Positions 1 through 64,000 of a DNA stretch of 64,000 nt are shown piece by piece. Both the position numbers and the translations under genes were made by a program. Position 1 is the first letter of the stretch; the number at the start of each line of letters is the position of its first letter. Under the pieces are notes generated by a model that made no database searches, was not told the DNA's origin, and saw nothing but the letters and a program-made list of their open reading frames with translations. The DNA comes from Planctomycetota bacterium. Lineage in GTDB: Bacteria; Planctomycetota; Planctomycetia; Pirellulales; Pirellulaceae. The stretch lies in assembly GCA_016872725.1 (NCBI GenBank), contig VGZC01000030.1, forward strand, positions 1 through 64,000, in the 5' to 3' direction.

Positions 1-144
<144 letters not shown>

Positions 145-219
145 GATCGGGGGCCATCGATCGGGCGCGGCGGGACCTTGCGCATTACCTTACGGCACGC
201 CTTGATCGGCCGCCATGGG

Positions 220-249
220 TTGGCCCGGGGGAAAGGCGTCCACTACAAT
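220..249 (+). promoter_or_regulatory. Putative sigma70-type promoter for the prepilin-peptidase-like gene
   Basis: TTGGCC at 220-225 and TACAAT at 244-249 are separated by 18 bases, a reasonable -35/-10 pair upstream of the start at 367. This is pattern matching only; the implied leader is about 110 nt. Confidence 0.35.
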
Positions 250-366
250 GGGCCTCGCGCCCCACGCTCCGCCAGGTCGCCATACGATGGCGAACGAGAC
301 GGAACGGCGACCCGCCCGATACCGGCCTGGATTCGCAAGGGGCCGGCGCGAGGAGCGGGAGGACGC

Positions 367-1572
367 ATGGTCGGTGAAACCGTATCGGGATCGGATCGGT
401 CGGACCGGGGTGGTCGTCGCGGTCCGTGGACGGCGGCCGGCGTGATCGGTTTAGCCCTCCTGGCCGGGCTCGGCTATGCGCTGGGCGTTCCCGTCCTTCG
501 CCACGCGATTCGACCGGCCGGGCCTTCGGTGCTGGGTCTTCAGGGCATGTCGATCGCCGGGGAAATCCGCGGCCACGCGCTGGAGGTCTTCGTCGTTGTC
601 TGGCTGTTCTTCCTTGGTGCGAGCATCGGAAGTTTTCTGAACGTCGTCATCTACCGCGTTCCGCGCGGCATGACGTTGTTCGGCCATTCCCAATGCCCTC
701 GCTGCGGCCATGCGATCCGAGGCCGACACAACGTGCCCGTTCTGGGCTGGTTCTTGCTGAACGGGCGTTGTTACGACTGCGGTCAACCGATCGCGCGGCG
801 CTATCCGACCGTCGAGGCGATATGCGGAGCGATGTTCGTGGGGCTCGCGTTCATCGAACTCGTTTCGGGGGGGATGAACCTGCCGGCGCGGCCTCCGAGC
901 GTCTTTCGAGGCATCGCGTGGATCGTGCTCGACACCCAATGGGATCTGTTGGCGATCTACGCGTATCACTGCGTTCTCTTGTCGATCCTGTTCAGTTGGG
1001 CTTGGATCGCGCACGACGGAGGTCGAGTTCCCGCCGGGTACACGCTCTTCGCGTTCGCGCTGATCCTCGCCGGACCGTTGGCCGCGCCCGACGCGCATCC
1101 GGTGCCGGCTTGGGGATCGGTACCGGGAGCCTCGCGAGGTGCCGACCTGCTGAATCGGACGAGGTCGTTCGGGGATGGCATCGTGGGTGGGGCCGTCGGG
1201 TACGCCGTGGGGTTTCTGGTTTGGCGCTACGCGGCCGGAGGGCGGCGCGACGAACGGAGGCGGGACGAATCGGCGTCGATGGGCTTGATCGGCGCGGCCT
1301 TCGGATGGCAAGCGACCTGCTCCGTGGCCCTGCTCGCCGTACCCATCACGGCCCTCCCGTGCGGCGCAAGGCGACTCCGGGCGGCGCCGTCGACTCCGGC
1401 ATCCGGATTCCCCGTGTGGCTCGCGGCGCTCGCGCATCTCGTCGTCTGGCGCGCGTCCGGATCGATCCCGATCTGGCCGTCGGACGGCGCGCCGTGGTTC
1501 GCGTTTCCGATCGCCGTCGTCGCCGCCGCGTGGGGGCTCGGCGAAATCCCGCGTTCGGAGGACGCCCCGTGA
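367..1572 (+). CDS. Prepilin-peptidase-like membrane protein (A24 family), probably catalytically degenerate
   Basis: A 401-residue multi-span membrane protein. The start at 367 follows GGGAGGA four bases upstream; the reading frame is open back to 130, but that would overlap the divergent ABC gene. Residues about 70-130 match the N-terminal domain of type IV prepilin peptidases: GASIGSFLNVVIYRVPRG, then two zinc-type cysteine pairs (CPRCG and CYDCG) around NVPVLGWF. The C-terminal half keeps the membrane-spanning outline and an FGWQA block. By hand alignment, however, the first catalytic Asp of DxDxxxxP is Ala (AHDGGRVP), and the Asp of the second GD motif is replaced in DESASMGLIG, where a Glu aligns with it. 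It may process prepilins poorly or act only as the methyltransferase-type domain (inference). The stop overlaps the GTG start of eboE (GTGA). Confidence 0.75.
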   Translation: MVGETVSGSDRSDRGGRRGPWTAAGVIGLALLAGLGYALGVPVLRHAIRPAGPSVLGLQGMSIAGEIRGHALEVFVVVWLFFLGASIGSFLNVVIYRVPRGMTLFGHSQCPRCGHAIRGRHNVPVLGWFLLNGRCYDCGQPIARRYPTVEAICGAMFVGLAFIELVSGGMNLPARPPSVFRGIAWIVLDTQWDLLAIYAYHCVLLSILFSWAWIAHDGGRVPAGYTLFAFALILAGPLAAPDAHPVPAWGSVPGASRGADLLNRTRSFGDGIVGGAVGYAVGFLVWRYAAGGRRDERRRDESASMGLIGAAFGWQATCSVALLAVPITALPCGARRLRAAPSTPASGFPVWLAALAHLVVWRASGSIPIWPSDGAPWFAFPIAVVAAAWGLGEIPRSEDAP

Positions 1573-2753
1573 CGGCGGAAATCGGCTATTGCACGAACGT
1601 GCACGCGTCCGACTCGATCGACAGCCTGATCGCGAACCTGCGCGAACACGCCGTCGGCGCGCGCCGCCGCTTGGGCTCGAACCGACCGCTCGGCGTCGGA
1701 CTCTGGCTCCCCGATTCGGCGGTTACCCGCGCGCTGGCCGATCGTGACACGATCCTGTCACTTCGGGAATTCCTGGACGGCGAGGGACTGGTCCCGTTCA
1801 CGATGAACGGATTCCCGTACGGCGATTTCCACCGCGGGATCGTGAAGCACGACGTCTATTTCCCGACATGGTGGGATCCTCGGCGAGCCGACTACACGCT
1901 CCGGCTCTTCGAACTGCTCGACGCCTTGCTCCCGCCCCGCGCGGCGGCGGCCGTTTCGACGCTGCCGATCGCGTGGGGCGATCCGCCGCCGACCGACGAC
2001 GAATGGCGCGCCGCGGCCGACCAATTGGCGCGCGTCGCGCGGCGTCTCGCCGAAATCGAACAGGCGTCGGGACGCCGTTTCCTCGTCGCGCTCGAACCCG
2101 AGCCGGGCTGCGCGCTCGAAAAGAGCTCCGACGTCGCGGCCTTCTTCGATCGGTACCTCCGCCCGATCGATCGGGGACTGGTCGATCGGCATATCGGAGT
2201 CTGCCACGACATCTGCCACGCGGCGGTCGTCTTCGAACGTCAAGACGAGGCGCTCGAAACCTATCGAACGGCCGGAATCCGGATCGGCAAGGTCCAGGTG
2301 TCCTCCGCCGTGTTCGCGCGGCTCGACGCGCCCGATCCCGAGCTGCGTGCGAGCGTCCTGGCGCAGTTGGCCGCGTTCTCGGAGATGCGGTACCTCCATC
2401 AGACGGCCGTCCGGTATGCGCAAGGCTCCTCGCGTTTCTTCGAGGATCTGCCCCTCGCGCTGGGGTATCACGCGGGCCGCGAGCCGCCGCGCGGCGAATG
2501 GCGCGTGCATTTCCATGTCCCGATCCATGTGGAACGGTTCGGACGGCTGGACACGTCGCGGAACGACATCGAACGATGCGTGCGCCTTTGCCTCGACGGA
2601 GGACTCGCCTCGCAATTCGAGATCGAAACGTACGCCTGGAACGTCGTGCCAGACGGTCTTCGGGCCGAACGGCTATGCGACGGCATCGCGGCCGAAATCG
2701 CTTGGCTCACGTCGCGCATCGCCGAGGCCTGCGATTCCCGTGCGGGGGAATGA
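1569..2753 (+). CDS. eboE: EboE-like metabolite-traffic protein (TIM-barrel sugar isomerase fold)
   Basis: A 394-residue protein starting at a GTG that overlaps the previous stop by four bases (GTGA), so translation is probably coupled. The N-terminus (IGYCTNVHASDS), the block FTMNGFPYGDFH at about residues 75-90, and STLPIAWGD match the EboE family, relatives of xylose-isomerase-like TIM barrels. EboE belongs to the ebo cluster, implicated in moving metabolite precursors out of the cytoplasm in cyanobacteria and other bacteria. Its exact reaction is unknown. Other ebo genes (UbiA-like eboC, eboA, eboB, eboD, eboF) are not next to it here, so either the cluster is split or this copy acts alone. 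Assignment is from recognised sequence blocks, not a search. Confidence 0.8.
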   Translation: MTAEIGYCTNVHASDSIDSLIANLREHAVGARRRLGSNRPLGVGLWLPDSAVTRALADRDTILSLREFLDGEGLVPFTMNGFPYGDFHRGIVKHDVYFPTWWDPRRADYTLRLFELLDALLPPRAAAAVSTLPIAWGDPPPTDDEWRAAADQLARVARRLAEIEQASGRRFLVALEPEPGCALEKSSDVAAFFDRYLRPIDRGLVDRHIGVCHDICHAAVVFERQDEALETYRTAGIRIGKVQVSSAVFARLDAPDPELRASVLAQLAAFSEMRYLHQTAVRYAQGSSRFFEDLPLALGYHAGREPPRGEWRVHFHVPIHVERFGRLDTSRNDIERCVRLCLDGGLASQFEIETYAWNVVPDGLRAERLCDGIAAEIAWLTSRIAEACDSRAGE

Positions 2754-2790
2754 CGAGCACCGCGAAAGACGCGAATGACGCGAATGACGC

Positions 2791-2833
2791 GAAAAAGGAA
2801 AGAAGGAGTGGACGCTCTCCTCCTTTCGCGTCC
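2791..2833. terminator. Imperfect inverted repeat between convergent genes
   Basis: GAAAGAAGGAG (2798-2808) pairs with CTCCTCCTTTC (2817-2827) with one mismatch and an 8-base loop. It lies between eboE (+) and a lipoprotein gene (-). Upstream, 2767-2796 holds a short direct repeat of GACGCGAAT/GACGCGAAA. The right arm continues TCGCGTC, which matches the start of the left repeat, so the whole block looks like a degenerate palindromic element that may serve as a bidirectional terminator. Confidence 0.5.
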
Positions 2834-2841
2834 TTCGTAGT

Positions 2842-3369
2842 CTACTCCCGCGTGAACCGCATCGTGCCGAGCGCCTTCAATTGGTTGGGAGGTGTCATCT
2901 CGAAGAGATCGGTTCCCCGAAAATGCATGACGATTTCCTCGGGGTCCGCGCCGTCCTCGGTGGACCGAACGGTGATTGTGTCGCCGTCGGCGCCGAGCAC
3001 CTCCCATCGGCCTTCGCTGGCATTCGTCTTCTCACCGATCTCGGGGAGCACCATCGACGCGGTCATCGCCATCGCGTGGCCTTCGCGGAACTGGATGCGG
3101 ATCTTCATCGACTTGCAGGCTGTCAACGTCGCCGAGTCGAATTCGGCGGTCGCCGCGTCGGCGTGCATTACGAACGAACCGTTCCACGTACCGATCAACC
3201 GCGATTCCGATGAACCGGACCCCGTACCGGGTGCCCCGCTTCCGTCGGTCGAGGCGGTTGAGATGTTCAGCGAGGGCGCGTCGCCCTTACCGCACCCCAG
3301 ACTCAGGCACACTCCGAGCAGTCCCGCGGCCATCACTCGAATCGCGGGCGAACGTCGATCGGTTCGCAT
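2842..3369 (-). CDS. Lipoprotein of unknown function
   Basis: A 175-residue protein with a lipoprotein signal: charged MRTDRRSPAIR, a hydrophobic stretch, and the lipobox LSLGC with the Cys at about residue 25. GGAGG nine bases before the ATG supports the start. A Ser/Gly-rich linker is followed by a domain beginning LIGTWNGSF and ending TPPNQLKALGTMRFTRE. That layout (xxGxW start, PPN...xxRFxRE end) is shared with the next gene upstream on this strand, so the two are paralogues, probably small beta-barrel domains of a planctomycete type. No enzymatic motif is visible. Its 5' end overlaps the 3' end of the upstream paralogue by 37 bases. Confidence 0.75.
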   Translation of the reverse strand: MRTDRRSPAIRVMAAGLLGVCLSLGCGKGDAPSLNISTASTDGSGAPGTGSGSSESRLIGTWNGSFVMHADAATAEFDSATLTACKSMKIRIQFREGHAMAMTASMVLPEIGEKTNASEGRWEVLGADGDTITVRSTEDGADPEEIVMHFRGTDLFEMTPPNQLKALGTMRFTRE

Positions 3370-3950
3370 GTCAGAAAACCTCCGTGTTGGATTGGATTCC
3401 GTTCGTAGCCACGCTCGCCAGAGCGTGGAAGACTTGACGCAACTTCGGCCACCGCCTGGCGACGGTGGCTACGGGCGACCGTGGCCTTCTCGCGCCGGAA
3501 TCGGACTTTGGCCGTGACCGGCGTGTTGGGTGGGACAAGTTCAATCGTATCCGGATCGACAATTTGGATGTCGACGACCGCCGCACGTTCGACTCCTTCC
3601 ATGTGCACTTCGATCCGCGTCTTGTTCCCCTCCGCCGAGAGGAATCGCCACGTACCGCCTTTGGTAACGGCACCCACGACCGGCAACGTCGACTGGACCA
3701 CGATACGCCCCTCGCGCGTGATCTCCAATTGCATCTGGATTTTTTGCATCAGAGCCCCCGTGATCGACGAGGGATCGACGGTCCATCGCCCGACGATCTT
3801 CTCGGCGGGCGAGTTGCCGGGCAACGCGCCGCATCCGCAGACGACGGCCAGGATCGCCGCGATTCCAAGTGCGCGCGCGGACCTCGTGTACCAGACACCG
3901 ACTTCTTCGATTGGAGCCACGTCGGACCCTTCGAGCCGTGATGAGGTCAT
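3333..3950 (-). CDS. Lipoprotein paralogue with a repeat-derived C-terminal tail
   Basis: A 205-residue lipoprotein; I chose the ATG at 3950 because it puts a basic/hydrophobic signal and lipobox VVCGC near the N-terminus, although the frame is open to 4124. The core runs from IVGRWTVDP to VPPNTPVTAKVRFRRE and parallels the adjacent lipoprotein at 2842-3369. After RFRRE, where the paralogue stops, about 45 further residues are encoded by the paired-palindrome repeat at 3406-3473 and flanking DNA, running into the start of the downstream gene. The tail is therefore probably an accident of repeat insertion that removed the original stop. Function unknown. Confidence 0.7.
   Translation of the reverse strand: MTSSRLEGSDVAPIEEVGVWYTRSARALGIAAILAVVCGCGALPGNSPAEKIVGRWTVDPSSITGALMQKIQMQLEITREGRIVVQSTLPVVGAVTKGGTWRFLSAEGNKTRIEVHMEGVERAAVVDIQIVDPDTIELVPPNTPVTAKVRFRREKATVARSHRRQAVAEVASSLPRSGERGYERNPIQHGGFLTCEPIDVRPRFE
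3406..3473. repeat. REP-like paired palindrome, full copy
   Basis: Two perfect hairpins in one unit: CCACGCTCGCCAGAGCGTGG (3409-3428), and a second with arms GCCACCG/CGGTGGC around a central CCTGGCGA (3448-3469). A conserved spacer containing CTTGACGCAACTTCG joins them. The unit recurs at 4055-4190. It lies inside the 3' end of the lipoprotein gene. Confidence 0.85.
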
Positions 3951-4367
3951 ACCAACTCTGACCCGTCTTGATTTTGCGCGCCCATCATAGGGTGCGGACG
4001 ACGAGCCGGTCGAGACAGATTGGGCAAGATGGCTGAGGAAACCGGAAGATTGTCGCAGCCACGCTCGCCAGAGCGTGGAGGAATCGCAGCCACGCTCGCC
4101 AGAGCGTGGAGGAATCGCAGCCACGCTCGCCAGAGCGTGGAGGCCTTGACGCGACTTCGGCCACCGTCTGGCGACGGTGGCTACGGGCTACGGGCGACGA
4201 CGCTCGTCGTGAAAACGGGCGAGCGCGGCCTATAGCGGGGTGGATGTATTCGGTACACTCGAAGGCACTCGATATGCTCCATGCGTCAGGCCGGCCGCGC
4301 ACGGCACTGGAATTCCCGCCGCACGCATACCGCCGACTCGCACCGACTCGAATCAAGTCCACGACCC
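3951..4367. other. Intergenic region with repeat cluster and probable panD promoter
   Basis: A 417-base region between the divergent lipoprotein gene and panD. It holds the palindrome cluster at 4055-4190. A -10-like TACACT at 4254-4259 lies 108 bases before panD, but I see no matching -35. No gene is visible. Confidence 0.6.
4055..4190. repeat. REP-like cluster: three tandem hairpin-1 copies and one hairpin-2
   Basis: The palindrome CCACGCTCGCCAGAGCGTGG occurs at 4059-4078, 4090-4109 and 4121-4140 with an exact 31-base period. It is followed by the spacer CCTTGACGCGACTTCG and the second palindrome at 4160-4181 (perfect arms GCCACCGTC/GACGGTGGC, loop TGGC). The order hairpin 1 - spacer - hairpin 2 is the same as in the copy at 3406-3473, so this is one element with its first hairpin amplified. 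Both hairpins carry a (T)GGC or GCCA tetraloop. Confidence 0.85.
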
Positions 4368-4727
4368 ATGCAGCGCATCCTGCTCAAATCCAAGATCCAC
4401 CGTGCCACGGTGACACAAGCCGAGCTCCACTACGTGGGGAGCGTCACGATCGACCAGGCATTGATGGACGCGGCGAATATTGTGGAATTCGAGCAGGTGC
4501 AGGTTTACGACATCACCAACGGAAACCGGCTCACGACGTACGCGATCGGCGGTCCGCGCGGATCGGGCGTCGTCTGCATCAACGGGGCGGCCGCGCATCG
4601 GATCCACCCCCGCGACCTGGTGATCATCGCCAGCTATGCGCAGTACGACGCTCACGAGTCGTCCGGACACCGGGCGACGATCGTGCATGTCAACGAGCGC
4701 AACGAACCGACGCAACCGGCGCATTGA
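4368..4727 (+). CDS. panD: Aspartate 1-decarboxylase
   Basis: A 119-residue protein of the usual length for PanD, which decarboxylates L-aspartate to beta-alanine for pantothenate and coenzyme A synthesis. It starts [16 protein letters not shown] and has the self-cleavage site YVGSVTID, in which the Gly-Ser bond near residue 24-25 is cut to generate the pyruvoyl cofactor. The blocks [22 protein letters not shown] and DLVIIASYA are all family signatures. The start at 4368 removes a non-conserved upstream extension of the frame. It stands alone, with no panB or panC nearby. Confidence 0.96.
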
Positions 4728-4812
4728 ACGTTGTTGGCGCCGCCGACCGACAATTCTGGGGAACGACCATGCCCCGGAACGACACCGAAAAATCGTCGCG
4801 CCATGCGGCGCG

Positions 4813-5280
4813 TCAGGGTCCGGTCGATTGCAGGCGGAAATCGGCGCCGTTGGTGCCGCCGTCGGGAACACTGTACTTTACGTTCGACGTCTCCGCGTTG
4901 CCGTAGGCGGGAGGTACCGCGGCCTTCGCAGGCCGTTTGACGCCCGGAATACCGCCACCGGCCGCCTCCAATTGTCCCTCATCCATGCCCGCATCCGGAT
5001 TGAATCCCTCGATCGTCTCGGAAAACGTCACCGTGTTGTCACCCGGAGTGGCGCCTTGGACGAGTTCGTACTTGCCTTCCGCGTTGGTCTTGCCTTCGCC
5101 GACAAACGACGCCGAATTGAATTTGACGACGACGTTGGCGACGGGCTTTCCGTCCACGGTAACGGTACCCGATACGGGGACGGGTTTCGGCGCCTTGGGG
5201 CCGCTCGAACAACCGGCCGATCCGATCGCCACGACGAGGGCCAAGGGCAACAGCCTGGTAACGATCCGACGAACCATCAT
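4813..5280 (-). CDS. Lipoprotein with a carboxypeptidase-regulatory-like fold
   Basis: A 155-residue lipoprotein: hydrophobic signal LLPLALVVAIGSAGC (Cys at about residue 24), then VPVSGTVTVDGKPVANVVVKF and TNAEGKYEL, the hallmarks of the beta-sandwich CarboxypepD_reg/transthyretin-like fold. In Planctomycetota such proteins commonly lie directly downstream of DUF1559 prepilin-type genes, as here (125 bases after the DUF1559 stop). Their role is unknown, perhaps in envelope or pseudopilus assembly (inference). Two start codons in tandem (5280 and 5277) make the exact start ambiguous by one residue. Confidence 0.8.
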   Translation of the reverse strand: MMVRRIVTRLLPLALVVAIGSAGCSSGPKAPKPVPVSGTVTVDGKPVANVVVKFNSASFVGEGKTNAEGKYELVQGATPGDNTVTFSETIEGFNPDAGMDEGQLEAAGGGIPGVKRPAKAAVPPAYGNAETSNVKYSVPDGGTNGADFRLQSTGP

Positions 5281-5405
5281 GCGAAGTGCTCCACCGGAAG
5301 GACGTAACTTGAGGATGCATGACCTCACAGCGCCGTCGGCCGAAGGCCGGGGCCGCTGCGGCCCGACCTTCCGGCTCGGCGCGCGCCGCGTGGTCGCTGC
5401 CGCGA

Positions 5406-6434
5406 CTACAGATCGAGATTGGTGATCGGGTTGCTGTCCTGCAGGAACGCGAGCAGGGCCAGCGTACGGTAATCCATCGTCTGTGACAGGAAGTGCACGG
5501 ATCCATCCGCGAAGGTGAACTGCGCGCCGGTGGAGTGCTTGCTTCCGAATACCCATGCGTACGTCTTTCGGTCGGCGCGGCCTTGGTAGGGAGCGTTGAT
5601 ATGCCAGTCGCGGGCGTAGAGCAACCAGTTCGCGTCCGTTGGCGGGAGAATGGCGGTGGACGTGATCCCTTGCACGATGCGTCCATGGCAGCAGGTGTGG
5701 GATCCGGTCATGCCCCACGGACCGTACGCCGACGAGGTTTTCCATTGGGCCCCGCCCACGGCCTCGCCGATCGCCAGCACGTTGCTGGACCCGTCGAGGA
5801 TATCCTGGAACCCGGCCGCGCCGTCGTTCCCGAACACGCCGCGCCGGATGTCGGCGGCGAGATTACCCCAGGCTCGATCGTAGTCCGTATGGACGCCCGT
5901 CGAGAAGAAGTAGTTCGTGCGATACGCGTTGAGCATCGAATAGAAGTTGGTGCCCGCCTCGTTCCGCCGTTCGCCCTTTCCGGGGCTCGACGGGCATTCC
6001 AGGATCGTGACCCGCGAGTTGTACAACCCGTTGTTGATCGCGTCGTTGCCGGCGACCGCATGGCCGTAGGGCGACGACATGCTCGAACACACGCCGAAAT
6101 TGTACATATCGGAGATGGTGCCCAATTCGAGGAACGGCGCGAGGAGCATCCAGCCGGTCGTGTTCTTCACGCCGCCCCGCGCGGCGTGGTAGGCCGCGTT
6201 GTCGTAGCGGCCCGAGCCGAGCAGGGCGGGCGGAAACACCTTATGGGTGTCGTGGTAGTTATGCAGAGCCAATCCGAACTGTTTGAGATTGTTGCCGCAG
6301 CTCATGCGCCGCGCGGCTTCCCGCGCGGCCTGGACGGCCGGAAGCAGAAGCGCCACCAAGATGCCGATGATGGCGATCACCACCAGCAGTTCCACCAGCG
6401 TGAACCCTCGATTTCGTCGTTGAAACAACGCCAT
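5406..6434 (-). CDS. DUF1559 domain protein with type IV prepilin N-terminus
   Basis: 342 residues. The start at 6434 has AGAGGAGGT six bases upstream. The N-terminus RGFTLVELLVVIAIIGILVALLLP is a class III (prepilin) leader with Gly-Phe cleavage site and Glu at +5, followed by VQAAREAARRMSCGNNLKQ, the constant entry to the DUF1559 domain (SBP_bac_10). The domain continues with LHNYHDTHKVFPPA and ends FADGSVHFLSQTMDYRTL. This family is greatly expanded in Planctomycetota; members are thought to be pseudopilin-like surface proteins, but no function is proven. The protein needs a prepilin peptidase; the A24-like protein at 367-1572 may not be active. Confidence 0.93.
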   Translation of the reverse strand: MALFQRRNRGFTLVELLVVIAIIGILVALLLPAVQAAREAARRMSCGNNLKQFGLALHNYHDTHKVFPPALLGSGRYDNAAYHAARGGVKNTTGWMLLAPFLELGTISDMYNFGVCSSMSSPYGHAVAGNDAINNGLYNSRVTILECPSSPGKGERRNEAGTNFYSMLNAYRTNYFFSTGVHTDYDRAWGNLAADIRRGVFGNDGAAGFQDILDGSSNVLAIGEAVGGAQWKTSSAYGPWGMTGSHTCCHGRIVQGITSTAILPPTDANWLLYARDWHINAPYQGRADRKTYAWVFGSKHSTGAQFTFADGSVHFLSQTMDYRTLALLAFLQDSNPITNLDL

Positions 6435-6759
6435 GGCCGGACCTCCTCTAACCAAACCCCAGAACTGTCGAATGACAAAAAAAATAAGAACGGTTCCATC
6501 GGGTTGGAATCGCGATGGAGCGAGACATTCAGACAGGCTTCGCAGAGTCTACGCGTTCGGCGGACCGATTCGCAAGCGATTTCTTGAAAAAAATCCCTTG
6601 GCGCCCGCGCAACGGGCCTGCCCGCTTGGGGGGCGACCGCCGACCCGCGTCCCGTCATGGACACGGCACCATGCCGGAAGTACAACCGCGCGGACCGCGG
6701 GCAGTTCCGCGCTCGAAGGTTAGGATTCTTGGAAACCGCGAATCTCGGGAGGCCTTCCC
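6435..6759. other. Divergent intergenic region
   Basis: 325 bases between the DUF1559 gene (-) and the beta-helix gene (+). The stretch at 6474-6488 is unusually A-rich for this genome and lies about 40-55 bases upstream of the DUF1559 start, so it is a likely promoter region for that gene. No RNA gene or ORF is supported. Confidence 0.4.
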
Positions 6760-8193
6760 ATGGATCGACGCTTCACACCATGCGCCGCTCGACTCGGCGC
6801 GCTCGTTCCGCTTGCCGTCCTCGCGACGGCATGGAGTGCTTCGGGAATGAGGTCGATGGCGTCCCGGACCACCGACCCGGCCGATGTCGCCGACTTCGGC
6901 GCGATCGGCGACGGAGTGGCGGACGACACCGATGCCATCCAAAACGCGGTCAACTCCAAGAGGGGCCTCGTCCGATTCGGCGCCGGAGTGTATCGGACGA
7001 CTCGGCCCATCGTAGTCGATCTCGACGCGGCCGGGCCCGTCTGCCTGGATGGCCAAGGCGTTGCCCGCCTGCGGATGGCGGGTTCCGGTCCGGCGATCCG
7101 GATCGTCGGGACCCATTTTCGATCGGCCGATCCCAAGGGATACGAGCCCCGTGTGTGGGAGCGGCAACGGATGCCGATCGTCGAACGGCTGGCCATCGAG
7201 GGCGCACACGCCGATTCCGACGGCGTCGAAGCGGTCGGCACGATGCAGTTGACCCTCTCGCGACTCCACATCCGCAACACGCGGCACGCCGTTCGGCTCG
7301 TCGAAAACAACCGCAACGTCCTGATCGCCGACTGCCATCTCTATGAAAACCGGGGCGTCGGCGTCTTCTACGATCGGGTCAACCTCCATCAATCCAACAT
7401 CACGGGATGCCACATCAGCTACAACGCCGAAGGGGGCATCGTGTCGCGGGGCGGCAACGTGCGGAACATCCACGTCACGGGCTGCGACCTCGAAAGCAAC
7501 ATGTCCGAAACGACGGCGCCGACCGCGAACATCCTGATCGACTGCCGGGAGAGCGTGTATGGAACGGCCGAGGTCGCGATCACGGGCTGCACGATCCAGC
7601 ACAACAACCCGTCCCCGGATTCCGCGAACATCCGGATCTTCGGGGGGAGCCTGCCGATGTCCGACGGACAACCGGTGCGCGAGGGAAACATCGCGATCAC
7701 CGGCAACGTGCTCAGCGATGTGCAGGTCAACATCCATCTGGTCGAGTGCCGGGGCGTCGCGATCACCGGCAACACATTGTGGCAGGGATATCGCGAGAAT
7801 CTCCGCTTCGAGAACTGCTCCCACCTCGTGATCGGATCCAACAACCTCGACCGGAATCCCCGCTACGCCTACGGCAACACGGCCGACGCGAACAACGCGG
7901 TCGTCTTCCGAGCGTGCGACGACTCGACGATCTCCGGCCTGCACGTCTCGAATGTCCGGCGAACCGAGGCGGGCGTTCTTTTCGAGAACTGCCGTCGCAT
8001 GAACATCCACGGCTGCACGGTGCTCGACTGCGACGGTCCCGGCATGCTGCTTCGCGGCGTCAACGACTCGACGGTGACCGCGTGCCTGGTCCACGACGCG
8101 CGTCCCGGCGCGGCGGCTCCCGCCATCGCGCGGGTGGATTGCGCCAATCTCACGATCGACGGGATGCTCGAAGAGCCGGCTCGGAACGATTAG
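6760..8193 (+). CDS. Exported right-handed parallel beta-helix protein (pectate-lyase-3-like)
   Basis: 477 residues, with GGGAGG nine bases before the ATG. A signal peptide covers about the first 30 residues. It is followed by VADFGAIGDGVADDTDAIQ, the start of the Pectate_lyase_3 / glycosyl-hydrolase-28-like beta-helix domain, then repeated coils rich in N, G and short hydrophobics (for example VAITGCTIQ, IAITGNVL, VAITGNTL). Such proteins bind or cleave acidic polysaccharides; no catalytic set can be assigned by eye. The stop overlaps the stop region of the convergent HIT gene by four bases. Confidence 0.85.
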   Translation: MDRRFTPCAARLGALVPLAVLATAWSASGMRSMASRTTDPADVADFGAIGDGVADDTDAIQNAVNSKRGLVRFGAGVYRTTRPIVVDLDAAGPVCLDGQGVARLRMAGSGPAIRIVGTHFRSADPKGYEPRVWERQRMPIVERLAIEGAHADSDGVEAVGTMQLTLSRLHIRNTRHAVRLVENNRNVLIADCHLYENRGVGVFYDRVNLHQSNITGCHISYNAEGGIVSRGGNVRNIHVTGCDLESNMSETTAPTANILIDCRESVYGTAEVAITGCTIQHNNPSPDSANIRIFGGSLPMSDGQPVREGNIAITGNVLSDVQVNIHLVECRGVAITGNTLWQGYRENLRFENCSHLVIGSNNLDRNPRYAYGNTADANNAVVFRACDDSTISGLHVSNVRRTEAGVLFENCRRMNIHGCTVLDCDGPGMLLRGVNDSTVTACLVHDARPGAAAPAIARVDCANLTIDGMLEEPARND

Positions 8194-8528
8194 CCCGGAG
8201 GCCATCCGAGATGTCGGCCGCCCAGGAGATGGAAGTGCAGGTGGTCGACGCTTTGTCCGCCGTGCGCGCCGCAATTGGCGACGACGCGGTAGCCGTCGGC
8301 CAGCCCGAGCGTGACGGCGAGCGACCGGATGGTGAGCAACAGGTGGCCGAGCAGGGCCTGGTCTTCGGCTCGGGCATCGGCGAGCGAGGGGATCTCTTTC
8401 TTGGGGATGACCAGGACATGGGTCGGCGCCTGCGGATGGATGTCCCGAAACGCCATGCAGAGTTCGTCTTCGAAGACGATGTCCGCGGGAATCTCACGAT
8501 CGATGATCTTGCGGAATAGGGTGCTCAT
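8190..8528 (-). CDS. HIT family protein (HinT-like nucleotide hydrolase)
   Basis: 112 residues, a typical length for HinT, a purine nucleoside phosphoramidate hydrolase. It begins STLFRKIIDREIPADIVFEDE and ends with the histidine triad HLHFHLLGG, where the central His is the catalytic nucleophile. The blocks FRDIHPQAPTHVLVIPKK and YRVVANCGAHGGQSV are also standard for the family. It is cytoplasmic and its physiological substrate in bacteria is unsettled. It is followed upstream on the same strand by a small conserved protein 46 bases away, possibly one operon. Confidence 0.95.
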   Translation of the reverse strand: MSTLFRKIIDREIPADIVFEDELCMAFRDIHPQAPTHVLVIPKKEIPSLADARAEDQALLGHLLLTIRSLAVTLGLADGYRVVANCGAHGGQSVDHLHFHLLGGRHLGWPPG

Positions 8529-8574
8529 CGCGCCACCTGGATGGTTTGCGGCACGTATGCCATGGGAACGACCG

Positions 8575-8886
8575 TCAGGCGCCCGCGGTGTCGGCGGACG
8601 GGGCGCCGGTTCGGCGACGCGATCGGCGAACGGGCTTGGTGGTCCCCCATTCCCGGGTGAGCGTTTCGAAGACGTCGGGTGATTCGTAGCGGATGACGCC
8701 CTTGCCGTCGGGCATCGGTCCGATCAGACCGCGAAAGAGCGGCAGGCCGCGCAGCGAAAGGTCCGTGCTGCAGTCGTCGATCCCGATCTGCATATGGAGC
8801 CGCAGCAGCGGTTCGTTGGTCGGATAATCCTTGATGCGGAGTTCGCCGTTCGCGCCCCGTGTCACAACGCGGTACGTCTTGGCCAT
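8575..8886 (-). CDS. Conserved hypothetical protein
   Basis: 103 residues starting MAKTYRVVTRGANGELRIKD; a G-rich ribosome site lies about 10 bases upstream, so I use 8886 although the frame is open further. It contains LLRLHMQIGIDDCSTDLSLRG and ends in a basic, disordered tail (KPVRRSRRRTG). I do not recognise a family. No signal peptide or membrane segment is seen. It probably shares a transcript with the HIT gene downstream. Confidence 0.6.
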   Translation of the reverse strand: MAKTYRVVTRGANGELRIKDYPTNEPLLRLHMQIGIDDCSTDLSLRGLPLFRGLIGPMPDGKGVIRYESPDVFETLTREWGTTKPVRRSRRRTGAPSADTAGA

Positions 8887-9311
8887 CGCCTTGCACTCCC
8901 CCCAAAATCCGCGCATGCCGTCGGCGCCCCTCGGGACAACCCGTCCGGGGCGCTGCGTCCGTGCTGATCGGGCGATTGCAAGGGTCTGGCAAGACGATTC
9001 CCGTTCGATCCGGTCGCGAAAAATGGCCGGACCGGAGGATATCGGGCCGTCTCGAACCCCGCCGCGCAACCTACAAAATCATCAAGGCCATCCGTGCGCC
9101 GCGAACTTCCATTCCGCGGGAACCGTGTTGGCCGCGAAAGGAAATATCGGCGTTCGCTCGATAGCCGCGGAGCCATTCTCCAAGCCGCCGCGCATCACGC
9201 AGGAACCGACGAACCGGCACGGAATGCACAAGCGGCCCGCCGCCGGTTCCCGCCCCCTGATCGGGTCCGTCGCGGATTCGTTTGTCTTAAGGGTTCGCCT
9301 ACAATGGCCGC
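8887..9311. other. Divergent intergenic region, nothing recognised
   Basis: 425 bases between two divergent small genes. Short frames across it have no start context and look like shadow frames. The only notable site is TACAAT at 9300-9305, directly before the next gene. Confidence 0.4.
9300..9305 (+). promoter_or_regulatory. Possible -10 element giving a leaderless mRNA
   Basis: TACAAT lies six bases before the ATG at 9312, so transcription from it would begin at or within a base or two of the start codon. No Shine-Dalgarno-like sequence precedes that ATG. The -35 is not convincing. Confidence 0.25.
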
Positions 9312-9785
9312 ATGAGCAGCACGTCGTCGAAACCGGGATCGAGTGTGACCAGCCGCGGCGTGGAGTTCGCCCGATGGCCGCTCCGCGACTCGCCCTGGAC
9401 GACGTCCGGCCGGCTCGCCGGCCTGCTCGCGCTGGCCGCGATCGCCGCGTGGAGCCTCGATCGCCCGTGGACCGCCGCGGCCATCGGTCCGCTCTTGCTC
9501 CTCACCGTGTGGCGACTCTGGCTGCCGATCCGTTATGGAATCGGACCTCGCGGGATCACGGAACGCACGATCTTCCTGAAACGGCGCATCGCGTGGAACG
9601 AGATCGCAGCCATCGAGCACCGGCCTCGAGGCATCTTCGTCGTCGCGAACGCGCCTCGGCCGTTCCCCGGCGTCGCTCGCACGGCCTGGATTCCGTTCCC
9701 CGCCGATCAGGTCGATCGATTGAGGGCCCTATGCGATGCGTTCGGGCCCGGCGGGGACGCCGACAGACCCGCGCCTCCCGCCTGA
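9312..9785 (+). CDS. Small membrane protein, PH-like
   Basis: 157 residues. Two adjacent hydrophobic segments (about residues 35-52 and 55-72) are followed by a soluble part: LPIRYGIGPRGITERTIFLKRRIAWNEIAAIEHRP. The pattern of a strand turning into R-x-x-x-W-x-E-I resembles bacterial PH (bPH2/YdbT-like) domains. No function can be given. There is no ribosome site but a -10-like TACAAT just upstream, so the message may be leaderless. Confidence 0.6.
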   Translation: MSSTSSKPGSSVTSRGVEFARWPLRDSPWTTSGRLAGLLALAAIAAWSLDRPWTAAAIGPLLLLTVWRLWLPIRYGIGPRGITERTIFLKRRIAWNEIAAIEHRPRGIFVVANAPRPFPGVARTAWIPFPADQVDRLRALCDAFGPGGDADRPAPPA

Positions 9786-9961
9786 ATTGACCTCGCCTTG
9801 GATGGCCGTTTTCCGATACCATACGGCGGCATGAGTCCGAATCAACGGACCGCACGGATGCGGGTCCGCGCGTTGGACCGGCGGGCTGAGCGGCCCGCCG
9901 GCCCGTCGTCTCGCGCCGATCGCGGCCGAAACCCGCGCGACCGAAGCCTGAAGGAATGGGC

Positions 9962-12900
9962 ATGAATGAAACGCAACGGTTCGACGTGTACCGTTCGATG
10001 GCCGTCGCGCGGCGCGTGGACGAGATCGAGCAGGAGATGGTGCGTCGCGGCGAGGGCTACTTCCACGTGTCGGCCGCCGGACATGAAGGCTCGGCGATGC
10101 TCGCCCCGTTCCTGCGGCCCGGCGATTGGCTCTTGCCCCATTACCGAGACAAGGCGTTGATGCTTGCCCGCGGATTCCCCGCGCGGGGTTTCTTGGATGC
10201 CGTTCTTTGCAACGACGGATCGGCGTCGAAGGGGCGGCAGATCTCGGCCCACTTGAGCGACCCGGACCGGCGGATCGTCAGCATGGCGGGGCCCGTCGGC
10301 AATGCGACGCTGCACGCCGCCGGGATCGCCGCGGTCGTGAAAGCGAGCGAGCCCGGCATGATCGTGGTCTGCTGCCTGGGCGACGGAACGACTCAGGAAG
10401 GCGAAGTCTACGAGGCGATCGCCGAGACCGCGCGCGAGAACCTCCCCGTCCTCTTTGTGATCGAGGACAACCGCTGGGCGATCTCGACGCATACCGCGGG
10501 CCGGACGTTTTATCGGCATCGGGGAGGATGGTCGAGCGAATTCCATGGCATCCCCATCGACCGGATGGATGGCCGGCTTCCCGAACAGACGCTCGACGTC
10601 TTCGAGCGTCTTGTCGCGGCCGTCCGGTCGGGAAACGGCCCTCGACTGGTTGTGATGGATGTCGAGCGATTGGCGAGCCATACGAACGCGGACGATCAGC
10701 GCATGTATCGTGATGAAGGAGAAATCCGGCGCGCCGCGGCGACGGGCGATCCGTTCCAAAACTATCGATCGTGGCTGCTCGAGCGCGGTGCCGCGCCCGA
10801 TGCCCTCGCGCGGATCGACGAGGAAGCTCGACGGATCGTCGCGCATGCCGAATCCGAATCGCTCGCGCTCGGCGATCCGATCGTCGAGCGATCGTCGCGC
10901 ATGCCGATTCACGTGGAATGGACGCATCCGTCGCGCGAGCGGACCGCGGGCATCGTGCCGGGCGGGCTCGCGATGAAGGACGCGATCCGGGGCGTCCTGC
11001 GCGACCGCCTGGAACACGACGAGCGGGTCTGGTGCTGGGGCCAGGACATCGAAGACCCCAAAGGCGACGTGTTCGGCGTCACGCGCGGGTTGAGCACGGC
11101 GTTTCCGGGCCGCGTCCGCAACGCGCCGCTCGCCGAAGCGACGATCGTCGGAGCGGCGGTCGGCCGCGCGCTGGCGGGCCAGCGGCCCGTCGCCTTCGTG
11201 CAATTCGCCGACTTCCTGCCGCTCGCGTTCAATCAGATTTTCTGCGAGATGGGAACGATGCACTGGCGGTCGAACGGCGGATGGCGCGCGCCGGTGATCG
11301 TCATGGCGCCGAACGGCGGCTACCGGCCCGGCCTGGGCCCGTTCCATTCGCATTCCATGGAATCGATCCTCGCCCACGTGCCGGGCATCGACGTGTTGAT
11401 GCCTTCGACGGCGAGCGACGCGGCCGGATTGCTCAACGCGGCGTTCGCCTCGGAGCGTCCGACCCTCTTTCTCTATCCCAAGAGCCTACTCAATGATCCC
11501 GCGCACGCGACGGCCCCGCGCGTGGATGACCAGTTCGTGCCGATCGGCGTCGCTCGAAAGGTCCGCGCCGGCCGCGATATCACGCTCGTCGGATGGGGCA
11601 ACACGGTCCGGCTCTGTTCGCGCGTCGCGGAGACGCTCGAGTCGGCGGGTGTCGAGGCGGAGGTGGTCGACCTGCGATCGATCTCGCCGTGGGACGAACA
11701 CACGGTCCTCGCGTCGGCCGAACGGACCGCTCGGCTCCTGGTCGTCCACGAGGACAACCTCACGTGCGGCTTCGGCGCCGAGATCCTCGCGACGGTCGCG
11801 GAAAAGGCCCGCGTTCCCGTCGCCATGCGGCGCGTCGCGCGCCCCGATACGACCCTTCCGTGCAACTTCGCGAACCAGTCCGAACTGTTGCCGTCGTTCC
11901 GGACCATCTTGGATGCGGCCGCCGACCTGCTGCGGCTCGATGTCGAATGGCGCGAACCCGCCGCGCGGCCGGAAGACGGAACACGGATCATCGAGGCGAT
12001 CGGGTCGGGGCCTTCCGATGAAGCGGTGACGCTCGTGGAATGGCGCGTCGAGCCGGGCGCGAACGTGACGCGCGGCCAAGTCGTCGCGTCGCTGGAGGCC
12101 ACCAAGAGCGTGTTCGACTTGAGCGCGCCGTGCGATGGCGAGGTCGACCGTCTCCACGCGGAACCGGGCGAATCGGTCGCCGTGGGACGTCCCTTGCTCA
12201 CGCTGCGGGCCGAACGATCGGAGTCGCGGGTGCGGGCCGTCGCCTCCGAATCGGCCGCGGTTCCCGTATTGGCGCGACGCCCCAATGCGCTGGCGATCCA
12301 CGTCGCGCATGCCGACGGAAAACGGCGGATGTACGACGTCGGCGTCTCCTCCGTCGCGACCACGACCGGCGGACGCGTCGTCACCAACGAGGAATTGCTC
12401 GGCCTCCACGCTCCAATGACCTCGAACGACGTCCTGCGGCGCACGGGCATCGAACAGCGGTACTGGGCCCTTCCCGGCGAAACGGCCGTCGGACTCGCCG
12501 CGAAAGCCTGCTGGTCGCTCCTCGACCGCGAACGCCTCCTCATCGATGATCTCGATCTGGTCATCTGCGCGACGACCAGCCCGACATCCGTCACGCCGTC
12601 GATGGCCTGCCAGGTGCTCAGCGCGCTGGCCAACCGGCGGACCGGCTCGTACCTGCAAGCCTACGACATCAACGCCGCGTGCTCGGGATATCTCTACGCG
12701 CTCCAATCGGGATTCGATTTCCTGCAGAGCCGCCCCGACGGGCGCGTGCTCGTCGTGACGGCCGAACTGCTCTCTCCGCTGCTCAACCCAAACGACTTCG
12801 ACACGTCGATCCTGTTCGGCGACGCCACCAGCGCGACGGTCCTCTACGGCGAATCGCACATCGACCGAGCGCAGGCCCAGCTCTACCGGCCCGAACTCTC

Positions 12901-13288
12901 GGCGAACGCCGAGGACGGCAGCACGCTGTCGGTACCCCTCGCCCACGACGGCTATATCCGGATGAAAGGCCGGCGCGTCTTCACGGAAGCCGTTCGCGCG
13001 ATGGTCGCCAGCCTGAACCGCGCGTGCGACCGGCAAGGCCTGACCGTCGATGACCTCGCGCTCGTCGTGCCCCACCAGGCGAACCAGCGCATCCTCGACG
13101 CCATCCGGAACCGCATCCCCGTTTCCGTCTACAGCAACATCCGCCGCTACGGCAACACGTCGTCCTCGAGCATCCCCCTTTGCCTCTCGGAATTGCTCGA
13201 AACGACACCCGCCGAGAGCCGCCTGGGGTTGTGCGCGTTCGGAGGAGGATTTACGTTCGGGGCCGGCATCCTTCGCAAAACCGCGTGA
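9962..13288 (+). CDS. Fusion: 2-oxoacid dehydrogenase E1 alpha + E1 beta + lipoyl domain + KAS III
   Basis: One 1108-residue polypeptide with four modules. Residues about 5-320: E1 alpha, with HYRDKALML and the thiamine-diphosphate motif GDGTTQEG...EDN (about 140-170). Residues about 330-665: E1 beta, with EATIVGAAVGRALAG and VVHEDNLTCGFGAEI. Residues about 670-750: a lipoyl/biotinyl domain with the lysine in EATKSVFD (about K715) where ETDKA is usual. Residues about 770-1108: FabH-like KAS III with the complete triad, Cys907 (NAACSG), His1038 (VPHQAN) and Asn1065 (YGNTSS). No E2 acyltransferase or E3 is fused. AAGGA six bases upstream supports the ATG at 9962 over 9956. The domain order suggests oxidative decarboxylation of a (branched-chain?) 2-oxoacid, loading of the lipoyl arm and delivery to KAS III as a fatty-acid primer (inference). 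No tell-tale of frameshift fusion is seen. Confidence 0.9.
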   Translation: MNETQRFDVYRSMAVARRVDEIEQEMVRRGEGYFHVSAAGHEGSAMLAPFLRPGDWLLPHYRDKALMLARGFPARGFLDAVLCNDGSASKGRQISAHLSDPDRRIVSMAGPVGNATLHAAGIAAVVKASEPGMIVVCCLGDGTTQEGEVYEAIAETARENLPVLFVIEDNRWAISTHTAGRTFYRHRGGWSSEFHGIPIDRMDGRLPEQTLDVFERLVAAVRSGNGPRLVVMDVERLASHTNADDQRMYRDEGEIRRAAATGDPFQNYRSWLLERGAAPDALARIDEEARRIVAHAESESLALGDPIVERSSRMPIHVEWTHPSRERTAGIVPGGLAMKDAIRGVLRDRLEHDERVWCWGQDIEDPKGDVFGVTRGLSTAFPGRVRNAPLAEATIVGAAVGRALAGQRPVAFVQFADFLPLAFNQIFCEMGTMHWRSNGGWRAPVIVMAPNGGYRPGLGPFHSHSMESILAHVPGIDVLMPSTASDAAGLLNAAFASERPTLFLYPKSLLNDPAHATAPRVDDQFVPIGVARKVRAGRDITLVGWGNTVRLCSRVAETLESAGVEAEVVDLRSISPWDEHTVLASAERTARLLVVHEDNLTCGFGAEILATVAEKARVPVAMRRVARPDTTLPCNFANQSELLPSFRTILDAAADLLRLDVEWREPAARPEDGTRIIEAIGSGPSDEAVTLVEWRVEPGANVTRGQVVASLEATKSVFDLSAPCDGEVDRLHAEPGESVAVGRPLLTLRAERSESRVRAVASESAAVPVLARRPNALAIHVAHADGKRRMYDVGVSSVATTTGGRVVTNEELLGLHAPMTSNDVLRRTGIEQRYWALPGETAVGLAAKACWSLLDRERLLIDDLDLVICATTSPTSVTPSMACQVLSALANRRTGSYLQAYDINAACSGYLYALQSGFDFLQSRPDGRVLVVTAELLSPLLNPNDFDTSILFGDATSATVLYGESHIDRAQAQLYRPELSANAEDGSTLSVPLAHDGYIRMKGRRVFTEAVRAMVASLNRACDRQGLTVDDLALVVPHQANQRILDAIRNRIPVSVYSNIRRYGNTSSSSIPLCLSELLETTPAESRLGLCAFGGGFTFGAGILRKTA

Positions 13289-13302
13289 TCGATGGTGCAC
13301 CG

Positions 13303-13839
13303 ATGAACCCGACCTCCCCGCGCATCGGCATCGTTACCGTTTCGGATCGAGCGAGCCGAGGCGAATACGAGGATCGCGGCGGCCCCGCGATCCGCGAATA
13401 CCTCGACGAAGTCCTCGCGTGCCCTTTCGCCGTCGAGTCCCAAATCGTGCCCGATGAACGGGAACGCGTCGAGGACGCCCTCCGGTCGCTGTGCGATCGG
13501 TCGGCCTGCTGCCTGGTCATCACGACCGGCGGAACGGGACCCGCTCCACGCGACGTCACACCCGAGGCGACCGAGGCCGTTTGCGGGAAGATGATGCCCG
13601 GGTTCGGGGAACGCATGCGGGAGGTCTCGTTCCAAAAAGTCCCGACCGCTATCCTCTCGCGGCAAACGGCGGGCATCCGAGGCCGAAGCCTTGTCATCAA
13701 TCTCCCGGGTCAACCCCGCGCTATCCGCGAATGCCTCGATGGTGTCTTCGCCGCGATCCCGTATTGCATCGACCTGATCGGCGGCCCCTTCCTCACGACC
13801 CGCGAAGACCGGATCGTCGCTTTCCGACCCAGGAAATGA
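13303..13839 (+). CDS. mogA: Molybdopterin adenylyltransferase (MogA/MoaB family)
   Basis: 178 residues. The enzyme activates molybdopterin with ATP before molybdenum insertion. Diagnostic blocks: IGIVTVSDRASRGEYEDRGGP at the N-terminus, the ligand loop TTGGTGPAPRDVTPEAT at about residues 75-90, and SRQTAGIRG...NLPGQPRA. Length is normal for MogA. It starts 14 bases after the E1-KAS III fusion stop, so they probably share a transcript, but I see no biochemical link. The frame is open upstream to 13180, which would overlap the fusion gene. Confidence 0.93.
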   Translation: MNPTSPRIGIVTVSDRASRGEYEDRGGPAIREYLDEVLACPFAVESQIVPDERERVEDALRSLCDRSACCLVITTGGTGPAPRDVTPEATEAVCGKMMPGFGERMREVSFQKVPTAILSRQTAGIRGRSLVINLPGQPRAIRECLDGVFAAIPYCIDLIGGPFLTTREDRIVAFRPRK

Positions 13840-13981
13840 GCCTTCGAGCGGCATTCGTGTCCCTCCTCCCCCTTTCCCATTCTCCGCGTTCCAAGAATGG
13901 TCGCCGCCCGGCGAATAGCTAGCGATACGATATCACGTGGATATCTGGGTTCGATTCGGGGCGTCCAGGTGGGAGGGGTCG

Positions 13982-14881
13982 ATGAGCCGGGAAAAGAAGT
14001 GTACCGAGTATCGGAACGGATGGACCATGCTGGTTGCGAACGTGTTCCTGGTGATCGCGGGCGCATGCCTGTTCTTCTTTGCGATTCCGAAACTGGATCA
14101 TCCGAGCCAATACTACTGGATGGGTCCCGTGCTGCTCGCCGCGGGTATCCTGGTCGTCGTGCTGGGCGTGCTCATGCTGTGCGGCCACTTCACGTTGCAG
14201 CCGAACGAGTCCCGTGTCCTGATCCTGTTCGGGGACTATCGAGGCACCGTTCGCGAGAGCGGTTTTTTTTGGACGAATCCGTTCATGACGAAATCGCGGT
14301 TGTCGCTTCGGTCGAGGAGCTTTGAAACGCAGAAGCTCAAGGTGAACGACAAGAACGGCAATCCGATCGAGATCGCGGCGGTGGTCGTCTGGTACGTGCA
14401 TGATTCGGCGCAGGCGTTGTTCGACGTGGACCACTACGAGAAGTACGTGGCGACGCAAAGCGAATCGGCCTTGCGGCATCTCGCCAACTCCTACGCCTAC
14501 GACCACGGCGAGGCGGGCGAAGTGACGCTCCGTTCGGACGTCGACGAGGTTTCGCACGCGTTGCGGAACGAACTGCAGGCCCGGCTCGCCAAGGCCGGCG
14601 TCATGACCGACGAGGCGCGGATCACGCACCTCGCCTACGCGCAGGAGATCGCCGGGGCCATGTTGCGGAGGCAGCAGGCGGAAGCGGTGATCGCCGCGCG
14701 GCAGAAGATCGTGCACGGAGCGGTCAGCATGGTCGAGATGGCGCTGAAGGAGCTCGCCGAGAAACAAGTCGTCCGACTCGATGACGAGCGGAAGGCGGCC
14801 ATGGTCAGCAATCTGCTGGTCGTGCTGTGCGCCGAGACCGAGGCGCAGCCCGTGATCAACGCGGGAACACTCTACAACTAA
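13982..14881 (+). CDS. SPFH (band 7/stomatin-like) membrane protein
   Basis: 299 residues, with GGGAGGGG three bases before the ATG at 13982. Two N-terminal membrane segments (about residues 17-37 and 47-70) precede an SPFH domain: [26 protein letters not shown], then [25 protein letters not shown]. The helical part has the A-rich [19 protein letters not shown] typical of stomatin/flotillin oligomers. SPFH proteins form membrane microdomain scaffolds. A small DNA-binding-like protein follows after 28 bases, a pairing that suggests a two-gene unit (inference). Confidence 0.9.
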
Positions 14882-14909
14882 CGCACCTTCCAGGACGGTT
14901 GGACCGGCA

Positions 14910-15110
14910 ATGGCGGAACGGCGGGCGATCTTGCTGCGCATCGACGGCGATCTGCACGAGGCGATTCGGACGTGGGCCGAGCGGGAAATGCGCAGCGTCA
15001 ACGGTCAAATCGAGTACCTTCTCCGGCAGGCCGTGCGATCGAGGCGATCCGAGGTAAAGCCATCCGAGGAGAAGGCCCGCCGTCGATCGGCGGACGGGGA
15101 AACGGCGTGA
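14910..15110 (+). CDS. Small Arc/ribbon-helix-helix-like protein
   Basis: 66 residues. LLRIDGDLHEAIRTWAEREMRSVNGQIEYLLRQAV has the strand-helix-helix pattern of Arc/CopG-type DNA-binding domains, followed by a charged tail. It lies 28 bases after the SPFH gene in the same direction and may regulate it or bind it. A toxin partner is not present, so I do not call it an antitoxin. Confidence 0.7.
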   Translation: MAERRAILLRIDGDLHEAIRTWAEREMRSVNGQIEYLLRQAVRSRRSEVKPSEEKARRRSADGETA

Positions 15111-15612
15111 CGCCGAGCCGACATGCGACGGACGCCGGCCCGAATTGTCCCACGGACGATCGGCGCGATCAACCAGGTCCGCTTTCGGCGCGTCCCACGA
15201 GCGGAGTTCGACCAGCGTGTACATCCATTGTAGCCGTCCATCCGGCTCAACGTGCGGTACATCGAGCTACGCGGTGAACGGGCCGTTCCGCAATTGGCCG
15301 GCTTGCCGCTCGATCCCACCGGGAACTCGGATCATGGATTGCTCGGGCATCCTGGCATCCCTTCCCGATTCTGTGAGCTTTAGCGACCCACATTTTCAGG
15401 AAGGATGCCTTTTTCACGAATAGCCGTTTCTCGGCCCAGTCCGACTTACGTCCAATAACACCGACCGCTCCTCGATTTCCCCACGGAAAGCGCGCACCAG
15501 AGAGACTACACGCCGATCGGGACGGTATACTCGAACCGTCGTCGCGGCCCCACGCACCCAGGATCGGACCACCGTCCTCCGACACCGATCGGTCACCATA
15601 GGAGCGTGATTC
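15111..15612. other. Intergenic region upstream of the HzsA-like cluster
   Basis: 502 bases with no ORF that looks coding. It contains a lower-GC stretch at about 15360-15425 and the candidate promoter/operator at 15521-15540. No terminator with a T-tract was found after the Arc-like gene. Confidence 0.45.
15521..15540 (+). promoter_or_regulatory. -10-like TATACT inside a short palindrome
   Basis: GACGGT and ACCGTC flank TATACTCG (TATACT 15526-15531), 82 bases before the first HzsA-like gene. An inverted repeat centred on a -10 box would suit a repressor site. No good -35 is seen at 16-18 bases. Confidence 0.3.
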
Positions 15613-18600
15613 ATGATGCGCAGTCCGCTTACTTTTCGCGTGTCGTCCGTGTTCGGGTGGGTGATGGTCGGGATCGGACTGGTTGATGGCCATCCACTCG
15701 CCGCTCGGGCGGCCGATCCGGCGATCTACTCCGATCGCCCGAACGCCGTCGCGTTTCCGCCGCAACGCGCGAAGTTCGTCCGGTTTGTGATCCACGGCAG
15801 TACCGGCGGCCAGCCTTGCATCGATGAACTCGAAGTCTTCGCGAACAAGGGAACCGACAATCTCGCGCTCGCCGAACGCGGCGCCAAACCGGAGGCTTCG
15901 TCGTGCCTTTCGGGCTATCATCAGCACGCGATCGCCCACCTGAACGACGGCCGATACGGCAACGAGTTCAGTTGGATTTCGGCCGGCGAATCGGACGAAT
16001 GGGCTCAGATCGAACTCGCCGAACCGGCGGAAATCGCCAAGGTCGTCTTCTCGCGGGACCGCGATCGGCAATACGCGGACCGGGTCCCCATTCGATTCGA
16101 GATCCAACTCTCGATGGACGGCCTGGAATGGACGACCGTGCGGCGGGTCGAATCGCGGGCCGGTGAAGTCGCGTTGCACCGACCGGGTGGGCCCGGAAAT
16201 CTGCCTCCACCCGCGCCGTCCCCCGTTCCGCTGGAACACGCGGTCGCGTCGTCCGACGCGTTATCCGATGGCATGCTGCGCGAGGCGTTGCTCGGCGAGG
16301 AGCATGCCTGGCTCAAGGTCCACGGCCACGCCGACCTGAGCGATCGATTGATACCGTACAACGGCCGCGTCCAAGAATACCCGCGGCGTTTGGCCGAGGA
16401 CCGCGTTTCGCTTCCGACCTTCGCATCGCCGCCGAGCCTCGATGGCCGGATCGACGACGCATGTTGGAAGTCGGCATCGCGCGGCGTCGCCCGTGTCGCG
16501 CACCCATTGGACTTCGACGTCGGACCGCTCGTCGAATCGGCCGTTCTCGCCGGACATCACGGCGACGATCTCTACTTGGCGATCACGGTGAACCGCTTAC
16601 TCAGTTCGCACGTCGCCGTGATTTCCTCGGCGACCGGCGCCGACATGGGGCTCCTGCGCATCGACGGCGATCGGCTTGTGTTCGAGCGATACGCGGCGGG
16701 TGGCGGCGTCGAACGGAGCGAACCGATTGATGGAGCATGGAACGCCGATTACACGTGCATCGAGGCGCGGATCCCGCTCGGATTCTTCGACGGCTGCCGC
16801 GAAACGGGCCTTCGGATCGGACTGGGGCTTGGCGGCCGCCATACGCCGATCCGCGGACAAGGCGTGAGCTTCACGCGGTTTTCGCGCATCGCGGTCGCCC
16901 AGGTCGGGCCGGCCATTCGCGGCGTGTTTCAGGTCCGCATCAGCGCGGCGCCCGGCGGTGGACCGATCACCTGCGCGCTGTCGGCGCCCGGCGTCGATCG
17001 AACGGTCGTGCTTGCGGCCGGCGAATCGATCGACATCGCCGTCGAGGGACAGGGAGCGATCGGACCGGAGGCGGCTTTCGCGGTGCGCACCGACGAGGGG
17101 GACGACTGCGAGATCCACCTCTTCCGATACGATCCGCTGTTCCGCGCGCTGACCTCATTCGAGGAAATGATCGAGCGGTTCGCGCGGCAAGGTCATGATG
17201 TGGCGGTCGAACGCCGTGAATGGACCGCGCTGTTCGAGCGGCATGCGGCGCTGTGCGCCGCGCCGGTTCCCGACCCGGCCGCCGAACGGCTCGCGTTCCT
17301 CGACGCGCGCCGCGCGAAACGAAAACTCTTTTTCCGCGAACCCGGATTGACCTCGATCGAAAACATCCTGTTCGTGAAGCGGCACGCGTTCGAGCCTTCG
17401 CACAACTACAGCGATTTGCTCGACGCGCCCTATCGTCCGGGCGGCGGCGTCTTCGTCCTGCGGATTCCGCGCGTGGACGGACGCCTCGATCCCGACCGCG
17501 CCCGCGCCGACCGCCTTTTTGAATCGGGAGGGGGTATCGCTCGGGATCCGGCGGCGTCATTCGACGGCAAGAAGGTCTATTTCGGATACCGGCCCTCGCC
17601 CGATGGGTACTTCCACATCATGGAGATGCGCTCCGACGGCGGCATGCCTCGTCCGCTCACCGACGGCCCGTTCCACGACTACTGGCCTTGCCCGCTCCCC
17701 GACGGCGGACTCGCCATGATCAGCACGCGATGCAAGGCGCGGTTCATTTGCTGGCGGCCGCAGGCGGCCGTCCTGTTTCGCATGGACGCCGACGGCAACG
17801 ACGTCCGACCTCTTTCGTACGCGAATCTGACCGAATGGGGTCCGTCGGTCATGAACGACGGACGCATCATCTGGCAACGGTCGGAGTATATCGACAAAGG
17901 CGCCGACTTCAGCCACACGCTCTGGGCGATCCGTCCCGACGGAAGCCATCCCGAACTGGTTTTCGGAAACGACATCATCCAACCGAACGGTTTCGCGAAC
18001 GGGCGCGAGGTGCCGGGCACGGGTGAGTTCCTATGCACGTTGATCTCGCATTTCGGCGACCTCAACGGCCCGCTCGCGCTGGTCGATCCGGGGCAAAGCA
18101 GATTCAGCGATCGGGCGATCACGACGTTGACTCCCGAAGTTCCCTGGCCGGGAAACTGGCCTCGCGAGGAGTGTTTCCGCGACGGCGTTCCGCTTACGCG
18201 GGATTGCTTCCTTTGCGCGCACGCGCCCCGCGACCAGTTCGGGCTCTGCGTGCTCGATCGATTCGGCAATCGCGAGATGCTCTATCTCGATTCGGAGATC
18301 GGCAGCATGTGCCCGACTCCGCTCATGCCTCGGCCGATCCCTCCCGCGTTGGAATCGAAGTTCGCCGACGAGGAGACGCCGGGCGAGCTGTTTGTGGCGG
18401 ACGTCTATCGGGGGATCGAGGAACAGGTTCCGCGCGGCACGATCAAGTTCTTGCGGATCAGCCAGGAAATCCGCGCGGACCTGGATCGCATGCCCGATGG
18501 AACGTATCGCTACGACCATCCCGAGTTCCAGGACTGGTACGCGACGCCGATCCACAAGGTGAGCGGTCCGTTCGGATGGCCGTCGTACGTCGCGAAGGGA

Positions 18601-19263
18601 ACGCTGGGTCTCGTGCCCGTCGAGGAAGACGGATCGGCCCGATTCCTGGTTCCACCCGGCAAGGTGCTCTACCTGCACGCGCTCGACGCGCGGCTCCACG
18701 AAGTCCAGCGGATGCGGAGCGTGGTGCAATTGCAGCCGGGCGAGAAGCGGGGATGCATCGGCTGCCACGAGAGCCGCAGCGCCGCGCCGCCCACCCGCGC
18801 TCCGCTTGCCCTCCTTCATCCGCCGCGCGAGGTCGAAGGTCCGTCGTGGGGCGCCGGCCCCTTTGCGTATGAAACGGTCGTGCAACCGGTATGGAATGAA
18901 CGATGCGTTTCCTGCCATAACGCGTCCGATCCTATGAAGATCGACCTGAGCCCCACGCTCGACGCCGAGAAAGTCCCGGCTTCCTACCGCACACTCATCG
19001 CGCAAGGCTGGGTGCATTACCTCGACTGCGGCTATAACTCGGGCGGAAACGAGAAGCGCGAACCGCTCACGTTCGGCACCATCAAGAGCAAGATCTGGAG
19101 CGTGCTCGATGCCGAACATCACGGCGTCGCGCTCACGCCCGACGAGAAGCACCGCGTCACGTGCTGGATCGACCTGAATTGCCCGCTATGGCCCGATTAC
19201 CAGTATCGGGGGAATCGTCCGAGCGTCGCGCCGACCGCGCCGGGTGTGGCGTCGAGCCAGTAG
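15613..19263 (+). CDS. HzsA-like di-haem protein with N-terminal discoidin and CBM9-like domains
   Basis: 1216 residues, exported (signal peptide to about residue 35, ending AARA). GGAG lies eight bases before the ATG. Domains in order: F5/8-type C (discoidin) at about 45-190, with FVIHGSTGGQPCIDELEVF and AQIELAEPAEIAKVVF; a CBM9/DOMON-like domain at about 265-440, starting SLDGRIDDACWKSASRG; then the region shared with hydrazine synthase alpha subunit. That region is a propeller with repeated PDG turns (SPDGYFHIMEMRSDGG, MNDGRIIWQRSEYID) and a middle domain with PRGTIKFLRI and VPVEEDGSARF. Two c-type haem sites follow: CIGCH at 1048-1052 and CVSCH at 1098-1102. The role is probably an extracellular or periplasmic redox enzyme acting on or near polysaccharide (inference). 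First of four paralogues in one direction, 20 bases before the second. Confidence 0.85.
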   Translation: MMRSPLTFRVSSVFGWVMVGIGLVDGHPLAARAADPAIYSDRPNAVAFPPQRAKFVRFVIHGSTGGQPCIDELEVFANKGTDNLALAERGAKPEASSCLSGYHQHAIAHLNDGRYGNEFSWISAGESDEWAQIELAEPAEIAKVVFSRDRDRQYADRVPIRFEIQLSMDGLEWTTVRRVESRAGEVALHRPGGPGNLPPPAPSPVPLEHAVASSDALSDGMLREALLGEEHAWLKVHGHADLSDRLIPYNGRVQEYPRRLAEDRVSLPTFASPPSLDGRIDDACWKSASRGVARVAHPLDFDVGPLVESAVLAGHHGDDLYLAITVNRLLSSHVAVISSATGADMGLLRIDGDRLVFERYAAGGGVERSEPIDGAWNADYTCIEARIPLGFFDGCRETGLRIGLGLGGRHTPIRGQGVSFTRFSRIAVAQVGPAIRGVFQVRISAAPGGGPITCALSAPGVDRTVVLAAGESIDIAVEGQGAIGPEAAFAVRTDEGDDCEIHLFRYDPLFRALTSFEEMIERFARQGHDVAVERREWTALFERHAALCAAPVPDPAAERLAFLDARRAKRKLFFREPGLTSIENILFVKRHAFEPSHNYSDLLDAPYRPGGGVFVLRIPRVDGRLDPDRARADRLFESGGGIARDPAASFDGKKVYFGYRPSPDGYFHIMEMRSDGGMPRPLTDGPFHDYWPCPLPDGGLAMISTRCKARFICWRPQAAVLFRMDADGNDVRPLSYANLTEWGPSVMNDGRIIWQRSEYIDKGADFSHTLWAIRPDGSHPELVFGNDIIQPNGFANGREVPGTGEFLCTLISHFGDLNGPLALVDPGQSRFSDRAITTLTPEVPWPGNWPREECFRDGVPLTRDCFLCAHAPRDQFGLCVLDRFGNREMLYLDSEIGSMCPTPLMPRPIPPALESKFADEETPGELFVADVYRGIEEQVPRGTIKFLRISQEIRADLDRMPDGTYRYDHPEFQDWYATPIHKVSGPFGWPSYVAKGTLGLVPVEEDGSARFLVPPGKVLYLHALDARLHEVQRMRSVVQLQPGEKRGCIGCHESRSAAPPTRAPLALLHPPREVEGPSWGAGPFAYETVVQPVWNERCVSCHNASDPMKIDLSPTLDAEKVPASYRTLIAQGWVHYLDCGYNSGGNEKREPLTFGTIKSKIWSVLDAEHHGVALTPDEKHRVTCWIDLNCPLWPDYQYRGNRPSVAPTAPGVASSQ

Positions 19264-19283
19264 TAACGAAAGGACTTCTTGGC

Positions 19284-22200
19284 ATGGGCGTTCGACGGAT
19301 GATCGCTGGCGCGGTGTTGGTTGCCGCCGGATCGACGTTTTCCGCAACGGTTCGCGCACAATCCCCGGGGCCACTCGCCGAGTTCGCGGGCGAGGCCGAC
19401 GATTCGCTCGCGCGGCGCATCGAACCCGGGTCCGACGATTCGGTCCTCCCCCGGGGCGTCGCGCCGGATGCGTTCGTCCAGCGCGTGCGACATCAAGAAA
19501 AAGTCGACGGCGACTCACGGGAAACGACGACTATCGATCCGGCGACCGGCTTGGTAATCGTCCGCACGTCGAGGTGGCACGCCGATCGGCGGCTCGTCGA
19601 ACTGCGAACGGTTGTGCGGAATGAAGGCGAGCGGGAAATCGAGCTTGAAGAAGCCGCCGTCGCCGATTGGCGATTCCGGGTCCTTGATGGCCAGGATGGC
19701 GCTCGGTATCGCACGCTCGCCTATCGCAACGAAACCTGGTACGGCTCAACATTCTGGACGGGGCCCGATTGGACGCGGGTCGGCAAGGACTGGCAACATT
19801 CGGGAAACGGTACGCCGAGCGTTCGCCGATTCCGCGCGCCGCGCGCGGGACATGTCATCATAACGGGAAGGGCCTACAAGGCGGACACGAACGGCGGAGA
19901 CGGCGTGGGACTCACCATCCGCCACGGCGCGCGGGATGTATGGCGGGCTGAAATCGCAGGGGACGACGCGGCGGGGGTGGAACCCCGCGTCGAACTCGAT
20001 CTCCACGAAGGCGACGCCGTCCGGTTCGTCGTCGACAAACGGGGGCAGATCACGTGTGATACGACGCGCTGGGACCCCGTGATCGCGTATGACGACGGCG
20101 AACGGTATCAGGCGTCGGGGGGTTTCCGAGCTTGCGAGGAGGCATCGCGGCCGGCGCGCGGCGATCGAGCGGGCAACGACTCGGATTTGGCGCGCGGCGC
20201 GTCGTCGCCGTGGCATTATGAAATGGAAGTCGCGCCGCGCGAATCGCTCGGACTTCCCCGTATCCACACCTACGCGCGCAATCTCGACCTGCGCGACACG
20301 CCCATCCTCGCCGGAGAATCGACCGAATGGACGCAGCGCGACGCGATGCCCGTGTTGATCCTGGCCGACGCGGAAGACAAGAGCGGGCTAGTCGCCGTGA
20401 TGCCGACCGATTCGCCTTGGATGGCGCGATCGACGATCGGCCGTGACGGCGTATGGCGTTTCGCGTGGCGATCGGGCGAGGCGGGCGCGCCTTCCGTGCG
20501 GGTCGCGCCCGGCGAATCGATGCGATTGCCGCCCGTTGTGGTCGGCGCCTATCGCGGCAACTGGCTCGCCGGCGCTCGACGATCGAACGAAATACTCCGC
20601 GCGGACGAACTCGACGGCATGCGCGCGACGCGCGATCGGTTAGCCGAATCGGCGAGCTGGTCGGCGGGTTCCCCCCGGCCCCATTCCGGCGGCCAGAATG
20701 GCGATGCCCAGCGGTCGACGCGCGAGCCGTTCGAGATCGACTTCTGGACGATGGTGCTCGATGATTGGAGGCGCCAGGACAAGCTGGATGGGCCGACGTC
20801 CGGCGCGCCGCGGGAAGCCGCGCGCCGGCATGCGGGATCGGCGCGTCGTCTGCTCACCGAACTGCGTGTCCGGAACGGTTCGGACTTCCTGGCGGACGAG
20901 GAACGACGGCTCGAGGAACTGGAACAGCGGGCGGCGGCGGAAGGAAGCGGGACCGAGGCGAACCGCGGGCTTTACCTCGCGATCCGCTGGCTCAAACGGC
21001 GGATCGCGCTCGCCAATCCCCTGCTGAACGGCCCGGTCGTTTTTTGCAAAAACGCGCCTACGTCGTACAGCCACCAGGTCATGCAGTACTACGGATGGCG
21101 AGCTCGGCCGGGCGGCAGCCTGTTCGTACTCGAACATCCCGGCCACTCGCTCCGCACGCGCGATATCCTCGACGGAAGGCTCCAGCACGGCAGCATCCTG
21201 GAGCCGCGGCTATCCTATGACGCGCGGCGCATTGTGTTCTCCTTCGTCGATTGTCCGCGGTTGGATTACGATCCGGACACACTGGACAACAGCGTCGATG
21301 AGGCGTTCTATCACGTGTATGAGGTCGGCGTGGACGGAACCGGGTTCAGGCAACTGACCGAGGGCCCGTACGACGACGTCATGCCGACGTATCTCCCCGA
21401 CGGAGGGATCGCGTTTTGTTCCTCGCGCCGGAAGGGGCACTCGCGATGTTTTGGCGGCCAGTTCAGCGGACGGTGGCAGGTTTACACGCTGCACCGGATG
21501 GACGCGGACGGCTCGAATATCCGGACGCTCTCGTATCACGACACGAACGAGTGGTTTCCCGCCGTTTCGAACGACGGCGCGATTCTCTACAGCCGATGGG
21601 ACTACATCGATCGCGACGCCGTGACGCACCAGAACCTATGGTCAACTCGGATCGACGGAACGAATCCGGTCGCCGTGTGGGGCAATGCGACGGAGAGCCC
21701 GCACTGCACGTTTCAGATCCAGCCGATTCCGGGTAGCTCGAAGATCGCCTTCACGGCATCGGCCCACCATTCGATCACCGCGGGCTCGATCGTGGTTGTC
21801 GATCCGGCGCGGGGCGATGATGGGGAACAGGCCCTTCGTCGCATCACGCCCGAGGTTCCGTTTCCGGAGGCCGAGGGGATGGACCTTCGCGAGTACTATA
21901 CGGCGCCCTCGCCGCTTTCCGAGGATTTTTTCCTGGTCGCCCACAGCGACAAGCCGCTCGTCTTCGAGCCCGGCGCGAACGACCCCGCCGCGCTCGGCAT
22001 ATACCTGCTGGACGCGTTCGGCAATCGGGAGTTCCTTTATCGCGATCCGAATATCGGCAGTACGAATCCGTGTCTGCTTCAGCCGCGCGACATGCCGCCG
22101 GTTGTGACGAGCGGTCTGGCGAACGACGCGCCCGATACGGGTGTCATGACGGTGGTCGACGTCTATGAAGGGCTCGGCGACGTCCCGCGCGGAACGATCA

Positions 22201-22994
22201 AGGAACTCCGGATCATCCAGATTTTTCCGAAGACGACGCATGTCGCCAACGCACCGTTGATCGGCATGGCCGGTGAGGAGAACGCGCGCGCCATTCTCGG
22301 CACGGTGCCGATCGAGGCCGATGGTTCGGCGCACTTTATCGTGCCGGCGCGAAAACCGATCCTGTTCCAGACGCTCGACCAGGACGGATTCGCCTACCAG
22401 ACGATGCGATCGCTGACGTACGTTCAGCCGGGCGAACGCACATCGTGCGTCGGCTGCCACGAGAGCCGGATGATCGCGCCGACGCGGGTCGACGCGCTCG
22501 CGGCGCGGCGCGCTCCGTCGATCATCGAGCCGGGAGAATTGGGCGGCCGGCCTTTTTCATTCGTCGAGATCGTGCAGCCGGTGCTCGATCGCCACTGTGT
22601 CGCGTGCCATGATGGGGAATCGCCCGACGGCGGCATCGATCTCACGGCGACGCCGCATGGAGGATTCACTCGATCGTATGTCGCGCTGTGCGGCGATCGC
22701 AATTTTTCGGGAGGAGGAACCAATCCCGTGAACGCGGCCGAAGCGCTTGTGCCTCGATTCGGGGCGCGCAATCGCATCCAAACAACGCCGCCCGGCGGCA
22801 TGTACGGCGCGCTCGGAAGCCGGCTCATCAAGATCCTCAAGGTCGGCCATCACGACGTCCGCTTGACGGATGGCGAATATCGACGCTTGGCCGCATGGAT
22901 CGATTGCAACGCCGTTTTTTATGGCGTCTATCACCCCGACGACCAGGCGAGGCAACTTCGCGGCGAGGTCTTCGGCATGCCGGACGTCCAGTGA
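19284..22994 (+). CDS. HzsA-like di-haem protein with an N-terminal beta-sandwich region
   Basis: 1236 residues, exported: MGVRRMIAGAVLVAAGSTFSATVRAQ is a clear signal peptide. The first roughly 480 residues differ from the other paralogues: an all-beta region with a possible carbohydrate-binding segment around GNGTPSVRRFRAPRAG. From about residue 600 it follows the family plan: FCKNAPTSYSHQVMQYYGW, propeller turns with PDGG and NDGAILYSRWDYID, PRGTIKELRI, VPIEADGSAHFIVPA, then haem sites CVGCH at 1055-1059 and CVACH at 1105-1109. It is 20 bases after the first paralogue and probably co-transcribed with it. Substrate unknown. In HzsA the CxxCH His of the first haem is followed four residues later by a ligand Tyr (as I recall it); here that position is Met. 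Confidence 0.83.
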   Translation: MGVRRMIAGAVLVAAGSTFSATVRAQSPGPLAEFAGEADDSLARRIEPGSDDSVLPRGVAPDAFVQRVRHQEKVDGDSRETTTIDPATGLVIVRTSRWHADRRLVELRTVVRNEGEREIELEEAAVADWRFRVLDGQDGARYRTLAYRNETWYGSTFWTGPDWTRVGKDWQHSGNGTPSVRRFRAPRAGHVIITGRAYKADTNGGDGVGLTIRHGARDVWRAEIAGDDAAGVEPRVELDLHEGDAVRFVVDKRGQITCDTTRWDPVIAYDDGERYQASGGFRACEEASRPARGDRAGNDSDLARGASSPWHYEMEVAPRESLGLPRIHTYARNLDLRDTPILAGESTEWTQRDAMPVLILADAEDKSGLVAVMPTDSPWMARSTIGRDGVWRFAWRSGEAGAPSVRVAPGESMRLPPVVVGAYRGNWLAGARRSNEILRADELDGMRATRDRLAESASWSAGSPRPHSGGQNGDAQRSTREPFEIDFWTMVLDDWRRQDKLDGPTSGAPREAARRHAGSARRLLTELRVRNGSDFLADEERRLEELEQRAAAEGSGTEANRGLYLAIRWLKRRIALANPLLNGPVVFCKNAPTSYSHQVMQYYGWRARPGGSLFVLEHPGHSLRTRDILDGRLQHGSILEPRLSYDARRIVFSFVDCPRLDYDPDTLDNSVDEAFYHVYEVGVDGTGFRQLTEGPYDDVMPTYLPDGGIAFCSSRRKGHSRCFGGQFSGRWQVYTLHRMDADGSNIRTLSYHDTNEWFPAVSNDGAILYSRWDYIDRDAVTHQNLWSTRIDGTNPVAVWGNATESPHCTFQIQPIPGSSKIAFTASAHHSITAGSIVVVDPARGDDGEQALRRITPEVPFPEAEGMDLREYYTAPSPLSEDFFLVAHSDKPLVFEPGANDPAALGIYLLDAFGNREFLYRDPNIGSTNPCLLQPRDMPPVVTSGLANDAPDTGVMTVVDVYEGLGDVPRGTIKELRIIQIFPKTTHVANAPLIGMAGEENARAILGTVPIEADGSAHFIVPARKPILFQTLDQDGFAYQTMRSLTYVQPGERTSCVGCHESRMIAPTRVDALAARRAPSIIEPGELGGRPFSFVEIVQPVLDRHCVACHDGESPDGGIDLTATPHGGFTRSYVALCGDRNFSGGGTNPVNAAEALVPRFGARNRIQTTPPGGMYGALGSRLIKILKVGHHDVRLTDGEYRRLAAWIDCNAVFYGVYHPDDQARQLRGEVFGMPDVQ

Positions 22995-23053
22995 GGGCCG
23001 GACAACGGGGTGAACGATCGGCTCCTTGTGTCGAGGAGTCTCGCGGATCGCAC

Positions 23054-23341
23054 TCAAACATTCAAGAGGCCGGCCCCTTGGATCGCGTCAAGCAGCACGA
23101 GGACTGCGGTGAGCGCGAGCGGCAGGGTCGCATTGTCGAGGCCATGGGGAGACAGTGCTTCAATAAGCGTGGCCGTGACACCGAGCGGAATCGCCACGAT
23201 CGTCGTCGACACGATCGCCGTCGCCGAGAACGGTTCGCAAAGGAAGACGCCGAATACGGTACCGGCGAAGAAGCGGACATCGGTCGCGCCCTCGTCAAGC
23301 ATCTCCGCTATCATGGATGGAGCGGGCGCGGAACTCGCCAA
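23054..23341 (-). pseudogene. Remnant of a phosphatidate cytidylyltransferase/polyprenol-kinase-like gene
   Basis: 95 codons, mostly hydrophobic. The end, LGVTATLIEALSPHGLDNATLPLALTAVLVLL, strongly recalls the C-terminus of the CdsA/SEC59/dolichol-kinase family (E-A-L-S-x-x-G-x-D-N). The rest of the enzyme (about 150 residues) is absent: upstream DNA on this strand is the tandem repeat and hicBA, in the opposite direction. It is best read as a 3' fragment left by a rearrangement. Assignment is from the C-terminal motif alone. Confidence 0.45.
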
Positions 23342-23354
23342 CGGTCGGATACGG

Positions 23355-23395
23355 CTTTTCCGAGGGAACTTTTCCGAGGGAACTTTTCCGAGGGA
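23355..23395 (+). repeat. 14-base tandem repeat upstream of hicBA
   Basis: CTTTTCCGAGGGAA occurs about 2.9 times in tandem (23355, 23369, 23383), ending six bases before the hicB start. The last GAGGG can serve as its ribosome site. Repeats immediately before an antitoxin gene may be an operator for autoregulation, or the scar of the event that placed the module here. Confidence 0.8.
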
Positions 23396-23400
23396 TATGT

Positions 23401-23616
23401 ATGATGCGATATCGCGTCCTCATTGAGCTGGATGAAGACGGCGTCTACGTCGCCGAAGTCCCGGCGCTTCCCGGTTGTATTTCGCAAGGGAAGACGCGTA
23501 GGGACGCAATCGACAACATCAAGGAGGCCATCGCCGGATATCTGGAGAGCCTTCAGGCACGCGGCGAACCCGTTCCTCCATCGATTGGCGAAGAGGTGGT
23601 GGAGGTCACACCGTGA
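23401..23616 (+). CDS. hicB: HicB-family antitoxin
   Basis: 71 residues: MMRYRVLIELDEDGVYVAEVPALPGCISQGKTRRDAIDNIKEAI is the HicB partial-RNase-H-like fold with the diagnostic PALPGC...GKTxxxAxxNIKEAI. It neutralises HicA. No C-terminal DNA-binding domain is visible, so this is a short HicB. The start at 23401 follows GAGGG by six bases; the frame extends upstream only through the tandem repeat. The stop overlaps the GTG of hicA (GTGA). Confidence 0.9.
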   Translation: MMRYRVLIELDEDGVYVAEVPALPGCISQGKTRRDAIDNIKEAIAGYLESLQARGEPVPPSIGEEVVEVTP

Positions 23617-23837
23617 CGGCATTGCCGGCCGTTTCCGGCCGTGAGGTGGTCAAGGCACTGGAGAAGGTCGCGTTTGCCCTCGATCGTCAGCGAGGCAGCC
23701 ACATGATTCTCCGACAGCAAGCCCCGCCTCACCGACGCTTGACCGTTCCCGACCATCAGGAGGTTGCCAAAGGGACATTGCGCGCGATCATTCGACAGGC
23801 TGGGCTAACCGTTGAGGAGTTCCGAGACCTACTTTGA
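23613..23837 (+). CDS. hicA: HicA-family mRNA interferase toxin
   Basis: 74 residues from a GTG start that overlaps the hicB stop. The double-stranded-RNA-binding-like fold is recognised by LPAVSGREVVKALEKVAF, the catalytic-His motif GSHMIL (His30), LTVPDHQEVAKGTLRAIIRQAGL and the final VEEFRDLL. HicA cleaves mRNA when not bound by HicB. The antitoxin-first order is the reverse of the E. coli hicAB operon but common elsewhere. All key residues are present, so it is probably functional. Confidence 0.92.
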   Translation: MTALPAVSGREVVKALEKVAFALDRQRGSHMILRQQAPPHRRLTVPDHQEVAKGTLRAIIRQAGLTVEEFRDLL

Positions 23838-23959
23838 CGGAATGGCCGCCTCGCGAGTCGCGACACGTCACTTTCCGCCCATCGCATGCGACGCCCGGAT
23901 CGCCTGATCGCCTCGCGGAATTCAGCGAAAGTCCTGCGACTTCGGCTTCGGCCCTTCTG

Positions 23960-23988
23960 TTGGCACGGCCCGGAAAACCGGCTAGAGT
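23960..23988 (+). promoter_or_regulatory. Good sigma70-type promoter for the third HzsA-like gene
   Basis: TTGGCA (23960-23965), 17-base spacer, TAGAGT (23983-23988): the best consensus match I found in the window. It lies 90 bases before the start at 24079 and downstream of hicA, so the third and fourth paralogues probably have their own transcript. Confidence 0.55.
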
Positions 23989-24078
23989 AGCTGTACATTC
24001 CCGAGTCTTCCCACCACGTCGCGGCGAGCCAGGAAAATCGTCGCGCCGATCACCATCATGCCCGGAAGGACGCGACGT

Positions 24079-27000
24079 ATGACGAAGGCATCGACGAACC
24101 TCACGGCCGATTCGCGGACGGCCTCGCGCCGGTTCCGATCCTGGTTCCTGGCCGGCTTGGCGATTGGACTTCTGGGAATGGTCGGCGAGGCGTCGAGCCA
24201 GCCGCCGTCCCAGCCTGAAGGGAAGCAGCCGAAGGGCGACGCGGCGTCCTACGACGCGCCGCCCGGTCCTTCGGCCTGTGCCCAGGAGGGCCAGACGTTC
24301 ACGATCGCGGCCTGGGCGTTCCATCGAGGAAACGCCAAGACATTCACGACGACGTGGGCCGACGCGGGTCCGATGGTCGCATTCAGCGGCGACTCGCCCG
24401 TGCTGATCGAATACGACATCGACTTTCCCGTGGCGGCCGAATACACGCTGAGCATCTACTACGCGGCGCAGGACGCGCGGCCCGTCGATCTGTTTCTGGA
24501 CGGCAAGTCCCACGGCAAGTGCTGCCGGTCGGCGACGGGGAGCTGGAACACGAGCGGCGCGAAGTGGGAAACGACCGCGACGCTTCCGATCGCGCAAGGC
24601 AAACACACGATCAAGCTCGTTCGCGACAATGATTTTCCCCACGTCGTCGCGCTGCGGTTCGCATCGTCCGTCCCTTTTCCGGAGGGATGGCAGCTCGTTC
24701 GCGATGGCGCGAGGAACCTCGACAGTCCCCCGCCCCTTCCGTCCTATGTGCGATACACGGCCGATTACGTCGACACGGCCGCGCTGCGGCGAGCGATCGA
24801 CGATCTCATGGCGACCCACGGGCCCGCCTACCCGCGCGGCGCGGATTATCTGAAGCGGCTGGATGAGCTGGAGAAGCGGGCTTCAAGCGGCGACAAGGGC
24901 GGCGACAAGGGCGGCGACAAGGGCGGCGACAAGGGCGGCGGCAAGGGCGGCGGCAAGGGGGCGCCCGAACCCGGCAAGGAGACGACCGCCGCGCTCGCCG
25001 CGCTCCGCCGTGAAGCGCTGCTCGATAACCCGCTCATCGATTTCCAAAACCTCCTGGTGATCCAACGCGACGCGAACGCGCCGAGCCTCGGGTTGCCGCG
25101 CAACTGGGAGAGCAATTCGAGCCTGCCGCACACGGGATACAACGACGAGATCGTCGTCGTGCCGATCCGGGGTGGAGACGACGCGCCGATGACGTCGGTC
25201 TTCAAGCCGGCGGACGGCCGATTCGTCGGCGATCTGGACCTTCATTACGACGCGGACCGCATGCTCGTTTCGATGCCCGCCGACAACGGGCGCTGGCAGG
25301 TTTTCGAGTTGCGGACGGACGGCACCGGCCTGCGGCGGCTCACCGGAGAACAGCCCGACGTCGACAGCTACGACGCGTGCTATCTCCCCAACGGCAAGAT
25401 CATCTTCACATCAACGGCGTGCTTCGCGGGTGTGCCGTGCGTCTACGGCGCCTCGCATGTCGCGAATCTCTATTTGATGAACGGTGACGGCAAGGAGATC
25501 CGCCAGCTCTGCTTCGATCAGGAACACGATTGGTGCCCGACCGTGATGAACGACGGCCGCGTGCTTTATACGCGGTGGGAATACACCGACACGCCGCACT
25601 CGAACACGCGGCTCCTGTTCCAGATGAATCCCGATGGAACGGAACAAGCCGAGTTCTACGGGAGCAACTCGTATTGGCCCAATTCGTTCTTCTACACGCG
25701 GCCGATCCCCGGACATCCCACGAAGGTCGTGTCGGTGATTGGCGGCCACCACGACAATCCGCGGATGGGCGAGCTGGTCGTGTTCGATCCGGCGATCAGC
25801 CGCCAGGAGGCGGGCGGCGCGATCCAACGCATTCCCGGCCATGGAAAGCCGGTCGAGGCGATCATCCGCGACGGTCTCACGACGAACAGTTGGCCGAAGT
25901 TCCTGCATCCCTATCCGCTGAGCGACAAGCACTTCCTGGTCGCCTGCAAGTTGACTCCCCAATCGCTTTGGGGCATCTATCTGGCCGACATCTTCGACAA
26001 TTTCGTGCTGATTCGGGAGTCGGCCGACCACGCGTTGCTCGAACCGGTTCCCCTGCGCAAGACACGGAAGCCGGCGGCGATCGGCGAGAAGATCGACCTG
26101 GCGAAGAAGGACGCGACAATCTACATCTCGGACATCTATGAAGGGGAGGGGCTGAAGGGCATCCCCCGCGGCACGGTCAAGTCGCTTCGGATCTTCACCT
26201 ATCATTTCGCCTATCAAAACATGGGCGGACTGCTCGGCGTGATCGGCATGGACGGACCGTGGGACATCAAGCGGGTGATCGGTACGGTGCCCGTCCACGA
26301 GGATGGCTCGGCGAAGTTCTCCGTTCCCGCGAACACGCCGATCTCGATCCAACCGCTCGACGGCGAGGGCAAGGCGCTCCAACTGATGCGGAGTTGGATG
26401 ACGGCCATGCCGGGCGAGAGTGTTTCGTGCGTCGGCTGCCACGGTTCGCGGAGCGACGCGCCGCGCACAAAGCCGACACTCGCTCAAATCCGCCCGACAT
26501 CGAAGGTCAAACCATGGTATGGGCCGACGCGCGGGTTTAGTTTCGCGCGCGAGGTCCAACCGGTGATCGACAAGTACTGCGTCGCGTGCCACGACGGGGC
26601 GCCCACGTCGGACGGCCGACCGATTCCCGATCTGCGCGGCACGGTGATGATCAAGGATTGGAGCTCGGTCACGCCCGGCAACGGCGGCGCCCATGCCGGA
26701 AAATTTTCGGTCGGATACGCCGAACTGCATCGATTCGTCCGGCGGCCGGGCATCGAGAGCGATTACCACATGCTCGAGCCCATGGAATACCACGCCGACA
26801 CGACGGAGCTTGTCCAGATGCTCTTGAAGGGGCATCACAACGTCAAGCTCGACGCCGAAGCGTGGGACCGGATCATCACGTGGATCGACATGAACTGCCC
26901 TTATCACGGAACGTGGGGCGAGGAACTCGATGATCCGGGCGCGCAGCGTCAACGACGTCGCGACTTGCTGAAGCTGTACGGAGGAGTCGACGACGATCCC

Positions 27001-27978
27001 GAAGCGGTGCCCGAATCATCGGGGACTTCGGTCGTATCGATTCTGCCGGATCCGGCTCCGGCGGCGCCCGCAACCGACATCGCCTGTCCCGGCTGGCCGT
27101 TCGACGCGGCCGAAGCGGCCCATCGGCAAGACGCGGCCGCGAAACAGTGGAATCCGAACGGAGGCGCTGCCCGCGCCGTGGATCTCGGGAACGGCGTCTC
27201 GCTCCGCATGACGCTCATCCCGCCCGGTCCGTTCGTGATGGGCCCGGCGGGCGGACTCGGTCCGACCCGCTCGGCCATCGAGCGGCCGTTCTGGATGGGG
27301 ACCCTCGAAATCACGAATCAGCAGTTCCAACAATTCGCGCCCGATCACGACAGCCGAGTGGAATCGAAGAACACGTACCAATTCGGCATCCACGGCTATC
27401 CGGCCAATCTTCCCGATCAGCCGGTCGTGCGGGTCACGTGGGACGAGGCGGCGGCATTTTGCGATTGGCTCACCAAGAAGACCGGGCAACGGTTCGCACT
27501 CCCCACCGAGGAACAGTGGGAGTACGCGTGCCGCGCGGGAACGGCGACGCCGATGTGGTTCGGCGATACCAACGCCGATTTCTCGAAGTTCGCGAATCTC
27601 GCCGACGCGAAGCTGACCGAGTTCGCGAGCGATCCCTACACGGTCGATACGCCGCTCGCATCGCCTCCCAAATACGACGACTGGATTCCCAAGGAATCGC
27701 GATACCTCGACGGCGCGTTGTTGACCGTCCCGCCGGGCCGCTACGGCGCGAATCCATGGGGCCTGTTCGACATGCACGGCAACGCGAGCGAATGGACGCG
27801 TTCGATCGTTCCAGGCTCGACGGACGCGGCCGGCGCGAACCTTTCGAAACGGATTGCACGGGGCGGTTCGTGGCGGGATCGCCCGGCGCGGGCCACGTCG
27901 AGCTTCCAGCTCGACTACCATCCATACCAGCGTGTGTACAACGTTGGTTTCCGTGTAATCTGTGAAGTCGGTGAATAG
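24079..27978 (+). CDS. HzsA-like di-haem protein with a C-terminal SUMF1 (formylglycine-generating-enzyme-like) domain
   Basis: 1299 residues. GGAAGGA eight bases upstream selects the ATG at 24079. Signal peptide to about residue 40. Domains: a beta-sandwich at about 65-210 (YDIDFPVAAEYTLSIYYA, a CBM-like pattern); an N-terminal helical segment; a G-D-K low-complexity linker (271-294); the HzsA-like propeller (NDGRVLYTRWEYTD); PRGTVKSLRI; VPVHEDGSAKFSVPA; haem sites CVGCH at 784-788 and CVACH at 834-838. Residues about 1040-1298 are a SUMF1/FGE-sulfatase domain (MTLIPPGPFVMG, PVVRVTWDEAAAFCDWL, LPTEEQWEYACRAG, GNASEWTRS, RIARGGSW, VGFRVI). The fused SUMF1 domain is probably a binding module rather than an active sulfatase-maturing enzyme (inference). 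It is followed after 30 bases by the fourth paralogue. Confidence 0.88.
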   Translation: MTKASTNLTADSRTASRRFRSWFLAGLAIGLLGMVGEASSQPPSQPEGKQPKGDAASYDAPPGPSACAQEGQTFTIAAWAFHRGNAKTFTTTWADAGPMVAFSGDSPVLIEYDIDFPVAAEYTLSIYYAAQDARPVDLFLDGKSHGKCCRSATGSWNTSGAKWETTATLPIAQGKHTIKLVRDNDFPHVVALRFASSVPFPEGWQLVRDGARNLDSPPPLPSYVRYTADYVDTAALRRAIDDLMATHGPAYPRGADYLKRLDELEKRASSGDKGGDKGGDKGGDKGGGKGGGKGAPEPGKETTAALAALRREALLDNPLIDFQNLLVIQRDANAPSLGLPRNWESNSSLPHTGYNDEIVVVPIRGGDDAPMTSVFKPADGRFVGDLDLHYDADRMLVSMPADNGRWQVFELRTDGTGLRRLTGEQPDVDSYDACYLPNGKIIFTSTACFAGVPCVYGASHVANLYLMNGDGKEIRQLCFDQEHDWCPTVMNDGRVLYTRWEYTDTPHSNTRLLFQMNPDGTEQAEFYGSNSYWPNSFFYTRPIPGHPTKVVSVIGGHHDNPRMGELVVFDPAISRQEAGGAIQRIPGHGKPVEAIIRDGLTTNSWPKFLHPYPLSDKHFLVACKLTPQSLWGIYLADIFDNFVLIRESADHALLEPVPLRKTRKPAAIGEKIDLAKKDATIYISDIYEGEGLKGIPRGTVKSLRIFTYHFAYQNMGGLLGVIGMDGPWDIKRVIGTVPVHEDGSAKFSVPANTPISIQPLDGEGKALQLMRSWMTAMPGESVSCVGCHGSRSDAPRTKPTLAQIRPTSKVKPWYGPTRGFSFAREVQPVIDKYCVACHDGAPTSDGRPIPDLRGTVMIKDWSSVTPGNGGAHAGKFSVGYAELHRFVRRPGIESDYHMLEPMEYHADTTELVQMLLKGHHNVKLDAEAWDRIITWIDMNCPYHGTWGEELDDPGAQRQRRRDLLKLYGGVDDDPEAVPESSGTSVVSILPDPAPAAPATDIACPGWPFDAAEAAHRQDAAAKQWNPNGGAARAVDLGNGVSLRMTLIPPGPFVMGPAGGLGPTRSAIERPFWMGTLEITNQQFQQFAPDHDSRVESKNTYQFGIHGYPANLPDQPVVRVTWDEAAAFCDWLTKKTGQRFALPTEEQWEYACRAGTATPMWFGDTNADFSKFANLADAKLTEFASDPYTVDTPLASPPKYDDWIPKESRYLDGALLTVPPGRYGANPWGLFDMHGNASEWTRSIVPGSTDAAGANLSKRIARGGSWRDRPARATSSFQLDYHPYQRVYNVGFRVICEVGE
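24889..24960 (+). repeat. 12-base in-frame tandem repeat (Gly-Asp-Lys-Gly)
   Basis: Six 12-base units, four GGCGACAAGGGC then two GGCGGCAAGGG(C/G), encode a GDKG/GGKG linker in the third HzsA-like protein. The period is a multiple of three, so copy-number change keeps the frame. Confidence 0.95.
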
Positions 27979-28008
27979 CCCACCATGCGTACGAGTTGGA
28001 GACGAATG

Positions 28009-31000
28009 ATGACCCGAAGGGGACGATGGAACCGGTTGTTGGCGGTATGGATGGTCGCGGCGTGCGTCGTCGCCACTCCATCGCGCGCGGAGGAAAAGGC
28101 GGCGGACAAGTCGGACAGGAAAGACGGCGCGTCGGCCGGCGCGGCGGCGGGAGCAGGCGATCCGATCGCGGCGGCGCGGGCCGAAACCGCGAGGCGGTTC
28201 GATCTCGCGCGCCGGACGCTGGCGTTTGTCGAATCGAGCGCGGCGAGGCCTGGAATGGCGAAGGAACTCGCGTCGCTCGCGGCTCGTGTCGCCGAGCTCG
28301 ACGCCGTCCCCGCCTCGACGGCCGAAGCCTGGACGTCGCTCGGCGACGCGATCGGAGCGATGCGCCGCCGCGTGATCCTCTCGCACCCGTCGCTCGCGTT
28401 CGACCGACTCCTGATCAACAAGCGGCCGCCTCCCGCGTTCAACCACCAATCGGACCAGTATCTCGGCCGATATAGCGGGATGGGCGACGGGCTCGTCGTC
28501 CTCGACTCGTGGAAGGAATCGCCCCGCGAGACGGTCCTGCTCAAGGACAAGCTGCCTCCCGGTTCCGTGCTCCATCCCGACCTCTCGTTCGATGCGACGC
28601 GCGTGCTCTTCTCGTACTGCGATCACACGCCCGCGAATCCGATTCGGCGGAGGTTCTTCGTCTATGAGATCGGCATCGATGGATCGGGGCTCCGGCAGGT
28701 GACCGGTACGGACGCCGACCCATTCGACGGATCGCACGGGCGGCGGAGCGTGTTGATCGAGGACTGGGATCCCTGTTACTTGCCCGACGGGGGATTCGCG
28801 TTCGTCAGCACGCGCAATCAAGGCGGCGTGCGGTGCCATTTCGGCGACCGGTATTGCCCGACCTACACGCTCTTTCGTGGAGAACTCGACGGAACGGGCA
28901 TCGAACCGCTCGCGTACGGCGAGGCGAACGAATGGGACCCGAGCGTGATGCACGACGGCCGGATCATCTGGACGCGCTGGGACTACATCAACCGGCACGA
29001 CACGCTTTTCCAGAGCCTCTGGACGACGCGTCCGGACGGAACGTCACCCGAGCATTTTTACGGGAACTACACGAGGAACCCGTGCAGCATCGCCGAGGCG
29101 AGGGCGATTCCGCATTCGCACAAGGTCGTCGCGACGGCGACCGCGCACCACAGCTACACGGCCGGCTCGATCATCGTGATCGACACGTCGCGCGGGCGCG
29201 ACGGACTTGAACCGATCACACGGCTCACGCCCGAAACGGTATTTCCCGAGACCGAGGGATGGGCGGACAACGCGTACGCCACGCCCTGGCCGATCAGCGA
29301 GGACCTGTTCCTGGTCGCCCATTCGGCGGCGCCTCACACGAGCCAAGGCCGAGCGCGGGCCGCGAACAACTACGCGATCTATCTGATCGACACGCTCGGA
29401 GGCCGCGAGTTGATCCATCGCGACGAGGGCATGTCCTGTTTTTGTCCGATTCCGATCGCGGCGCGTCCCGTGCCGCCATCGCTCCCGCCGCTCGCGAACG
29501 GTGTCTCCGATTCCCCGTCCCCGACGGGAACGTTCTACGTTCAAAACGTCTACGAAGGTGACAGCAAACTGTCACCCGGAAGCGTCAAGCGGCTCCGTGT
29601 CGTTCGTGTCGACTCGCAGACGACGCAGGCCGTCCCGCCGCGGAGCGCGGTCCTTTTCGAGACGGCCAAGAAGATCCTCGGGACCGTGCCGGTCGGCGAG
29701 GACGGTTCGGTGGCGTTCCGGGCCCCGGCGGGCGAATCGCTCCTGTTCCAGTTGCTCGACGGAAACGGCATGGCGCTCATGAGCATGCGGTCGTTCACGT
29801 ATGTGCACGCGGGCGAGACGGTGAGCTGCGTGGGATGCCACGCGTCGACCGGCGCGCCGCCCGCCCGGTCGCGAGCTCCCGCCCATGTCACCGTCCGCGA
29901 TCTCGAACCGACCGTGGGGCCCGCGTACGAGGGCGGACTCAGCTTCGCCAAGACCGTTCAGCCCGTCCTCGATCGCTATTGCATCGAGTGCCACGGGCTG
30001 GACCGGACGGATGGGAACATGAATCTGTTGGGAGAGATCGAGGAACGCGAGCCGGATGTGAGTCATCTGCTGGCGAGCACGGCCTACAACGGCCTTGTCG
30101 CGCGGCCCGGTCTTGTCTCGCTCGCCGTCCGCAACCAGGAAGCCGATTTCAGCACGCCCCGCGACTATTACTCCCACGCGGGACGGCTCGCGAAGATGCT
30201 CCTCGATGGCGACGCGAACCACGCGAAGCTGGATTCCGTCAGTTTTCGGCGCGTCGCCGACTGGCTCGACCTGAACGCGCAGTTCTTCGGCGACTACTCG
30301 TGGAACAAGGTCGAATGGCGGCGACCCGATCCCGAGGGGGAAAAATCGCTGCGGGCGCATATCCGGGGGACACTGGGGGAACAGCTCGCCGGCCAACCGT
30401 TCGCGGCGCTCGTCAACGTCGCGCTGCCCGACGAGAGCCGCATTCTGCTCGCGCCGCTCGCCGAATCGGCCGGAGGATGGGGCCAAGTCACCGAAGGCGG
30501 CTGGTCGGATCGGATCGACCCTGGATACGCGAGGATGCGGCAATTGGTCGAGCAGGCGATTCAGCCCCTCGCGCACCGGGACATCAACGGAACATGCGGC
30601 CGCCAACCGTGTCTCTGCCGCTCGTGCTGGGTCGAGACCGCGGGCCAGACGTTCGGCGACCCGATCAGCGTCGCGTTGGCCGAGGGAAAAGGCGAGCCGA
30701 TTCCCGCCGACCGGTACGCGGTCGTGCGTGTCGACAGTGAACACACCGACGGCTACGACGGACGCGCGATCAACGCGTTCGACGGAAATCCCGCGACGAT
30801 GTGGCACACGCGGTTCGGCAACGAAAGCCCCTCGCATCCGCATGAACTGGTTCTCGACCTGGGTGCCGAATTCAACGTGACCGGATTCCAATACCAGCCG
30901 CGCGGCGGAAACGGGGATATCGACCTTTGCGAGTTCCACGTCGGAAACGATCCGAGTCGGTTTGGAGAGCCTCTTGCGCGGGGCTCGTTGTGTTTGGGCT

Positions 31001-31125
31001 GTGGTGACCAGGCGGTGAACATCCCGCCGACGCGGGGCCGATACGTTCGGATTCGCGCGCTGTCCGAGGCGAACGGCCATCCATGGACGTCGATTCCTGA
31101 ACTGCGCATCCTGCACCAGCCCTGA
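28009..31125 (+). CDS. HzsA-like di-haem protein with a C-terminal discoidin domain
   Basis: 1038 residues. I start at 28009 (GGAG seven bases upstream; 28006 and 27985 are alternatives) with signal peptide RLLAVWMVAACVVATPSRAEE. Family plan: LLINKRPPPAFNHQSDQYLGRYSG, propeller turns (LPDGGFAFVSTR, HDGRIIWTRWDYIN), VPVGEDGSVAFRAPA, haem sites CVGCH at 607-611 and CIECH at 658-662. The C-terminus at about 905-1038 is an F5/8-type C domain (AINAFDGNPATMWHTRF, HELVLDLGAEFNVTGFQYQPR). Before it, CGRQPCLCRSCW is a Cys-rich segment not seen in the other three and could bind a metal. It lies 16 bases before the GH127-type gene, so it is probably co-transcribed with a glycosidase. Confidence 0.86.
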   Translation: MTRRGRWNRLLAVWMVAACVVATPSRAEEKAADKSDRKDGASAGAAAGAGDPIAAARAETARRFDLARRTLAFVESSAARPGMAKELASLAARVAELDAVPASTAEAWTSLGDAIGAMRRRVILSHPSLAFDRLLINKRPPPAFNHQSDQYLGRYSGMGDGLVVLDSWKESPRETVLLKDKLPPGSVLHPDLSFDATRVLFSYCDHTPANPIRRRFFVYEIGIDGSGLRQVTGTDADPFDGSHGRRSVLIEDWDPCYLPDGGFAFVSTRNQGGVRCHFGDRYCPTYTLFRGELDGTGIEPLAYGEANEWDPSVMHDGRIIWTRWDYINRHDTLFQSLWTTRPDGTSPEHFYGNYTRNPCSIAEARAIPHSHKVVATATAHHSYTAGSIIVIDTSRGRDGLEPITRLTPETVFPETEGWADNAYATPWPISEDLFLVAHSAAPHTSQGRARAANNYAIYLIDTLGGRELIHRDEGMSCFCPIPIAARPVPPSLPPLANGVSDSPSPTGTFYVQNVYEGDSKLSPGSVKRLRVVRVDSQTTQAVPPRSAVLFETAKKILGTVPVGEDGSVAFRAPAGESLLFQLLDGNGMALMSMRSFTYVHAGETVSCVGCHASTGAPPARSRAPAHVTVRDLEPTVGPAYEGGLSFAKTVQPVLDRYCIECHGLDRTDGNMNLLGEIEEREPDVSHLLASTAYNGLVARPGLVSLAVRNQEADFSTPRDYYSHAGRLAKMLLDGDANHAKLDSVSFRRVADWLDLNAQFFGDYSWNKVEWRRPDPEGEKSLRAHIRGTLGEQLAGQPFAALVNVALPDESRILLAPLAESAGGWGQVTEGGWSDRIDPGYARMRQLVEQAIQPLAHRDINGTCGRQPCLCRSCWVETAGQTFGDPISVALAEGKGEPIPADRYAVVRVDSEHTDGYDGRAINAFDGNPATMWHTRFGNESPSHPHELVLDLGAEFNVTGFQYQPRGGNGDIDLCEFHVGNDPSRFGEPLARGSLCLGCGDQAVNIPPTRGRYVRIRALSEANGHPWTSIPELRILHQP

Positions 31126-31140
31126 TCGGAGTGCCCCCAC

Positions 31141-33690
31141 ATGTGCCGGCCCCCGACTTGCGACCGGTTCTGGTCGTCGCGCGCCGCTTGGATCGCGCTG
31201 ATCATTCCGATTTTCGCCTCCGCGACGACCGCCGAGTCGACGGCTCAGGTCCAGCCCGCTCGACCGGATGGAGAGACGCGCGTGCCCGGCCCCGTCGATG
31301 GCCCGTTCCATTACCCGGTGAATCGGGAACCGCTCATCAAGACGCCGTTCGCCAGACTCCCGGTGGGCGCGGTGCGCCCCCGAGGATGGCTGCGGAAACA
31401 ACTGGAGCTGCAAAACGCCGGATTCCATGGACATCTTGGTGAGTTGAGCGGGTTTTTGAGGAAGGAAGGCAACGCATGGTTGAGCAAGTCGGGTGAGGGG
31501 GATCATGGTTGGGAAGAGGTTCCCTATTGGCTGAAGGGGTTTGGCGACTGCGCGTATTTGCTCGGCGACGAATCACAGATCCGCGAGGCGCGTGTCTGGA
31601 TCGAAGGCGCCATCGCGAGCCAGGACGAGACCGGTTTCTTCGGACCGAGGCCCGGCACGAAGACGACCGTCGGCAGCACGCAAGGCAAATACGACCTCTG
31701 GCCCAACATGGTCATGCTCTGCTGCCTCCAGTCGCACCACGAGTTCACGGGCGATCCGCGCGTGATCGAGTTGATGACGCGGTATTTTCGCTGGGAACTG
31801 CAGGTGCCCGAGGAGGAGTTCCTGCCTCCGTTCTGGCAACAGCAGCGGGCGGGAGACAACCTGTGGAGCGTCCACTGGCTCTACAATCGGACGGGCGAAA
31901 AATGGCTTCTCGATCTCGCCCGCAAGATCCATCGACGCACCGCGCCGTGGTCCGACGGGATCGCGAACTGGCACAACGTCAACATGTCGCAGGCGTTCGG
32001 CGGTCCCGCGTTCTTCTACGCGCAGTCGCGCCTGCCTCGGCATTTCGAGGCGGCGGAACGCAATTGGCGGACGATGCGCAAGGAGTACGGACAGGTACCC
32101 GGCGGCATGTTCGGGGGCGATGAGAACTGCCGGCCGGGATTCTCCGATCCGCGCCAGGCGATCGAAACATGCGGCATGGTCGAGATGATGTTCTCGTGCG
32201 AACGGCTCATTCAAGCGACCGGTGATCCGGTCTGGGCCGATCGGTGCGAGGATGTCGCGTTCAATTCGCTTCCCGCCGCGCTCACCGCCGATCTCATGGC
32301 CCTTCGCTATCTCACGTCGCCGAACATGGTCCTCTCCGATCGGCACGACAAGTCGCCCGGTCTGCAGAACGGCGGCCCCATGCTCCACATGGACCCTTAC
32401 AACCATCGCTGCTGCCAACACAACTTCGGGCATGGATGGCCGTATTTCGTCGAGCATCTCTGGATGGCGGCCTATCGAGGCGGGCTCGCCGCCGTCATGT
32501 ACGGCCCATGCGACGTGACCGCGAAGGTCGGTCCGGGCGAGGGTGTGGAAGCGTCCATCCAGACCGACACGCATTATCCGTTCGAGAATGGGATCACGTT
32601 CCGTGTCACGGTCGCCGAGCCCGTCGAGTTCCCGCTCGTGCTGCGCGTTCCCGAATGGTGCGAACAAGCGGGCGTGACGGTGAACGGCGATCCGATTCCG
32701 ACGCGCGCCGGCGAGCGGTTCCTCCACGTGGCGCGGACATGGAAGACGGGGGACTTGGTCACGCTCGCGCTTCCCGCCAAGGTCCGCCTTCGAACGTGGG
32801 AAGCCAATCACAACAGCCTGTCGATCGACGCGGGGCCGCTGACCTATTCGCTCAAGATCGGTGAACGGTACGCGCGCGAGGGCGGATCGGACCGCTGGCC
32901 GGCATGGGAAATCCATCCGACGACGCCGTGGAACTACGCGCTCGAAGTCGATGCAGCGAATCCCGAATCGTCGTTCGAAATCGTGCGCCGCGCGTGGCCC
33001 GGGAACGAACTTCCGTTCACGCACGAAGGGACGCCGATCGAGGTGCGGGCGTCGGGCCGAAAAGTCCCCGAATGGCAATCCGATGAACGAGGTCTGGTGG
33101 GCTTGCTGCAGGCGAGTCCGGTGAGGACGGAGGAACCGATCGAGTCGATCACGCTGATACCGATGGGCGCGGCCCGGCTGCGGATCGCCTCGTTTCCGGT
33201 CGTCGGCAAGGGCCCCGATGCAACCGCGTGGAAGGCGCCCCCGCGGCCGTTTCCCTATCGGGCGAGTGCCTCGCATTGCAACGATTCCGATACGGTGAGC
33301 GCGCTCGAGGATCGGCTCGTTCCGGAACGGTCGGGCGACACGTCGCTGCGCCGGTTCACATGGTGGGACCATCGCGGAACGCGCGAGTGGGTCCAGTATG
33401 AATTCGAAAAACGGCGCGCCGTGTCAGCCGTCGCCGTCTATTGGTTCGACGATACGGGAATCGGCCAATGCCGCGTTCCGGCGTCGTGCCGACTGCTCTA
33501 TCAGGACGGCGCGGAATGGCGGCCGGTCCCGAGCGCCGCGCCGGTCGGAGTCGATGTCGATCGGTGGAACCGGGTCGCCTTTCCCGAAATCACGACATCG
33601 GGACTACGGCTCGAAGTCCAACTGCGCGAGTCGTATTCGGGCGGCATCCTCGAATGGCGAGTCGAACCCGAGGTTGCCGATTCGAAATGA
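31141..33690 (+). CDS. Exported GH127-family glycosidase (beta-L-arabinofuranosidase-like, DUF1680)
   Basis: 849 residues with a signal-like N-terminus (WIALIIPIFASATTAES). Core residues about 60-650 match GH127: FARLPVGAVRPRGWLRKQLELQ, a six-hairpin helical barrel, then E342-T-C344 (ETCGMVEMM) and the vicinal pair C424-C425 (HRCCQHNFGHGWP). In characterised GH127 enzymes one Glu and three Cys bind zinc and one of these Cys is the nucleophile; all four positions are kept with almost the same spacing. The substrate is probably an L-arabinofuranoside, though DUF1680 relatives vary. Residues about 700-849 add a discoidin-like binding domain (VQYEFEKRRAVSAVAVYWFD). It lies 15 bases after the fourth HzsA-like gene. 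Confidence 0.9.
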   Translation: MCRPPTCDRFWSSRAAWIALIIPIFASATTAESTAQVQPARPDGETRVPGPVDGPFHYPVNREPLIKTPFARLPVGAVRPRGWLRKQLELQNAGFHGHLGELSGFLRKEGNAWLSKSGEGDHGWEEVPYWLKGFGDCAYLLGDESQIREARVWIEGAIASQDETGFFGPRPGTKTTVGSTQGKYDLWPNMVMLCCLQSHHEFTGDPRVIELMTRYFRWELQVPEEEFLPPFWQQQRAGDNLWSVHWLYNRTGEKWLLDLARKIHRRTAPWSDGIANWHNVNMSQAFGGPAFFYAQSRLPRHFEAAERNWRTMRKEYGQVPGGMFGGDENCRPGFSDPRQAIETCGMVEMMFSCERLIQATGDPVWADRCEDVAFNSLPAALTADLMALRYLTSPNMVLSDRHDKSPGLQNGGPMLHMDPYNHRCCQHNFGHGWPYFVEHLWMAAYRGGLAAVMYGPCDVTAKVGPGEGVEASIQTDTHYPFENGITFRVTVAEPVEFPLVLRVPEWCEQAGVTVNGDPIPTRAGERFLHVARTWKTGDLVTLALPAKVRLRTWEANHNSLSIDAGPLTYSLKIGERYAREGGSDRWPAWEIHPTTPWNYALEVDAANPESSFEIVRRAWPGNELPFTHEGTPIEVRASGRKVPEWQSDERGLVGLLQASPVRTEEPIESITLIPMGAARLRIASFPVVGKGPDATAWKAPPRPFPYRASASHCNDSDTVSALEDRLVPERSGDTSLRRFTWWDHRGTREWVQYEFEKRRAVSAVAVYWFDDTGIGQCRVPASCRLLYQDGAEWRPVPSAAPVGVDVDRWNRVAFPEITTSGLRLEVQLRESYSGGILEWRVEPEVADSK

Positions 33691-33706
33691 CCGTCGAACA
33701 TCGCCT

Positions 33707-34246
33707 TCAGGGGATCTCACGCTCCCACCGCGCCAATTCCGCCGTATACCGTTCGCGGACGGCCGGCAGTTCCCGCTGCTGTTCCACTTGAGTGAACCGC
33801 GCGTCGAGCTCGACGTCCTCTTCCTCGGACAGGAGGTTCGACGCCATGCGGAACAGGATATTGTTTTCCTTAAAGATATGCTGTCGGAGCACGGTGATGA
33901 ATTGCTTGGACGCGGCCGCCAGGTTGGCCTTGTCGATCGGTTCGGCCGCGCACGCCTCCCTCATGCGGCGCACGCAATCACGGCCCGCGTCATGCTCGTA
34001 CAACATGACGCCGATCGGGCCCCCTTGTTCCAGGACACCCCGTTGCTTCAGAAGCGGAAAGAGCAGATCCTCTTCTTTCGCGTGATGGCAGGCGTCCGCG
34101 AATTTCGCAAGGAACTCGGGGGCCCAGCGGCAATAGGCGTCCGGAACGGGCTGCCCGGACTCGATGCGCCGAACGGCCCGCTCCAGGACGGCGAGGCCGC
34201 GTTCGATGATGTCGTGTTCGGCCATCAGAAGGTCGATCGTTCTCAC
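33707..34246 (-). CDS. Hemerythrin-like domain protein
   Basis: 179 residues from a GTG start at 34246 with GGAG eight bases upstream (an ATG at 34225 is the alternative). The four-helix Hr domain shows the di-iron ligand pattern: AEHDIIE near the N-terminus, CHHAKEEDLLFP, LYEHDAGR and RQHIFKENNILF. Such cytoplasmic proteins bind oxygen, NO or iron and are linked to redox sensing or iron-sulphur repair. The region after the four helices (about 145-179) is not part of the domain. Convergent with the glycosidase operon, 16 bases from the GH127-type stop. Confidence 0.92.
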   Translation of the reverse strand: MRTIDLLMAEHDIIERGLAVLERAVRRIESGQPVPDAYCRWAPEFLAKFADACHHAKEEDLLFPLLKQRGVLEQGGPIGVMLYEHDAGRDCVRRMREACAAEPIDKANLAAASKQFITVLRQHIFKENNILFRMASNLLSEEEDVELDARFTQVEQQRELPAVRERYTAELARWEREIP

Positions 34247-34446
34247 GGGGAGCACTCCGCATGCGGAAACAGGTGGGCTTCGTTGGGCGAGACCATGCAC
34301 CGCGACGCATCCAATCGGTGCCGGTACTCCTTGTTGTACACAAGAACGACGTTGTTTGTGTAGGTGGCACCTCGCGCGGCGCACGCGGGGGCCTCACCGG
34401 ACGCTTCCCGGACCGGCGCACGAAGGCAGTCCGCGTCGCGCGGCAC

Positions 34447-36432
34447 GTGTCGTCGCCGATCGCCGCGATTCTGCTGGGCCTGCTGGTCCTCCCCTTTCCC
34501 GCCGGACGGGCCGACGAATCGGACGCATGGCCCTACCTGGTTCCCGGCCGCGAGCGGGAGATGCGGTCGCTCGCCGCATTCCACGCGATGCATGTTCCCG
34601 GAGCCTTCGCCGACTGCACGCTGTGGGACGGTTGGCTTCCCCATGCGACATTATGGACCGGTCCCGACGCGCGGAATCGGTATCGCGATTCCCTGTCGCG
34701 GCGTCGTATCGACCCGTCGGGTTATGTCTCGATGCAACAACATCGCGGCATGGCGCACAGCGAAGGCTGGCCGTTCCCGGCGTGGCAACAAAGTACCGGC
34801 TCCGGCTGGCATTTTGTCGCGCGGGATGATCCATGGGCCATTCAGAACTTTCGATTGCGGCCTCTCGAACGGGCCGACGACTGGACGATCGAAGGGGCCG
34901 AGACGGTCGGAATCGACGGGGAACGCGGTTGGATGCTCCAGGCCAGAGGCGACCAAGTCGTCCTCACGACGCCCGCGTTCCGATGTGGGACGATTGTCGC
35001 GCCGTTCGTGCGTCTGGAATGGGCCGCGCGGGGGCTTCCTCCGGCGAGCCGCGCCCGAGTCGCCTGGCGGCTCGAAGGCGAACCCGATTGGCCGGAGGGG
35101 CGTCACGTCGAATGCGACCCGCCGCGCGACGACAAGGGCGCGCGGTTCGCGAATGTCGCCCTGTATGGGCACCCCGCGTACGCGGGAATCGTTACCCGAT
35201 ACCGGGTGACCATCGATACGACGGCGGGAGCCCAAATCGACGTCCATTCGCTCATCACGGCGATCGACTCGAGGCACCCCATCACGGGCCCGCTCTTCAC
35301 GCGCGGCTGCGCCGACTATTTCGCGTGGACGAAGGACCAGGCGTTCCTCCGCGCGAACATCGAGCGGATGCGCCGCGCCATGCGATTCACGCTCGATGCA
35401 TTCGACGTGCGGACCTCGCATCACGTCGTCGTGCGGTGGGTCGGGCACGACGGCCGGAGCGGAATCGTCCGATCGGCCGACGGCGGCAAGACGTTGCGAC
35501 CCGGACTGGGCGTCGGCAACAACTACTGGGACCTGCTTCCGTTCGGAGGGCACGACGCGCTGGCCACGATCTACGTCCACGACGCGCTCGCGAGGCTCGC
35601 CGAATTGGAACGCGCGGTCGCCGCGCATCCCGAATGGTCGATCGGACCACCCGATACGGACATGTCGGGGGACGCCCTTGGTGCGCTGGCCGAGTCGATT
35701 CGGTCGCGGTTCGCCCGCGAGTTCTGGAATCCTCGGACGGGTCGTTTCGCGGGTTGGCGCGATTTGGAAGGCACCGCGTACGACTACGGCTTCACCTTCG
35801 TCAATCTCGAGAGCATCAGTTACGGCATCGCCGACGACGACTCGGCCCGCGCCATCCTGGATTGGATCGACGGCCGTCGGACGATTCCCGAAGACACGTC
35901 GCAGGGGGCCGACATCTATCATTGGCGATTCGCGCCCCGCGCGACGACGCGCCGCAATCTCGAAACGTACGCATGGGTGTGGTCCGGTCCCGAGTCCATA
36001 CCGTGGGGCCATCAGGTCCAGGATGGCGGCGCGGTCCTCGGATTCAGCCACTTCGATTTGATGGCGCGACTGCGCGTCCAGGGCCCGAACGACGCATGGC
36101 GGAGACTGCGCGAAATCCTCGCGTGGTTCGACGAGGTTCACGCCGAGGGCGGGTACCGCGCCTACTACGCCAAGCCCGCGAGGGGAACGCTGCAAGGGGG
36201 CGGAACGCCCGGCGGGCTCGGCATCGATCACGAATTCCTCGAAAGCGCGCTCGTTCCCCAGGTCATGCTGTACGGATTCCTCGGATTCCGACCGACGGCG
36301 ACCGGCTATGAAATCCACCCCCGGTTGCCCGACCGTTGGGAATCGCTCACCGTGCGGCGCATCCATTACGCCGATCAGGTTCTCGACGTCACGGCCCGCG
36401 CGAACGGCGAAGTCGTCGTCACGCCCAGGTAG
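34447..36432 (+). CDS. Exported six-hairpin glycosidase-like protein
   Basis: About 661 residues from a GTG at 34447, chosen because it gives a signal peptide (SSPIAAILLGLLVLPFPAGRADE). The frame is open to an ATG at 34261 and no clear ribosome site decides the point. Residues about 230-600 have helical-barrel glycosidase features: RGCADYFAWTKDQAFLRANIERMRRAMRF, a catalytic-style NNYWDLLPFGGHDAL, YDYGFTFVNLES and WGHQVQDGGAVLGFSHFDLM. This looks like the alpha-L-rhamnosidase/GH94-type (alpha/alpha)6 fold. The GH family and substrate are not certain. A small beta domain ends the protein. With the GH127-type and beta-helix neighbours it suggests plant or algal polysaccharide use. Confidence 0.75.
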   Translation: MSSPIAAILLGLLVLPFPAGRADESDAWPYLVPGREREMRSLAAFHAMHVPGAFADCTLWDGWLPHATLWTGPDARNRYRDSLSRRRIDPSGYVSMQQHRGMAHSEGWPFPAWQQSTGSGWHFVARDDPWAIQNFRLRPLERADDWTIEGAETVGIDGERGWMLQARGDQVVLTTPAFRCGTIVAPFVRLEWAARGLPPASRARVAWRLEGEPDWPEGRHVECDPPRDDKGARFANVALYGHPAYAGIVTRYRVTIDTTAGAQIDVHSLITAIDSRHPITGPLFTRGCADYFAWTKDQAFLRANIERMRRAMRFTLDAFDVRTSHHVVVRWVGHDGRSGIVRSADGGKTLRPGLGVGNNYWDLLPFGGHDALATIYVHDALARLAELERAVAAHPEWSIGPPDTDMSGDALGALAESIRSRFAREFWNPRTGRFAGWRDLEGTAYDYGFTFVNLESISYGIADDDSARAILDWIDGRRTIPEDTSQGADIYHWRFAPRATTRRNLETYAWVWSGPESIPWGHQVQDGGAVLGFSHFDLMARLRVQGPNDAWRRLREILAWFDEVHAEGGYRAYYAKPARGTLQGGGTPGGLGIDHEFLESALVPQVMLYGFLGFRPTATGYEIHPRLPDRWESLTVRRIHYADQVLDVTARANGEVVVTPR

Positions 36433-36454
36433 GGCATCGCGGAAGGTCAACCGC

Positions 36455-36460
36455 TATACT
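36455..36460 (+). promoter_or_regulatory. -10-like TATACT
   Basis: TATACT lies 31 bases before the beta-helix/PKD gene start. It resembles the box at 15526-15531 (both preceded by G or C and followed by CG). No -35 is evident. Confidence 0.25.
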
Positions 36461-36490
36461 CGGGGTCCATTCCCCACCGGAGCCATCGCC

Positions 36491-38593
36491 ATGCGCAAGC
36501 GGGTCCTTCCCAAACGGCCGATCGCGTCGAGTCCATGCGCGGCGACGGGGCGCGTGCGCGCCTTCGGAGTCGTGGTGGGGATCGCCGCGAGCCTTGTCGT
36601 CTCGAACGTCGCAAGCGGCGACGAGCCGCCGCGCCGGGAGGTGAGTACGGACACTGTGCTCGACCCAACCCAAACGTACGGCGCGCTCGTGATCACGAGG
36701 TCGAATGTGACGATCGACGGACGCGGCGCGTGGCTGATCGGATCGACCGAATCCAATCCCGCCGCCTTCAAGGGGACCGCCATCGAGGCATCCGGGGTTT
36801 CCGGAGTCACGCTAAAGAATATCCGGGCGAAAGGCTGGGAAACGGGCCTCAAGGTCACCAACGGTTCGGGATGGACGATCGAGGGCTGCGACTTTTCGGA
36901 CAACTTCCACGATCCGGCGTTCGGTTGGGGGGAAAACGGGCGGCGGGGCGGCATCGTGCTGGAACGCGTCACCGGGTCGACGATCCGCGGCTGCAAGGCG
37001 AACCGCGTATGGGACGCCTGTGTTCTAGTCGATTCCGACCACAATGCGATCCGCGACAACGATTTTTCACACGCGTCCGACACGTGCCTCAAGTTGTGGA
37101 ACGCGTCGCGCAACGAAGTCCGCAAGAACAACCTGAGCCACGGAATCCGCATCTCGCCGGGGGAAGTCCATGCGCGCGATTCGACATGCGTGCTGATTGA
37201 AAGCGGATCGAACGACAATACGTTCATCGGCAACGACTGCACGCACGGCGGCGACGGGATTTTCGTCCGTGTGCTCAACGGATGGGTCAGCGCGGGCAAC
37301 CGGTTCGAGGAGAACGACTGTTCGTACGCGAACAACAATGGTTTCGAGGCATGGTCGCCGCGTAACACGTATGTCCGCAATAAGGCGAATCACTGCAGCT
37401 ACGGGTTCTGGCTCGGCGCCTCCGATCAGACCGTGCTCATCGGAAACGAGGCATCGCACAATGGCCTTCCGAGCGGCCATCACAACTCGCCCCATCTGCC
37501 CGACGCGGGCCACGCGGGCATCGTGTTCATGTTCGGGCCGTCGAGCCACACGATTTGCCGAGGCAACACGTGCGAAGGCAACCAGGGCGCCGGAATCGCC
37601 GTGATCGGCGATCTCGATCCGAAAAACGCCAGGTGGAAGGCGTTCCACTGGATACTCGAACAAAACGCATTGCGGTCGAACCGGTGGGGCGTTTACGTTC
37701 AGCGAGCCGATTGGATCCACGCCGGCTCGAACCGTTTTGTCGGCAATGAACGGGGAGATCTGTTTGCGGCGGACGGAGTAACCAATCTCGTTCGATTGCC
37801 CGACGCGCCCGACGACGCGGCGCCTCCCGTGTGCCGGTTGGCGGGACCCGATCGAGGCCGCGTCGGGCGGCGGATCGAGTGGGACGCGACGGAAAGCCGC
37901 GACCCGGGAGGCCGACCGCTCGAATTCCGTTGGGATCTGGGGGACGGGACCATCCTGTCGACCGAGCGCGCGGCGCACGTCTTCCAACGACCCGGCTTCC
38001 ACCGGATGGGCTTGACGGTCCACAACGGCCGGCTCTCGGATCTGGCATGGCGCGACTTGTACATCACCGAGGACGTCGCGGAGATCGGGACGGAGGGGGC
38101 CGCGGCGGACTGGTCGTGGATCGACGCAAGCTCGCGCGCGGCGTTCGAGGACGACCGCGAGACGCGTCTTGTCGGCGAGAGCTCGGTCCGCGCGCTGGTG
38201 AGTCCATACGGCGGCGGTCGCGTCAGCCTGTTGTACCCCGCGTCGCGCCGCGCGGGATGGAAGCCGTCCGAATACCGCGAGCTCGTCTTCTGGGTCAAGG
38301 CGCTGAACGAGAATGTCCCCGCGTGGCAGGACGTCAATCCGATCGTGACGCTCCATTCAGGCGAATCGGACGCCATACGGCTCGCGCCGCGCGGCGACCT
38401 GCTCAGCCAGCCTCCCTACAATGAAGCTCGCGAGGGCTGGACCTACTTCGCCGTGCCGCTCGCGGGCGACGCCGTTTGGGAGCGGACGGGATCCGACTGC
38501 GAAACGATCGATTACGTGACGATCGGTTTTGATTCCTGGGGCGCGCCTCCGCTCCGCATCTGGATCGACGGACTCGCGTGGAAGAAGGAATGA
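36491..38593 (+). CDS. Exported parallel beta-helix (NosD-like) protein with PKD domain
   Basis: 700 residues; start at 36491 gives a twin-charged n-region and hydrophobic core (FGVVVGIAASLVVSNVASGDE). Residues about 60-430 are a right-handed beta-helix with many coils (NVTIDGRGAW, GWTIEGCDFS, NAIRDNDFSH, NTFIGNDCTHGGDGIFV, NTYVRNKANHCSYGFWLGA), as in NosD/polysaccharide lyases and mannuronan epimerases. Residues about 445-525 are a PKD domain (WDATESRDPGGRPLEFRWDLGDG). The last 160 residues form a further binding-type beta domain. It probably acts on or binds extracellular uronic-acid polysaccharide (inference). Confidence 0.85.
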   Translation: MRKRVLPKRPIASSPCAATGRVRAFGVVVGIAASLVVSNVASGDEPPRREVSTDTVLDPTQTYGALVITRSNVTIDGRGAWLIGSTESNPAAFKGTAIEASGVSGVTLKNIRAKGWETGLKVTNGSGWTIEGCDFSDNFHDPAFGWGENGRRGGIVLERVTGSTIRGCKANRVWDACVLVDSDHNAIRDNDFSHASDTCLKLWNASRNEVRKNNLSHGIRISPGEVHARDSTCVLIESGSNDNTFIGNDCTHGGDGIFVRVLNGWVSAGNRFEENDCSYANNNGFEAWSPRNTYVRNKANHCSYGFWLGASDQTVLIGNEASHNGLPSGHHNSPHLPDAGHAGIVFMFGPSSHTICRGNTCEGNQGAGIAVIGDLDPKNARWKAFHWILEQNALRSNRWGVYVQRADWIHAGSNRFVGNERGDLFAADGVTNLVRLPDAPDDAAPPVCRLAGPDRGRVGRRIEWDATESRDPGGRPLEFRWDLGDGTILSTERAAHVFQRPGFHRMGLTVHNGRLSDLAWRDLYITEDVAEIGTEGAAADWSWIDASSRAAFEDDRETRLVGESSVRALVSPYGGGRVSLLYPASRRAGWKPSEYRELVFWVKALNENVPAWQDVNPIVTLHSGESDAIRLAPRGDLLSQPPYNEAREGWTYFAVPLAGDAVWERTGSDCETIDYVTIGFDSWGAPPLRIWIDGLAWKKE

Positions 38594-38595
38594 AA

Positions 38596-38620
38596 AAGCC
38601 CCCGGTGCGGGCGGGGGCTT
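38596..38620 (-). terminator. Rho-independent terminator
   Basis: Perfect 9-base stem AAGCCCCCG/CGGGGGCTT with a 7-base loop. Read on the minus strand it is followed by TTTTTCA, a T-tract, so it mainly terminates the secreted-protein gene at 38660-39034; it can also stop the plus-strand beta-helix gene. Confidence 0.85.
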
Positions 38621-38659
38621 GGCGTGTCGAGCGGACCGCGAGTGGGATCGGTCTCGCGA

Positions 38660-39034
38660 TTACCAGGGTCCGCGCGAATAGTACACGCCGAATTGATCGG
38701 TGTGGCTCGGCCAAAGCGGAGTCGGAAGGAAATGGCCTTCCTGCCCCTGCCCGTCGCCCGGATAGGGGCGGCGGAATTGGTGGTGCAGCGGTCGTGTCTC
38801 GCTCTGCGCCACGCCCCAGGCCATGGTGGAGTAGGTGGTCGCCGTGGGAGGAACCACGAGCGCCACGGGCCGACCGTACGACGTGTGGTAGTAGTCGCCG
38901 TGCCAGCTGGTGCTTCGCGCGTGCCGGAGAGCCCAACGCTCGGCGATCCGCGACTGTTGGGCGCTCGCCGGGGAGGCCTCGAGCGCGGCGCCGACGCCAA
39001 CCGCGAGCGCGGCGATCAGCATGAACGTACGCAT
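38660..39034 (-). CDS. Secreted protein of planctomycete type, unknown function
   Basis: 124 residues. Signal peptide MRTFMLIAALAVGVGAALEASPASA with Ala-x-Ala cleavage. The mature part is rich in Tyr, His and Pro and contains RPVALVVPPTATTYSTMAWGV and LHHQFRRPYPGDG, a pattern I associate with small exported Planctomycetota proteins. No catalytic motif, no Cys. It lies 57 bases after a second secreted-protein gene on the same strand and ends at a strong terminator, so the two form one transcript. Confidence 0.7.
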   Translation of the reverse strand: MRTFMLIAALAVGVGAALEASPASAQQSRIAERWALRHARSTSWHGDYYHTSYGRPVALVVPPTATTYSTMAWGVAQSETRPLHHQFRRPYPGDGQGQEGHFLPTPLWPSHTDQFGVYYSRGPW

Positions 39035-39091
39035 GGCGTTATCCTGATTCATCGAGGGTGATGGGAAACGGGGTCGCGACGGCATGTCCGC

Positions 39092-39511
39092 TCACCGCGG
39101 GATCCGGAATTGTTGCACGAGGGCTCCGGCCGCCGTGCGGAGCGGCGGATAGTAATACGCGGTCGCCGTTCGCGTCATGCCGCGGCCGCCGTCGTAGTAC
39201 CGGTAGTACGAATGGTAATGCGGATACAGCATCTCGTGCGGCATCATCGGTTGGTACGTGACGTACGTGTGGCCCACGTTGGCGGGGACCGGCTGGGGCG
39301 ACACGTACAACTGGGCTCCCACCTGTCCGCAATCGGCGGGCACGTAGAAGTTGTGGAACAGATCGGGCCGTCCGCTGTACATCGGCCGGCAATTCGGGCA
39401 GGCGGGTTGGCAGTTCGGGCACGTGCCATCCTGGGCTTGAGCCATCGGCGCGGCGAACAAGCAGCAGACGGCCACGATGCCCAGGCACCACAGTGTGGAA
39501 GCGCGCAGCAT
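39092..39511 (-). CDS. Secreted Cys/Tyr-rich protein, unknown function
   Basis: 139 residues, with AAGGAG seven bases before the ATG. Signal peptide LGIVAVCCLFAAPMAQAQ, then two CPNC motifs (CPNCQPACPNCRP) which could bind metal or form disulphides, then VSPQPVPANVGHTYVTYQPMMPHEMLYPHYHSYYR, rich in Tyr, Pro and His. The pattern fits a surface or periplasmic structural protein found in Planctomycetota; no function is known to me. First gene of a two-gene unit with the secreted protein downstream. Confidence 0.72.
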   Translation of the reverse strand: MLRASTLWCLGIVAVCCLFAAPMAQAQDGTCPNCQPACPNCRPMYSGRPDLFHNFYVPADCGQVGAQLYVSPQPVPANVGHTYVTYQPMMPHEMLYPHYHSYYRYYDGGRGMTRTATAYYYPPLRTAAGALVQQFRIPR

Positions 39512-39908
39512 GGGTGGCTCCTTCTGGGAGGGGTCGGGCGGGTCCCGCGCCGCGGCGGTTCAGCGCGGATGCAAGGCTCGGTCGCTCACGGCGCGCCGGC
39601 CGGAAGCCGTTCTCGGCCGCTCGCGGGTATCGCGTTCCGCGGATTCGATCCGGCATCCACGATCCATTCTCGTCCACGTCCGGTGGCGAGGGTGAGTCTT
39701 TATTTTCCGCCCGCACGGTTTGACGCGGGGTGGTCGCACGCCTCCCGAAACCGGCTGGGAACCGTTCGGAACAACCGCTATAATCCGCACGAAACACGCG
39801 GCCCTTCGGTTGGAATTCTTCGGAACGCCCGCCGCGCCCGGAGATTCAACCGTCTCGCACTCGACGGACGGTGGCGGGATCGGGCCGGCGTGGGCAGGAG
39901 GATGCACG
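39512..39908. other. Divergent intergenic region before topoisomerase VI genes
   Basis: 397 bases. TATAAT at 39779-39784 is a perfect -10 hexamer, 125 bases before the topoisomerase start; the -35 at the right distance is poor. The open frame continuing up to 39720 has no start context and is not credible as coding. Confidence 0.45.
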
Positions 39909-42098
39909 TTGAGCGAAACACGACGCACGAGTTCCAAGCAACACGGCGAGTCCCCGCCGTCCCGAACGCGCGTTTCTTCGGCCGACACGACCGAACCGGT
40001 CGATCCCGCCTCGCATGACGCGGCGCCGGATGACGGCGCCGAGCATCATGAGCGCGGACCGGGCATTCGGTCGAGCTCGCCGCGCCGCGCGACGGCCCAG
40101 TCGATGGCCGCGAAACAGCGCGAGATTTCGGTCAGCGAGTTCTTCACGAAGAACAAACACCTGCTCGGATTCGACAATCCGCGCAAGGCCCTGCTGACGA
40201 CCGTCAAGGAAGCCGTCGACAATTCGCTCGACGCCTGCGAGGAAGCCGGCATCGTCCCCGAGATCTGGGTCAAGCTGACGCAGGTCAAGCCGAACCACTT
40301 CCGTGTGAGTGTCCAGGACAACGGACCGGGAATCGTCAAGAACCAGATCCCGCTCATCTTCGGCAAACTGCTCTACGGCTCGAAGTTCCACCGGCTCCGC
40401 ATGAGTCGCGGCCAGCAGGGGATCGGAATCAGCGCGGCCGGCATGAACGGCTGGATGACGACCGGCGCGCCGGTCAAGATCATCTCGAAGATCGGAGCCA
40501 ACAAGCCCGCGCACTATTTCGAGATCCAGATCAATACGCAGCTCAACCGGCCCGAGATCAAGAACGGAAAAGGCGAGGGAGTCGACATTCCGGCCGGACC
40601 GAAAGGCCTCGAGTACCTCGCGAGCCAGGGGATCGAATGGGTCGCGACGTACGAAGCGAGGGACGGGGTTCCCGAGCGCGACGTGAAGAGCGGCACGCGC
40701 GTCACGATCGAACTGGCCGCGAAATACCAGCGCGGCCGCGGGAGCGTCGACGAGTACATCGAATTGACGGCGATTGCCAACCCGCACGTGACGCTCCATT
40801 TCGAGGACCCGGACGGGAACCCGCGGACGTACGCGCGATCGACTCGCCATCTCCCGCCGGAACCGAAGGAGATCAAACCGCATCCCTACGGCGTGGAACT
40901 CGGCACGCTCGTCACCATGTTCGAACGGACGAAGGCTCCGACGCTCGGCCAGTTCTTCGTCACGTCGTTCTCGCGGGTCAGTTCGGCCGTCGCGCGGCGG
41001 ATCTGCGAACGGGCGGGCGTGGGCATCCGCATGTCGCCCAAGAACGTGCCGTCCGAAAAGGCGAACGGCCTGTATCAGGCCATTCAGGAAACCCGCATCA
41101 AGGCGCCGACGACCGATTGCATCGCGCCGATCGGCGAGGACCTGTTGCTCAAGGGGCTAAGGCACGTCTTGCCGGGCGAGTTCTACTGCGCGGCGACGCG
41201 CCCGCCCGCCGTCTATCGGGGCAACCCGTTCTTGATCGAGGTGGGGCTGACCTACGGCGGCGGCGGAAGCGTCGAGAAAGTCTCGCTCGACGTCCTGCGC
41301 GAATTGCTCTCCCAGACCGACGCGCGCACGTTGCGACAGTTCCTCATCAATACCTTTGATGGACTCGGCCCCGACGCCGCCGACCGGATTCTCGCCGAGG
41401 CCGAAGCGGGCACGCGTGTGGCGCCCGGAAAGCTCAAGCCAAAGGACATCGAACGCCTTTTTGAGTCGATGCGCAACATCAGCGTCGGCGACGGCCAGGT
41501 GATGCAGGTCCTGCGGTACGCCAACCGAGTCCCCCTTCAATTCAAACAGCGGGACTGCGCGATCACCGACTCGGTCATCCAGACGAATTGGAGGGCCTAC
41601 GGGTTGAGCCAGAGCCGCGGCGCGCTGCCCGCGGGACCGGTGAGCGTGATGGTCCACATCGCGAGCGTCTGGGTCCCGTTCACGAGCGAATCGAAGGAGG
41701 CGATCGCGTCGTACCCCGAGATCCAAAAGGAACTGCGTCTCGCGCTCCAGGCGGTCGGCCGCAAGTTGGGCATGTACCTCCGGCGCCGCAAGCGCGTCCA
41801 ACAGGAAGGCGAACGCCGGTCGATCTTCCTGCGGTACCTCGGAGAGGTCGCGTCCGCCGTCGGCGAGATCAACGGTGTCGACGCCGACGGACTCTATGGG
41901 CAATTGCTCAAAGTCGCGAAACGCAAGACGGCCGAAGCCGACATGAAGCTCGATGAACGGGGCAAGGCGATCGCGGACGAGCACTCGGCGTTCGGCGACA
42001 ACGTCATCATCGTCGAACAGGACGCCAAGACCATGTTCGGGGAACGCGCGACGGCCGCGCCTTCCGGGAATTCTCCGCGCAGCGCGACGGCCGGATAG
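39909..42098 (+). CDS. top6B: DNA topoisomerase VI subunit B
   Basis: 729 residues from a TTG start with AGGAGG seven bases upstream (an internal ATG at 40104 would drop a 65-residue Ser/Pro/Arg-rich leader). This is the ATPase subunit of the A2B2 type IIB topoisomerase that relaxes and decatenates DNA. The GHKL ATPase is clear: KEAVDNSLDAC at about residues 100-110, DNGPGI at about 137, and GQQGIGISAAG. Then an H2TH-type segment (KLKPKDIERLFESM) and the transducer domain with the switch lysine in VPFTSESKEAI. The C-terminal tail beyond about 705 is low-complexity. It is 22 bases from the A subunit. Topoisomerase VI is archaeal/plant in the main and scattered in bacteria. Confidence 0.95.
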   Translation: MSETRRTSSKQHGESPPSRTRVSSADTTEPVDPASHDAAPDDGAEHHERGPGIRSSSPRRATAQSMAAKQREISVSEFFTKNKHLLGFDNPRKALLTTVKEAVDNSLDACEEAGIVPEIWVKLTQVKPNHFRVSVQDNGPGIVKNQIPLIFGKLLYGSKFHRLRMSRGQQGIGISAAGMNGWMTTGAPVKIISKIGANKPAHYFEIQINTQLNRPEIKNGKGEGVDIPAGPKGLEYLASQGIEWVATYEARDGVPERDVKSGTRVTIELAAKYQRGRGSVDEYIELTAIANPHVTLHFEDPDGNPRTYARSTRHLPPEPKEIKPHPYGVELGTLVTMFERTKAPTLGQFFVTSFSRVSSAVARRICERAGVGIRMSPKNVPSEKANGLYQAIQETRIKAPTTDCIAPIGEDLLLKGLRHVLPGEFYCAATRPPAVYRGNPFLIEVGLTYGGGGSVEKVSLDVLRELLSQTDARTLRQFLINTFDGLGPDAADRILAEAEAGTRVAPGKLKPKDIERLFESMRNISVGDGQVMQVLRYANRVPLQFKQRDCAITDSVIQTNWRAYGLSQSRGALPAGPVSVMVHIASVWVPFTSESKEAIASYPEIQKELRLALQAVGRKLGMYLRRRKRVQQEGERRSIFLRYLGEVASAVGEINGVDADGLYGQLLKVAKRKTAEADMKLDERGKAIADEHSAFGDNVIIVEQDAKTMFGERATAAPSGNSPRSATAG

Positions 42099-42120
42099 CA
42101 CCTAGCGGGAGCAGGGACCG

Positions 42121-43275
42121 ATGGCGAAACGCAAGCCGAAAACGAACGAACGGGCCGCCGCGAAGCCGATGAGCGAACTCTCGCCGGCGGACCGCAAGAC
42201 GCTCACGGCGCTGACGGGACTTGGAGAACGCGTTATCGCCTGCGCCGAGCGGAGCCGCCCGCCCCATCTCGATATCCCTTCCCGCACGCTTTCGAACGTG
42301 CGGTTCAACCAGTCGAAGCGGATCCTCGAGATGGGCAGCGGAACGAATCGGCGCGAGCTGTTCAACCTCTCGCAGGCGAAAGCCTATATGCAGACGCTGC
42401 TCGTCGGCACCGGCGCGAAACGGCTCATCGAACAAGGAAAGACGACGAGCCTTCGCGGACTCTACTACATGCTCAAACACACGATCGAAGGCACGAAGGA
42501 AGAGACATTCGATGAACAGGGCGAATCGGATTCGATGATCGAGGACGCCGAGGTCCTGCTCAACGCGCTCCGCGAGGAACTCCACCTGTACGCGCAGAAA
42601 CGCGGAGAAATGGTCGGGCCGATCACGGTCATCGACAGCGGCGACGAGATCGATTGCACACGCATGGGTTCGGGGGGATACGGCATTCCGTCGATCGTCG
42701 AACCCGACCGGATCCAGTTCAGGAACTGCAAGGCGACGTTCATCCTCCATGTCGAAAAAGACACGGTCTGGCAACGATTCAACGAAGACAAGTTCTGGAG
42801 GAAGCACAATTGCATCCTGACCCACGGCGCGGGCCAACCCCCCCGCGGCGTGCGCCGCATGCTCTACCGGCTCAACGCCGAACTCGGCCTGCCGATCTAC
42901 TGCGTGCTCGATAACGACCCCTGGGGATACTACATCTACAGCGTCATCAAGCAAGGCTCGATCAATCTCGCCTACGAATCGAAACGCATGGCCATTCCGT
43001 CGGTCCGGTTCCTGGGACTCCGCAGCATCGATTTCGAACGATGCCGCCTTACGCCCAGCGTTCAGATCCGATTGAACGACCAGGATCGCAAGCGGGCCAA
43101 GCAGATCGCCGGGTATCCGTGGTTCGCGAACAAGCGGCCCTGGCAGAAGGAGATCGACTTGATGCTCAAGAATGGATTCAAGCTCGAAGTCGAGTCGCTC
43201 ATCAGCAAGGACATCAGCTACGTCACGGAGGAGTACGTTCCCACGCGGCTGGCCGAAAGCGATTTCCTGGATTAG
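42121..43275 (+). CDS. top6A: DNA topoisomerase VI subunit A (Spo11-like)
   Basis: 384 residues. It cleaves both DNA strands through a tyrosine in a winged-helix (CAP-like) domain: SLRGLYYML, Tyr115/116. The Toprim domain shows the acidic residues in FILHVEKDT and the DxD in CVLDNDPWGYYIYS. ITVIDSGDEIDC and THGAGQPPRGVRRMLYRL are also family blocks. Length is usual for Top6A. It follows the B subunit by 22 bases, an ordinary top6BA operon, so a functional enzyme is expected. It ends 12 bases before the next gene. Confidence 0.95.
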   Translation: MAKRKPKTNERAAAKPMSELSPADRKTLTALTGLGERVIACAERSRPPHLDIPSRTLSNVRFNQSKRILEMGSGTNRRELFNLSQAKAYMQTLLVGTGAKRLIEQGKTTSLRGLYYMLKHTIEGTKEETFDEQGESDSMIEDAEVLLNALREELHLYAQKRGEMVGPITVIDSGDEIDCTRMGSGGYGIPSIVEPDRIQFRNCKATFILHVEKDTVWQRFNEDKFWRKHNCILTHGAGQPPRGVRRMLYRLNAELGLPIYCVLDNDPWGYYIYSVIKQGSINLAYESKRMAIPSVRFLGLRSIDFERCRLTPSVQIRLNDQDRKRAKQIAGYPWFANKRPWQKEIDLMLKNGFKLEVESLISKDISYVTEEYVPTRLAESDFLD

Positions 43276-43287
43276 TGGGTTTCGCGC

Positions 43288-44565
43288 GTGGATCCATTCG
43301 TTTTCGCCGTCTTCGTGACTGTCTACGCGGGGATGGTGCTTGGCGGCTTGCCTGGTTTGGCCCTCGATCGTTCGGGAGTCGCCTTGCTCGGCGCGATCGC
43401 GCTCGTCGCGTCGGGACGGGTTTCGGCCGAATCGGCGTGGCGGGCGATCGACGTTCCGACGATCGGCCTGCTCTTCGGGTTGATGGTCGTATCGGCCCAA
43501 TTCCGCATCGGTGGGTTCTATGGCCGATTCACGGCATGGCTCGCCGAATACGACGTCGGTCCCGCCCCGCTGCTCGCCTTGGTCATGGCGGCATCGGCCG
43601 CCCTTTCTGCGTTGCTCGCCAACGACATCGTCTGCCTCGCGATGGCGCCGATCCTCGCCGAGGGCTTGGCGCGGCGGGGCCTGGATCCGGTCCCCCATCT
43701 GCTCGCATTGGCCTGCGCCTCGAACATCGGATCGGCGGCGACGCTGATCGGCAATCCACAGAATATGCTCATCGGCCAGGCACTCGACCTCTCCTTCGCC
43801 ACGTATCTGGAGCAGGCCGCCCTACCGACTCTCGCGGGGCTCGCCATCGCCTGGTGGATCATCGCGCGGGCCTATTCGGGGCGATGGGAGCGGGCGGTGC
43901 GCGTCGCCGCCTCCGATGCGCCCGAGTTCCGCGCGTGGCAGACCACCAAGGGGGCCGTCATCCTCACGGCGCTCGTCGCGGCGTATCTCGGAACGTCCGT
44001 TCCCCGCGAGGTCGTCGCGCTCGGCGCCGCCGGGTTGATTCTGACGAGCCGAAAGGTGGCGTCGAGCCGCTATTTCGCGTTTATCGACTGGAACCTGCTC
44101 GTTCTCTTCGCGGGTCTGTTCGTCGTCAACCACGGCGTGCGCGAATCGGGCTTGCTCGACGCGGGATTCGCCGCGATCCGCGAGGCGAAGATCGACATCA
44201 CGCACCCCGCATGGCTCTTCATCTGGACGGTCCTCTTGTCCAATATCGTGTCGAACGTCCCCGCGACCATGCTCCTGCTGCCCGTCGCGACGCATCCGCT
44301 CGCCGGGCCGATCCTGGCGTTGGCGAGCACGCTCGCGGGGAACCTGATCGTGGTGGGGAGCATCGCGAATATCATTGTCCTCGATCAGGCGCGGCGCGTC
44401 GGCGTGGAGATCGGTTGGTGGACGCACGCGCGCATCGGAATCCCCGTGACGCTCGCCACGCTCGCAATCGCCGCGCTATGGCTCGTTGTCCTCGCCTGGA
44501 TGGGGGCGGGCGCCGTAGAATCGGGACAGGTCGGCGCTCCCCTGACGCATTTCGTCCTCCATTAA
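43288..44565 (+). CDS. ArsB/NhaD/SLC13-type anion or Na+/H+ permease
   Basis: 425 residues from a GTG at 43288, 12 bases after top6A. Around ten to twelve membrane segments. Two re-entrant motifs typical of the ion-transporter superfamily are present: ACASNIGSAATLIGNPQNMLIG at about residues 145-165 and its repeat-half counterpart NIVSNVPATMLLLPV with NLIVVGSIANIIVLDQAR near 350-370. The substrate (arsenite, citrate or other dicarboxylate, or Na+/H+) cannot be told by eye. Its last 90 bases overlap, tail to tail, the end of the convergent gene at 44476-45330. Confidence 0.85.
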   Translation: MDPFVFAVFVTVYAGMVLGGLPGLALDRSGVALLGAIALVASGRVSAESAWRAIDVPTIGLLFGLMVVSAQFRIGGFYGRFTAWLAEYDVGPAPLLALVMAASAALSALLANDIVCLAMAPILAEGLARRGLDPVPHLLALACASNIGSAATLIGNPQNMLIGQALDLSFATYLEQAALPTLAGLAIAWWIIARAYSGRWERAVRVAASDAPEFRAWQTTKGAVILTALVAAYLGTSVPREVVALGAAGLILTSRKVASSRYFAFIDWNLLVLFAGLFVVNHGVRESGLLDAGFAAIREAKIDITHPAWLFIWTVLLSNIVSNVPATMLLLPVATHPLAGPILALASTLAGNLIVVGSIANIIVLDQARRVGVEIGWWTHARIGIPVTLATLAIAALWLVVLAWMGAGAVESGQVGAPLTHFVLH

Positions 44566-45330
44566 CTTGATCCGCGCTTCGATCCGCTCCAAACGCCGCA
44601 CGATCCGCGGAACGAGCGTCGGAGTCTCGTCGGCGGGCTGCGGACGGGGAACCACCGGATAGGCGAGTTGGCGCTGGAGCGCGGCGAACAGGAAGAGCGG
44701 GTCCTTCCTTCGATTCGCCCACGCGATCTTGCCTTCCTTGTCTCCGAAGAGGACGGGCTTGTCCGACTCGACGGGATCCTCGCGCCCCGCCGATCGCGTA
44801 CGGTAGTACTTGCTGCGGACATAGAGAAGATCGGCGAAGTCGATGATGCCGATCTGTCGCCGTACCGTCAGGATCCACTCGCGCCACTCGGGTCCGAATA
44901 TCGGATCGTCCGAAACGGCCAAGAGGCCCCGGTCGTAACTCAGCCGGTTCCGCGCCAGCGACTCCAATTGATACATGAACGAGCCGGGGCAGGTCGGCTG
45001 TCCCGTCCGATACTCGGCTTCCGCCTTCAGAATCTGGACGGCGATCCGCATGTCGAACCGCCCCCGTTCGTCCTCGGCCGATTCGACAAGGAACGCCTGG
45101 AACGGCGAAAAATAATGTCTGAGTCGCCGCATCGCGGGCGACATGCAGCCCGCATGATTCAGTTCGTTCAGCAGGAAGTCGATCGCCAGAATCAGTTTGG
45201 TCGTGGCGAGAACCTCGTCCTTCGCCTGGGCGAGCACTTCCTGGATGGGGACGCCGCGCGGGATACGGTCCTGGAGCAAGCCAAAGAAATGAGCCTGCTC
45301 CACGTACTCCTCACGATCAAGCAGGGGCAT
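44476..45330 (-). CDS. Conserved hypothetical protein
   Basis: 284 residues starting MPLLDREEYVEQAHFFGLLQDRI, with GGAG eight bases before the ATG. It is mostly helical and soluble, with no signal peptide. Recognisable blocks are AIDFLLNELNHAGCMSPAMRRLRHYFSPFQ, SYDRGLLAVSDDPIFGPEWREWI and DFADLLYVRSKYY; a short coiled coil (RRLERIEARIKLMEDEM) precedes the C-terminus. I do not recognise the family. It starts 23 bases after the esterase stop, so the two are probably one operon. Its 3' end overlaps the convergent permease by 90 bases. Confidence 0.7.
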   Translation of the reverse strand: MPLLDREEYVEQAHFFGLLQDRIPRGVPIQEVLAQAKDEVLATTKLILAIDFLLNELNHAGCMSPAMRRLRHYFSPFQAFLVESAEDERGRFDMRIAVQILKAEAEYRTGQPTCPGSFMYQLESLARNRLSYDRGLLAVSDDPIFGPEWREWILTVRRQIGIIDFADLLYVRSKYYRTRSAGREDPVESDKPVLFGDKEGKIAWANRRKDPLFLFAALQRQLAYPVVPRPQPADETPTLVPRIVRRLERIEARIKLMEDEMRQGSADLSRFYGARPHPGEDNEP

Positions 45331-45353
45331 TCGCGTGACTCCGGCCTCGGGTT

Positions 45354-46337
45354 TCACGAGTTCGGCTCGTGTTCCGGCGCCCGCGTTCCGTTCGGCGCGG
45401 CGTTCGAACCGGTCGGCTCCGGACCATGCGTCGACCCTTCGGGACGTTTGTCGCGCGAGAACACGCCGTCGAGAAACCGAACGGCCTCGCGTGGCGGGTC
45501 GTCGGAGAAAAACGTCGAGACATGTCCGGCATCCGGTAGCACGCGCAGCACGGCTTGGCCGCCGACCCGCTCGACCTCGGACGCCAAACGACGCGGACTC
45601 GATACGGGGACCATTCGATCGGCCCCACCATGGAAGAGGAACAGCGGCGGGTCGTCGGGCGATACGAAGCTGATCGGCGCGGCGGACCGATAGGCGTCGG
45701 GCACTTCCGCGCGGGTCCCGCCCAGGAAGTACGATACCAAACCGCTCTGTTCGGCGACCCAATCGAATTCGCACACCGCGCCGCCGGCCACGATCGCGCG
45801 GGGACGAGGCAAGCCGGACGGACGGGATTCGGTCGATTCGTCGAGCGGTCCGAGGCCGAGCAGGCACGCGAGATGGCCTCCCGCGGAGTAGCCATAGACG
45901 GCGAGCCGTCCGCGGTCGAATCCGTGATCGGGCGCATGGCCGCAGAGCCATGCCCACGCGGCGCGGCAATCGTTGATCTGCGCCGGATGCCTGTGCTTGG
46001 GCGCCAGGCGGTAGTCGATGTTCACGACCGCGTAACCCGCTCGGGCGACCGCGTTCGCGTGATGGACCATGTTCCAGCGCGACCCGGACATCCAGGCCCC
46101 GCCGTGGATCATCAGAACGGTGGGGACGGGCCTCGCGAACCGCGCCGGCGGCAGGTAGAGATCGGCGAGCAGCGATTCGCCGCCGCGCCGCGCGAACGGA
46201 ACGGCTCGGATCCGCTGGATATCGTCTTCCGACCGAGCGGCGTGGCCGTCCAGAAACACGAAGGCCGCCGCGCCGACAACGACAAGAAGAGCGGCCATCC
46301 GAACAGGCCGTGACTCGCGATTCCCCCGCGTTCCCAT
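45354..46337 (-). CDS. Exported alpha/beta-hydrolase (esterase of the BD-FAE/HSL type)
   Basis: 327 residues from the ATG at 46337, with GGGGAG seven bases upstream (a TTG at 46340 is adjacent). Signal peptide MAALLVVVGAAAFVFLDGHA. Oxyanion motif HGGAW, nucleophile GYSAGG (Ser), acid in HGGADRMVP (Asp), and His in AGHVS complete the triad. The lid-free layout and YRLAPKHRHPAQINDCRAAWAWL are those of carbohydrate-ester or lipid esterases. With several glycosidases and a sulfatase in the window a carbohydrate deacetylase role is plausible but unproven. The C-terminal 35 residues are low-complexity. Confidence 0.88.
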   Translation of the reverse strand: MGTRGNRESRPVRMAALLVVVGAAAFVFLDGHAARSEDDIQRIRAVPFARRGGESLLADLYLPPARFARPVPTVLMIHGGAWMSGSRWNMVHHANAVARAGYAVVNIDYRLAPKHRHPAQINDCRAAWAWLCGHAPDHGFDRGRLAVYGYSAGGHLACLLGLGPLDESTESRPSGLPRPRAIVAGGAVCEFDWVAEQSGLVSYFLGGTRAEVPDAYRSAAPISFVSPDDPPLFLFHGGADRMVPVSSPRRLASEVERVGGQAVLRVLPDAGHVSTFFSDDPPREAVRFLDGVFSRDKRPEGSTHGPEPTGSNAAPNGTRAPEHEPNS

Positions 46338-46469
46338 CAACGTGCTCCCCGCCGATGCCGTGGACCGGTCCCGCGATGCGGCGCCCCATCGAACGCATCG
46401 CCAAAGAACGCATCGTCACACGGCCAACGATCGCCCGGCCGGACGGCCGGGTCGCATCGGATCGCCTTA

Positions 46470-46486
46470 CCGGCTATTCTAGCCGG
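46470..46486. promoter_or_regulatory. Perfect palindrome in the ribBA promoter region
   Basis: CCGGCTATTCTAGCCGG: 6-base arms with a 5-base centre containing the -10-like TATTCT. It lies 36 bases before the ribBA start and could be an operator. No FMN riboswitch is seen. Confidence 0.35.
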
Positions 46487-46487
46487 A

Positions 46488-46526
46488 ATGGTTCAGCAAA
46501 GGCAGATCAGCGAGGCGGCAAGGTGA
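46488..46526 (+). CDS. Possible 12-codon leader peptide before ribBA
   Basis: ATG at 46488 opens MVQQRQISEAAR and stops at a TGA that overlaps the ribBA GTG start (GTGA). The exact overlap suggests translational coupling, but a frame this short could arise by chance and it has no clear ribosome site of its own. Confidence 0.25.
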   Translation: MVQQRQISEAAR

Positions 46527-47752
46527 CGCAGTTTTCGAGTATCCCGTCGGCGGTCGAGGCCATCGGTCGCGGAGAAGTCGTGATCGTGGTCGACGCGGAG
46601 GACCGCGAGAACGAAGGGGACTTCATTTGCTCGGCCGAGAAGGCGACGACCGAAAACGTCAACTTCCTCATCAAGGGCGGCGGTATCCCGTGCTTGGCCA
46701 TTCTGCCCGACGTTTGTGAACGATTGAAGCTCCACCCGGTCGTCGATCAGAACACGACTCCGCTCGGGACGGCCTACGTAACGCCAATCGACCACCGTAC
46801 CTCGAAGACGGGCATCACGGCGGAGGAACGGGCGAGGACAATCCGCGAGGCCGTGTCGCCATCGAGCGCGGCGGCGGACTTCGTGAAGCCGGGCCACGTG
46901 TTGCCGCTCGTCGCGAAGGAAGGCGGCGTGCTTCGGCGCGCGGGCCACACGGAGGCGTCGGTCGATCTGGCTCGCATGGCCGGCCTGACACCTGCCGGCG
47001 TCTTGTGCGAGGTGCTCAACGAGCGGGGCGAGCGGGCGACGCGCGACGAGTTGATCGCGATCGCCGCCCGGCATCGACTCGCCATCATCTCGATCGAGGA
47101 GTTGATCGCCTATCGGCGTTTGAGCGAGAAACTCGTGCAGCGTGTCGCGGAAGCCGACTTGCCGACCCGATTCGGACCCTTTCGCATTGCCGTCTATTCG
47201 GTCAAGTACGAATTGCAGGAGCCGATCGTTCTGGTCATGGGCGATCCGGCCGCCTCGCCTTCCCCGCCGCTCGTCCGCATGCATTCGAGCTGCTTCACGG
47301 GAGACCTGATCGCGTCGCTCCGCTGCGACTGCGGCGATCAGCTTCGGATGGCCCTCGAACGGATCGGCACCGAAGGCCAAGGCGTGCTCGTCTACCTTCC
47401 CCAGGAGGGACGCGGGATCGGGCTCACCGGGAAGATCCGCGCCTACGCGCTCCAGGATGACGGGCTCGATACGGTCGAGGCGAACCACGCGCTCGGCTAC
47501 AAGGCCGACATGCGCGACTACGGGATAGGAATCCAGATTCTCAAGGACCTTGGGCTCACCCGCATCCGCCTGCTCACCAATAACCGCAAGAAGGTCGACG
47601 CGCTCTTCAACGCTCGGGGATTCGGACTCGATGTCGTGGATCAGATTCCCCTTTGTCCCGCCCCCAACGCACACAATGCCCAGTACCTGGCGACCAAGCG
47701 AGCCAAGTTGGGCCATCTGCTCCCCGAGTCGCTCGAAGGGCTGGAAAGCTGA
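46523..47752 (+). CDS. ribBA: Bifunctional 3,4-dihydroxy-2-butanone-4-phosphate synthase / GTP cyclohydrolase II
   Basis: 409 residues from GTG 46523, the usual place for this family's start (VTQFSSIPSAVEAI). It provides both precursors of riboflavin. Residues 1-200: DHBP synthase with DAEDRENEGDF, HTSK-type site DHRTSKTGITAEERA and RAGHTEASVDLARMAG. Residues about 205-400: GTP cyclohydrolase II with the zinc cysteines in RMHSSCFTGDLIASLRCDCGDQL, LPQEGRGIGL and LLTNNRKKV. All key residues are present. The frame is open upstream to 46310, but that part is not conserved and overlaps the esterase start on the other strand. Confidence 0.96.
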   Translation: MTQFSSIPSAVEAIGRGEVVIVVDAEDRENEGDFICSAEKATTENVNFLIKGGGIPCLAILPDVCERLKLHPVVDQNTTPLGTAYVTPIDHRTSKTGITAEERARTIREAVSPSSAAADFVKPGHVLPLVAKEGGVLRRAGHTEASVDLARMAGLTPAGVLCEVLNERGERATRDELIAIAARHRLAIISIEELIAYRRLSEKLVQRVAEADLPTRFGPFRIAVYSVKYELQEPIVLVMGDPAASPSPPLVRMHSSCFTGDLIASLRCDCGDQLRMALERIGTEGQGVLVYLPQEGRGIGLTGKIRAYALQDDGLDTVEANHALGYKADMRDYGIGIQILKDLGLTRIRLLTNNRKKVDALFNARGFGLDVVDQIPLCPAPNAHNAQYLATKRAKLGHLLPESLEGLES

Positions 47753-47756
47753 CCGA

Positions 47757-47784
47757 CGAGCGCCGGTTGGGGAAACGGCGCTCG
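47757..47784 (+). terminator. GC-rich hairpin after ribBA
   Basis: CGAGCGCCG pairs perfectly with CGGCGCTCG around a GTTGGGGAAA loop, five bases after the ribBA stop. There is no T-tract, so it is terminator-like rather than a classical intrinsic terminator. Confidence 0.5.
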
Positions 47785-47879
47785 ACGCGCCGCGCCGACG
47801 CGGCGGCATCGAGCGACGTGTCGCATGGAATCGGGAAGGCGGGTTATTCCGTTTGTAGGGGCGCCGTGTTCGCCGTGTT

Positions 47880-47901
47880 GCCCGGAATCACCATTCCGGG
47901 C
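47880..47901. repeat. Perfect GC-rich hairpin, REP-like
   Basis: Arms GCCCGGAAT and ATTCCGGGC with loop CACC in the region between ribBA and the TPR protein. It differs in sequence from the paired palindromes at 3.4-4.2 kb. It may be a second terminator or a single dispersed repeat copy. Confidence 0.45.
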
Positions 47902-48035
47902 CCGCGTGTTGCCGAATCGCGACGTAGGATTGGTTAGCCGCCTGAAGCGCCATGGGATTGGCGCGACGGACTTTCGGAATGGATGCGGGGCGGAACCTTG
48001 CCATACCCGCTCCGTGAGTTCCGCGTCCCCGCACC

Positions 48036-49238
48036 ATGTCCATCATCCCTTGTGTCCCTTTCGGATCGGCGTTCCGGGCCGTGCTCTGGACGTGCGCGTT
48101 CCTCCCGGTCGTCGCGTCGGCCGGCGAATCGGGCGTGTCGCTCGAACGCCGCATGCTCCGTGACGCGGGTGACGGCGAGCTCGACGCCTTCTCGCTGCTC
48201 GACGCGGCCGTCGTCGCGAACGGGATCGACTCGTTCGACGATTGCCGCCGATGGACCCGGATCGTGGACGACGCCGCGTCGGCGATGGCGCCGCGCGTCG
48301 AGCCGATCGAAGGGCGCCGGGATCGGGCGGCCGTCCTGCTCGCCGCGATGCACAAACAACTGCTCCGCGGCGAGTATCGCGCCGAATGCACCGATCTCCA
48401 AAAAACGCTCTCCACCGGAAACTATAACTGCGTCAGCGCCACGATCGTGTTCCACGCCCTTTGCCGGCGGTTTGGAATCGAGCCGGTGGCCGTGGCGACG
48501 CCGACGCACGTCTATACCCGCATCGTCACGGAACTCGGGCCGATCGATGTCCAGACCACATGCCCCCGCTGGTTCGAGCTCAGCGCCGATCAGCGCGAGG
48601 CGGTTACGCCACCGACGGCCGGAACGCCCCGCGAGATCTCGGATGTCGAGCTGATCGCGAAAGTGTACTACAACCAGGGCGTGCGCTGCCTCGAATCGAA
48701 TCGGTTCGAACAGGCGGAACGGGCTTTCGACCGAAGCCTGCTCCTCGATCCGCGGGACGCGCTCGCCAATGAGAACCTGCTCGCGACGCTCAACAATTGG
48801 GCCCTTGCGTGCTGCGACGGCGAGGAGTTCGAGCAGGCGGTCCGCCTGCTCGACCGCGGCAGGCGGATTGACCGGACGTACGCGGCGTTCGGCGCGAATG
48901 AACTGCACGTCTACCAGCGCTGGGCCCAATGCCATTGCCGATCGGGGGATTTTGAAAGTGCGATCGATGTCTTGAGGGACGGCGCGTCGCGGCGGCCCGA
49001 CGCGCCCCTCTTCCGCGACGGGCCGGTCGCCGTCTATCGGATGTGGGCCAAGTCACTTGCAAGAGGCGGGCGGACGAGCGAAGCGGCCCGCGTGCTGGCC
49101 CGCGCGCTCGAAGCCTATCCGGACCAACCCGAACTCGTGGCGGACCATGGGCGCATCGAGTCGGTATCGGCCGCGGGCCAGGCGGGCACACGGGCGGGCG
49201 ACACACGACTGCGCGCCGAAGGCCCGACGGGCGAATAG
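48036..49238 (+). CDS. Exported transglutaminase-like protein with TPR repeats
   Basis: 400 residues with a signal peptide (VLWTCAFLPVVASAGE). Residues about 125-185 are a transglutaminase/cysteine-protease-like domain: STGNYNCVSATIVFHALCRRFGIEPVAVATPTHVYTRI followed by IDVQTT, giving the Cys, His, Asp order of the triad. From about residue 205, helical TPR-type repeats (YYNQGVRCLESNRFEQAERAFDRSLLLDP, WAQCHCRSGDFESAIDVLRDG, ARGGRTSEAARVLARALEAYP) mediate protein contacts. Function unknown; this combination occurs in bacterial SirB1-like proteins. No ribosome site is visible before the ATG. Confidence 0.78.
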   Translation: MSIIPCVPFGSAFRAVLWTCAFLPVVASAGESGVSLERRMLRDAGDGELDAFSLLDAAVVANGIDSFDDCRRWTRIVDDAASAMAPRVEPIEGRRDRAAVLLAAMHKQLLRGEYRAECTDLQKTLSTGNYNCVSATIVFHALCRRFGIEPVAVATPTHVYTRIVTELGPIDVQTTCPRWFELSADQREAVTPPTAGTPREISDVELIAKVYYNQGVRCLESNRFEQAERAFDRSLLLDPRDALANENLLATLNNWALACCDGEEFEQAVRLLDRGRRIDRTYAAFGANELHVYQRWAQCHCRSGDFESAIDVLRDGASRRPDAPLFRDGPVAVYRMWAKSLARGGRTSEAARVLARALEAYPDQPELVADHGRIESVSAAGQAGTRAGDTRLRAEGPTGE

Positions 49239-49474
49239 GCCGGTTGATTTGACCTCCCCGGTTTCCCGACCTAGGTTTGCAATGCGGCGCGGCGGTCGCC
49301 TCCGGCCAGGCGGCATCCGCCACCGAGGCCGGTCCCACCCGGCGAATGCCCCATTCCCCGCGATTCCACAGTGACAGGTTCATGTCATTCACGGGGGAAG
49401 CCCGCGTCGTCGTGCGGCAAGTTGGTCGCGACGGCTGAACACCCGAATATGCTCCGCGGTCGCGAGGTCGCACG

Positions 49475-49939
49475 ATGGCCACGACACTCGACTCGATTTC
49501 GTTGATCGCCCGTCCGCTCGCGCCGGACCCCGAACGCGCCGCGCGGGCCGACGCATTGCGGCGCATCGTGGGACGGGTCATGGCGAACGCGACGCCGAGT
49601 CGTGTCTACGCCGAGCGAAGGTCGGACCGGCGGTTTCCATTCGCCGTGCCGCTCCTCCTGACGCCGCTCGACGCGCACGGGGGGCGGCGCGACGGCGACG
49701 CGGTTTCGGTCATCGGACGCCACCTTTCCGACGGCGGACTCGACTTCTACCACAACGCGCCGATTCCCAGCCGCTACATGATCGCGTGGCTTCCGGTCGA
49801 AGGCGAACGATCCGTCGGCGTCGTCCTCGAACTCACCTGGTGCCGATTCAGCGGACTCGGATGGTATGAAAACGGGGGCAAGTTCGTCGCGCCGCCACGT
49901 CGTATGACCGTGGACCTCGAATGGCGACCCCGGTATTGA
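49475..49939 (+). CDS. PilZ-domain protein
   Basis: 154 residues, cytoplasmic. PilZ domains bind cyclic di-GMP through an RxxxR loop and a (D/N)xSxxG strand. Here the arginine motif is ERRSDRRFPF at about residues 48-57, and the second motif is HLSDGGLDFYH at about 89-99, where His replaces the usual Asp/Asn. Binding may be retained or weakened. The rest (WCRFSGLGWYENGGKFV) is typical of planctomycete PilZ proteins. It probably relays second-messenger signals to motility or surface proteins. Confidence 0.82.
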   Translation: MATTLDSISLIARPLAPDPERAARADALRRIVGRVMANATPSRVYAERRSDRRFPFAVPLLLTPLDAHGGRRDGDAVSVIGRHLSDGGLDFYHNAPIPSRYMIAWLPVEGERSVGVVLELTWCRFSGLGWYENGGKFVAPPRRMTVDLEWRPRY

Positions 49940-49941
49940 GG

Positions 49942-50130
49942 ATGCTGTTCCCCAAGGGGCACATCAGAGTGTACAACTTGGTTTTCCGCAAGCCGTCCGC
50001 CGAAGGCGAACCTTCTCTGGGATGGTTGGTGGGCCAAGGCACCGAGCAATGGGAAGAGTACCTCGATGCGGATTCGTCCGCGGGGTTGATTCCCGGCGCT
50101 CGGCGAGTTGAGGATCTGGTTGTTTCATGA
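49942..50130 (+). CDS. Small hypothetical protein
   Basis: About 62 residues from ATG 49942 (MLFPKGHIRVYNLVFRKPS), just after the PilZ stop, ending in an ATGA overlap with the next gene. The base composition is less GC-rich than the neighbours. Composition (FRKPSAEGEPSLGWLVGQ, EQWEEYLDADS) looks protein-like, but I do not recognise it. It may be the remnant of an antitoxin-type gene, given the HicA-like start of the next ORF (speculative). Confidence 0.4.
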   Translation: MLFPKGHIRVYNLVFRKPSAEGEPSLGWLVGQGTEQWEEYLDADSSAGLIPGARRVEDLVVS

Positions 50131-50657
50131 ACAGCGTCGACCTCATCAAGACGATTGAAGAATTCGGTTGTCGACCTGAGCACGTTTCGGACCACGATGC
50201 GGTCCGTCAAATCAACACCCAGGCTTTCGGCGGAGCAAGCGAGGCCTTGCTGGTCGACAGGCTGCGAGGGTGCCCGGGAAGCATCTCATTGGTGGCCACT
50301 GTGGCGGACGCCGTGGTCGGCCACATCCTTTTCACGGCGGCGACAGTCGTGGGGAAGGATACGCGAGTAGCCGGGTTGGGGCCGATGGCTGTCGACCCGC
50401 TCCGACAGCGCCGCGGCATCGGTTCGGCGATGGTACTGCGCGGGCTCGATGAGTGTCGTCGAGCGGGATACGGGGCAGTCGTGGTAGTGGGCCATGCCGA
50501 GTACTACCCTCGCTTCGGGTTTCGGCGGGGCAGCAGCTTCGGGCTTCGGTGTCAGTTTGACGTTCCAGACGAGGTGTTCATGGCTACGGAGTTGCGGCCA
50601 GGCGTCCTGTCGAGCGGCGGCGAGTTGCAGTATGATCCGGCGTTCTCGCAGACGTAG
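50127..50657 (+). CDS. GNAT-family N-acetyltransferase with an odd N-terminus
   Basis: 176 residues. From about residue 17 it is a YhbS-like GNAT: RPEHVSDHDAVRQINTQAFGG, the acetyl-CoA loop VDPLRQRRGIGSAMV (R/QxxGxG/A) and AEYYPRFGFRRG. It transfers acetyl from acetyl-CoA to an unknown amine. The first 15 residues (MNSVDLIKTIEEFGC) are not GNAT-like and resemble the N-terminal helix of HicA toxins, so the gene may have captured a toxin start codon. It overlaps the preceding small ORF by ATGA. Confidence 0.82.
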   Translation: MNSVDLIKTIEEFGCRPEHVSDHDAVRQINTQAFGGASEALLVDRLRGCPGSISLVATVADAVVGHILFTAATVVGKDTRVAGLGPMAVDPLRQRRGIGSAMVLRGLDECRRAGYGAVVVVGHAEYYPRFGFRRGSSFGLRCQFDVPDEVFMATELRPGVLSSGGELQYDPAFSQT

Positions 50658-50774
50658 GCATCCGGCTGACATGCCGCCGAACAACGAAGGTAACGAAGAA
50701 GGGGCAGGAATCCGATACTCGAAGCATGACGAAATCGGGCCGCTTCAATATCGCGCGCAAGCGGGATCGGACGC

Positions 50775-53700
50775 TCAGCGCACGAGCGATTCGATCTTGG
50801 CCGCGAGATCGGACGTTTGATGCGACACGGCCACGGCCTTTCCGTCTCGGTCGACGAGCACGAAGAGGGGAATTCCCCGCACCTCATACCGTCGAGCGGC
50901 GGCGATCGCCGATTCGCCCGTCAAATGGGTCCACGGCAGGTCGTTTTCCTCGAGAAATTTCGCGGCGGCGTCGGGATCCTTGTCGAGGTTGACGCCGACC
51001 ACGTCGAACGCCCGGTCCTTGTAGGCTGACTTGAGTTTGACGACGGCCGGCATTTCGCGGCGGCACGGCCCGCACCACGAGGCCCAGAAGTCGATCAGCA
51101 CGACCTTGCCGCGATACGCGGCCCAGTCGAATTCAACGCCGAGCGTCGTGACGCCGTCCAGTTCCATCGGGCGGCCGACCAGATCGTGTCCCGACGTCGA
51201 TCGAGTGCCCGCGACCTCGCGCCCGTACGCCGCGAGCTCTTTGTCGAGGCTCGAAACCAACAAGTCGCCGAGTTCCCGGAAGTAGGTTTCGCGCCGATCG
51301 ACGTCGATGCGGTTGATGGCATGGACCGTCGCGGAGGCCAGGCGCGCGTGGCGGTCGGTCAACTTGGTGTTCCGGGCCCGCGCGAACGACAACACGTCCT
51401 CGATCAGAGCGGGTACCGCGTCGATCGCCAGCGCATCGGCGTCGAGGGCTCGCCGCTCGAGGCGCAAGAAGGCGAGCTCCTCGACAACGCGCGGTCGCGC
51501 GTCGTTCGCCCATTCCGCGACGATCGCGTCAAGCCGTTCCCGAGCGTCTTTCGCGTCGCGCGCCGCCATGCGGTGGAGCGCCGCCGTCTGATGTTCGAAT
51601 GCGACCAGCCCCGACTCGTCGTCCCTCCGCTCGGCGATCACCCGCGCCGCCGCCTCGATCAACGCCTCATCGAATCCCGCCCTTTCGCGAATCGCGCGCG
51701 GTTTGTCGTCCATCTTGAGCAGGAATTCGACCAGTTGGCCGCGCGTCGCGTCGGCGGGAGCCAAATACGGATTGTCAACCGGCTCGCCGCCGTCCGCCGC
51801 GCGCGTTCTGTTCCCTCCCAACGCGCCGTCTTCCATCGATTCGAGGCAAGCCGCCGAACCAAAAACCACGGCGAACACGGCGACGCGGAGCATCGGCGTC
51901 GTCGCGGAGAACAAGCGTTTCGGATTCGTGACGGTGCCGTCGCGGGGCGTGAGCCGTGCGGCACCGGATTGACCCGTGCCTTCCTTGGGAGGCGTACCGG
52001 GCGATGGAGCGGGAGGCGCCGCGCCGCCGATCAGTTCGAGTAGTTTCTCGGGTAGACGGTTCGACTGAACGTGGATCGCGCGCACGATGCCCTTCGCGTC
52101 CACCAGGACGTTGAACGGAATCGAGCTGACGCCCAACTGGCCGATGAGTTTGTTCTTTCCGTCGGATCCGTCCATGATCGTGACCCACGGCATCGGTTGG
52201 AACGCATAAAACTGTTCCACCAGTTTCCGGTTCGCGTCGACATTCACCCCAACAACTTCAAGACCTCGATCGCGGTACACTTCATACAGGCGTTTCAATT
52301 GAGGCAATTCGTCCTGGACGTACTGAGCGTTCTCGGCGGACCAGAAGGTGACGAGCACGGTCTTGCCTGAGTAGTCCGCCGGCTTGAATTCGGTGCCGTC
52401 GAACACCTTTCCATGCAAGGCGAGCGGTTGGTTTAGCAATCCGAGCCGCCGATTGGCGTTGTCGATCGTCTCCCGAACCAGTTTTTGGATCTCCGCGTCC
52501 GGGCACGATTCAAAAGCCTTTTCGATCTTTCCGAACATGCCCTTCGCCGATTCGACCTCGCCGCGCCGCTCGATCAGATCGGTGATGAACGCCGTTTGCT
52601 GGAGTGTCCCCAATCCCGGGTTCGTTCCCGCCAATAATTGCTCGGCGGCTTCCACGAGCGGCGCGAGCGACTGCGGTCTTGATTCGGCGAATTCCTGGAT
52701 CTTCTTGTTCAGATCCAGTTCGAGGAATCGGGCTTCTTCCCTGAGCAGGCCCACTTGCCGCACGATGGCCGCGTCGGTGCTCGGCGCGAACGCCTCGCCG
52801 ATGGCATCGACGAGTTTTCGTCCTTGTTCCTTATGACCGGCTTCGAGAATACCGAGCGCGGCGGTCCGCAGGTACTCGAACACGGCCGCCGTCTTCCGTT
52901 CTTCGGCGAGCAATTGGAGGGCGGCATCGAGGAGCGGTTCGGGGCGATCGACCTTGCCGTCGACGAGTTCAGCCACATCGAGCGAGAAGACCATCATGCG
53001 GCCGGTCAGCGCGATGTCGGCGTCGGGATCGGCCTTGAGCGATTCGCAAAACGCGCGAACCTGCCTTGGCACATCCTGAATGCCGAAATCACGCAAGTAC
53101 TGCATCGACGAGAGGACGACATCGACGCCTTTCTTGCGGAGCTCCGCGTCGGCCGCCTTGTTCTGAACGAGGCGTCGGCCGGCTTCGATTCGCGCACTCA
53201 GGATATCTTGCACGTCGCGCGCCATCTCCTCGCGCGTGGCGCCTCGCGGCGCGCGGCGATCGAGGGCCTCGATGAACGCCCAAATCGTCTCGGGCGGTCC
53301 CTCGGGCGGCTCGAGCCGATCGAGCTGCTCGCGAGCTCGCGTCGGCGGCTGGATCGGGGGAGACGTAGGCGTTCCACCGGCCGGACGGTCCGACGCGGGC
53401 GGCGAGCCATCGCTTGCGGGCCGAGACGGATTCGGCGCCCCATCGGACGATCGTGTCGTGGCCCGTCCGCCGGTGGCCCGTCCGCCGGTGGCCCGTCCGC
53501 CGGTGGCCCGTCCGCCGGTGGCCCGTCCGCCGACGTCGGGCGTACCGCTCGACGACCCCGTACCGCTCGACGACCCCGTACCGCTCGACGACCCCGTACC
53601 GCTCGACGACCCCGTACCGCTCGACGACCCCGTACCAGCATCGCCCGATCGCACACCGCCTTCACCGGCGACCGGCGATGGGGTGGTGTCGGCGGGCGGC

Positions 53701-53909
53701 GGCGAATCCGATTCGCCGGGAACGGACGTCGAGGGCCCCTTCGGCGCCGCCGTCGATTCCTCGGCCACTTGGTATTTGCTGGTCGACGACGAGATCGGGG
53801 CGTCCTCTTTACCGCATCCCGCGGACGCCAGGGGAATCGCCAGGAGCGTCATCAGGGCGACAGGTCGCCAAAAGGCATTGGACGGCGATTGCCGGTCGAT
53901 TCGTGCCAT
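50775..53909 (-). CDS. Double thioredoxin-fold (TlpA/ResA-like) lipoprotein, apparently two fused genes
   Basis: 1044 residues; start at 53909 gives a lipoprotein signal with lipobox ASAGC (Cys32). Then a repetitive linker (GTGSSS and GGRAT repeats), a helical region, and a first thioredoxin-like domain at about 555-640 in which the redox CxxC is missing: TFWSAENAQYVQDEL stands where WCxxC should be. At about residue 673 comes MLRVAVFAVVFGSAAC, a second lipoprotein-like signal inside the chain, then another helical region and an intact thioredoxin domain with WCGPC at 945-949. The halves share the same plan, so this looks like two tandem paralogues joined by loss of a stop. Periplasmic thiol-disulphide exchange is likely for the second half only. 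Confidence 0.8.
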   Translation of the reverse strand: MARIDRQSPSNAFWRPVALMTLLAIPLASAGCGKEDAPISSSTSKYQVAEESTAAPKGPSTSVPGESDSPPPADTTPSPVAGEGGVRSGDAGTGSSSGTGSSSGTGSSSGTGSSSGTGSSSGTPDVGGRATGGRATGGRATGGRATGGRATTRSSDGAPNPSRPASDGSPPASDRPAGGTPTSPPIQPPTRAREQLDRLEPPEGPPETIWAFIEALDRRAPRGATREEMARDVQDILSARIEAGRRLVQNKAADAELRKKGVDVVLSSMQYLRDFGIQDVPRQVRAFCESLKADPDADIALTGRMMVFSLDVAELVDGKVDRPEPLLDAALQLLAEERKTAAVFEYLRTAALGILEAGHKEQGRKLVDAIGEAFAPSTDAAIVRQVGLLREEARFLELDLNKKIQEFAESRPQSLAPLVEAAEQLLAGTNPGLGTLQQTAFITDLIERRGEVESAKGMFGKIEKAFESCPDAEIQKLVRETIDNANRRLGLLNQPLALHGKVFDGTEFKPADYSGKTVLVTFWSAENAQYVQDELPQLKRLYEVYRDRGLEVVGVNVDANRKLVEQFYAFQPMPWVTIMDGSDGKNKLIGQLGVSSIPFNVLVDAKGIVRAIHVQSNRLPEKLLELIGGAAPPAPSPGTPPKEGTGQSGAARLTPRDGTVTNPKRLFSATTPMLRVAVFAVVFGSAACLESMEDGALGGNRTRAADGGEPVDNPYLAPADATRGQLVEFLLKMDDKPRAIRERAGFDEALIEAAARVIAERRDDESGLVAFEHQTAALHRMAARDAKDARERLDAIVAEWANDARPRVVEELAFLRLERRALDADALAIDAVPALIEDVLSFARARNTKLTDRHARLASATVHAINRIDVDRRETYFRELGDLLVSSLDKELAAYGREVAGTRSTSGHDLVGRPMELDGVTTLGVEFDWAAYRGKVVLIDFWASWCGPCRREMPAVVKLKSAYKDRAFDVVGVNLDKDPDAAAKFLEENDLPWTHLTGESAIAAARRYEVRGIPLFVLVDRDGKAVAVSHQTSDLAAKIESLVR
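53458..53532 (-). repeat. 15-base in-frame tandem repeat
   Basis: Five copies of GTGGCCCGTCCGCCG (plus strand) encode GGRAT repeats in the linker of the double thioredoxin-fold lipoprotein. Confidence 0.95.
53542..53631 (-). repeat. 18-base in-frame tandem repeat
   Basis: Five copies of GTACCGCTCGACGACCCC (plus strand) encode GTGSSS repeats in the same linker, nine bases from the 15-base array. Both periods preserve the frame. Confidence 0.95.
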
Positions 53910-54145
53910 GATTCGCGGCGCCTCGATAGGGAAGGAAATGAAGTAATGCGGCCGAAGAACGTGCAATACGCTCCGGCCCTCCATCACGGCCGAAACGACG
54001 ATCGCCATTCTAGAGGAGATGGTCGTTTTCGGCTGCGCCGTTTTTGAAAGTGCGCACCGGCCGGGATGCATATTGCCAATCGCATCGGGAATCGGCACAC
54101 TGCGGGCACTTGAGGCCGCGTAAACCTTGGGAGGAACGGCGCGCC

Positions 54146-54520
54146 ATGACCCGAAAACGCGTGCTGGATGTCGGAAATTGCGACTTGGATCACGCCACGC
54201 TCGGCGGAATGCTCGCCCGATCGTTCGACGTGGAAGTGATGCGGGCCCATACGGCCGATGAGTCGCTCGATCTTCTGCGCGAGCAACCCGTCGATCTGGT
54301 GCTGGTCAACCGCGTCCTGGATCGCGACGAAACCGAGGGGATCGATCTGATCCGCCGGATCAAGGCCGACCCGGAACTCGCCTCGCAGCCCGTCATGCTC
54401 GTCACCAACTTCCCGGAACACCAGGAGGCGGCCGTGCGGGAAGGAGCGGAATTCGGTTTCGGCAAGCGGGCGCTCGATGCCCCCGAAACGTCGCGTCGGC
54501 TCGCCCGGTTCCTTCAGTGA
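54146..54520 (+). CDS. Pseudo-receiver (response-regulator-like) protein
   Basis: 124 residues, single domain. GGGAGGAA lies upstream of the ATG at 54146. It has the alternating beta/alpha receiver fold: RVLDVGNCDLDH, VDLVLVNRVLDRDETEGIDLIRRIKADPE, MLVTNFPEHQEAAVREGAEFGFGKRAL, with the conserved Thr (VTN) and Lys (FGK) in place. The phospho-acceptor Asp is replaced by Asn (LVLVN), so phosphorylation is not expected. The stop overlaps the GTG of the next gene (GTGA), coupling it to an ABC permease operon. It may be a regulator or a protein-protein adaptor. Confidence 0.8.
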   Translation: MTRKRVLDVGNCDLDHATLGGMLARSFDVEVMRAHTADESLDLLREQPVDLVLVNRVLDRDETEGIDLIRRIKADPELASQPVMLVTNFPEHQEAAVREGAEFGFGKRALDAPETSRRLARFLQ

Positions 54521-55587
54521 CAAGGAGACGGGGCCTGACAGGAAAAGCTCCTCGCGACGGCGGTTCCCGACCGATGGGCGTGCGCGGACGGAGAACCCGG
54601 CTGCCCCGCTCGGTTCCGTCGTGGTTCCGGTCGGGGCACCGAGAGCTGGGATTGTGTCTGCTGATCGCCGCCGTGCTGGTCGGCATCGGAATGGTCGATC
54701 CTCGTTTCCATTCGACAGGCACGTGGAATGATCTTCTCGTTCGTTCGGCCCCGACGATGATTGTGGCCTGCGGCGTGACGCTCGTCGTATTGACCGGCGA
54801 GATCGACGTATCGGTCGGTTCGCAAATGGCGTTCCTCGCGGCCATCCTGGGCACGATGGTCTCTCGCACCGAATGGAACCTCAGCCCGTGGATCGGCCTG
54901 CCAGCGACGCTTGCCGCGGGAGCGGCGATCGGAATGCTCAACGGGATCCTCGTGACGATCGGCCGAGTTCCCTCGATTGTCGCGACGCTGGGCGTGATGA
55001 CGGCGCTGCGCGGCGCGACGACGTGGATGATGGGAGGTTCGAATATCGAAGGCCTACCGGACGCGTTGACGCGAGCCGCCAAGCAGGGTCTATTCCGAGC
55101 CGGACCACCGCTTGGCGTCGTCGTCGCGGCGGGCACGGCGTTCGTGTGTTACCTATTGCTCCATCATATGCCGCTCGGGCGCCACCTGTACGCGGTCGGC
55201 GGCGGCCGCGAGGCGGCCCGATTGGCCGGATTGTCCGAGATTCGGTTGAAATGGTTCGCGTTCGCCGTCACGGGGTTTCTTGTGGCGCTCGCGACGATCG
55301 TCGACGTGCCGCGACTACCGAAGATCGAGGCGGGGATCGGTGTCGATTTTGAACTGCTCGTCATCACCTGTGTGGTGGTCGGCGGCGTTTCGATCTCGGG
55401 TGGACGCGGGCGGCTTGGCGGCGTGTTGCTCGCGGTCCTCCTCATGACGCTGATCCGGCCCGTACTGACGTTCCTGGAGATCGGCGAATCGGGCGAGAAA
55501 TGGGCGAAGGCGGTCCAGGGCGTGATGATCCTCGCGGCCGTGCTGAGCGACCGGGCCGCGTCGCGGGGCGTCCGGAGGGAGCCGTGA
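54517..55587 (+). CDS. Ribose/rhamnose-type ABC transporter permease
   Basis: 356 residues from the GTG overlapping the pseudo-receiver stop (ATG 54574 is an alternative and would remove a basic, non-conserved leader). It belongs to the BPD_transp_2 family of sugar importers: about ten membrane helices, with LTGEIDVSVGSQMAFLAAILG and the cytoplasmic EAA-like loop GGREAARLAGLSEIRLKWFAFAVTG, plus GGVSISGGRGRLGGVLLAVLL. It forms a heterodimer with the next gene product. No ATPase gene is adjacent, so the pump must borrow an ATPase encoded elsewhere. Confidence 0.9.
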   Translation: MTRRRGLTGKAPRDGGSRPMGVRGRRTRLPRSVPSWFRSGHRELGLCLLIAAVLVGIGMVDPRFHSTGTWNDLLVRSAPTMIVACGVTLVVLTGEIDVSVGSQMAFLAAILGTMVSRTEWNLSPWIGLPATLAAGAAIGMLNGILVTIGRVPSIVATLGVMTALRGATTWMMGGSNIEGLPDALTRAAKQGLFRAGPPLGVVVAAGTAFVCYLLLHHMPLGRHLYAVGGGREAARLAGLSEIRLKWFAFAVTGFLVALATIVDVPRLPKIEAGIGVDFELLVITCVVVGGVSISGGRGRLGGVLLAVLLMTLIRPVLTFLEIGESGEKWAKAVQGVMILAAVLSDRAASRGVRREP

Positions 55588-56549
55588 TGCGTCGCGCGGA
55601 ACGACGACGATCGCCGTTCGCCTGGTGGCATGAAGGCGCCTTGCTCGCGCTGCTCGTCGCCCTCCTTGGCATCGCTTCGGTTTGCGTTCCCTCGTTCCTG
55701 CGCCTCGAGAATCAGCTCCTGCTGTCGCGTCATCTTTGGGAGATGGCGATCCTCGCGATCGGCATGACGATGATCGTGATCACCGGCGGCATCGATCTTT
55801 CGGTCGGCTCGATGATGGGCCTTTGCGCCGTCACGCTCGGCATGACATATGCCGCGACATCGAGCATCGCGGCCGGATGCCTCGCATGCCTCGCGGTCGG
55901 CATCGCGTGCGGCGCGCTCAATGGCCTGCTCATCACGCGGGTCCGGGTCCATCCGTTGATCGTGACGCTCGCCACCATGGCCGCGTTCCGGGGTGTCGCC
56001 GAGGGTATCTCGCAAGGCAGGGCGTACTCGCGATTCGGCGAACCGTTCGCGGTCCTCGCGCGCGGAGGGCCGGGTGGCGTCCCTTGGCCCGGCGTGTTTT
56101 TTCTCGTGATGGCCGGCATCGGCGCGCTCATCCTGGGACGCACCGCGGTGGGAAGATTCCTCTACGCGATCGGGAACAACGAGCGCGCGGCGCGATTCGC
56201 CGGTATCGCCGTCGATCGCGTCAAGTTCGGTCTCTACACGTTCTCGGGCCTTCTCGCGGCCATGGCCACGATCGTCTACTCCGCCCGATTCGACACCGCC
56301 AAGGCGGACGCCGGAAAAGGCATGGAATTGGACGTCATCACGGCCGTCGTGGTCGGAGGCACGAGCATCTTCGGTGGACGGGGAAACCTGGGCGGTACGG
56401 TCCTCGGATTGTTGCTCATCCATGAAACCCGACTCTTCATCGGCCGCTACTGGAAGATCGACGAACTCCGGTCGATCGTTGTCGGTATCTTGTTGATCGC
56501 CTCCGTTTTGATATACCGGATGCTCGCGCGGACGGAGGATCGCGCCTGA
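55587..56549 (+). CDS. Ribose/rhamnose-type ABC transporter permease, second subunit
   Basis: 320 residues, ATG overlapping the previous stop (TGATG), with GGAGGGA six bases upstream. Same family: MIVITGGIDLSVGSMMGLCAVTLG, NGLLITRVRVHPLIVTLATMAAFRG, the loop GNNERAARFAGIAVDRVKFGLYTFSG and GGTSIFGGRGNLGGTVLGLLL. Two distinct permeases in tandem are typical of rhamnose/AI-2-like (RhaPQ/LsrCD) importers, in contrast to the homodimeric RbsC. With the binding protein downstream this is an importer for a pentose, methylpentose or related sugar (inference). Confidence 0.92.
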   Translation: MRRAERRRSPFAWWHEGALLALLVALLGIASVCVPSFLRLENQLLLSRHLWEMAILAIGMTMIVITGGIDLSVGSMMGLCAVTLGMTYAATSSIAAGCLACLAVGIACGALNGLLITRVRVHPLIVTLATMAAFRGVAEGISQGRAYSRFGEPFAVLARGGPGGVPWPGVFFLVMAGIGALILGRTAVGRFLYAIGNNERAARFAGIAVDRVKFGLYTFSGLLAAMATIVYSARFDTAKADAGKGMELDVITAVVVGGTSIFGGRGNLGGTVLGLLLIHETRLFIGRYWKIDELRSIVVGILLIASVLIYRMLARTEDRA

Positions 56550-56578
56550 CGCCGGCGGGCCGGCACGGAGATTGAATC

Positions 56579-57610
56579 ATGCGACGCAGACTTTCGAGTC
56601 GCCTTTTCGCGACCTATCTGTTCCTGGCCATGTGGATCGGCGCGTCCGGCTGCGGATCGAGCTCGCCGGAATCCAAGAACAGCGGCGGCGCGGCCCATTC
56701 GAAACGGACGGTTTGCCTTCTGCCGAAGATCAAGGGAATCAGCTACTTCACGTCGTGCCATCGGGGCGCGGTCGAGGCCGCCGACGAATTGGGAGACATC
56801 GAACTCATCTACGACGGGCCGATCGACGGCGATCCGAAGAAGCAGGCGGAGATGATCGAGCAGTGGACGGTCGACGGCGTCGACGTGATCTGCGTGGCTC
56901 CGAATGCGCCCGATGTCGTCGCCAACGCGATGCGCGAGGCGCGCGCGGCGGGTATTCACGTCATCACGTGGGACGCGGACGGAACGGCCGATTCCCGGTC
57001 GTTCTTCGTCAATCAGGCGACCGCCGAATCGATCGGGCGCGGCATGGTGAAGGCGATGGTCGACGATCTCGGACCCGATGCCGAAGGGGACGTCGTCATC
57101 ATCAGTTCCGACGCCACGTCGGCCAACCAGAACGCGTGGATCGACGTAATGAAACCGGCGCTCGCGGAAAGCCGCTTGCGGCTCGCCACGATCAAGTATC
57201 CGGGCGAAAACGCGTCCAACGCGCTCGCCGACGCGAAGGACGTGCTCCAGAAATACGAGGCACTCAAGGGCATTTTCGGCATCAGTTCGGTCGCGTTCCC
57301 GGGCGCCGCCGAGGGCGTTGAACAGGCCGGGAAATCCGGGCAGGTCTTGGTGACCGGCCTTTCCACGCCGAACGACATGCGACGGTACGTGAAAAACGGA
57401 ACGGTGAAGTCGGTCGTCCTTTGGAATACGATCGATCTGGGTTACCTGACCGTGCGCGTCGCGTCCGCCCTGGCGCGGGGCGATCTGAAGGAGGGAGCGA
57501 CGACGTTCGACGCGGGCCGGCTCGGTACACTCCGCGTCGTCGGCGATCATGTCGTCCTGGGCGACATCATCGTCTTCACGCGGGACAATATCGATCAATA
57601 CGACTTCTGA
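56579..57610 (+). CDS. Sugar-binding lipoprotein of a ribose/rhamnose-type ABC importer
   Basis: 343 residues; GGAG eight bases before the ATG. Lipoprotein signal FLAMWIGASGC (Cys at about 25), then a Ser/Gly linker. Periplasmic-binding-protein family 1 (RbsB/LsrB-like): VCLLPKIKGISYFTSCHRGAVEAADEL, MIEQWTVDGVDVICVAPN, GIHVITWDADGT, VTGLSTPNDMRRYVKNGTVKSVVLWN and LGDIIVFTRDNIDQYDF. The C-terminal DNIDQYDF resembles that of rhamnose and AI-2 binding proteins. Last gene of the importer operon, which lacks an ATPase. Confidence 0.92.
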   Translation: MRRRLSSRLFATYLFLAMWIGASGCGSSSPESKNSGGAAHSKRTVCLLPKIKGISYFTSCHRGAVEAADELGDIELIYDGPIDGDPKKQAEMIEQWTVDGVDVICVAPNAPDVVANAMREARAAGIHVITWDADGTADSRSFFVNQATAESIGRGMVKAMVDDLGPDAEGDVVIISSDATSANQNAWIDVMKPALAESRLRLATIKYPGENASNALADAKDVLQKYEALKGIFGISSVAFPGAAEGVEQAGKSGQVLVTGLSTPNDMRRYVKNGTVKSVVLWNTIDLGYLTVRVASALARGDLKEGATTFDAGRLGTLRVVGDHVVLGDIIVFTRDNIDQYDF

Positions 57611-57956
57611 CGACGGGAAACGTGGTGACTTGCCGAGAATCGCGTGAGGTGTCTTGCGAGCTGTTCTGAACGGCCGGAATACGCAACGACGACGTCGTGC
57701 TCGTGCAGCCGATCCTCCCTCGTGAAACCCGAAGCCGAGCGTTGCGAGCCGCCAGGCTCGCGACGCGGAGGCGAGGGGACGCCGCTCCGAAACGCGTTGC
57801 GCCGAGCGTTGCCTCGCGAACGAAGACATTGCGTCCGCGGCTCGCGCCGCGGACGCCGTCGGTTTCGCGATTCACGAACCGGGCGACTCGATGATCGACC
57901 GACAGGAACGCGTCACATGCGGAACGGTATCCGGCAGGTCCGCCGCGTTGCGGCTG
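57611..57956. other. Intergenic region between convergent genes with two hairpins
   Basis: 346 bases. Two perfect inverted repeats: GCGAGCC-GCCA-GGCTCGC (57744-57761), whose loop GCCA also occurs in the 3.4-4.2 kb palindromes, and an 11-base stem at 57831-57856 (left arm GCGTCCGCGGC, loop TCGC). They probably terminate both flanking genes. No ORF is supported. Confidence 0.6.
57831..57856. terminator. Strong GC hairpin, bidirectional terminator candidate
   Basis: Perfect 11-base arms with a TCGC tetraloop between the convergent binding-protein and PQQ-propeller genes. No T-tract on either side, so termination efficiency is uncertain. Confidence 0.45.
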
Positions 57957-59267
57957 CTAACGTGCGGCCGGCGTCCACCCGGGGATTATGAGCCGGAAGC
58001 TCACTCCACAGGGTGGAAGAACTGGGGCAGATCTGGTAGCGGGACTCGCCCACGCGACGTTTCTTCCCCCGAAAGGCCAGGTGGGTTCGATCAGAGGCGC
58101 GCGGCTGATCTCGCGATATCCTTCCGGAGCGACGTGTGCCCGGATCAACTCCCCCCGGTTCGTCAGCAGCAACACCGAATCGCCCTGAACGGTCAGGTGG
58201 ATGCTGGATCCCGTCCGTTCATCGGTCACCCCGCGAGTCTCCCACACCGTCTCGCCCGTGCGGGCATCCAAGCAGGCCAATGAACCGGACAATCTGGCGG
58301 AGTACACATGGTCGCCGCGGAAGAGGGGCGTCGACGTGTTGCTCAGAATCCTGCGGGCGACGGCGCGCGAACTTGGCCACAGGACGGAAGCGGCCGGGCG
58401 GTCGGGATCGAGTTGGAACATCAAGCCGCTGATCAGCAGACGATCGCGGTGAAAGACCGGAGTGGCGACGGCATAGTCCGCGCTTGTAGGCATCGGTTCG
58501 CGCCAATAGGTCCGCCCATCATCGGGGCACAGCGAAACGATCGACTGCTGCGTCCAGACGATGAGCTGCCGCGCCGCGCCCGCGGAAACGACGAACGGGG
58601 AACTGTGTGTCGATAACTCGTCGAGCGCCCTCCACGCCTCGCGGCCGGACTGTTTTTCGAACGCGACGACCCCCGCGCCCGGTTTGCCACCGATGGCGAC
58701 GATGAGCAGGTCGCCTTCGAGCCAGGGCGAACCGTCGGTGGGAAAGTCCCGGAGCTGATAGGTCCGCAGTAGATTGTGCGTCCAAAGCACGCCGCCCTCG
58801 CCGGCGTCGAGGCAAGTGAGCTGACCGAACATCCCCAGCACGTAGAGCCTTCCGTCCCGCACGACCGGGGTTGCCCCCGGTCCGCGCTGTTGCCCGGCCA
58901 TGAAGATCCAGTCGGGGTGGTCGGTATCCGACGAATAGCGCCAGAGCCGCTGGCCGGTTCGCGCGTCGAAACAGTGAACGGTCTCGCGCACGCGCGGGTC
59001 GAGCAGTTCGGCGTCGGTGACGTAGACCCGGCCTCCCGCCACAACCGGACTGGAGAATCCCATGGCAATCGCGGCGCGCCAGCGAATCGGCAGCCCTTCG
59101 GAAGGAAACGACTCGACGATGCCCGTTTCGGCCCACACGCCATCGTGCGTCGGACCACCCCACTGAGGCCAATCGTCCGCTCGCGCGACGGCGGCCATCG
59201 GTAGGAAGAGGCCCACCGCGGCGAGCGATGTCCGGAGACGCGTCGTGGGTGCGATGCGCATGCACAT
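57957..59267 (-). CDS. Exported PQQ-like beta-propeller protein with an atypical C-terminus
   Basis: 436 residues with signal peptide (TSLAAVGLFLPMAAVARADD). Propeller blades with the WP/GxxW style of the PQQ_2/BamB family: DWPQWGGPTHDGVW, CFDARTGQRLWRYSSDTDHP, LTCLDAGEGGVLWTHN, LACLDARTGETVWETRG. Such planctomycete proteins are often secreted and of unknown role. The end is odd: after EPTWPFGGRNVAWASPA the usual closing strand (about 20-25 residues ending in a short hydrophobic C-terminus) is replaced by a Pro/Arg-rich tail (TRSAPVLPPCGVSFRL), as if a frameshift or repeat had replaced it. The ATG has no clear ribosome site. Confidence 0.85.
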   Translation of the reverse strand: MCMRIAPTTRLRTSLAAVGLFLPMAAVARADDWPQWGGPTHDGVWAETGIVESFPSEGLPIRWRAAIAMGFSSPVVAGGRVYVTDAELLDPRVRETVHCFDARTGQRLWRYSSDTDHPDWIFMAGQQRGPGATPVVRDGRLYVLGMFGQLTCLDAGEGGVLWTHNLLRTYQLRDFPTDGSPWLEGDLLIVAIGGKPGAGVVAFEKQSGREAWRALDELSTHSSPFVVSAGAARQLIVWTQQSIVSLCPDDGRTYWREPMPTSADYAVATPVFHRDRLLISGLMFQLDPDRPAASVLWPSSRAVARRILSNTSTPLFRGDHVYSARLSGSLACLDARTGETVWETRGVTDERTGSSIHLTVQGDSVLLLTNRGELIRAHVAPEGYREISRAPLIEPTWPFGGRNVAWASPATRSAPVLPPCGVSFRLIIPGWTPAAR

Positions 59268-59422
59268 GCTGGTACCGAGAGTCTTCGTGGTAATCGCGAT
59301 TCCTCTTTCTCAATTGGACCTTCGAGTCGTATTGTGGCGCGCGACGGCGGACGATCAGCGGATGCGGGCAAAGAACCCGTTCTCCAGGGCGAATCGGGGA
59401 ACGTCGCGATCGATTTGCCGAA

Positions 59423-60022
59423 TCAGTTCCACCGTCGACCGTGATCCTCGAGCCGATTGAGCAACTGATTCATCGCGGGCTTTGAACCGCCGGGGACGAA
59501 CAGTTCGTCGCGTTGCCTCGCAAGTTCTTGAACGACCTGTGCGATCGTCCGGCGTCCGATTCCGATGCCCGCGCTGTAAATCGCATCGCGGACCTTATCG
59601 GTGTCCAGCGATTCGAAAGACTGCAACTCGGTCAAACGGAACGCGAAGACGTTCCCGTACAGCTCGTCGGTCGCCGATCCGATAAGTTCGCGAAACGCCG
59701 CTTCGCCTCCCTGCGATCCGTCGGGAAGCGTCACGGTCAGCGGTCCGGTCCCCTTGCCTTCGAATCGCTCGACGATGATCCGCTCCCCCTTCTCGTTTTC
59801 CAGGACGACTCGTCCCCCTTTGCGGCCTCCGTTGAGCGGCGGATAGAAGTCCCTCTGTTTGCGCGCGGGCAGACCGAACAGGATCGACCGGAAGAACTCC
59901 AACAATGTCGTCTTGCCGGCCTCGTTCTCACCCAGCACGATCGACAGTCCCGACGGGACGTCGGTCATCGAGACGTTCGCGAGGCGTCCAAAACCCTCGA
60001 CATGGAACTCCTCGATTCGCAT
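59423..60022 (-). pseudogene. Truncated SbcC/YhaN-like AAA ATPase
   Basis: 199 residues of what should be a protein of about 900-1200. It starts MRIEEFHVEGFGRLANV and has Walker A GENEAGKTTLLEFFRSILFG (about residues 31-50), the FYPPLNGGRKGG loop and LTELQSFESLDTDKVRDAIYSAGIGIGRRTI, all typical of the N-terminal ATPase lobe of YhaN/Rad50-like proteins. It then stops after LNRLEDHGRRWN, so the coiled coil, hook and C-terminal lobe with Walker B are missing. The ATG overlaps the stop of the phosphoesterase remnant (ATGA), showing they were an operon. The missing part is not present downstream. Confidence 0.8.
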
Positions 60023-61128
60023 CAATCGTCGCCCTCCAACAACAAATCGGCGCAGCGACTCTCGGCATCGTCGATCATCGTTCGGAGGGCGTCGTGGGTG
60101 GGCGGAATCAGGAACTTGCCGGCGCGTGCGTGTTCGAAGAGGTCGGTCAATTCGCCGCGAAGCGCCGCCATCTCCTCGGGCGATTGGCGAATACCGTCGA
60201 TCAACGCCAGCACGTCGCCGAGGAAATCCGCCGCGCCGCGCATCGAGGTTCCGTTCGGGCCGAGTCCGCGGAACGAGTTTCTCGACCCAGACGAACGGAT
60301 TCCGCGCCGTGCCGAACGTGTGTAACTCATCCAACAAGTCTCGGCGGGCGTTCGGCCGAGTCAGTGCGGCGTGCAACCTTCCGCGACCGCGGAGCGTGAT
60401 GCGCGCGACGACCGATCGTCCCTCGGCTCGATCCGCGAGTTCCCGTATTCGGTCCTCGATCCGGGCCAGCAGGCCGTCCATCGTCTCCAAACCCGTGATC
60501 TCGACTTCGCCGCTCAGCCAGCGAACGCTGTCGGTCGCCACGAACTCCGGCGCGCCATCGAGCAGGCCCTCGGACGTGACGCGAACCAGGAAACAACCGC
60601 GAGGACCGGCTTCGTTGATATGCCGGCCCTGCGTATGGCCCGGATAACCGATGAACGGATCGGACGGACGCGGCACGATCGACTCGTGAATGTGCCCGAG
60701 CGCCCAGTAGTCCAACCGCGACTCAACCAACTCACTCACGGCGCGCGGCGCGTACGGGTCGTGGCGCGTGTCGCCTCCGACATTGCAATGGAACAGGCCA
60801 ATCTGAAACGGCTCGTCGCCGACGCGCCGGATCCCCGCGCCGAAACGGCTTTCGATCGTCCGCGTCGGATAGCTGATCCTATGAATCCGCGCGACCGCCC
60901 GGCCGTCCTTTTCAAACTGCGATCGGCGCCGTCGTAGACGTCTCCAGCGACCAACAAGAAATCGACCCGCTTTTCGAGGCAAAGCTCGACGACGGACTCG
61001 AATGCCCGGAAGGTCGCCTCACGGAGATGCTCGACGACTTGACTTTGTCCCTCCGGAAGCCGACCCAACCCGACAAACGGGCTATCGAGTTGAAAGTCGG
61101 CCGCATGGACAAAAGAGAAAGCGGGCAT
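60022..61128 (-). pseudogene. Decayed SbcD/YhaO-like metallophosphoesterase
   Basis: Three reading frames carry consecutive parts of one nuclease. Frame 1 (61128 to about 60915): FVHAADFQLDSPFVGLG to LLVAGDVYDGADRS. Frame 2 (about 60920 to 60240): DGRAVARIHRISYPTRTIE, LFHCNVGGDTRHD, LDYWALGHIHES, then the C-terminal domain to VWVEKLVPRTRPERNLDARRG. Frame 3 (about 60245 to 60022): RGAADFLGDVLALIDG to LLLEGDD. Between frames 1 and 2 about 50 residues including the GNHD metal motif are gone, and the DxH of the first motif is DFQ. So the active site is lost. The second shift lies in a GCGCGGCGCGGCGG run. The deletion argues against simple sequencing error. Confidence 0.82.
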
Positions 61129-61258
61129 GGCTCGAATCGAACCTCGGAAATGGAATGGTGTTGGTCAACCATGACGATCCATGATGCGTCCGCGTCGCGG
61201 TCACCGAGCCCGCTCATCGCCCCATCGCGAATCCAAGAAGCCCGCTCCCATGATTCGG

Positions 61259-62812
61259 TCACTTGCGTGCCGCGAATCGGCCGCTCGGTTTCGCCGGGTC
61301 GTAGTTCGGGTTCGGGATCGCCTTCCGGGCTCCGACATCGGCCTGCCACCGGTGGAGTTCCTCGCGGAGCGAGGCGACACGCGCCGGTTCCGTTTGCGAT
61401 CGATCGGCATGTTCGCCGGGATCGTCGCCGAGATGGTACAGCTCGACGGTCGGCCCTTCGTCCCACTCGATCAGCTTCCAATCGCCGCGCCGGACCGCCG
61501 AGCCCGGCGCGCCTCCCTGGTTCCCGTAATGGGGATAATGCCAATACAGCGCGCGTTCGGCCGGCGGTTGGCCCTTCAAGACGGGCATGAGACTGACTCC
61601 GTCGAAGGACCGCGGGGCGGAAAGCCCGGTGCCCGCGGCTTCGAGCACCGTCGGCATGACGTCGACACTGCAGACCGGTGCGTCGAGTTCGGAACCCGGA
61701 CCGACGGACGCGTCGGGGCGCACGATCGCGGGCCAACGCACGATAAAGGGAACGCGGACTCCGCCCTCGTAGAGCCATCCTTTGCCGCCCCGCAGCGGCA
61801 CATTCGACGTCGGCCACCCCTCGCTCGTCGATAATCCTCCGTTGTCGCTCGTGAAGATCACGATGGTCCGATCGCGCAGGCCCAGTTCGTCGATCGTGCG
61901 GAGCACTCGGCCGACGGCCAAGTCCATCGCTTCGACCATACCCGCGTACACGGCGTGCGATTGGACGAGCCGCACGTCGCGCGTGCCTTCCTTGCCCCAC
62001 GCGTCGCCAAGCCCAAGGGCCCGGCGTTTCTCCTCATACTTACGGCGCAAGTCGTCGCGCGCCATGAGGGGCGTGTGGACCGAGTAGAACGCGAGGTAGG
62101 CGAGGAACGGCTCATTCCGATGCGACGCGATGAACCGCGCCGTTTCCGCGCCGAGCCGATCGGGGAGATGTTCTCCCGGAGGCCCGTCGGGCAGGCGAGG
62201 GTTTCCGTAAGGCGAAAAATACCGGTTGCCTCCGTACGGACCACCCCGGTCGGTGCCTCCCTTGTTGACATCAAAACCCTGGTTCTCAGGCCACCATCCC
62301 TCGGGTCCCAAGTGCCATTTTCCCGCGAAGAACGTCGCGTACCCGGCCGCCTTGAGCGACTCGGCGAGCGTGGTGTTCGTGAGCGGCAACCGATCGTCGT
62401 ACGGAGCGGGCAGCAAGCGCGTGTTGCGCTTCCACGCGTCCGGCGTGCGCGCCGCTCCGATGTAGTCCGTGACACCCGTCCGCTGAGGCCACAGTCCGGT
62501 GATCAGACTTGCCCGCGTCGGCGAGCAGACCGGGCACGCGGCGTAGGCGTTCGTGAATCGCACGCCATCGCGCGCGAGTCCATCGAGATGGGGCGTTTCG
62601 TGGAACGTGCTCCCGTAACACGCCAGATCCCGTTGCCCCAAATCGTCCGCTACGATCACGACGACGTTCGGCCGATCGTCGACCCGATCGTCGGCGAAAG
62701 CCGGAACGGCGCCGAGCCATGCAACGGCTCCGACCCACGCCGAAATCGAAATGACCTGCGCGATTCGCCACAGGACGCGGGGGACGGTCCGGTTTCCGTT
62801 TGAGTGGAACAT
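61259..62812 (-). CDS. Exported arylsulfatase-type sulfatase
   Basis: 517 residues with a signal peptide (SISAWVGAVAWLGAVPAFADD). Type I sulfatase: NVVVIVADDLGQRDLACYG (metal Asp pair), CSPTR at residues 96-100 (CxPxR, the Cys to be converted to formylglycine), GKWHLG, then IFTSDNGG (metal Asp-Asn) and LRGGKGWLYEGGVRVPFIVRWP. It hydrolyses a sulphate ester, probably of a sulphated polysaccharide given the neighbours. Activation requires a formylglycine-generating enzyme; the SUMF1 domain in the 24079-27978 protein is fused to haem domains and is not obviously that enzyme. All key residues are present. Confidence 0.93.
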   Translation of the reverse strand: MFHSNGNRTVPRVLWRIAQVISISAWVGAVAWLGAVPAFADDRVDDRPNVVVIVADDLGQRDLACYGSTFHETPHLDGLARDGVRFTNAYAACPVCSPTRASLITGLWPQRTGVTDYIGAARTPDAWKRNTRLLPAPYDDRLPLTNTTLAESLKAAGYATFFAGKWHLGPEGWWPENQGFDVNKGGTDRGGPYGGNRYFSPYGNPRLPDGPPGEHLPDRLGAETARFIASHRNEPFLAYLAFYSVHTPLMARDDLRRKYEEKRRALGLGDAWGKEGTRDVRLVQSHAVYAGMVEAMDLAVGRVLRTIDELGLRDRTIVIFTSDNGGLSTSEGWPTSNVPLRGGKGWLYEGGVRVPFIVRWPAIVRPDASVGPGSELDAPVCSVDVMPTVLEAAGTGLSAPRSFDGVSLMPVLKGQPPAERALYWHYPHYGNQGGAPGSAVRRGDWKLIEWDEGPTVELYHLGDDPGEHADRSQTEPARVASLREELHRWQADVGARKAIPNPNYDPAKPSGRFAARK

Positions 62813-62880
62813 GGCGACAAGAACTCCGTTGCCGAATCCCCATCGCGCGAGGCCGAGCTTCGGTCGTCAACGGTCCGCTT

Positions 62881-63453
62881 TCACGGGTCGATATGCATAT
62901 CGGGTGACCCGAACTGGCGATGGCAGTCGTTGCACTGTTCGATCATGTGCCGGTAGTGGAAGACGGCGTTCTGATAGTCCTTTTCCCGCACGGCTCGGTA
63001 GACAAGGCCTCCGAACGTGCGGATCCCCGTCGCGTTCGTCGTCCACGCCTTGTTCGACTCATCGGGCGAACGGAGCAGAAGCAAGTTCCCCACTTCCGCG
63101 ATGATCAAGGCGTCGGACGCCGCCTGTTTCCATTGCTCGTCACTCACCGGCTTGGACGACAGCGACTGCCGGAGCCGCCCGTAGAGCGGCTCGTAGACAT
63201 GTCCCATGAACTCGTGCATGTCCCCCTCGACCATCTCGAGAGGCTGCTTCGCTTTGCCTTGCCCCTTGTCCGCTCCCTCCGTCGCCCGATTCGATGCCTC
63301 GGCCTTCTTCGATAGGTCGCTCGACGCGTCTTTCCCCGCGCGCGTTTCCTGGGCTGCCGCGCCGTCGGTCGATCGCGCGACCGGCCAAAACAACGTGGCG
63401 ATCGGTAAGAGGGCGACTCCGGCAAAACAGGCGAAGGTCGAAATCGCGCGCAT
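62881..63453 (-). CDS. Exported cytochrome c'-like (class II) protein
   Basis: 190 residues, GGAG seven bases before the ATG. Signal peptide (FACFAGVALLPIATLFWPV), then a charged linker (about 30-75), then a helical domain from LEMVEGDMHEFMGHVYEPLYGRL to the C-terminal haem site CNDCHRQF (about residues 174-181). A single CxxCH at the C-terminus of a four-helix bundle is the class II cytochrome c pattern; such proteins carry electrons or bind NO. It lies 68 bases before the sulfatase start on the same strand. Confidence 0.85.
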   Translation of the reverse strand: MRAISTFACFAGVALLPIATLFWPVARSTDGAAAQETRAGKDASSDLSKKAEASNRATEGADKGQGKAKQPLEMVEGDMHEFMGHVYEPLYGRLRQSLSSKPVSDEQWKQAASDALIIAEVGNLLLLRSPDESNKAWTTNATGIRTFGGLVYRAVREKDYQNAVFHYRHMIEQCNDCHRQFGSPDMHIDP

Positions 63454-63545
63454 GGACGGTCTCCGGTGGTGGGCGGGCCGTTCGTATTGTACACCAGAAT
63501 GGGTGCCGGGTGTCCTCAGTCGGCGATCGACGTGGAGAGAAGGTC

Positions 63546-64000
63546 ATGGCAAGCGAACGCGAATTGAGTCGGCGCGGCTTCCTGCATCGGGGGGCCGCCG
63601 GTGCGGCATGCATGGCCATGCCCACCATCATCAGCTCGCGTTCGCTTGCCGCCCAAGGCCGCCCGGGCCCGAACGATCGGATCGGAATCGCGTACATCGG
63701 CGCCGGACGTCGAGCGAATCAGCTCATGAAACTTCCGCCCGAAGGCCGAATGGTCGCGGTCGCCGACGTCGATCTTCGCCGCGCCGAATCGGTCGCGTCC
63801 GCACGACAATGCAAGGCCTATCAAGACTACCGCGCGATGCTGGAATCGAAGGACATTGATGCCGTCTTTGTCGCGACGCCCGACCACTGGCACGTACTTC
63901 CGTCCATCCATGCGTGCCAGGCGGGCAAGGACGTGTATCTGGAAAAACCGTTGTCGCTGACGATCGGCGAGGGCCGTGTCCTGGTCGATACGGTGCGCCG
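63546..64000 (+). CDS. Tat-exported Gfo/Idh/MocA-family oxidoreductase, N-terminal part
   Basis: The first 151 codons; the gene runs off the right edge. AGAAGG lies just before the ATG. A twin-arginine signal (SRRGFLHRGAAGAACMAMP) is followed by the NAD(P)-binding Rossmann fold: RIGIAYIGAGRRANQLM, AVADVDLRRAESV and ESKDIDAVFVATPDHWH, with EKPL at the catalytic Lys strand. Exported members of this family are abundant in Planctomycetota and probably act on sugars or sugar acids with a bound cofactor. It is divergent from the cytochrome c' gene, sharing a short promoter region. Confidence 0.94.
   Translation, partial: MASERELSRRGFLHRGAAGAACMAMPTIISSRSLAAQGRPGPNDRIGIAYIGAGRRANQLMKLPPEGRMVAVADVDLRRAESVASARQCKAYQDYRAMLESKDIDAVFVATPDHWHVLPSIHACQAGKDVYLEKPLSLTIGEGRVLVDTVR

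Follow-up and report, generated by a model that had tools for sequence, protein, structure and literature searches.

A single-chain fusion of a 2-oxoacid dehydrogenase E1, a lipoyl domain and a KAS III that may start acyl chains without coenzyme A

Acyl-lipoyl groups are textbook intermediates, which an E2 acyltransferase passes on to CoA. What, then, might become of such a group in a protein that joins both halves of a 2-oxoacid dehydrogenase E1 to a lipoyl domain and ends in a ketosynthase? This question is raised by a gene in a 64,000-nucleotide stretch of DNA from a member of the Pirellulaceae (the whole of which we call the window), where the original prediction had described one uninterrupted four-domain protein. 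That description was borne out. The reading frame translates into 1108 residues without an internal stop (an alternative in-frame ATG at 9956 would add two), and Pfam matched every domain that had been named: E1_dh (2e-35), Transket_pyr (9.6e-26), Transketolase_C (6.2e-31), Biotin_lipoyl (PF00364; 4.9e-11), ACP_syn_III (residues 901-964; 1.1e-16) and ACP_syn_III_C (1022-1105; 1.6e-20), each exceeding its curated cut-off (Table 1). An AlphaFold model built with 36 sequences as input reached a mean pLDDT of 89, the sole stretch below 50 lying inside the linker between the lipoyl domain and the KAS III. When this model was searched with Foldseek, it matched branched-chain and pyruvate E1beta as well as FabH; none of the 50 matches listed combined E1 and KAS III in one structure. 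Because the E1 (alpha-beta)2 and FabH families are both twofold assemblies, the fusion protein is probably a homodimer.

Table 1. Coordinates of the fusion gene, its domains and residues discussed in the text
Feature	Position in window	Strand	Evidence
Fusion gene, E1alpha - E1beta - lipoyl - KAS III, 1108 aa	9962..13288	+	ORF, Pfam, AlphaFold model
E1alpha, TPP-binding E1_dh, residues 10-299; GDG 140-142, Asn170	9989..10858	+	Pfam, PDB matches, conservation
E1beta, Transket_pyr 336-511 and Transketolase_C 529-638; Glu392 (TPP N1'), His462	10967..11875	+	Pfam, PDB matches, conservation
Asp369 in GQDIEDPKGDVFG	11066..11068	+	Sequence comparison
Lipoyl domain (Biotin_lipoyl), residues 687-748; Lys715 codon 12104-12106 in EATKS	12020..12205	+	Pfam, model, conservation
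Linker from lipoyl domain to KAS III, variable length, low pLDDT at 775-787	12209..12322	+	Alignment, AlphaFold model
KAS III (FabH-like), residues 792-1105	12335..13276	+	Pfam, FabH alignment, structure match
KAS III triad and ACP arginine: Cys907, His1038, Asn1065; Arg1043 (E. coli R249)	12680-12682, 13073-13075, 13154-13156;	+	Alignment
Asp823 at E. coli FabH Trp32 position (CoA adenine stacking)	12428..12430	+	Alignment
Phe946 at E. coli FabH Arg151 position (CoA adenine stacking)	12797..12799	+	Alignment

A join of this kind could have been made by an assembly or annotation error, in which case, as the original prediction had pointed out, the relatives should carry separate genes. This expectation failed outright, since the relatives show the same order. 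One of them (genome G015, locus L046) does have two reading frames, but its split is a single frameshift within E1beta, away from the domain boundaries, and full-length fusions are present in more than 100 genomes, cultured isolates and complete chromosomes included. With conserved fusions across phyla, we consider an assembly artefact ruled out and the chance of any such error practically nil. The fusion is real and far beyond chance, given that its catalytic residues do not vary across 113 distinct full-length relatives.

These 113 proteins, all with the same domain order, fall into 102 clusters at 90% identity and span at least nine phyla; the survey of the four-domain order that had been proposed for this locus thus found a broad family. 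Full fusions were carried by 18 of 60 relatives, at 51-63% identity, and a scan of named genomes returned at least 80 loci spanning essentially the whole protein, contig-edge cases aside, from Planctomycetota, Sumerlaeota, Spirochaetota, Lentisphaerota, Verrucomicrobiota, Kiritimatiellota, Cyanobacteriota, Myxococcota and Pseudomonadota. Matches with E <= 1e-160 were seen in 36/388 evenly drawn genomes of the GTDB phylum that groups Verrucomicrobia and Lentisphaerae among others, and in 15/393 of the spirochaete phylum, counts that take in a few partial matches, among them the E1-lipoyl-E2 protein of locus L243. The fusion is unevenly distributed, occurring in about half of the window's own family and rarely in Pseudomonadota.

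A tree of 79 fusions mostly tracks phyla, with a few displacements. Set against non-fused relatives, the E1 parts form one clade (SH-aLRT 98), as do the KAS III parts (SH-aLRT 100), and since each portion is monophyletic, a single event is the simplest account of how the fusion probably arose. The 113 fusions are accordingly kin and do not count as 113 independent events. A profile of the lipoyl-KAS III part, run against 398 Pseudomonadota and 294 Planctomycetota genomes, detected no separate lipoyl-KAS III gene among the matches listed; fusions scored from 1e-147 to 1e-194 and plain KAS III about 1e-86 and weaker, the two being told apart by this bimodal gap under a loose cut-off.

Do the individual domains look active? 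The E1 part has the expected TPP site, with GDG...N in the alpha half and Glu plus His in the beta half: Asn170, Glu392 and His462 are each present in 113/113 fusions, Gly142 in 111. Similarly, the lipoyl part is a beta domain of about 75 residues with a lysine in an E-x-x-K-A/S turn. The lysine within EATKS that had been singled out as the candidate for lipoylation, Lys715, lies in the model in the turn that links strand 707-712 to strand 717-721, the usual lipoyl-lysine site, and is conserved in all 113 proteins, EADKA being the commonest form of the motif (59), followed by EATKS (26). A biotin carrier appears disfavoured, because most members show EA[DT]K[AS] where biotin carriers have EAMKM. 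The linker that follows varies in length, the span from G742 to V793 measuring 47-85 residues in 79 relatives.

The KAS III part combines a thiolase fold with the complete Cys-His-Asn triad that had been noted from the start, with Cys907 and His1038 found in 113/113 fusions and Asn1065 in 112, the remaining one being a gap. The adenine of CoA is held in E. coli FabH between Trp32 and Arg151, while Arg249 faces ACP. We compared these positions between the fusions and 41 stand-alone KAS III, mostly Pseudomonadota FabH and including those of fusion-bearing genomes. Arginine at the Arg249 position was retained (113/113 fusions; 39/41 stand-alone proteins). In contrast, none of the 113 fusions has Trp at position 32, which 39/41 stand-alone enzymes do, and none has Arg at position 151, which is present in 41/41. 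The adenine sandwich for an acyl-CoA primer is thus missing; the first alignment held 79 fusions, E. coli FabH and the 41 stand-alone proteins, and the Trp32 and Arg151 counts were still zero when the set grew to 113. As judged by these residues, the fused KAS III seems to have kept what it needs for condensation with ACP and lost what holds CoA, so that lipid-like chains would probably be started straight from keto acids, free of CoA. The loss speaks against CoA being bound in the way known from FabH; an acyl-ACP donor would fit it too.

Relatives of the E1 part suggest where the KAS III came to stand. The fusions belong to an E1 subfamily with fused alpha and beta halves and the hallmark GxDI-DPKGxVF. 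Its planctomycete relatives mostly lie beside a gene of one cluster, which in some cases gives an E2-like lipoyl match; of the nine planctomycete E1ab relatives compared, seven were seen with an E2-like neighbour gene. In Streptomyces clusters, a related E1 is followed by a megasynthase whose first domains are lipoyl-E2-ACP-KS. In the E1 tree, the outgroup closest to the fusions is L243, an uncharacterised spirochaete protein, and because this outgroup is a single-chain E1-lipoyl-E2, the KAS III appears to occupy the former place of E2 in the chain. Another relative, L197, has E1 and lipoyl domains without a KAS III; its gene neighbours encode a SET protein, a WelO5-like protein, an alpha/beta hydrolase, an ATP-grasp protein and an amidohydrolase.

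We give a probability of roughly two in three to the reading that the fusion would be a single-chain, CoA-independent ketosynthase fed by a 2-oxoacid, with the KAS III in E2's place and a direct hand-off from the lipoyl arm. E1 alpha/beta with TPP would decarboxylate the 2-oxoacid and reductively acylate the lipoyl group on Lys715; the arm would then bring the acyl-dihydrolipoyl thioester to Cys907, at the point where an E2 would hand it to CoA. With His1038 and Asn1065, and with ACP docked at Arg1043, the KAS III would join the acyl group to malonyl-ACP, giving 3-oxoacyl-ACP and CO2, and the cell's shared E3 would reoxidise the dihydrolipoyl group. Lipoylation, the direct hand-off and malonyl-ACP as the extender are steps that we infer. 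That a lipoyl arm might bypass CoA and load the KAS III cysteine was already part of the original prediction; it now has comparative support, in that the CoA sandwich is lost and the triad and ACP arginine are kept, the KAS III sits at the E2 position of a sister enzyme, and an ACP gene overlaps one member (see below).

Could a separate E2 act in trans on the E1-lipoyl part, so that acyl-CoA is made after all and the fused KAS III uses it as its ordinary primer? The protein and its called neighbour genes contain no E2 acyltransferase (2-oxoacid_dh, PF00198), and to this extent the predicted absence of E2 and E3 stands. It does not extend to the organism, whose genome encodes two E2 acyltransferases, one E3 above the cut-off, LipA and two LplA/LipB-type ligases. 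Canonical FabH takes acyl-CoA, and a fusion might just raise its local concentration. Yet both adenine-stacking residues are missing from all fusions, although the genomes that carry a fusion have them in their canonical FabHs. The neighbourhoods examined contain no E2 gene next to the fusion, and the KAS III takes the place of E2 in the sister enzyme's chain order, so we give such channelling little chance. For the CoA-independent reading, the same gene inventory is useful: because LipA, LplA/LipB-type ligases and E3 are encoded, lipoylation and reoxidation in trans look feasible in this host.

The window's genome also has a separate KAS III, and a canonical stand-alone FabH/KAS III was present in 10/10 fusion genomes tested, which rules out that the fusion replaces a sole FabH. 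Because these genomes keep the ordinary enzyme, the fusion reads as an extra, dedicated KAS III beside ordinary fatty-acid initiation.

Gene context did not reveal the product. In the window, the flanking genes are unrelated (HIT, a 157-residue protein without a Pfam match, MoCF_biosynth and Band_7), and no tRNA was found there. The fusion gene is solitary in most genomes, and no conserved operon partner beyond lineage synteny emerged from the neighbourhoods examined. The exception is the gammaproteobacterial locus L198, in which the fusion's stop overlaps the start of a downstream gene for a 78-residue PP-binding protein (ACP); no second adjacent ACP gene was found in the other loci screened, while L070 and L095 have ACP-like genes about 3-4 kb away. 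In spirochaetes, an SDR gene (one typed as adh_short) often lies downstream, and its product could, as a weak suggestion, reduce a 3-oxoacyl product. We count against our reading that the gene is mostly solitary, so that the context gives neither an acceptor ACP nor a product, and that no more than one operonic ACP was found.

The missing fixed FAS partner would also suit a KAS III that receives its acyl group from the lipoyl arm and passes it to something other than malonyl-ACP, as an acyltransferase or by joining two acyl chains in the manner of OleA or PpyS. Some known homologues of KAS III act as acyltransferases or condense chains head to head, and L197 illustrates that other acceptors are possible for an E1-lipoyl protein. 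Such an outcome is nevertheless distinctly unlikely, given a Cys-His-Asn triad and ACP arginine that are invariant bar one gap, as decarboxylative condensation expects, the overlapping ACP gene of L198, and the SDR with an adh_short match after some spirochaete members.

Which 2-oxoacid might feed the enzyme? The best solved-structure match of the E1alpha part is the Thermus branched-chain E1, whose side-chain pocket we take to be formed by alphaPhe66, Tyr95, Met128 and alphaHis131. When transferred to the fusion alignment, the first two correspond to Phe34 and Tyr61, both 113/113; Met128 falls on position 94 (Met in 109/113, Ile in the window protein) and alphaHis131 on position 97 (His in 61/113, Phe in 49). 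Such a pocket leans to branched or bulky 2-oxoacids and does not settle the matter; the divided position 97 and the Ile of the window protein weigh against our reading. FabH Phe87 narrows the primer pocket, and 111/113 fusions have Thr or Ser there. A branched aliphatic 2-oxoacid would thus be the likeliest substrate, and the branched product of the original prediction is suggested, though only that, by the Thermus-like pocket residues and the Thr/Ser.

The fusion E1 resembles pyruvate dehydrogenases as well, and an acetyl primer made without CoA is plausible. With pyruvate as the substrate, the proposed mechanism could operate as described and would start straight chains via acetoacetyl-ACP. 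We find this unlikely, in view of the Thermus branched-chain E1 as best match with its pocket residues mostly retained, and of the Thr/Ser at the Phe87 position. Asp369 (GDVF), which is Asp in 113/113 fusions and also in L197 and L243, is Gly (KGGVF) in the nine planctomycete E1ab proteins and three Streptomyces relatives. It could indicate an unusual 2-oxoacid, and we count it against our reading.

How does the fusion compare with known systems? With the 2-oxoacid dehydrogenase complexes (branched-chain and PDH, E1 alpha2beta2) it shares the E1alpha and E1beta folds, the catalytic residues and the lipoyl lysine in a hairpin. Unlike them, it has no E2 acyltransferase or E1/E3-binding domain in its chain, and with a KAS III at the place of E2 it would be expected to yield something other than acyl-CoA. 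It is like FabH in fold (33% identity to Aquifex FabH, TM 0.92 by target length), triad and ACP arginine, but falls short of the NCBIfam fabH cut-off, has exchanged Trp32 and Arg151 throughout and Phe87 in nearly all members, and sits behind E1 and lipoyl domains. L243 shares the first three domains and the EDPKGDVFG motif, whereas its C-terminal domain is an E2 acyltransferase.

The nearest functional precedent, likened here by its published description, is Photorhabdus BkdABC, which provides the branched starter of stilbenes and photopyrones. It is reported to form a 5-methyl-3-oxohexanoyl thioester and has an ACP domain in BkdB (PMC4578411); the Bkd system has been linked to 3-oxoacyl thioesters and iso-fatty acids (PMC4578411, PMC3838401). 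BkdABC is, however, encoded by three genes, its ACP domain needing a PPTase, whereas the fusion is one chain without an ACP domain, and only L198 has the overlapping ACP gene. The Streptomyces clusters, which by their neighbouring genes appear to be streptogramin-type, offer another parallel, the isobutyryl starter of pristinamycin II having been reported (PMC6963833). In streptogramin-A-type (SnaE1-like) megasynthases, an E1 of the same subfamily (GEDI-DPKGGVF) feeds a lipoyl domain that precedes a ketosynthase, but an E2 and an ACP are kept between the two and the ketosynthase is of the type I PKS kind rather than a KAS III. No published description of an E1-lipoyl-KAS III architecture was found in the literature searched, subscription papers lying outside it. 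On balance, and with some reserve, we favour the view that the fusions are a widespread, previously undescribed one-chain class in which the lipoyl arm replaces CoA as the ketosynthase donor, and which arose once by a swap of E2 for KAS III.

If acyl-lipoyl groups do go to a ketosynthase, amino-acid or sugar catabolism would gain a route into fatty-acid or polyketide chains that needs no CoA, with decarboxylation coupled to C-C bond formation within one polypeptide, and the presence of a lipoyl domain in a protein other than an E2 would be accounted for. The fusion would also give engineers a compact part with which to supply branched or unusual primers. Devosia insulae DS-56 and Planctomycetales bacterium 10988, named members with a cultured or complete genome, make the proposal testable. 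If true, it hints that Pirellulaceae, Spirochaetota, Verrucomicrobiota and Devosia make lipids or signals yet to be discovered.

At the gammaproteobacterial locus L198, the stop of the fusion gene is overlapped by an acyl carrier protein gene of 78 aa (2361-2597, -). The fusion copy of genome G015 is frameshifted within its E1beta part (L046:9846-9894), reflecting either a sequencing error or a decaying gene.

Elsewhere in the window, four large proteins encoded on the same strand (15613-31125, +) all contain PF18582, the middle domain of hydrazine synthase alpha, and differ in their additional domains (F5/8-type, CBM_6 or FGE-sulfatase).

Other genes in the window
Feature	Position	Strand	Evidence
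DUF1559 protein, N-terminal methylation motif	5406-6455	-	domain/motif match
Large PF18582 protein 1	15613-19263	+	domain match
Large PF18582 protein 2	19161-22994	+	domain match
Large PF18582 protein 3	24058-27978	+	domain match
Large PF18582 protein 4	27985-31125	+	domain match

A sister architecture to the fusion, E1alpha-E1beta-lipoyl-E2 on one chain, is encoded in a genome of the spirochaete phylum (L243:1372-4563). An E1alpha-E1beta-lipoyl protein without KAS III lies in a small cluster (L197:7626-14689) with a SET protein, a WelO5-like protein, an alpha/beta hydrolase, an ATP-grasp and an amidohydrolase; this cluster possibly provides a different acceptor for an acyl-lipoyl group.

On linear plasmids of Streptomyces (L144, L145 and L146), a megasynthase adjoins a fused E1. 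The megasynthase N-terminus, read in L144 and L145, is lipoyl-E2-ACP-KS, apparently a CoA-free loading module.
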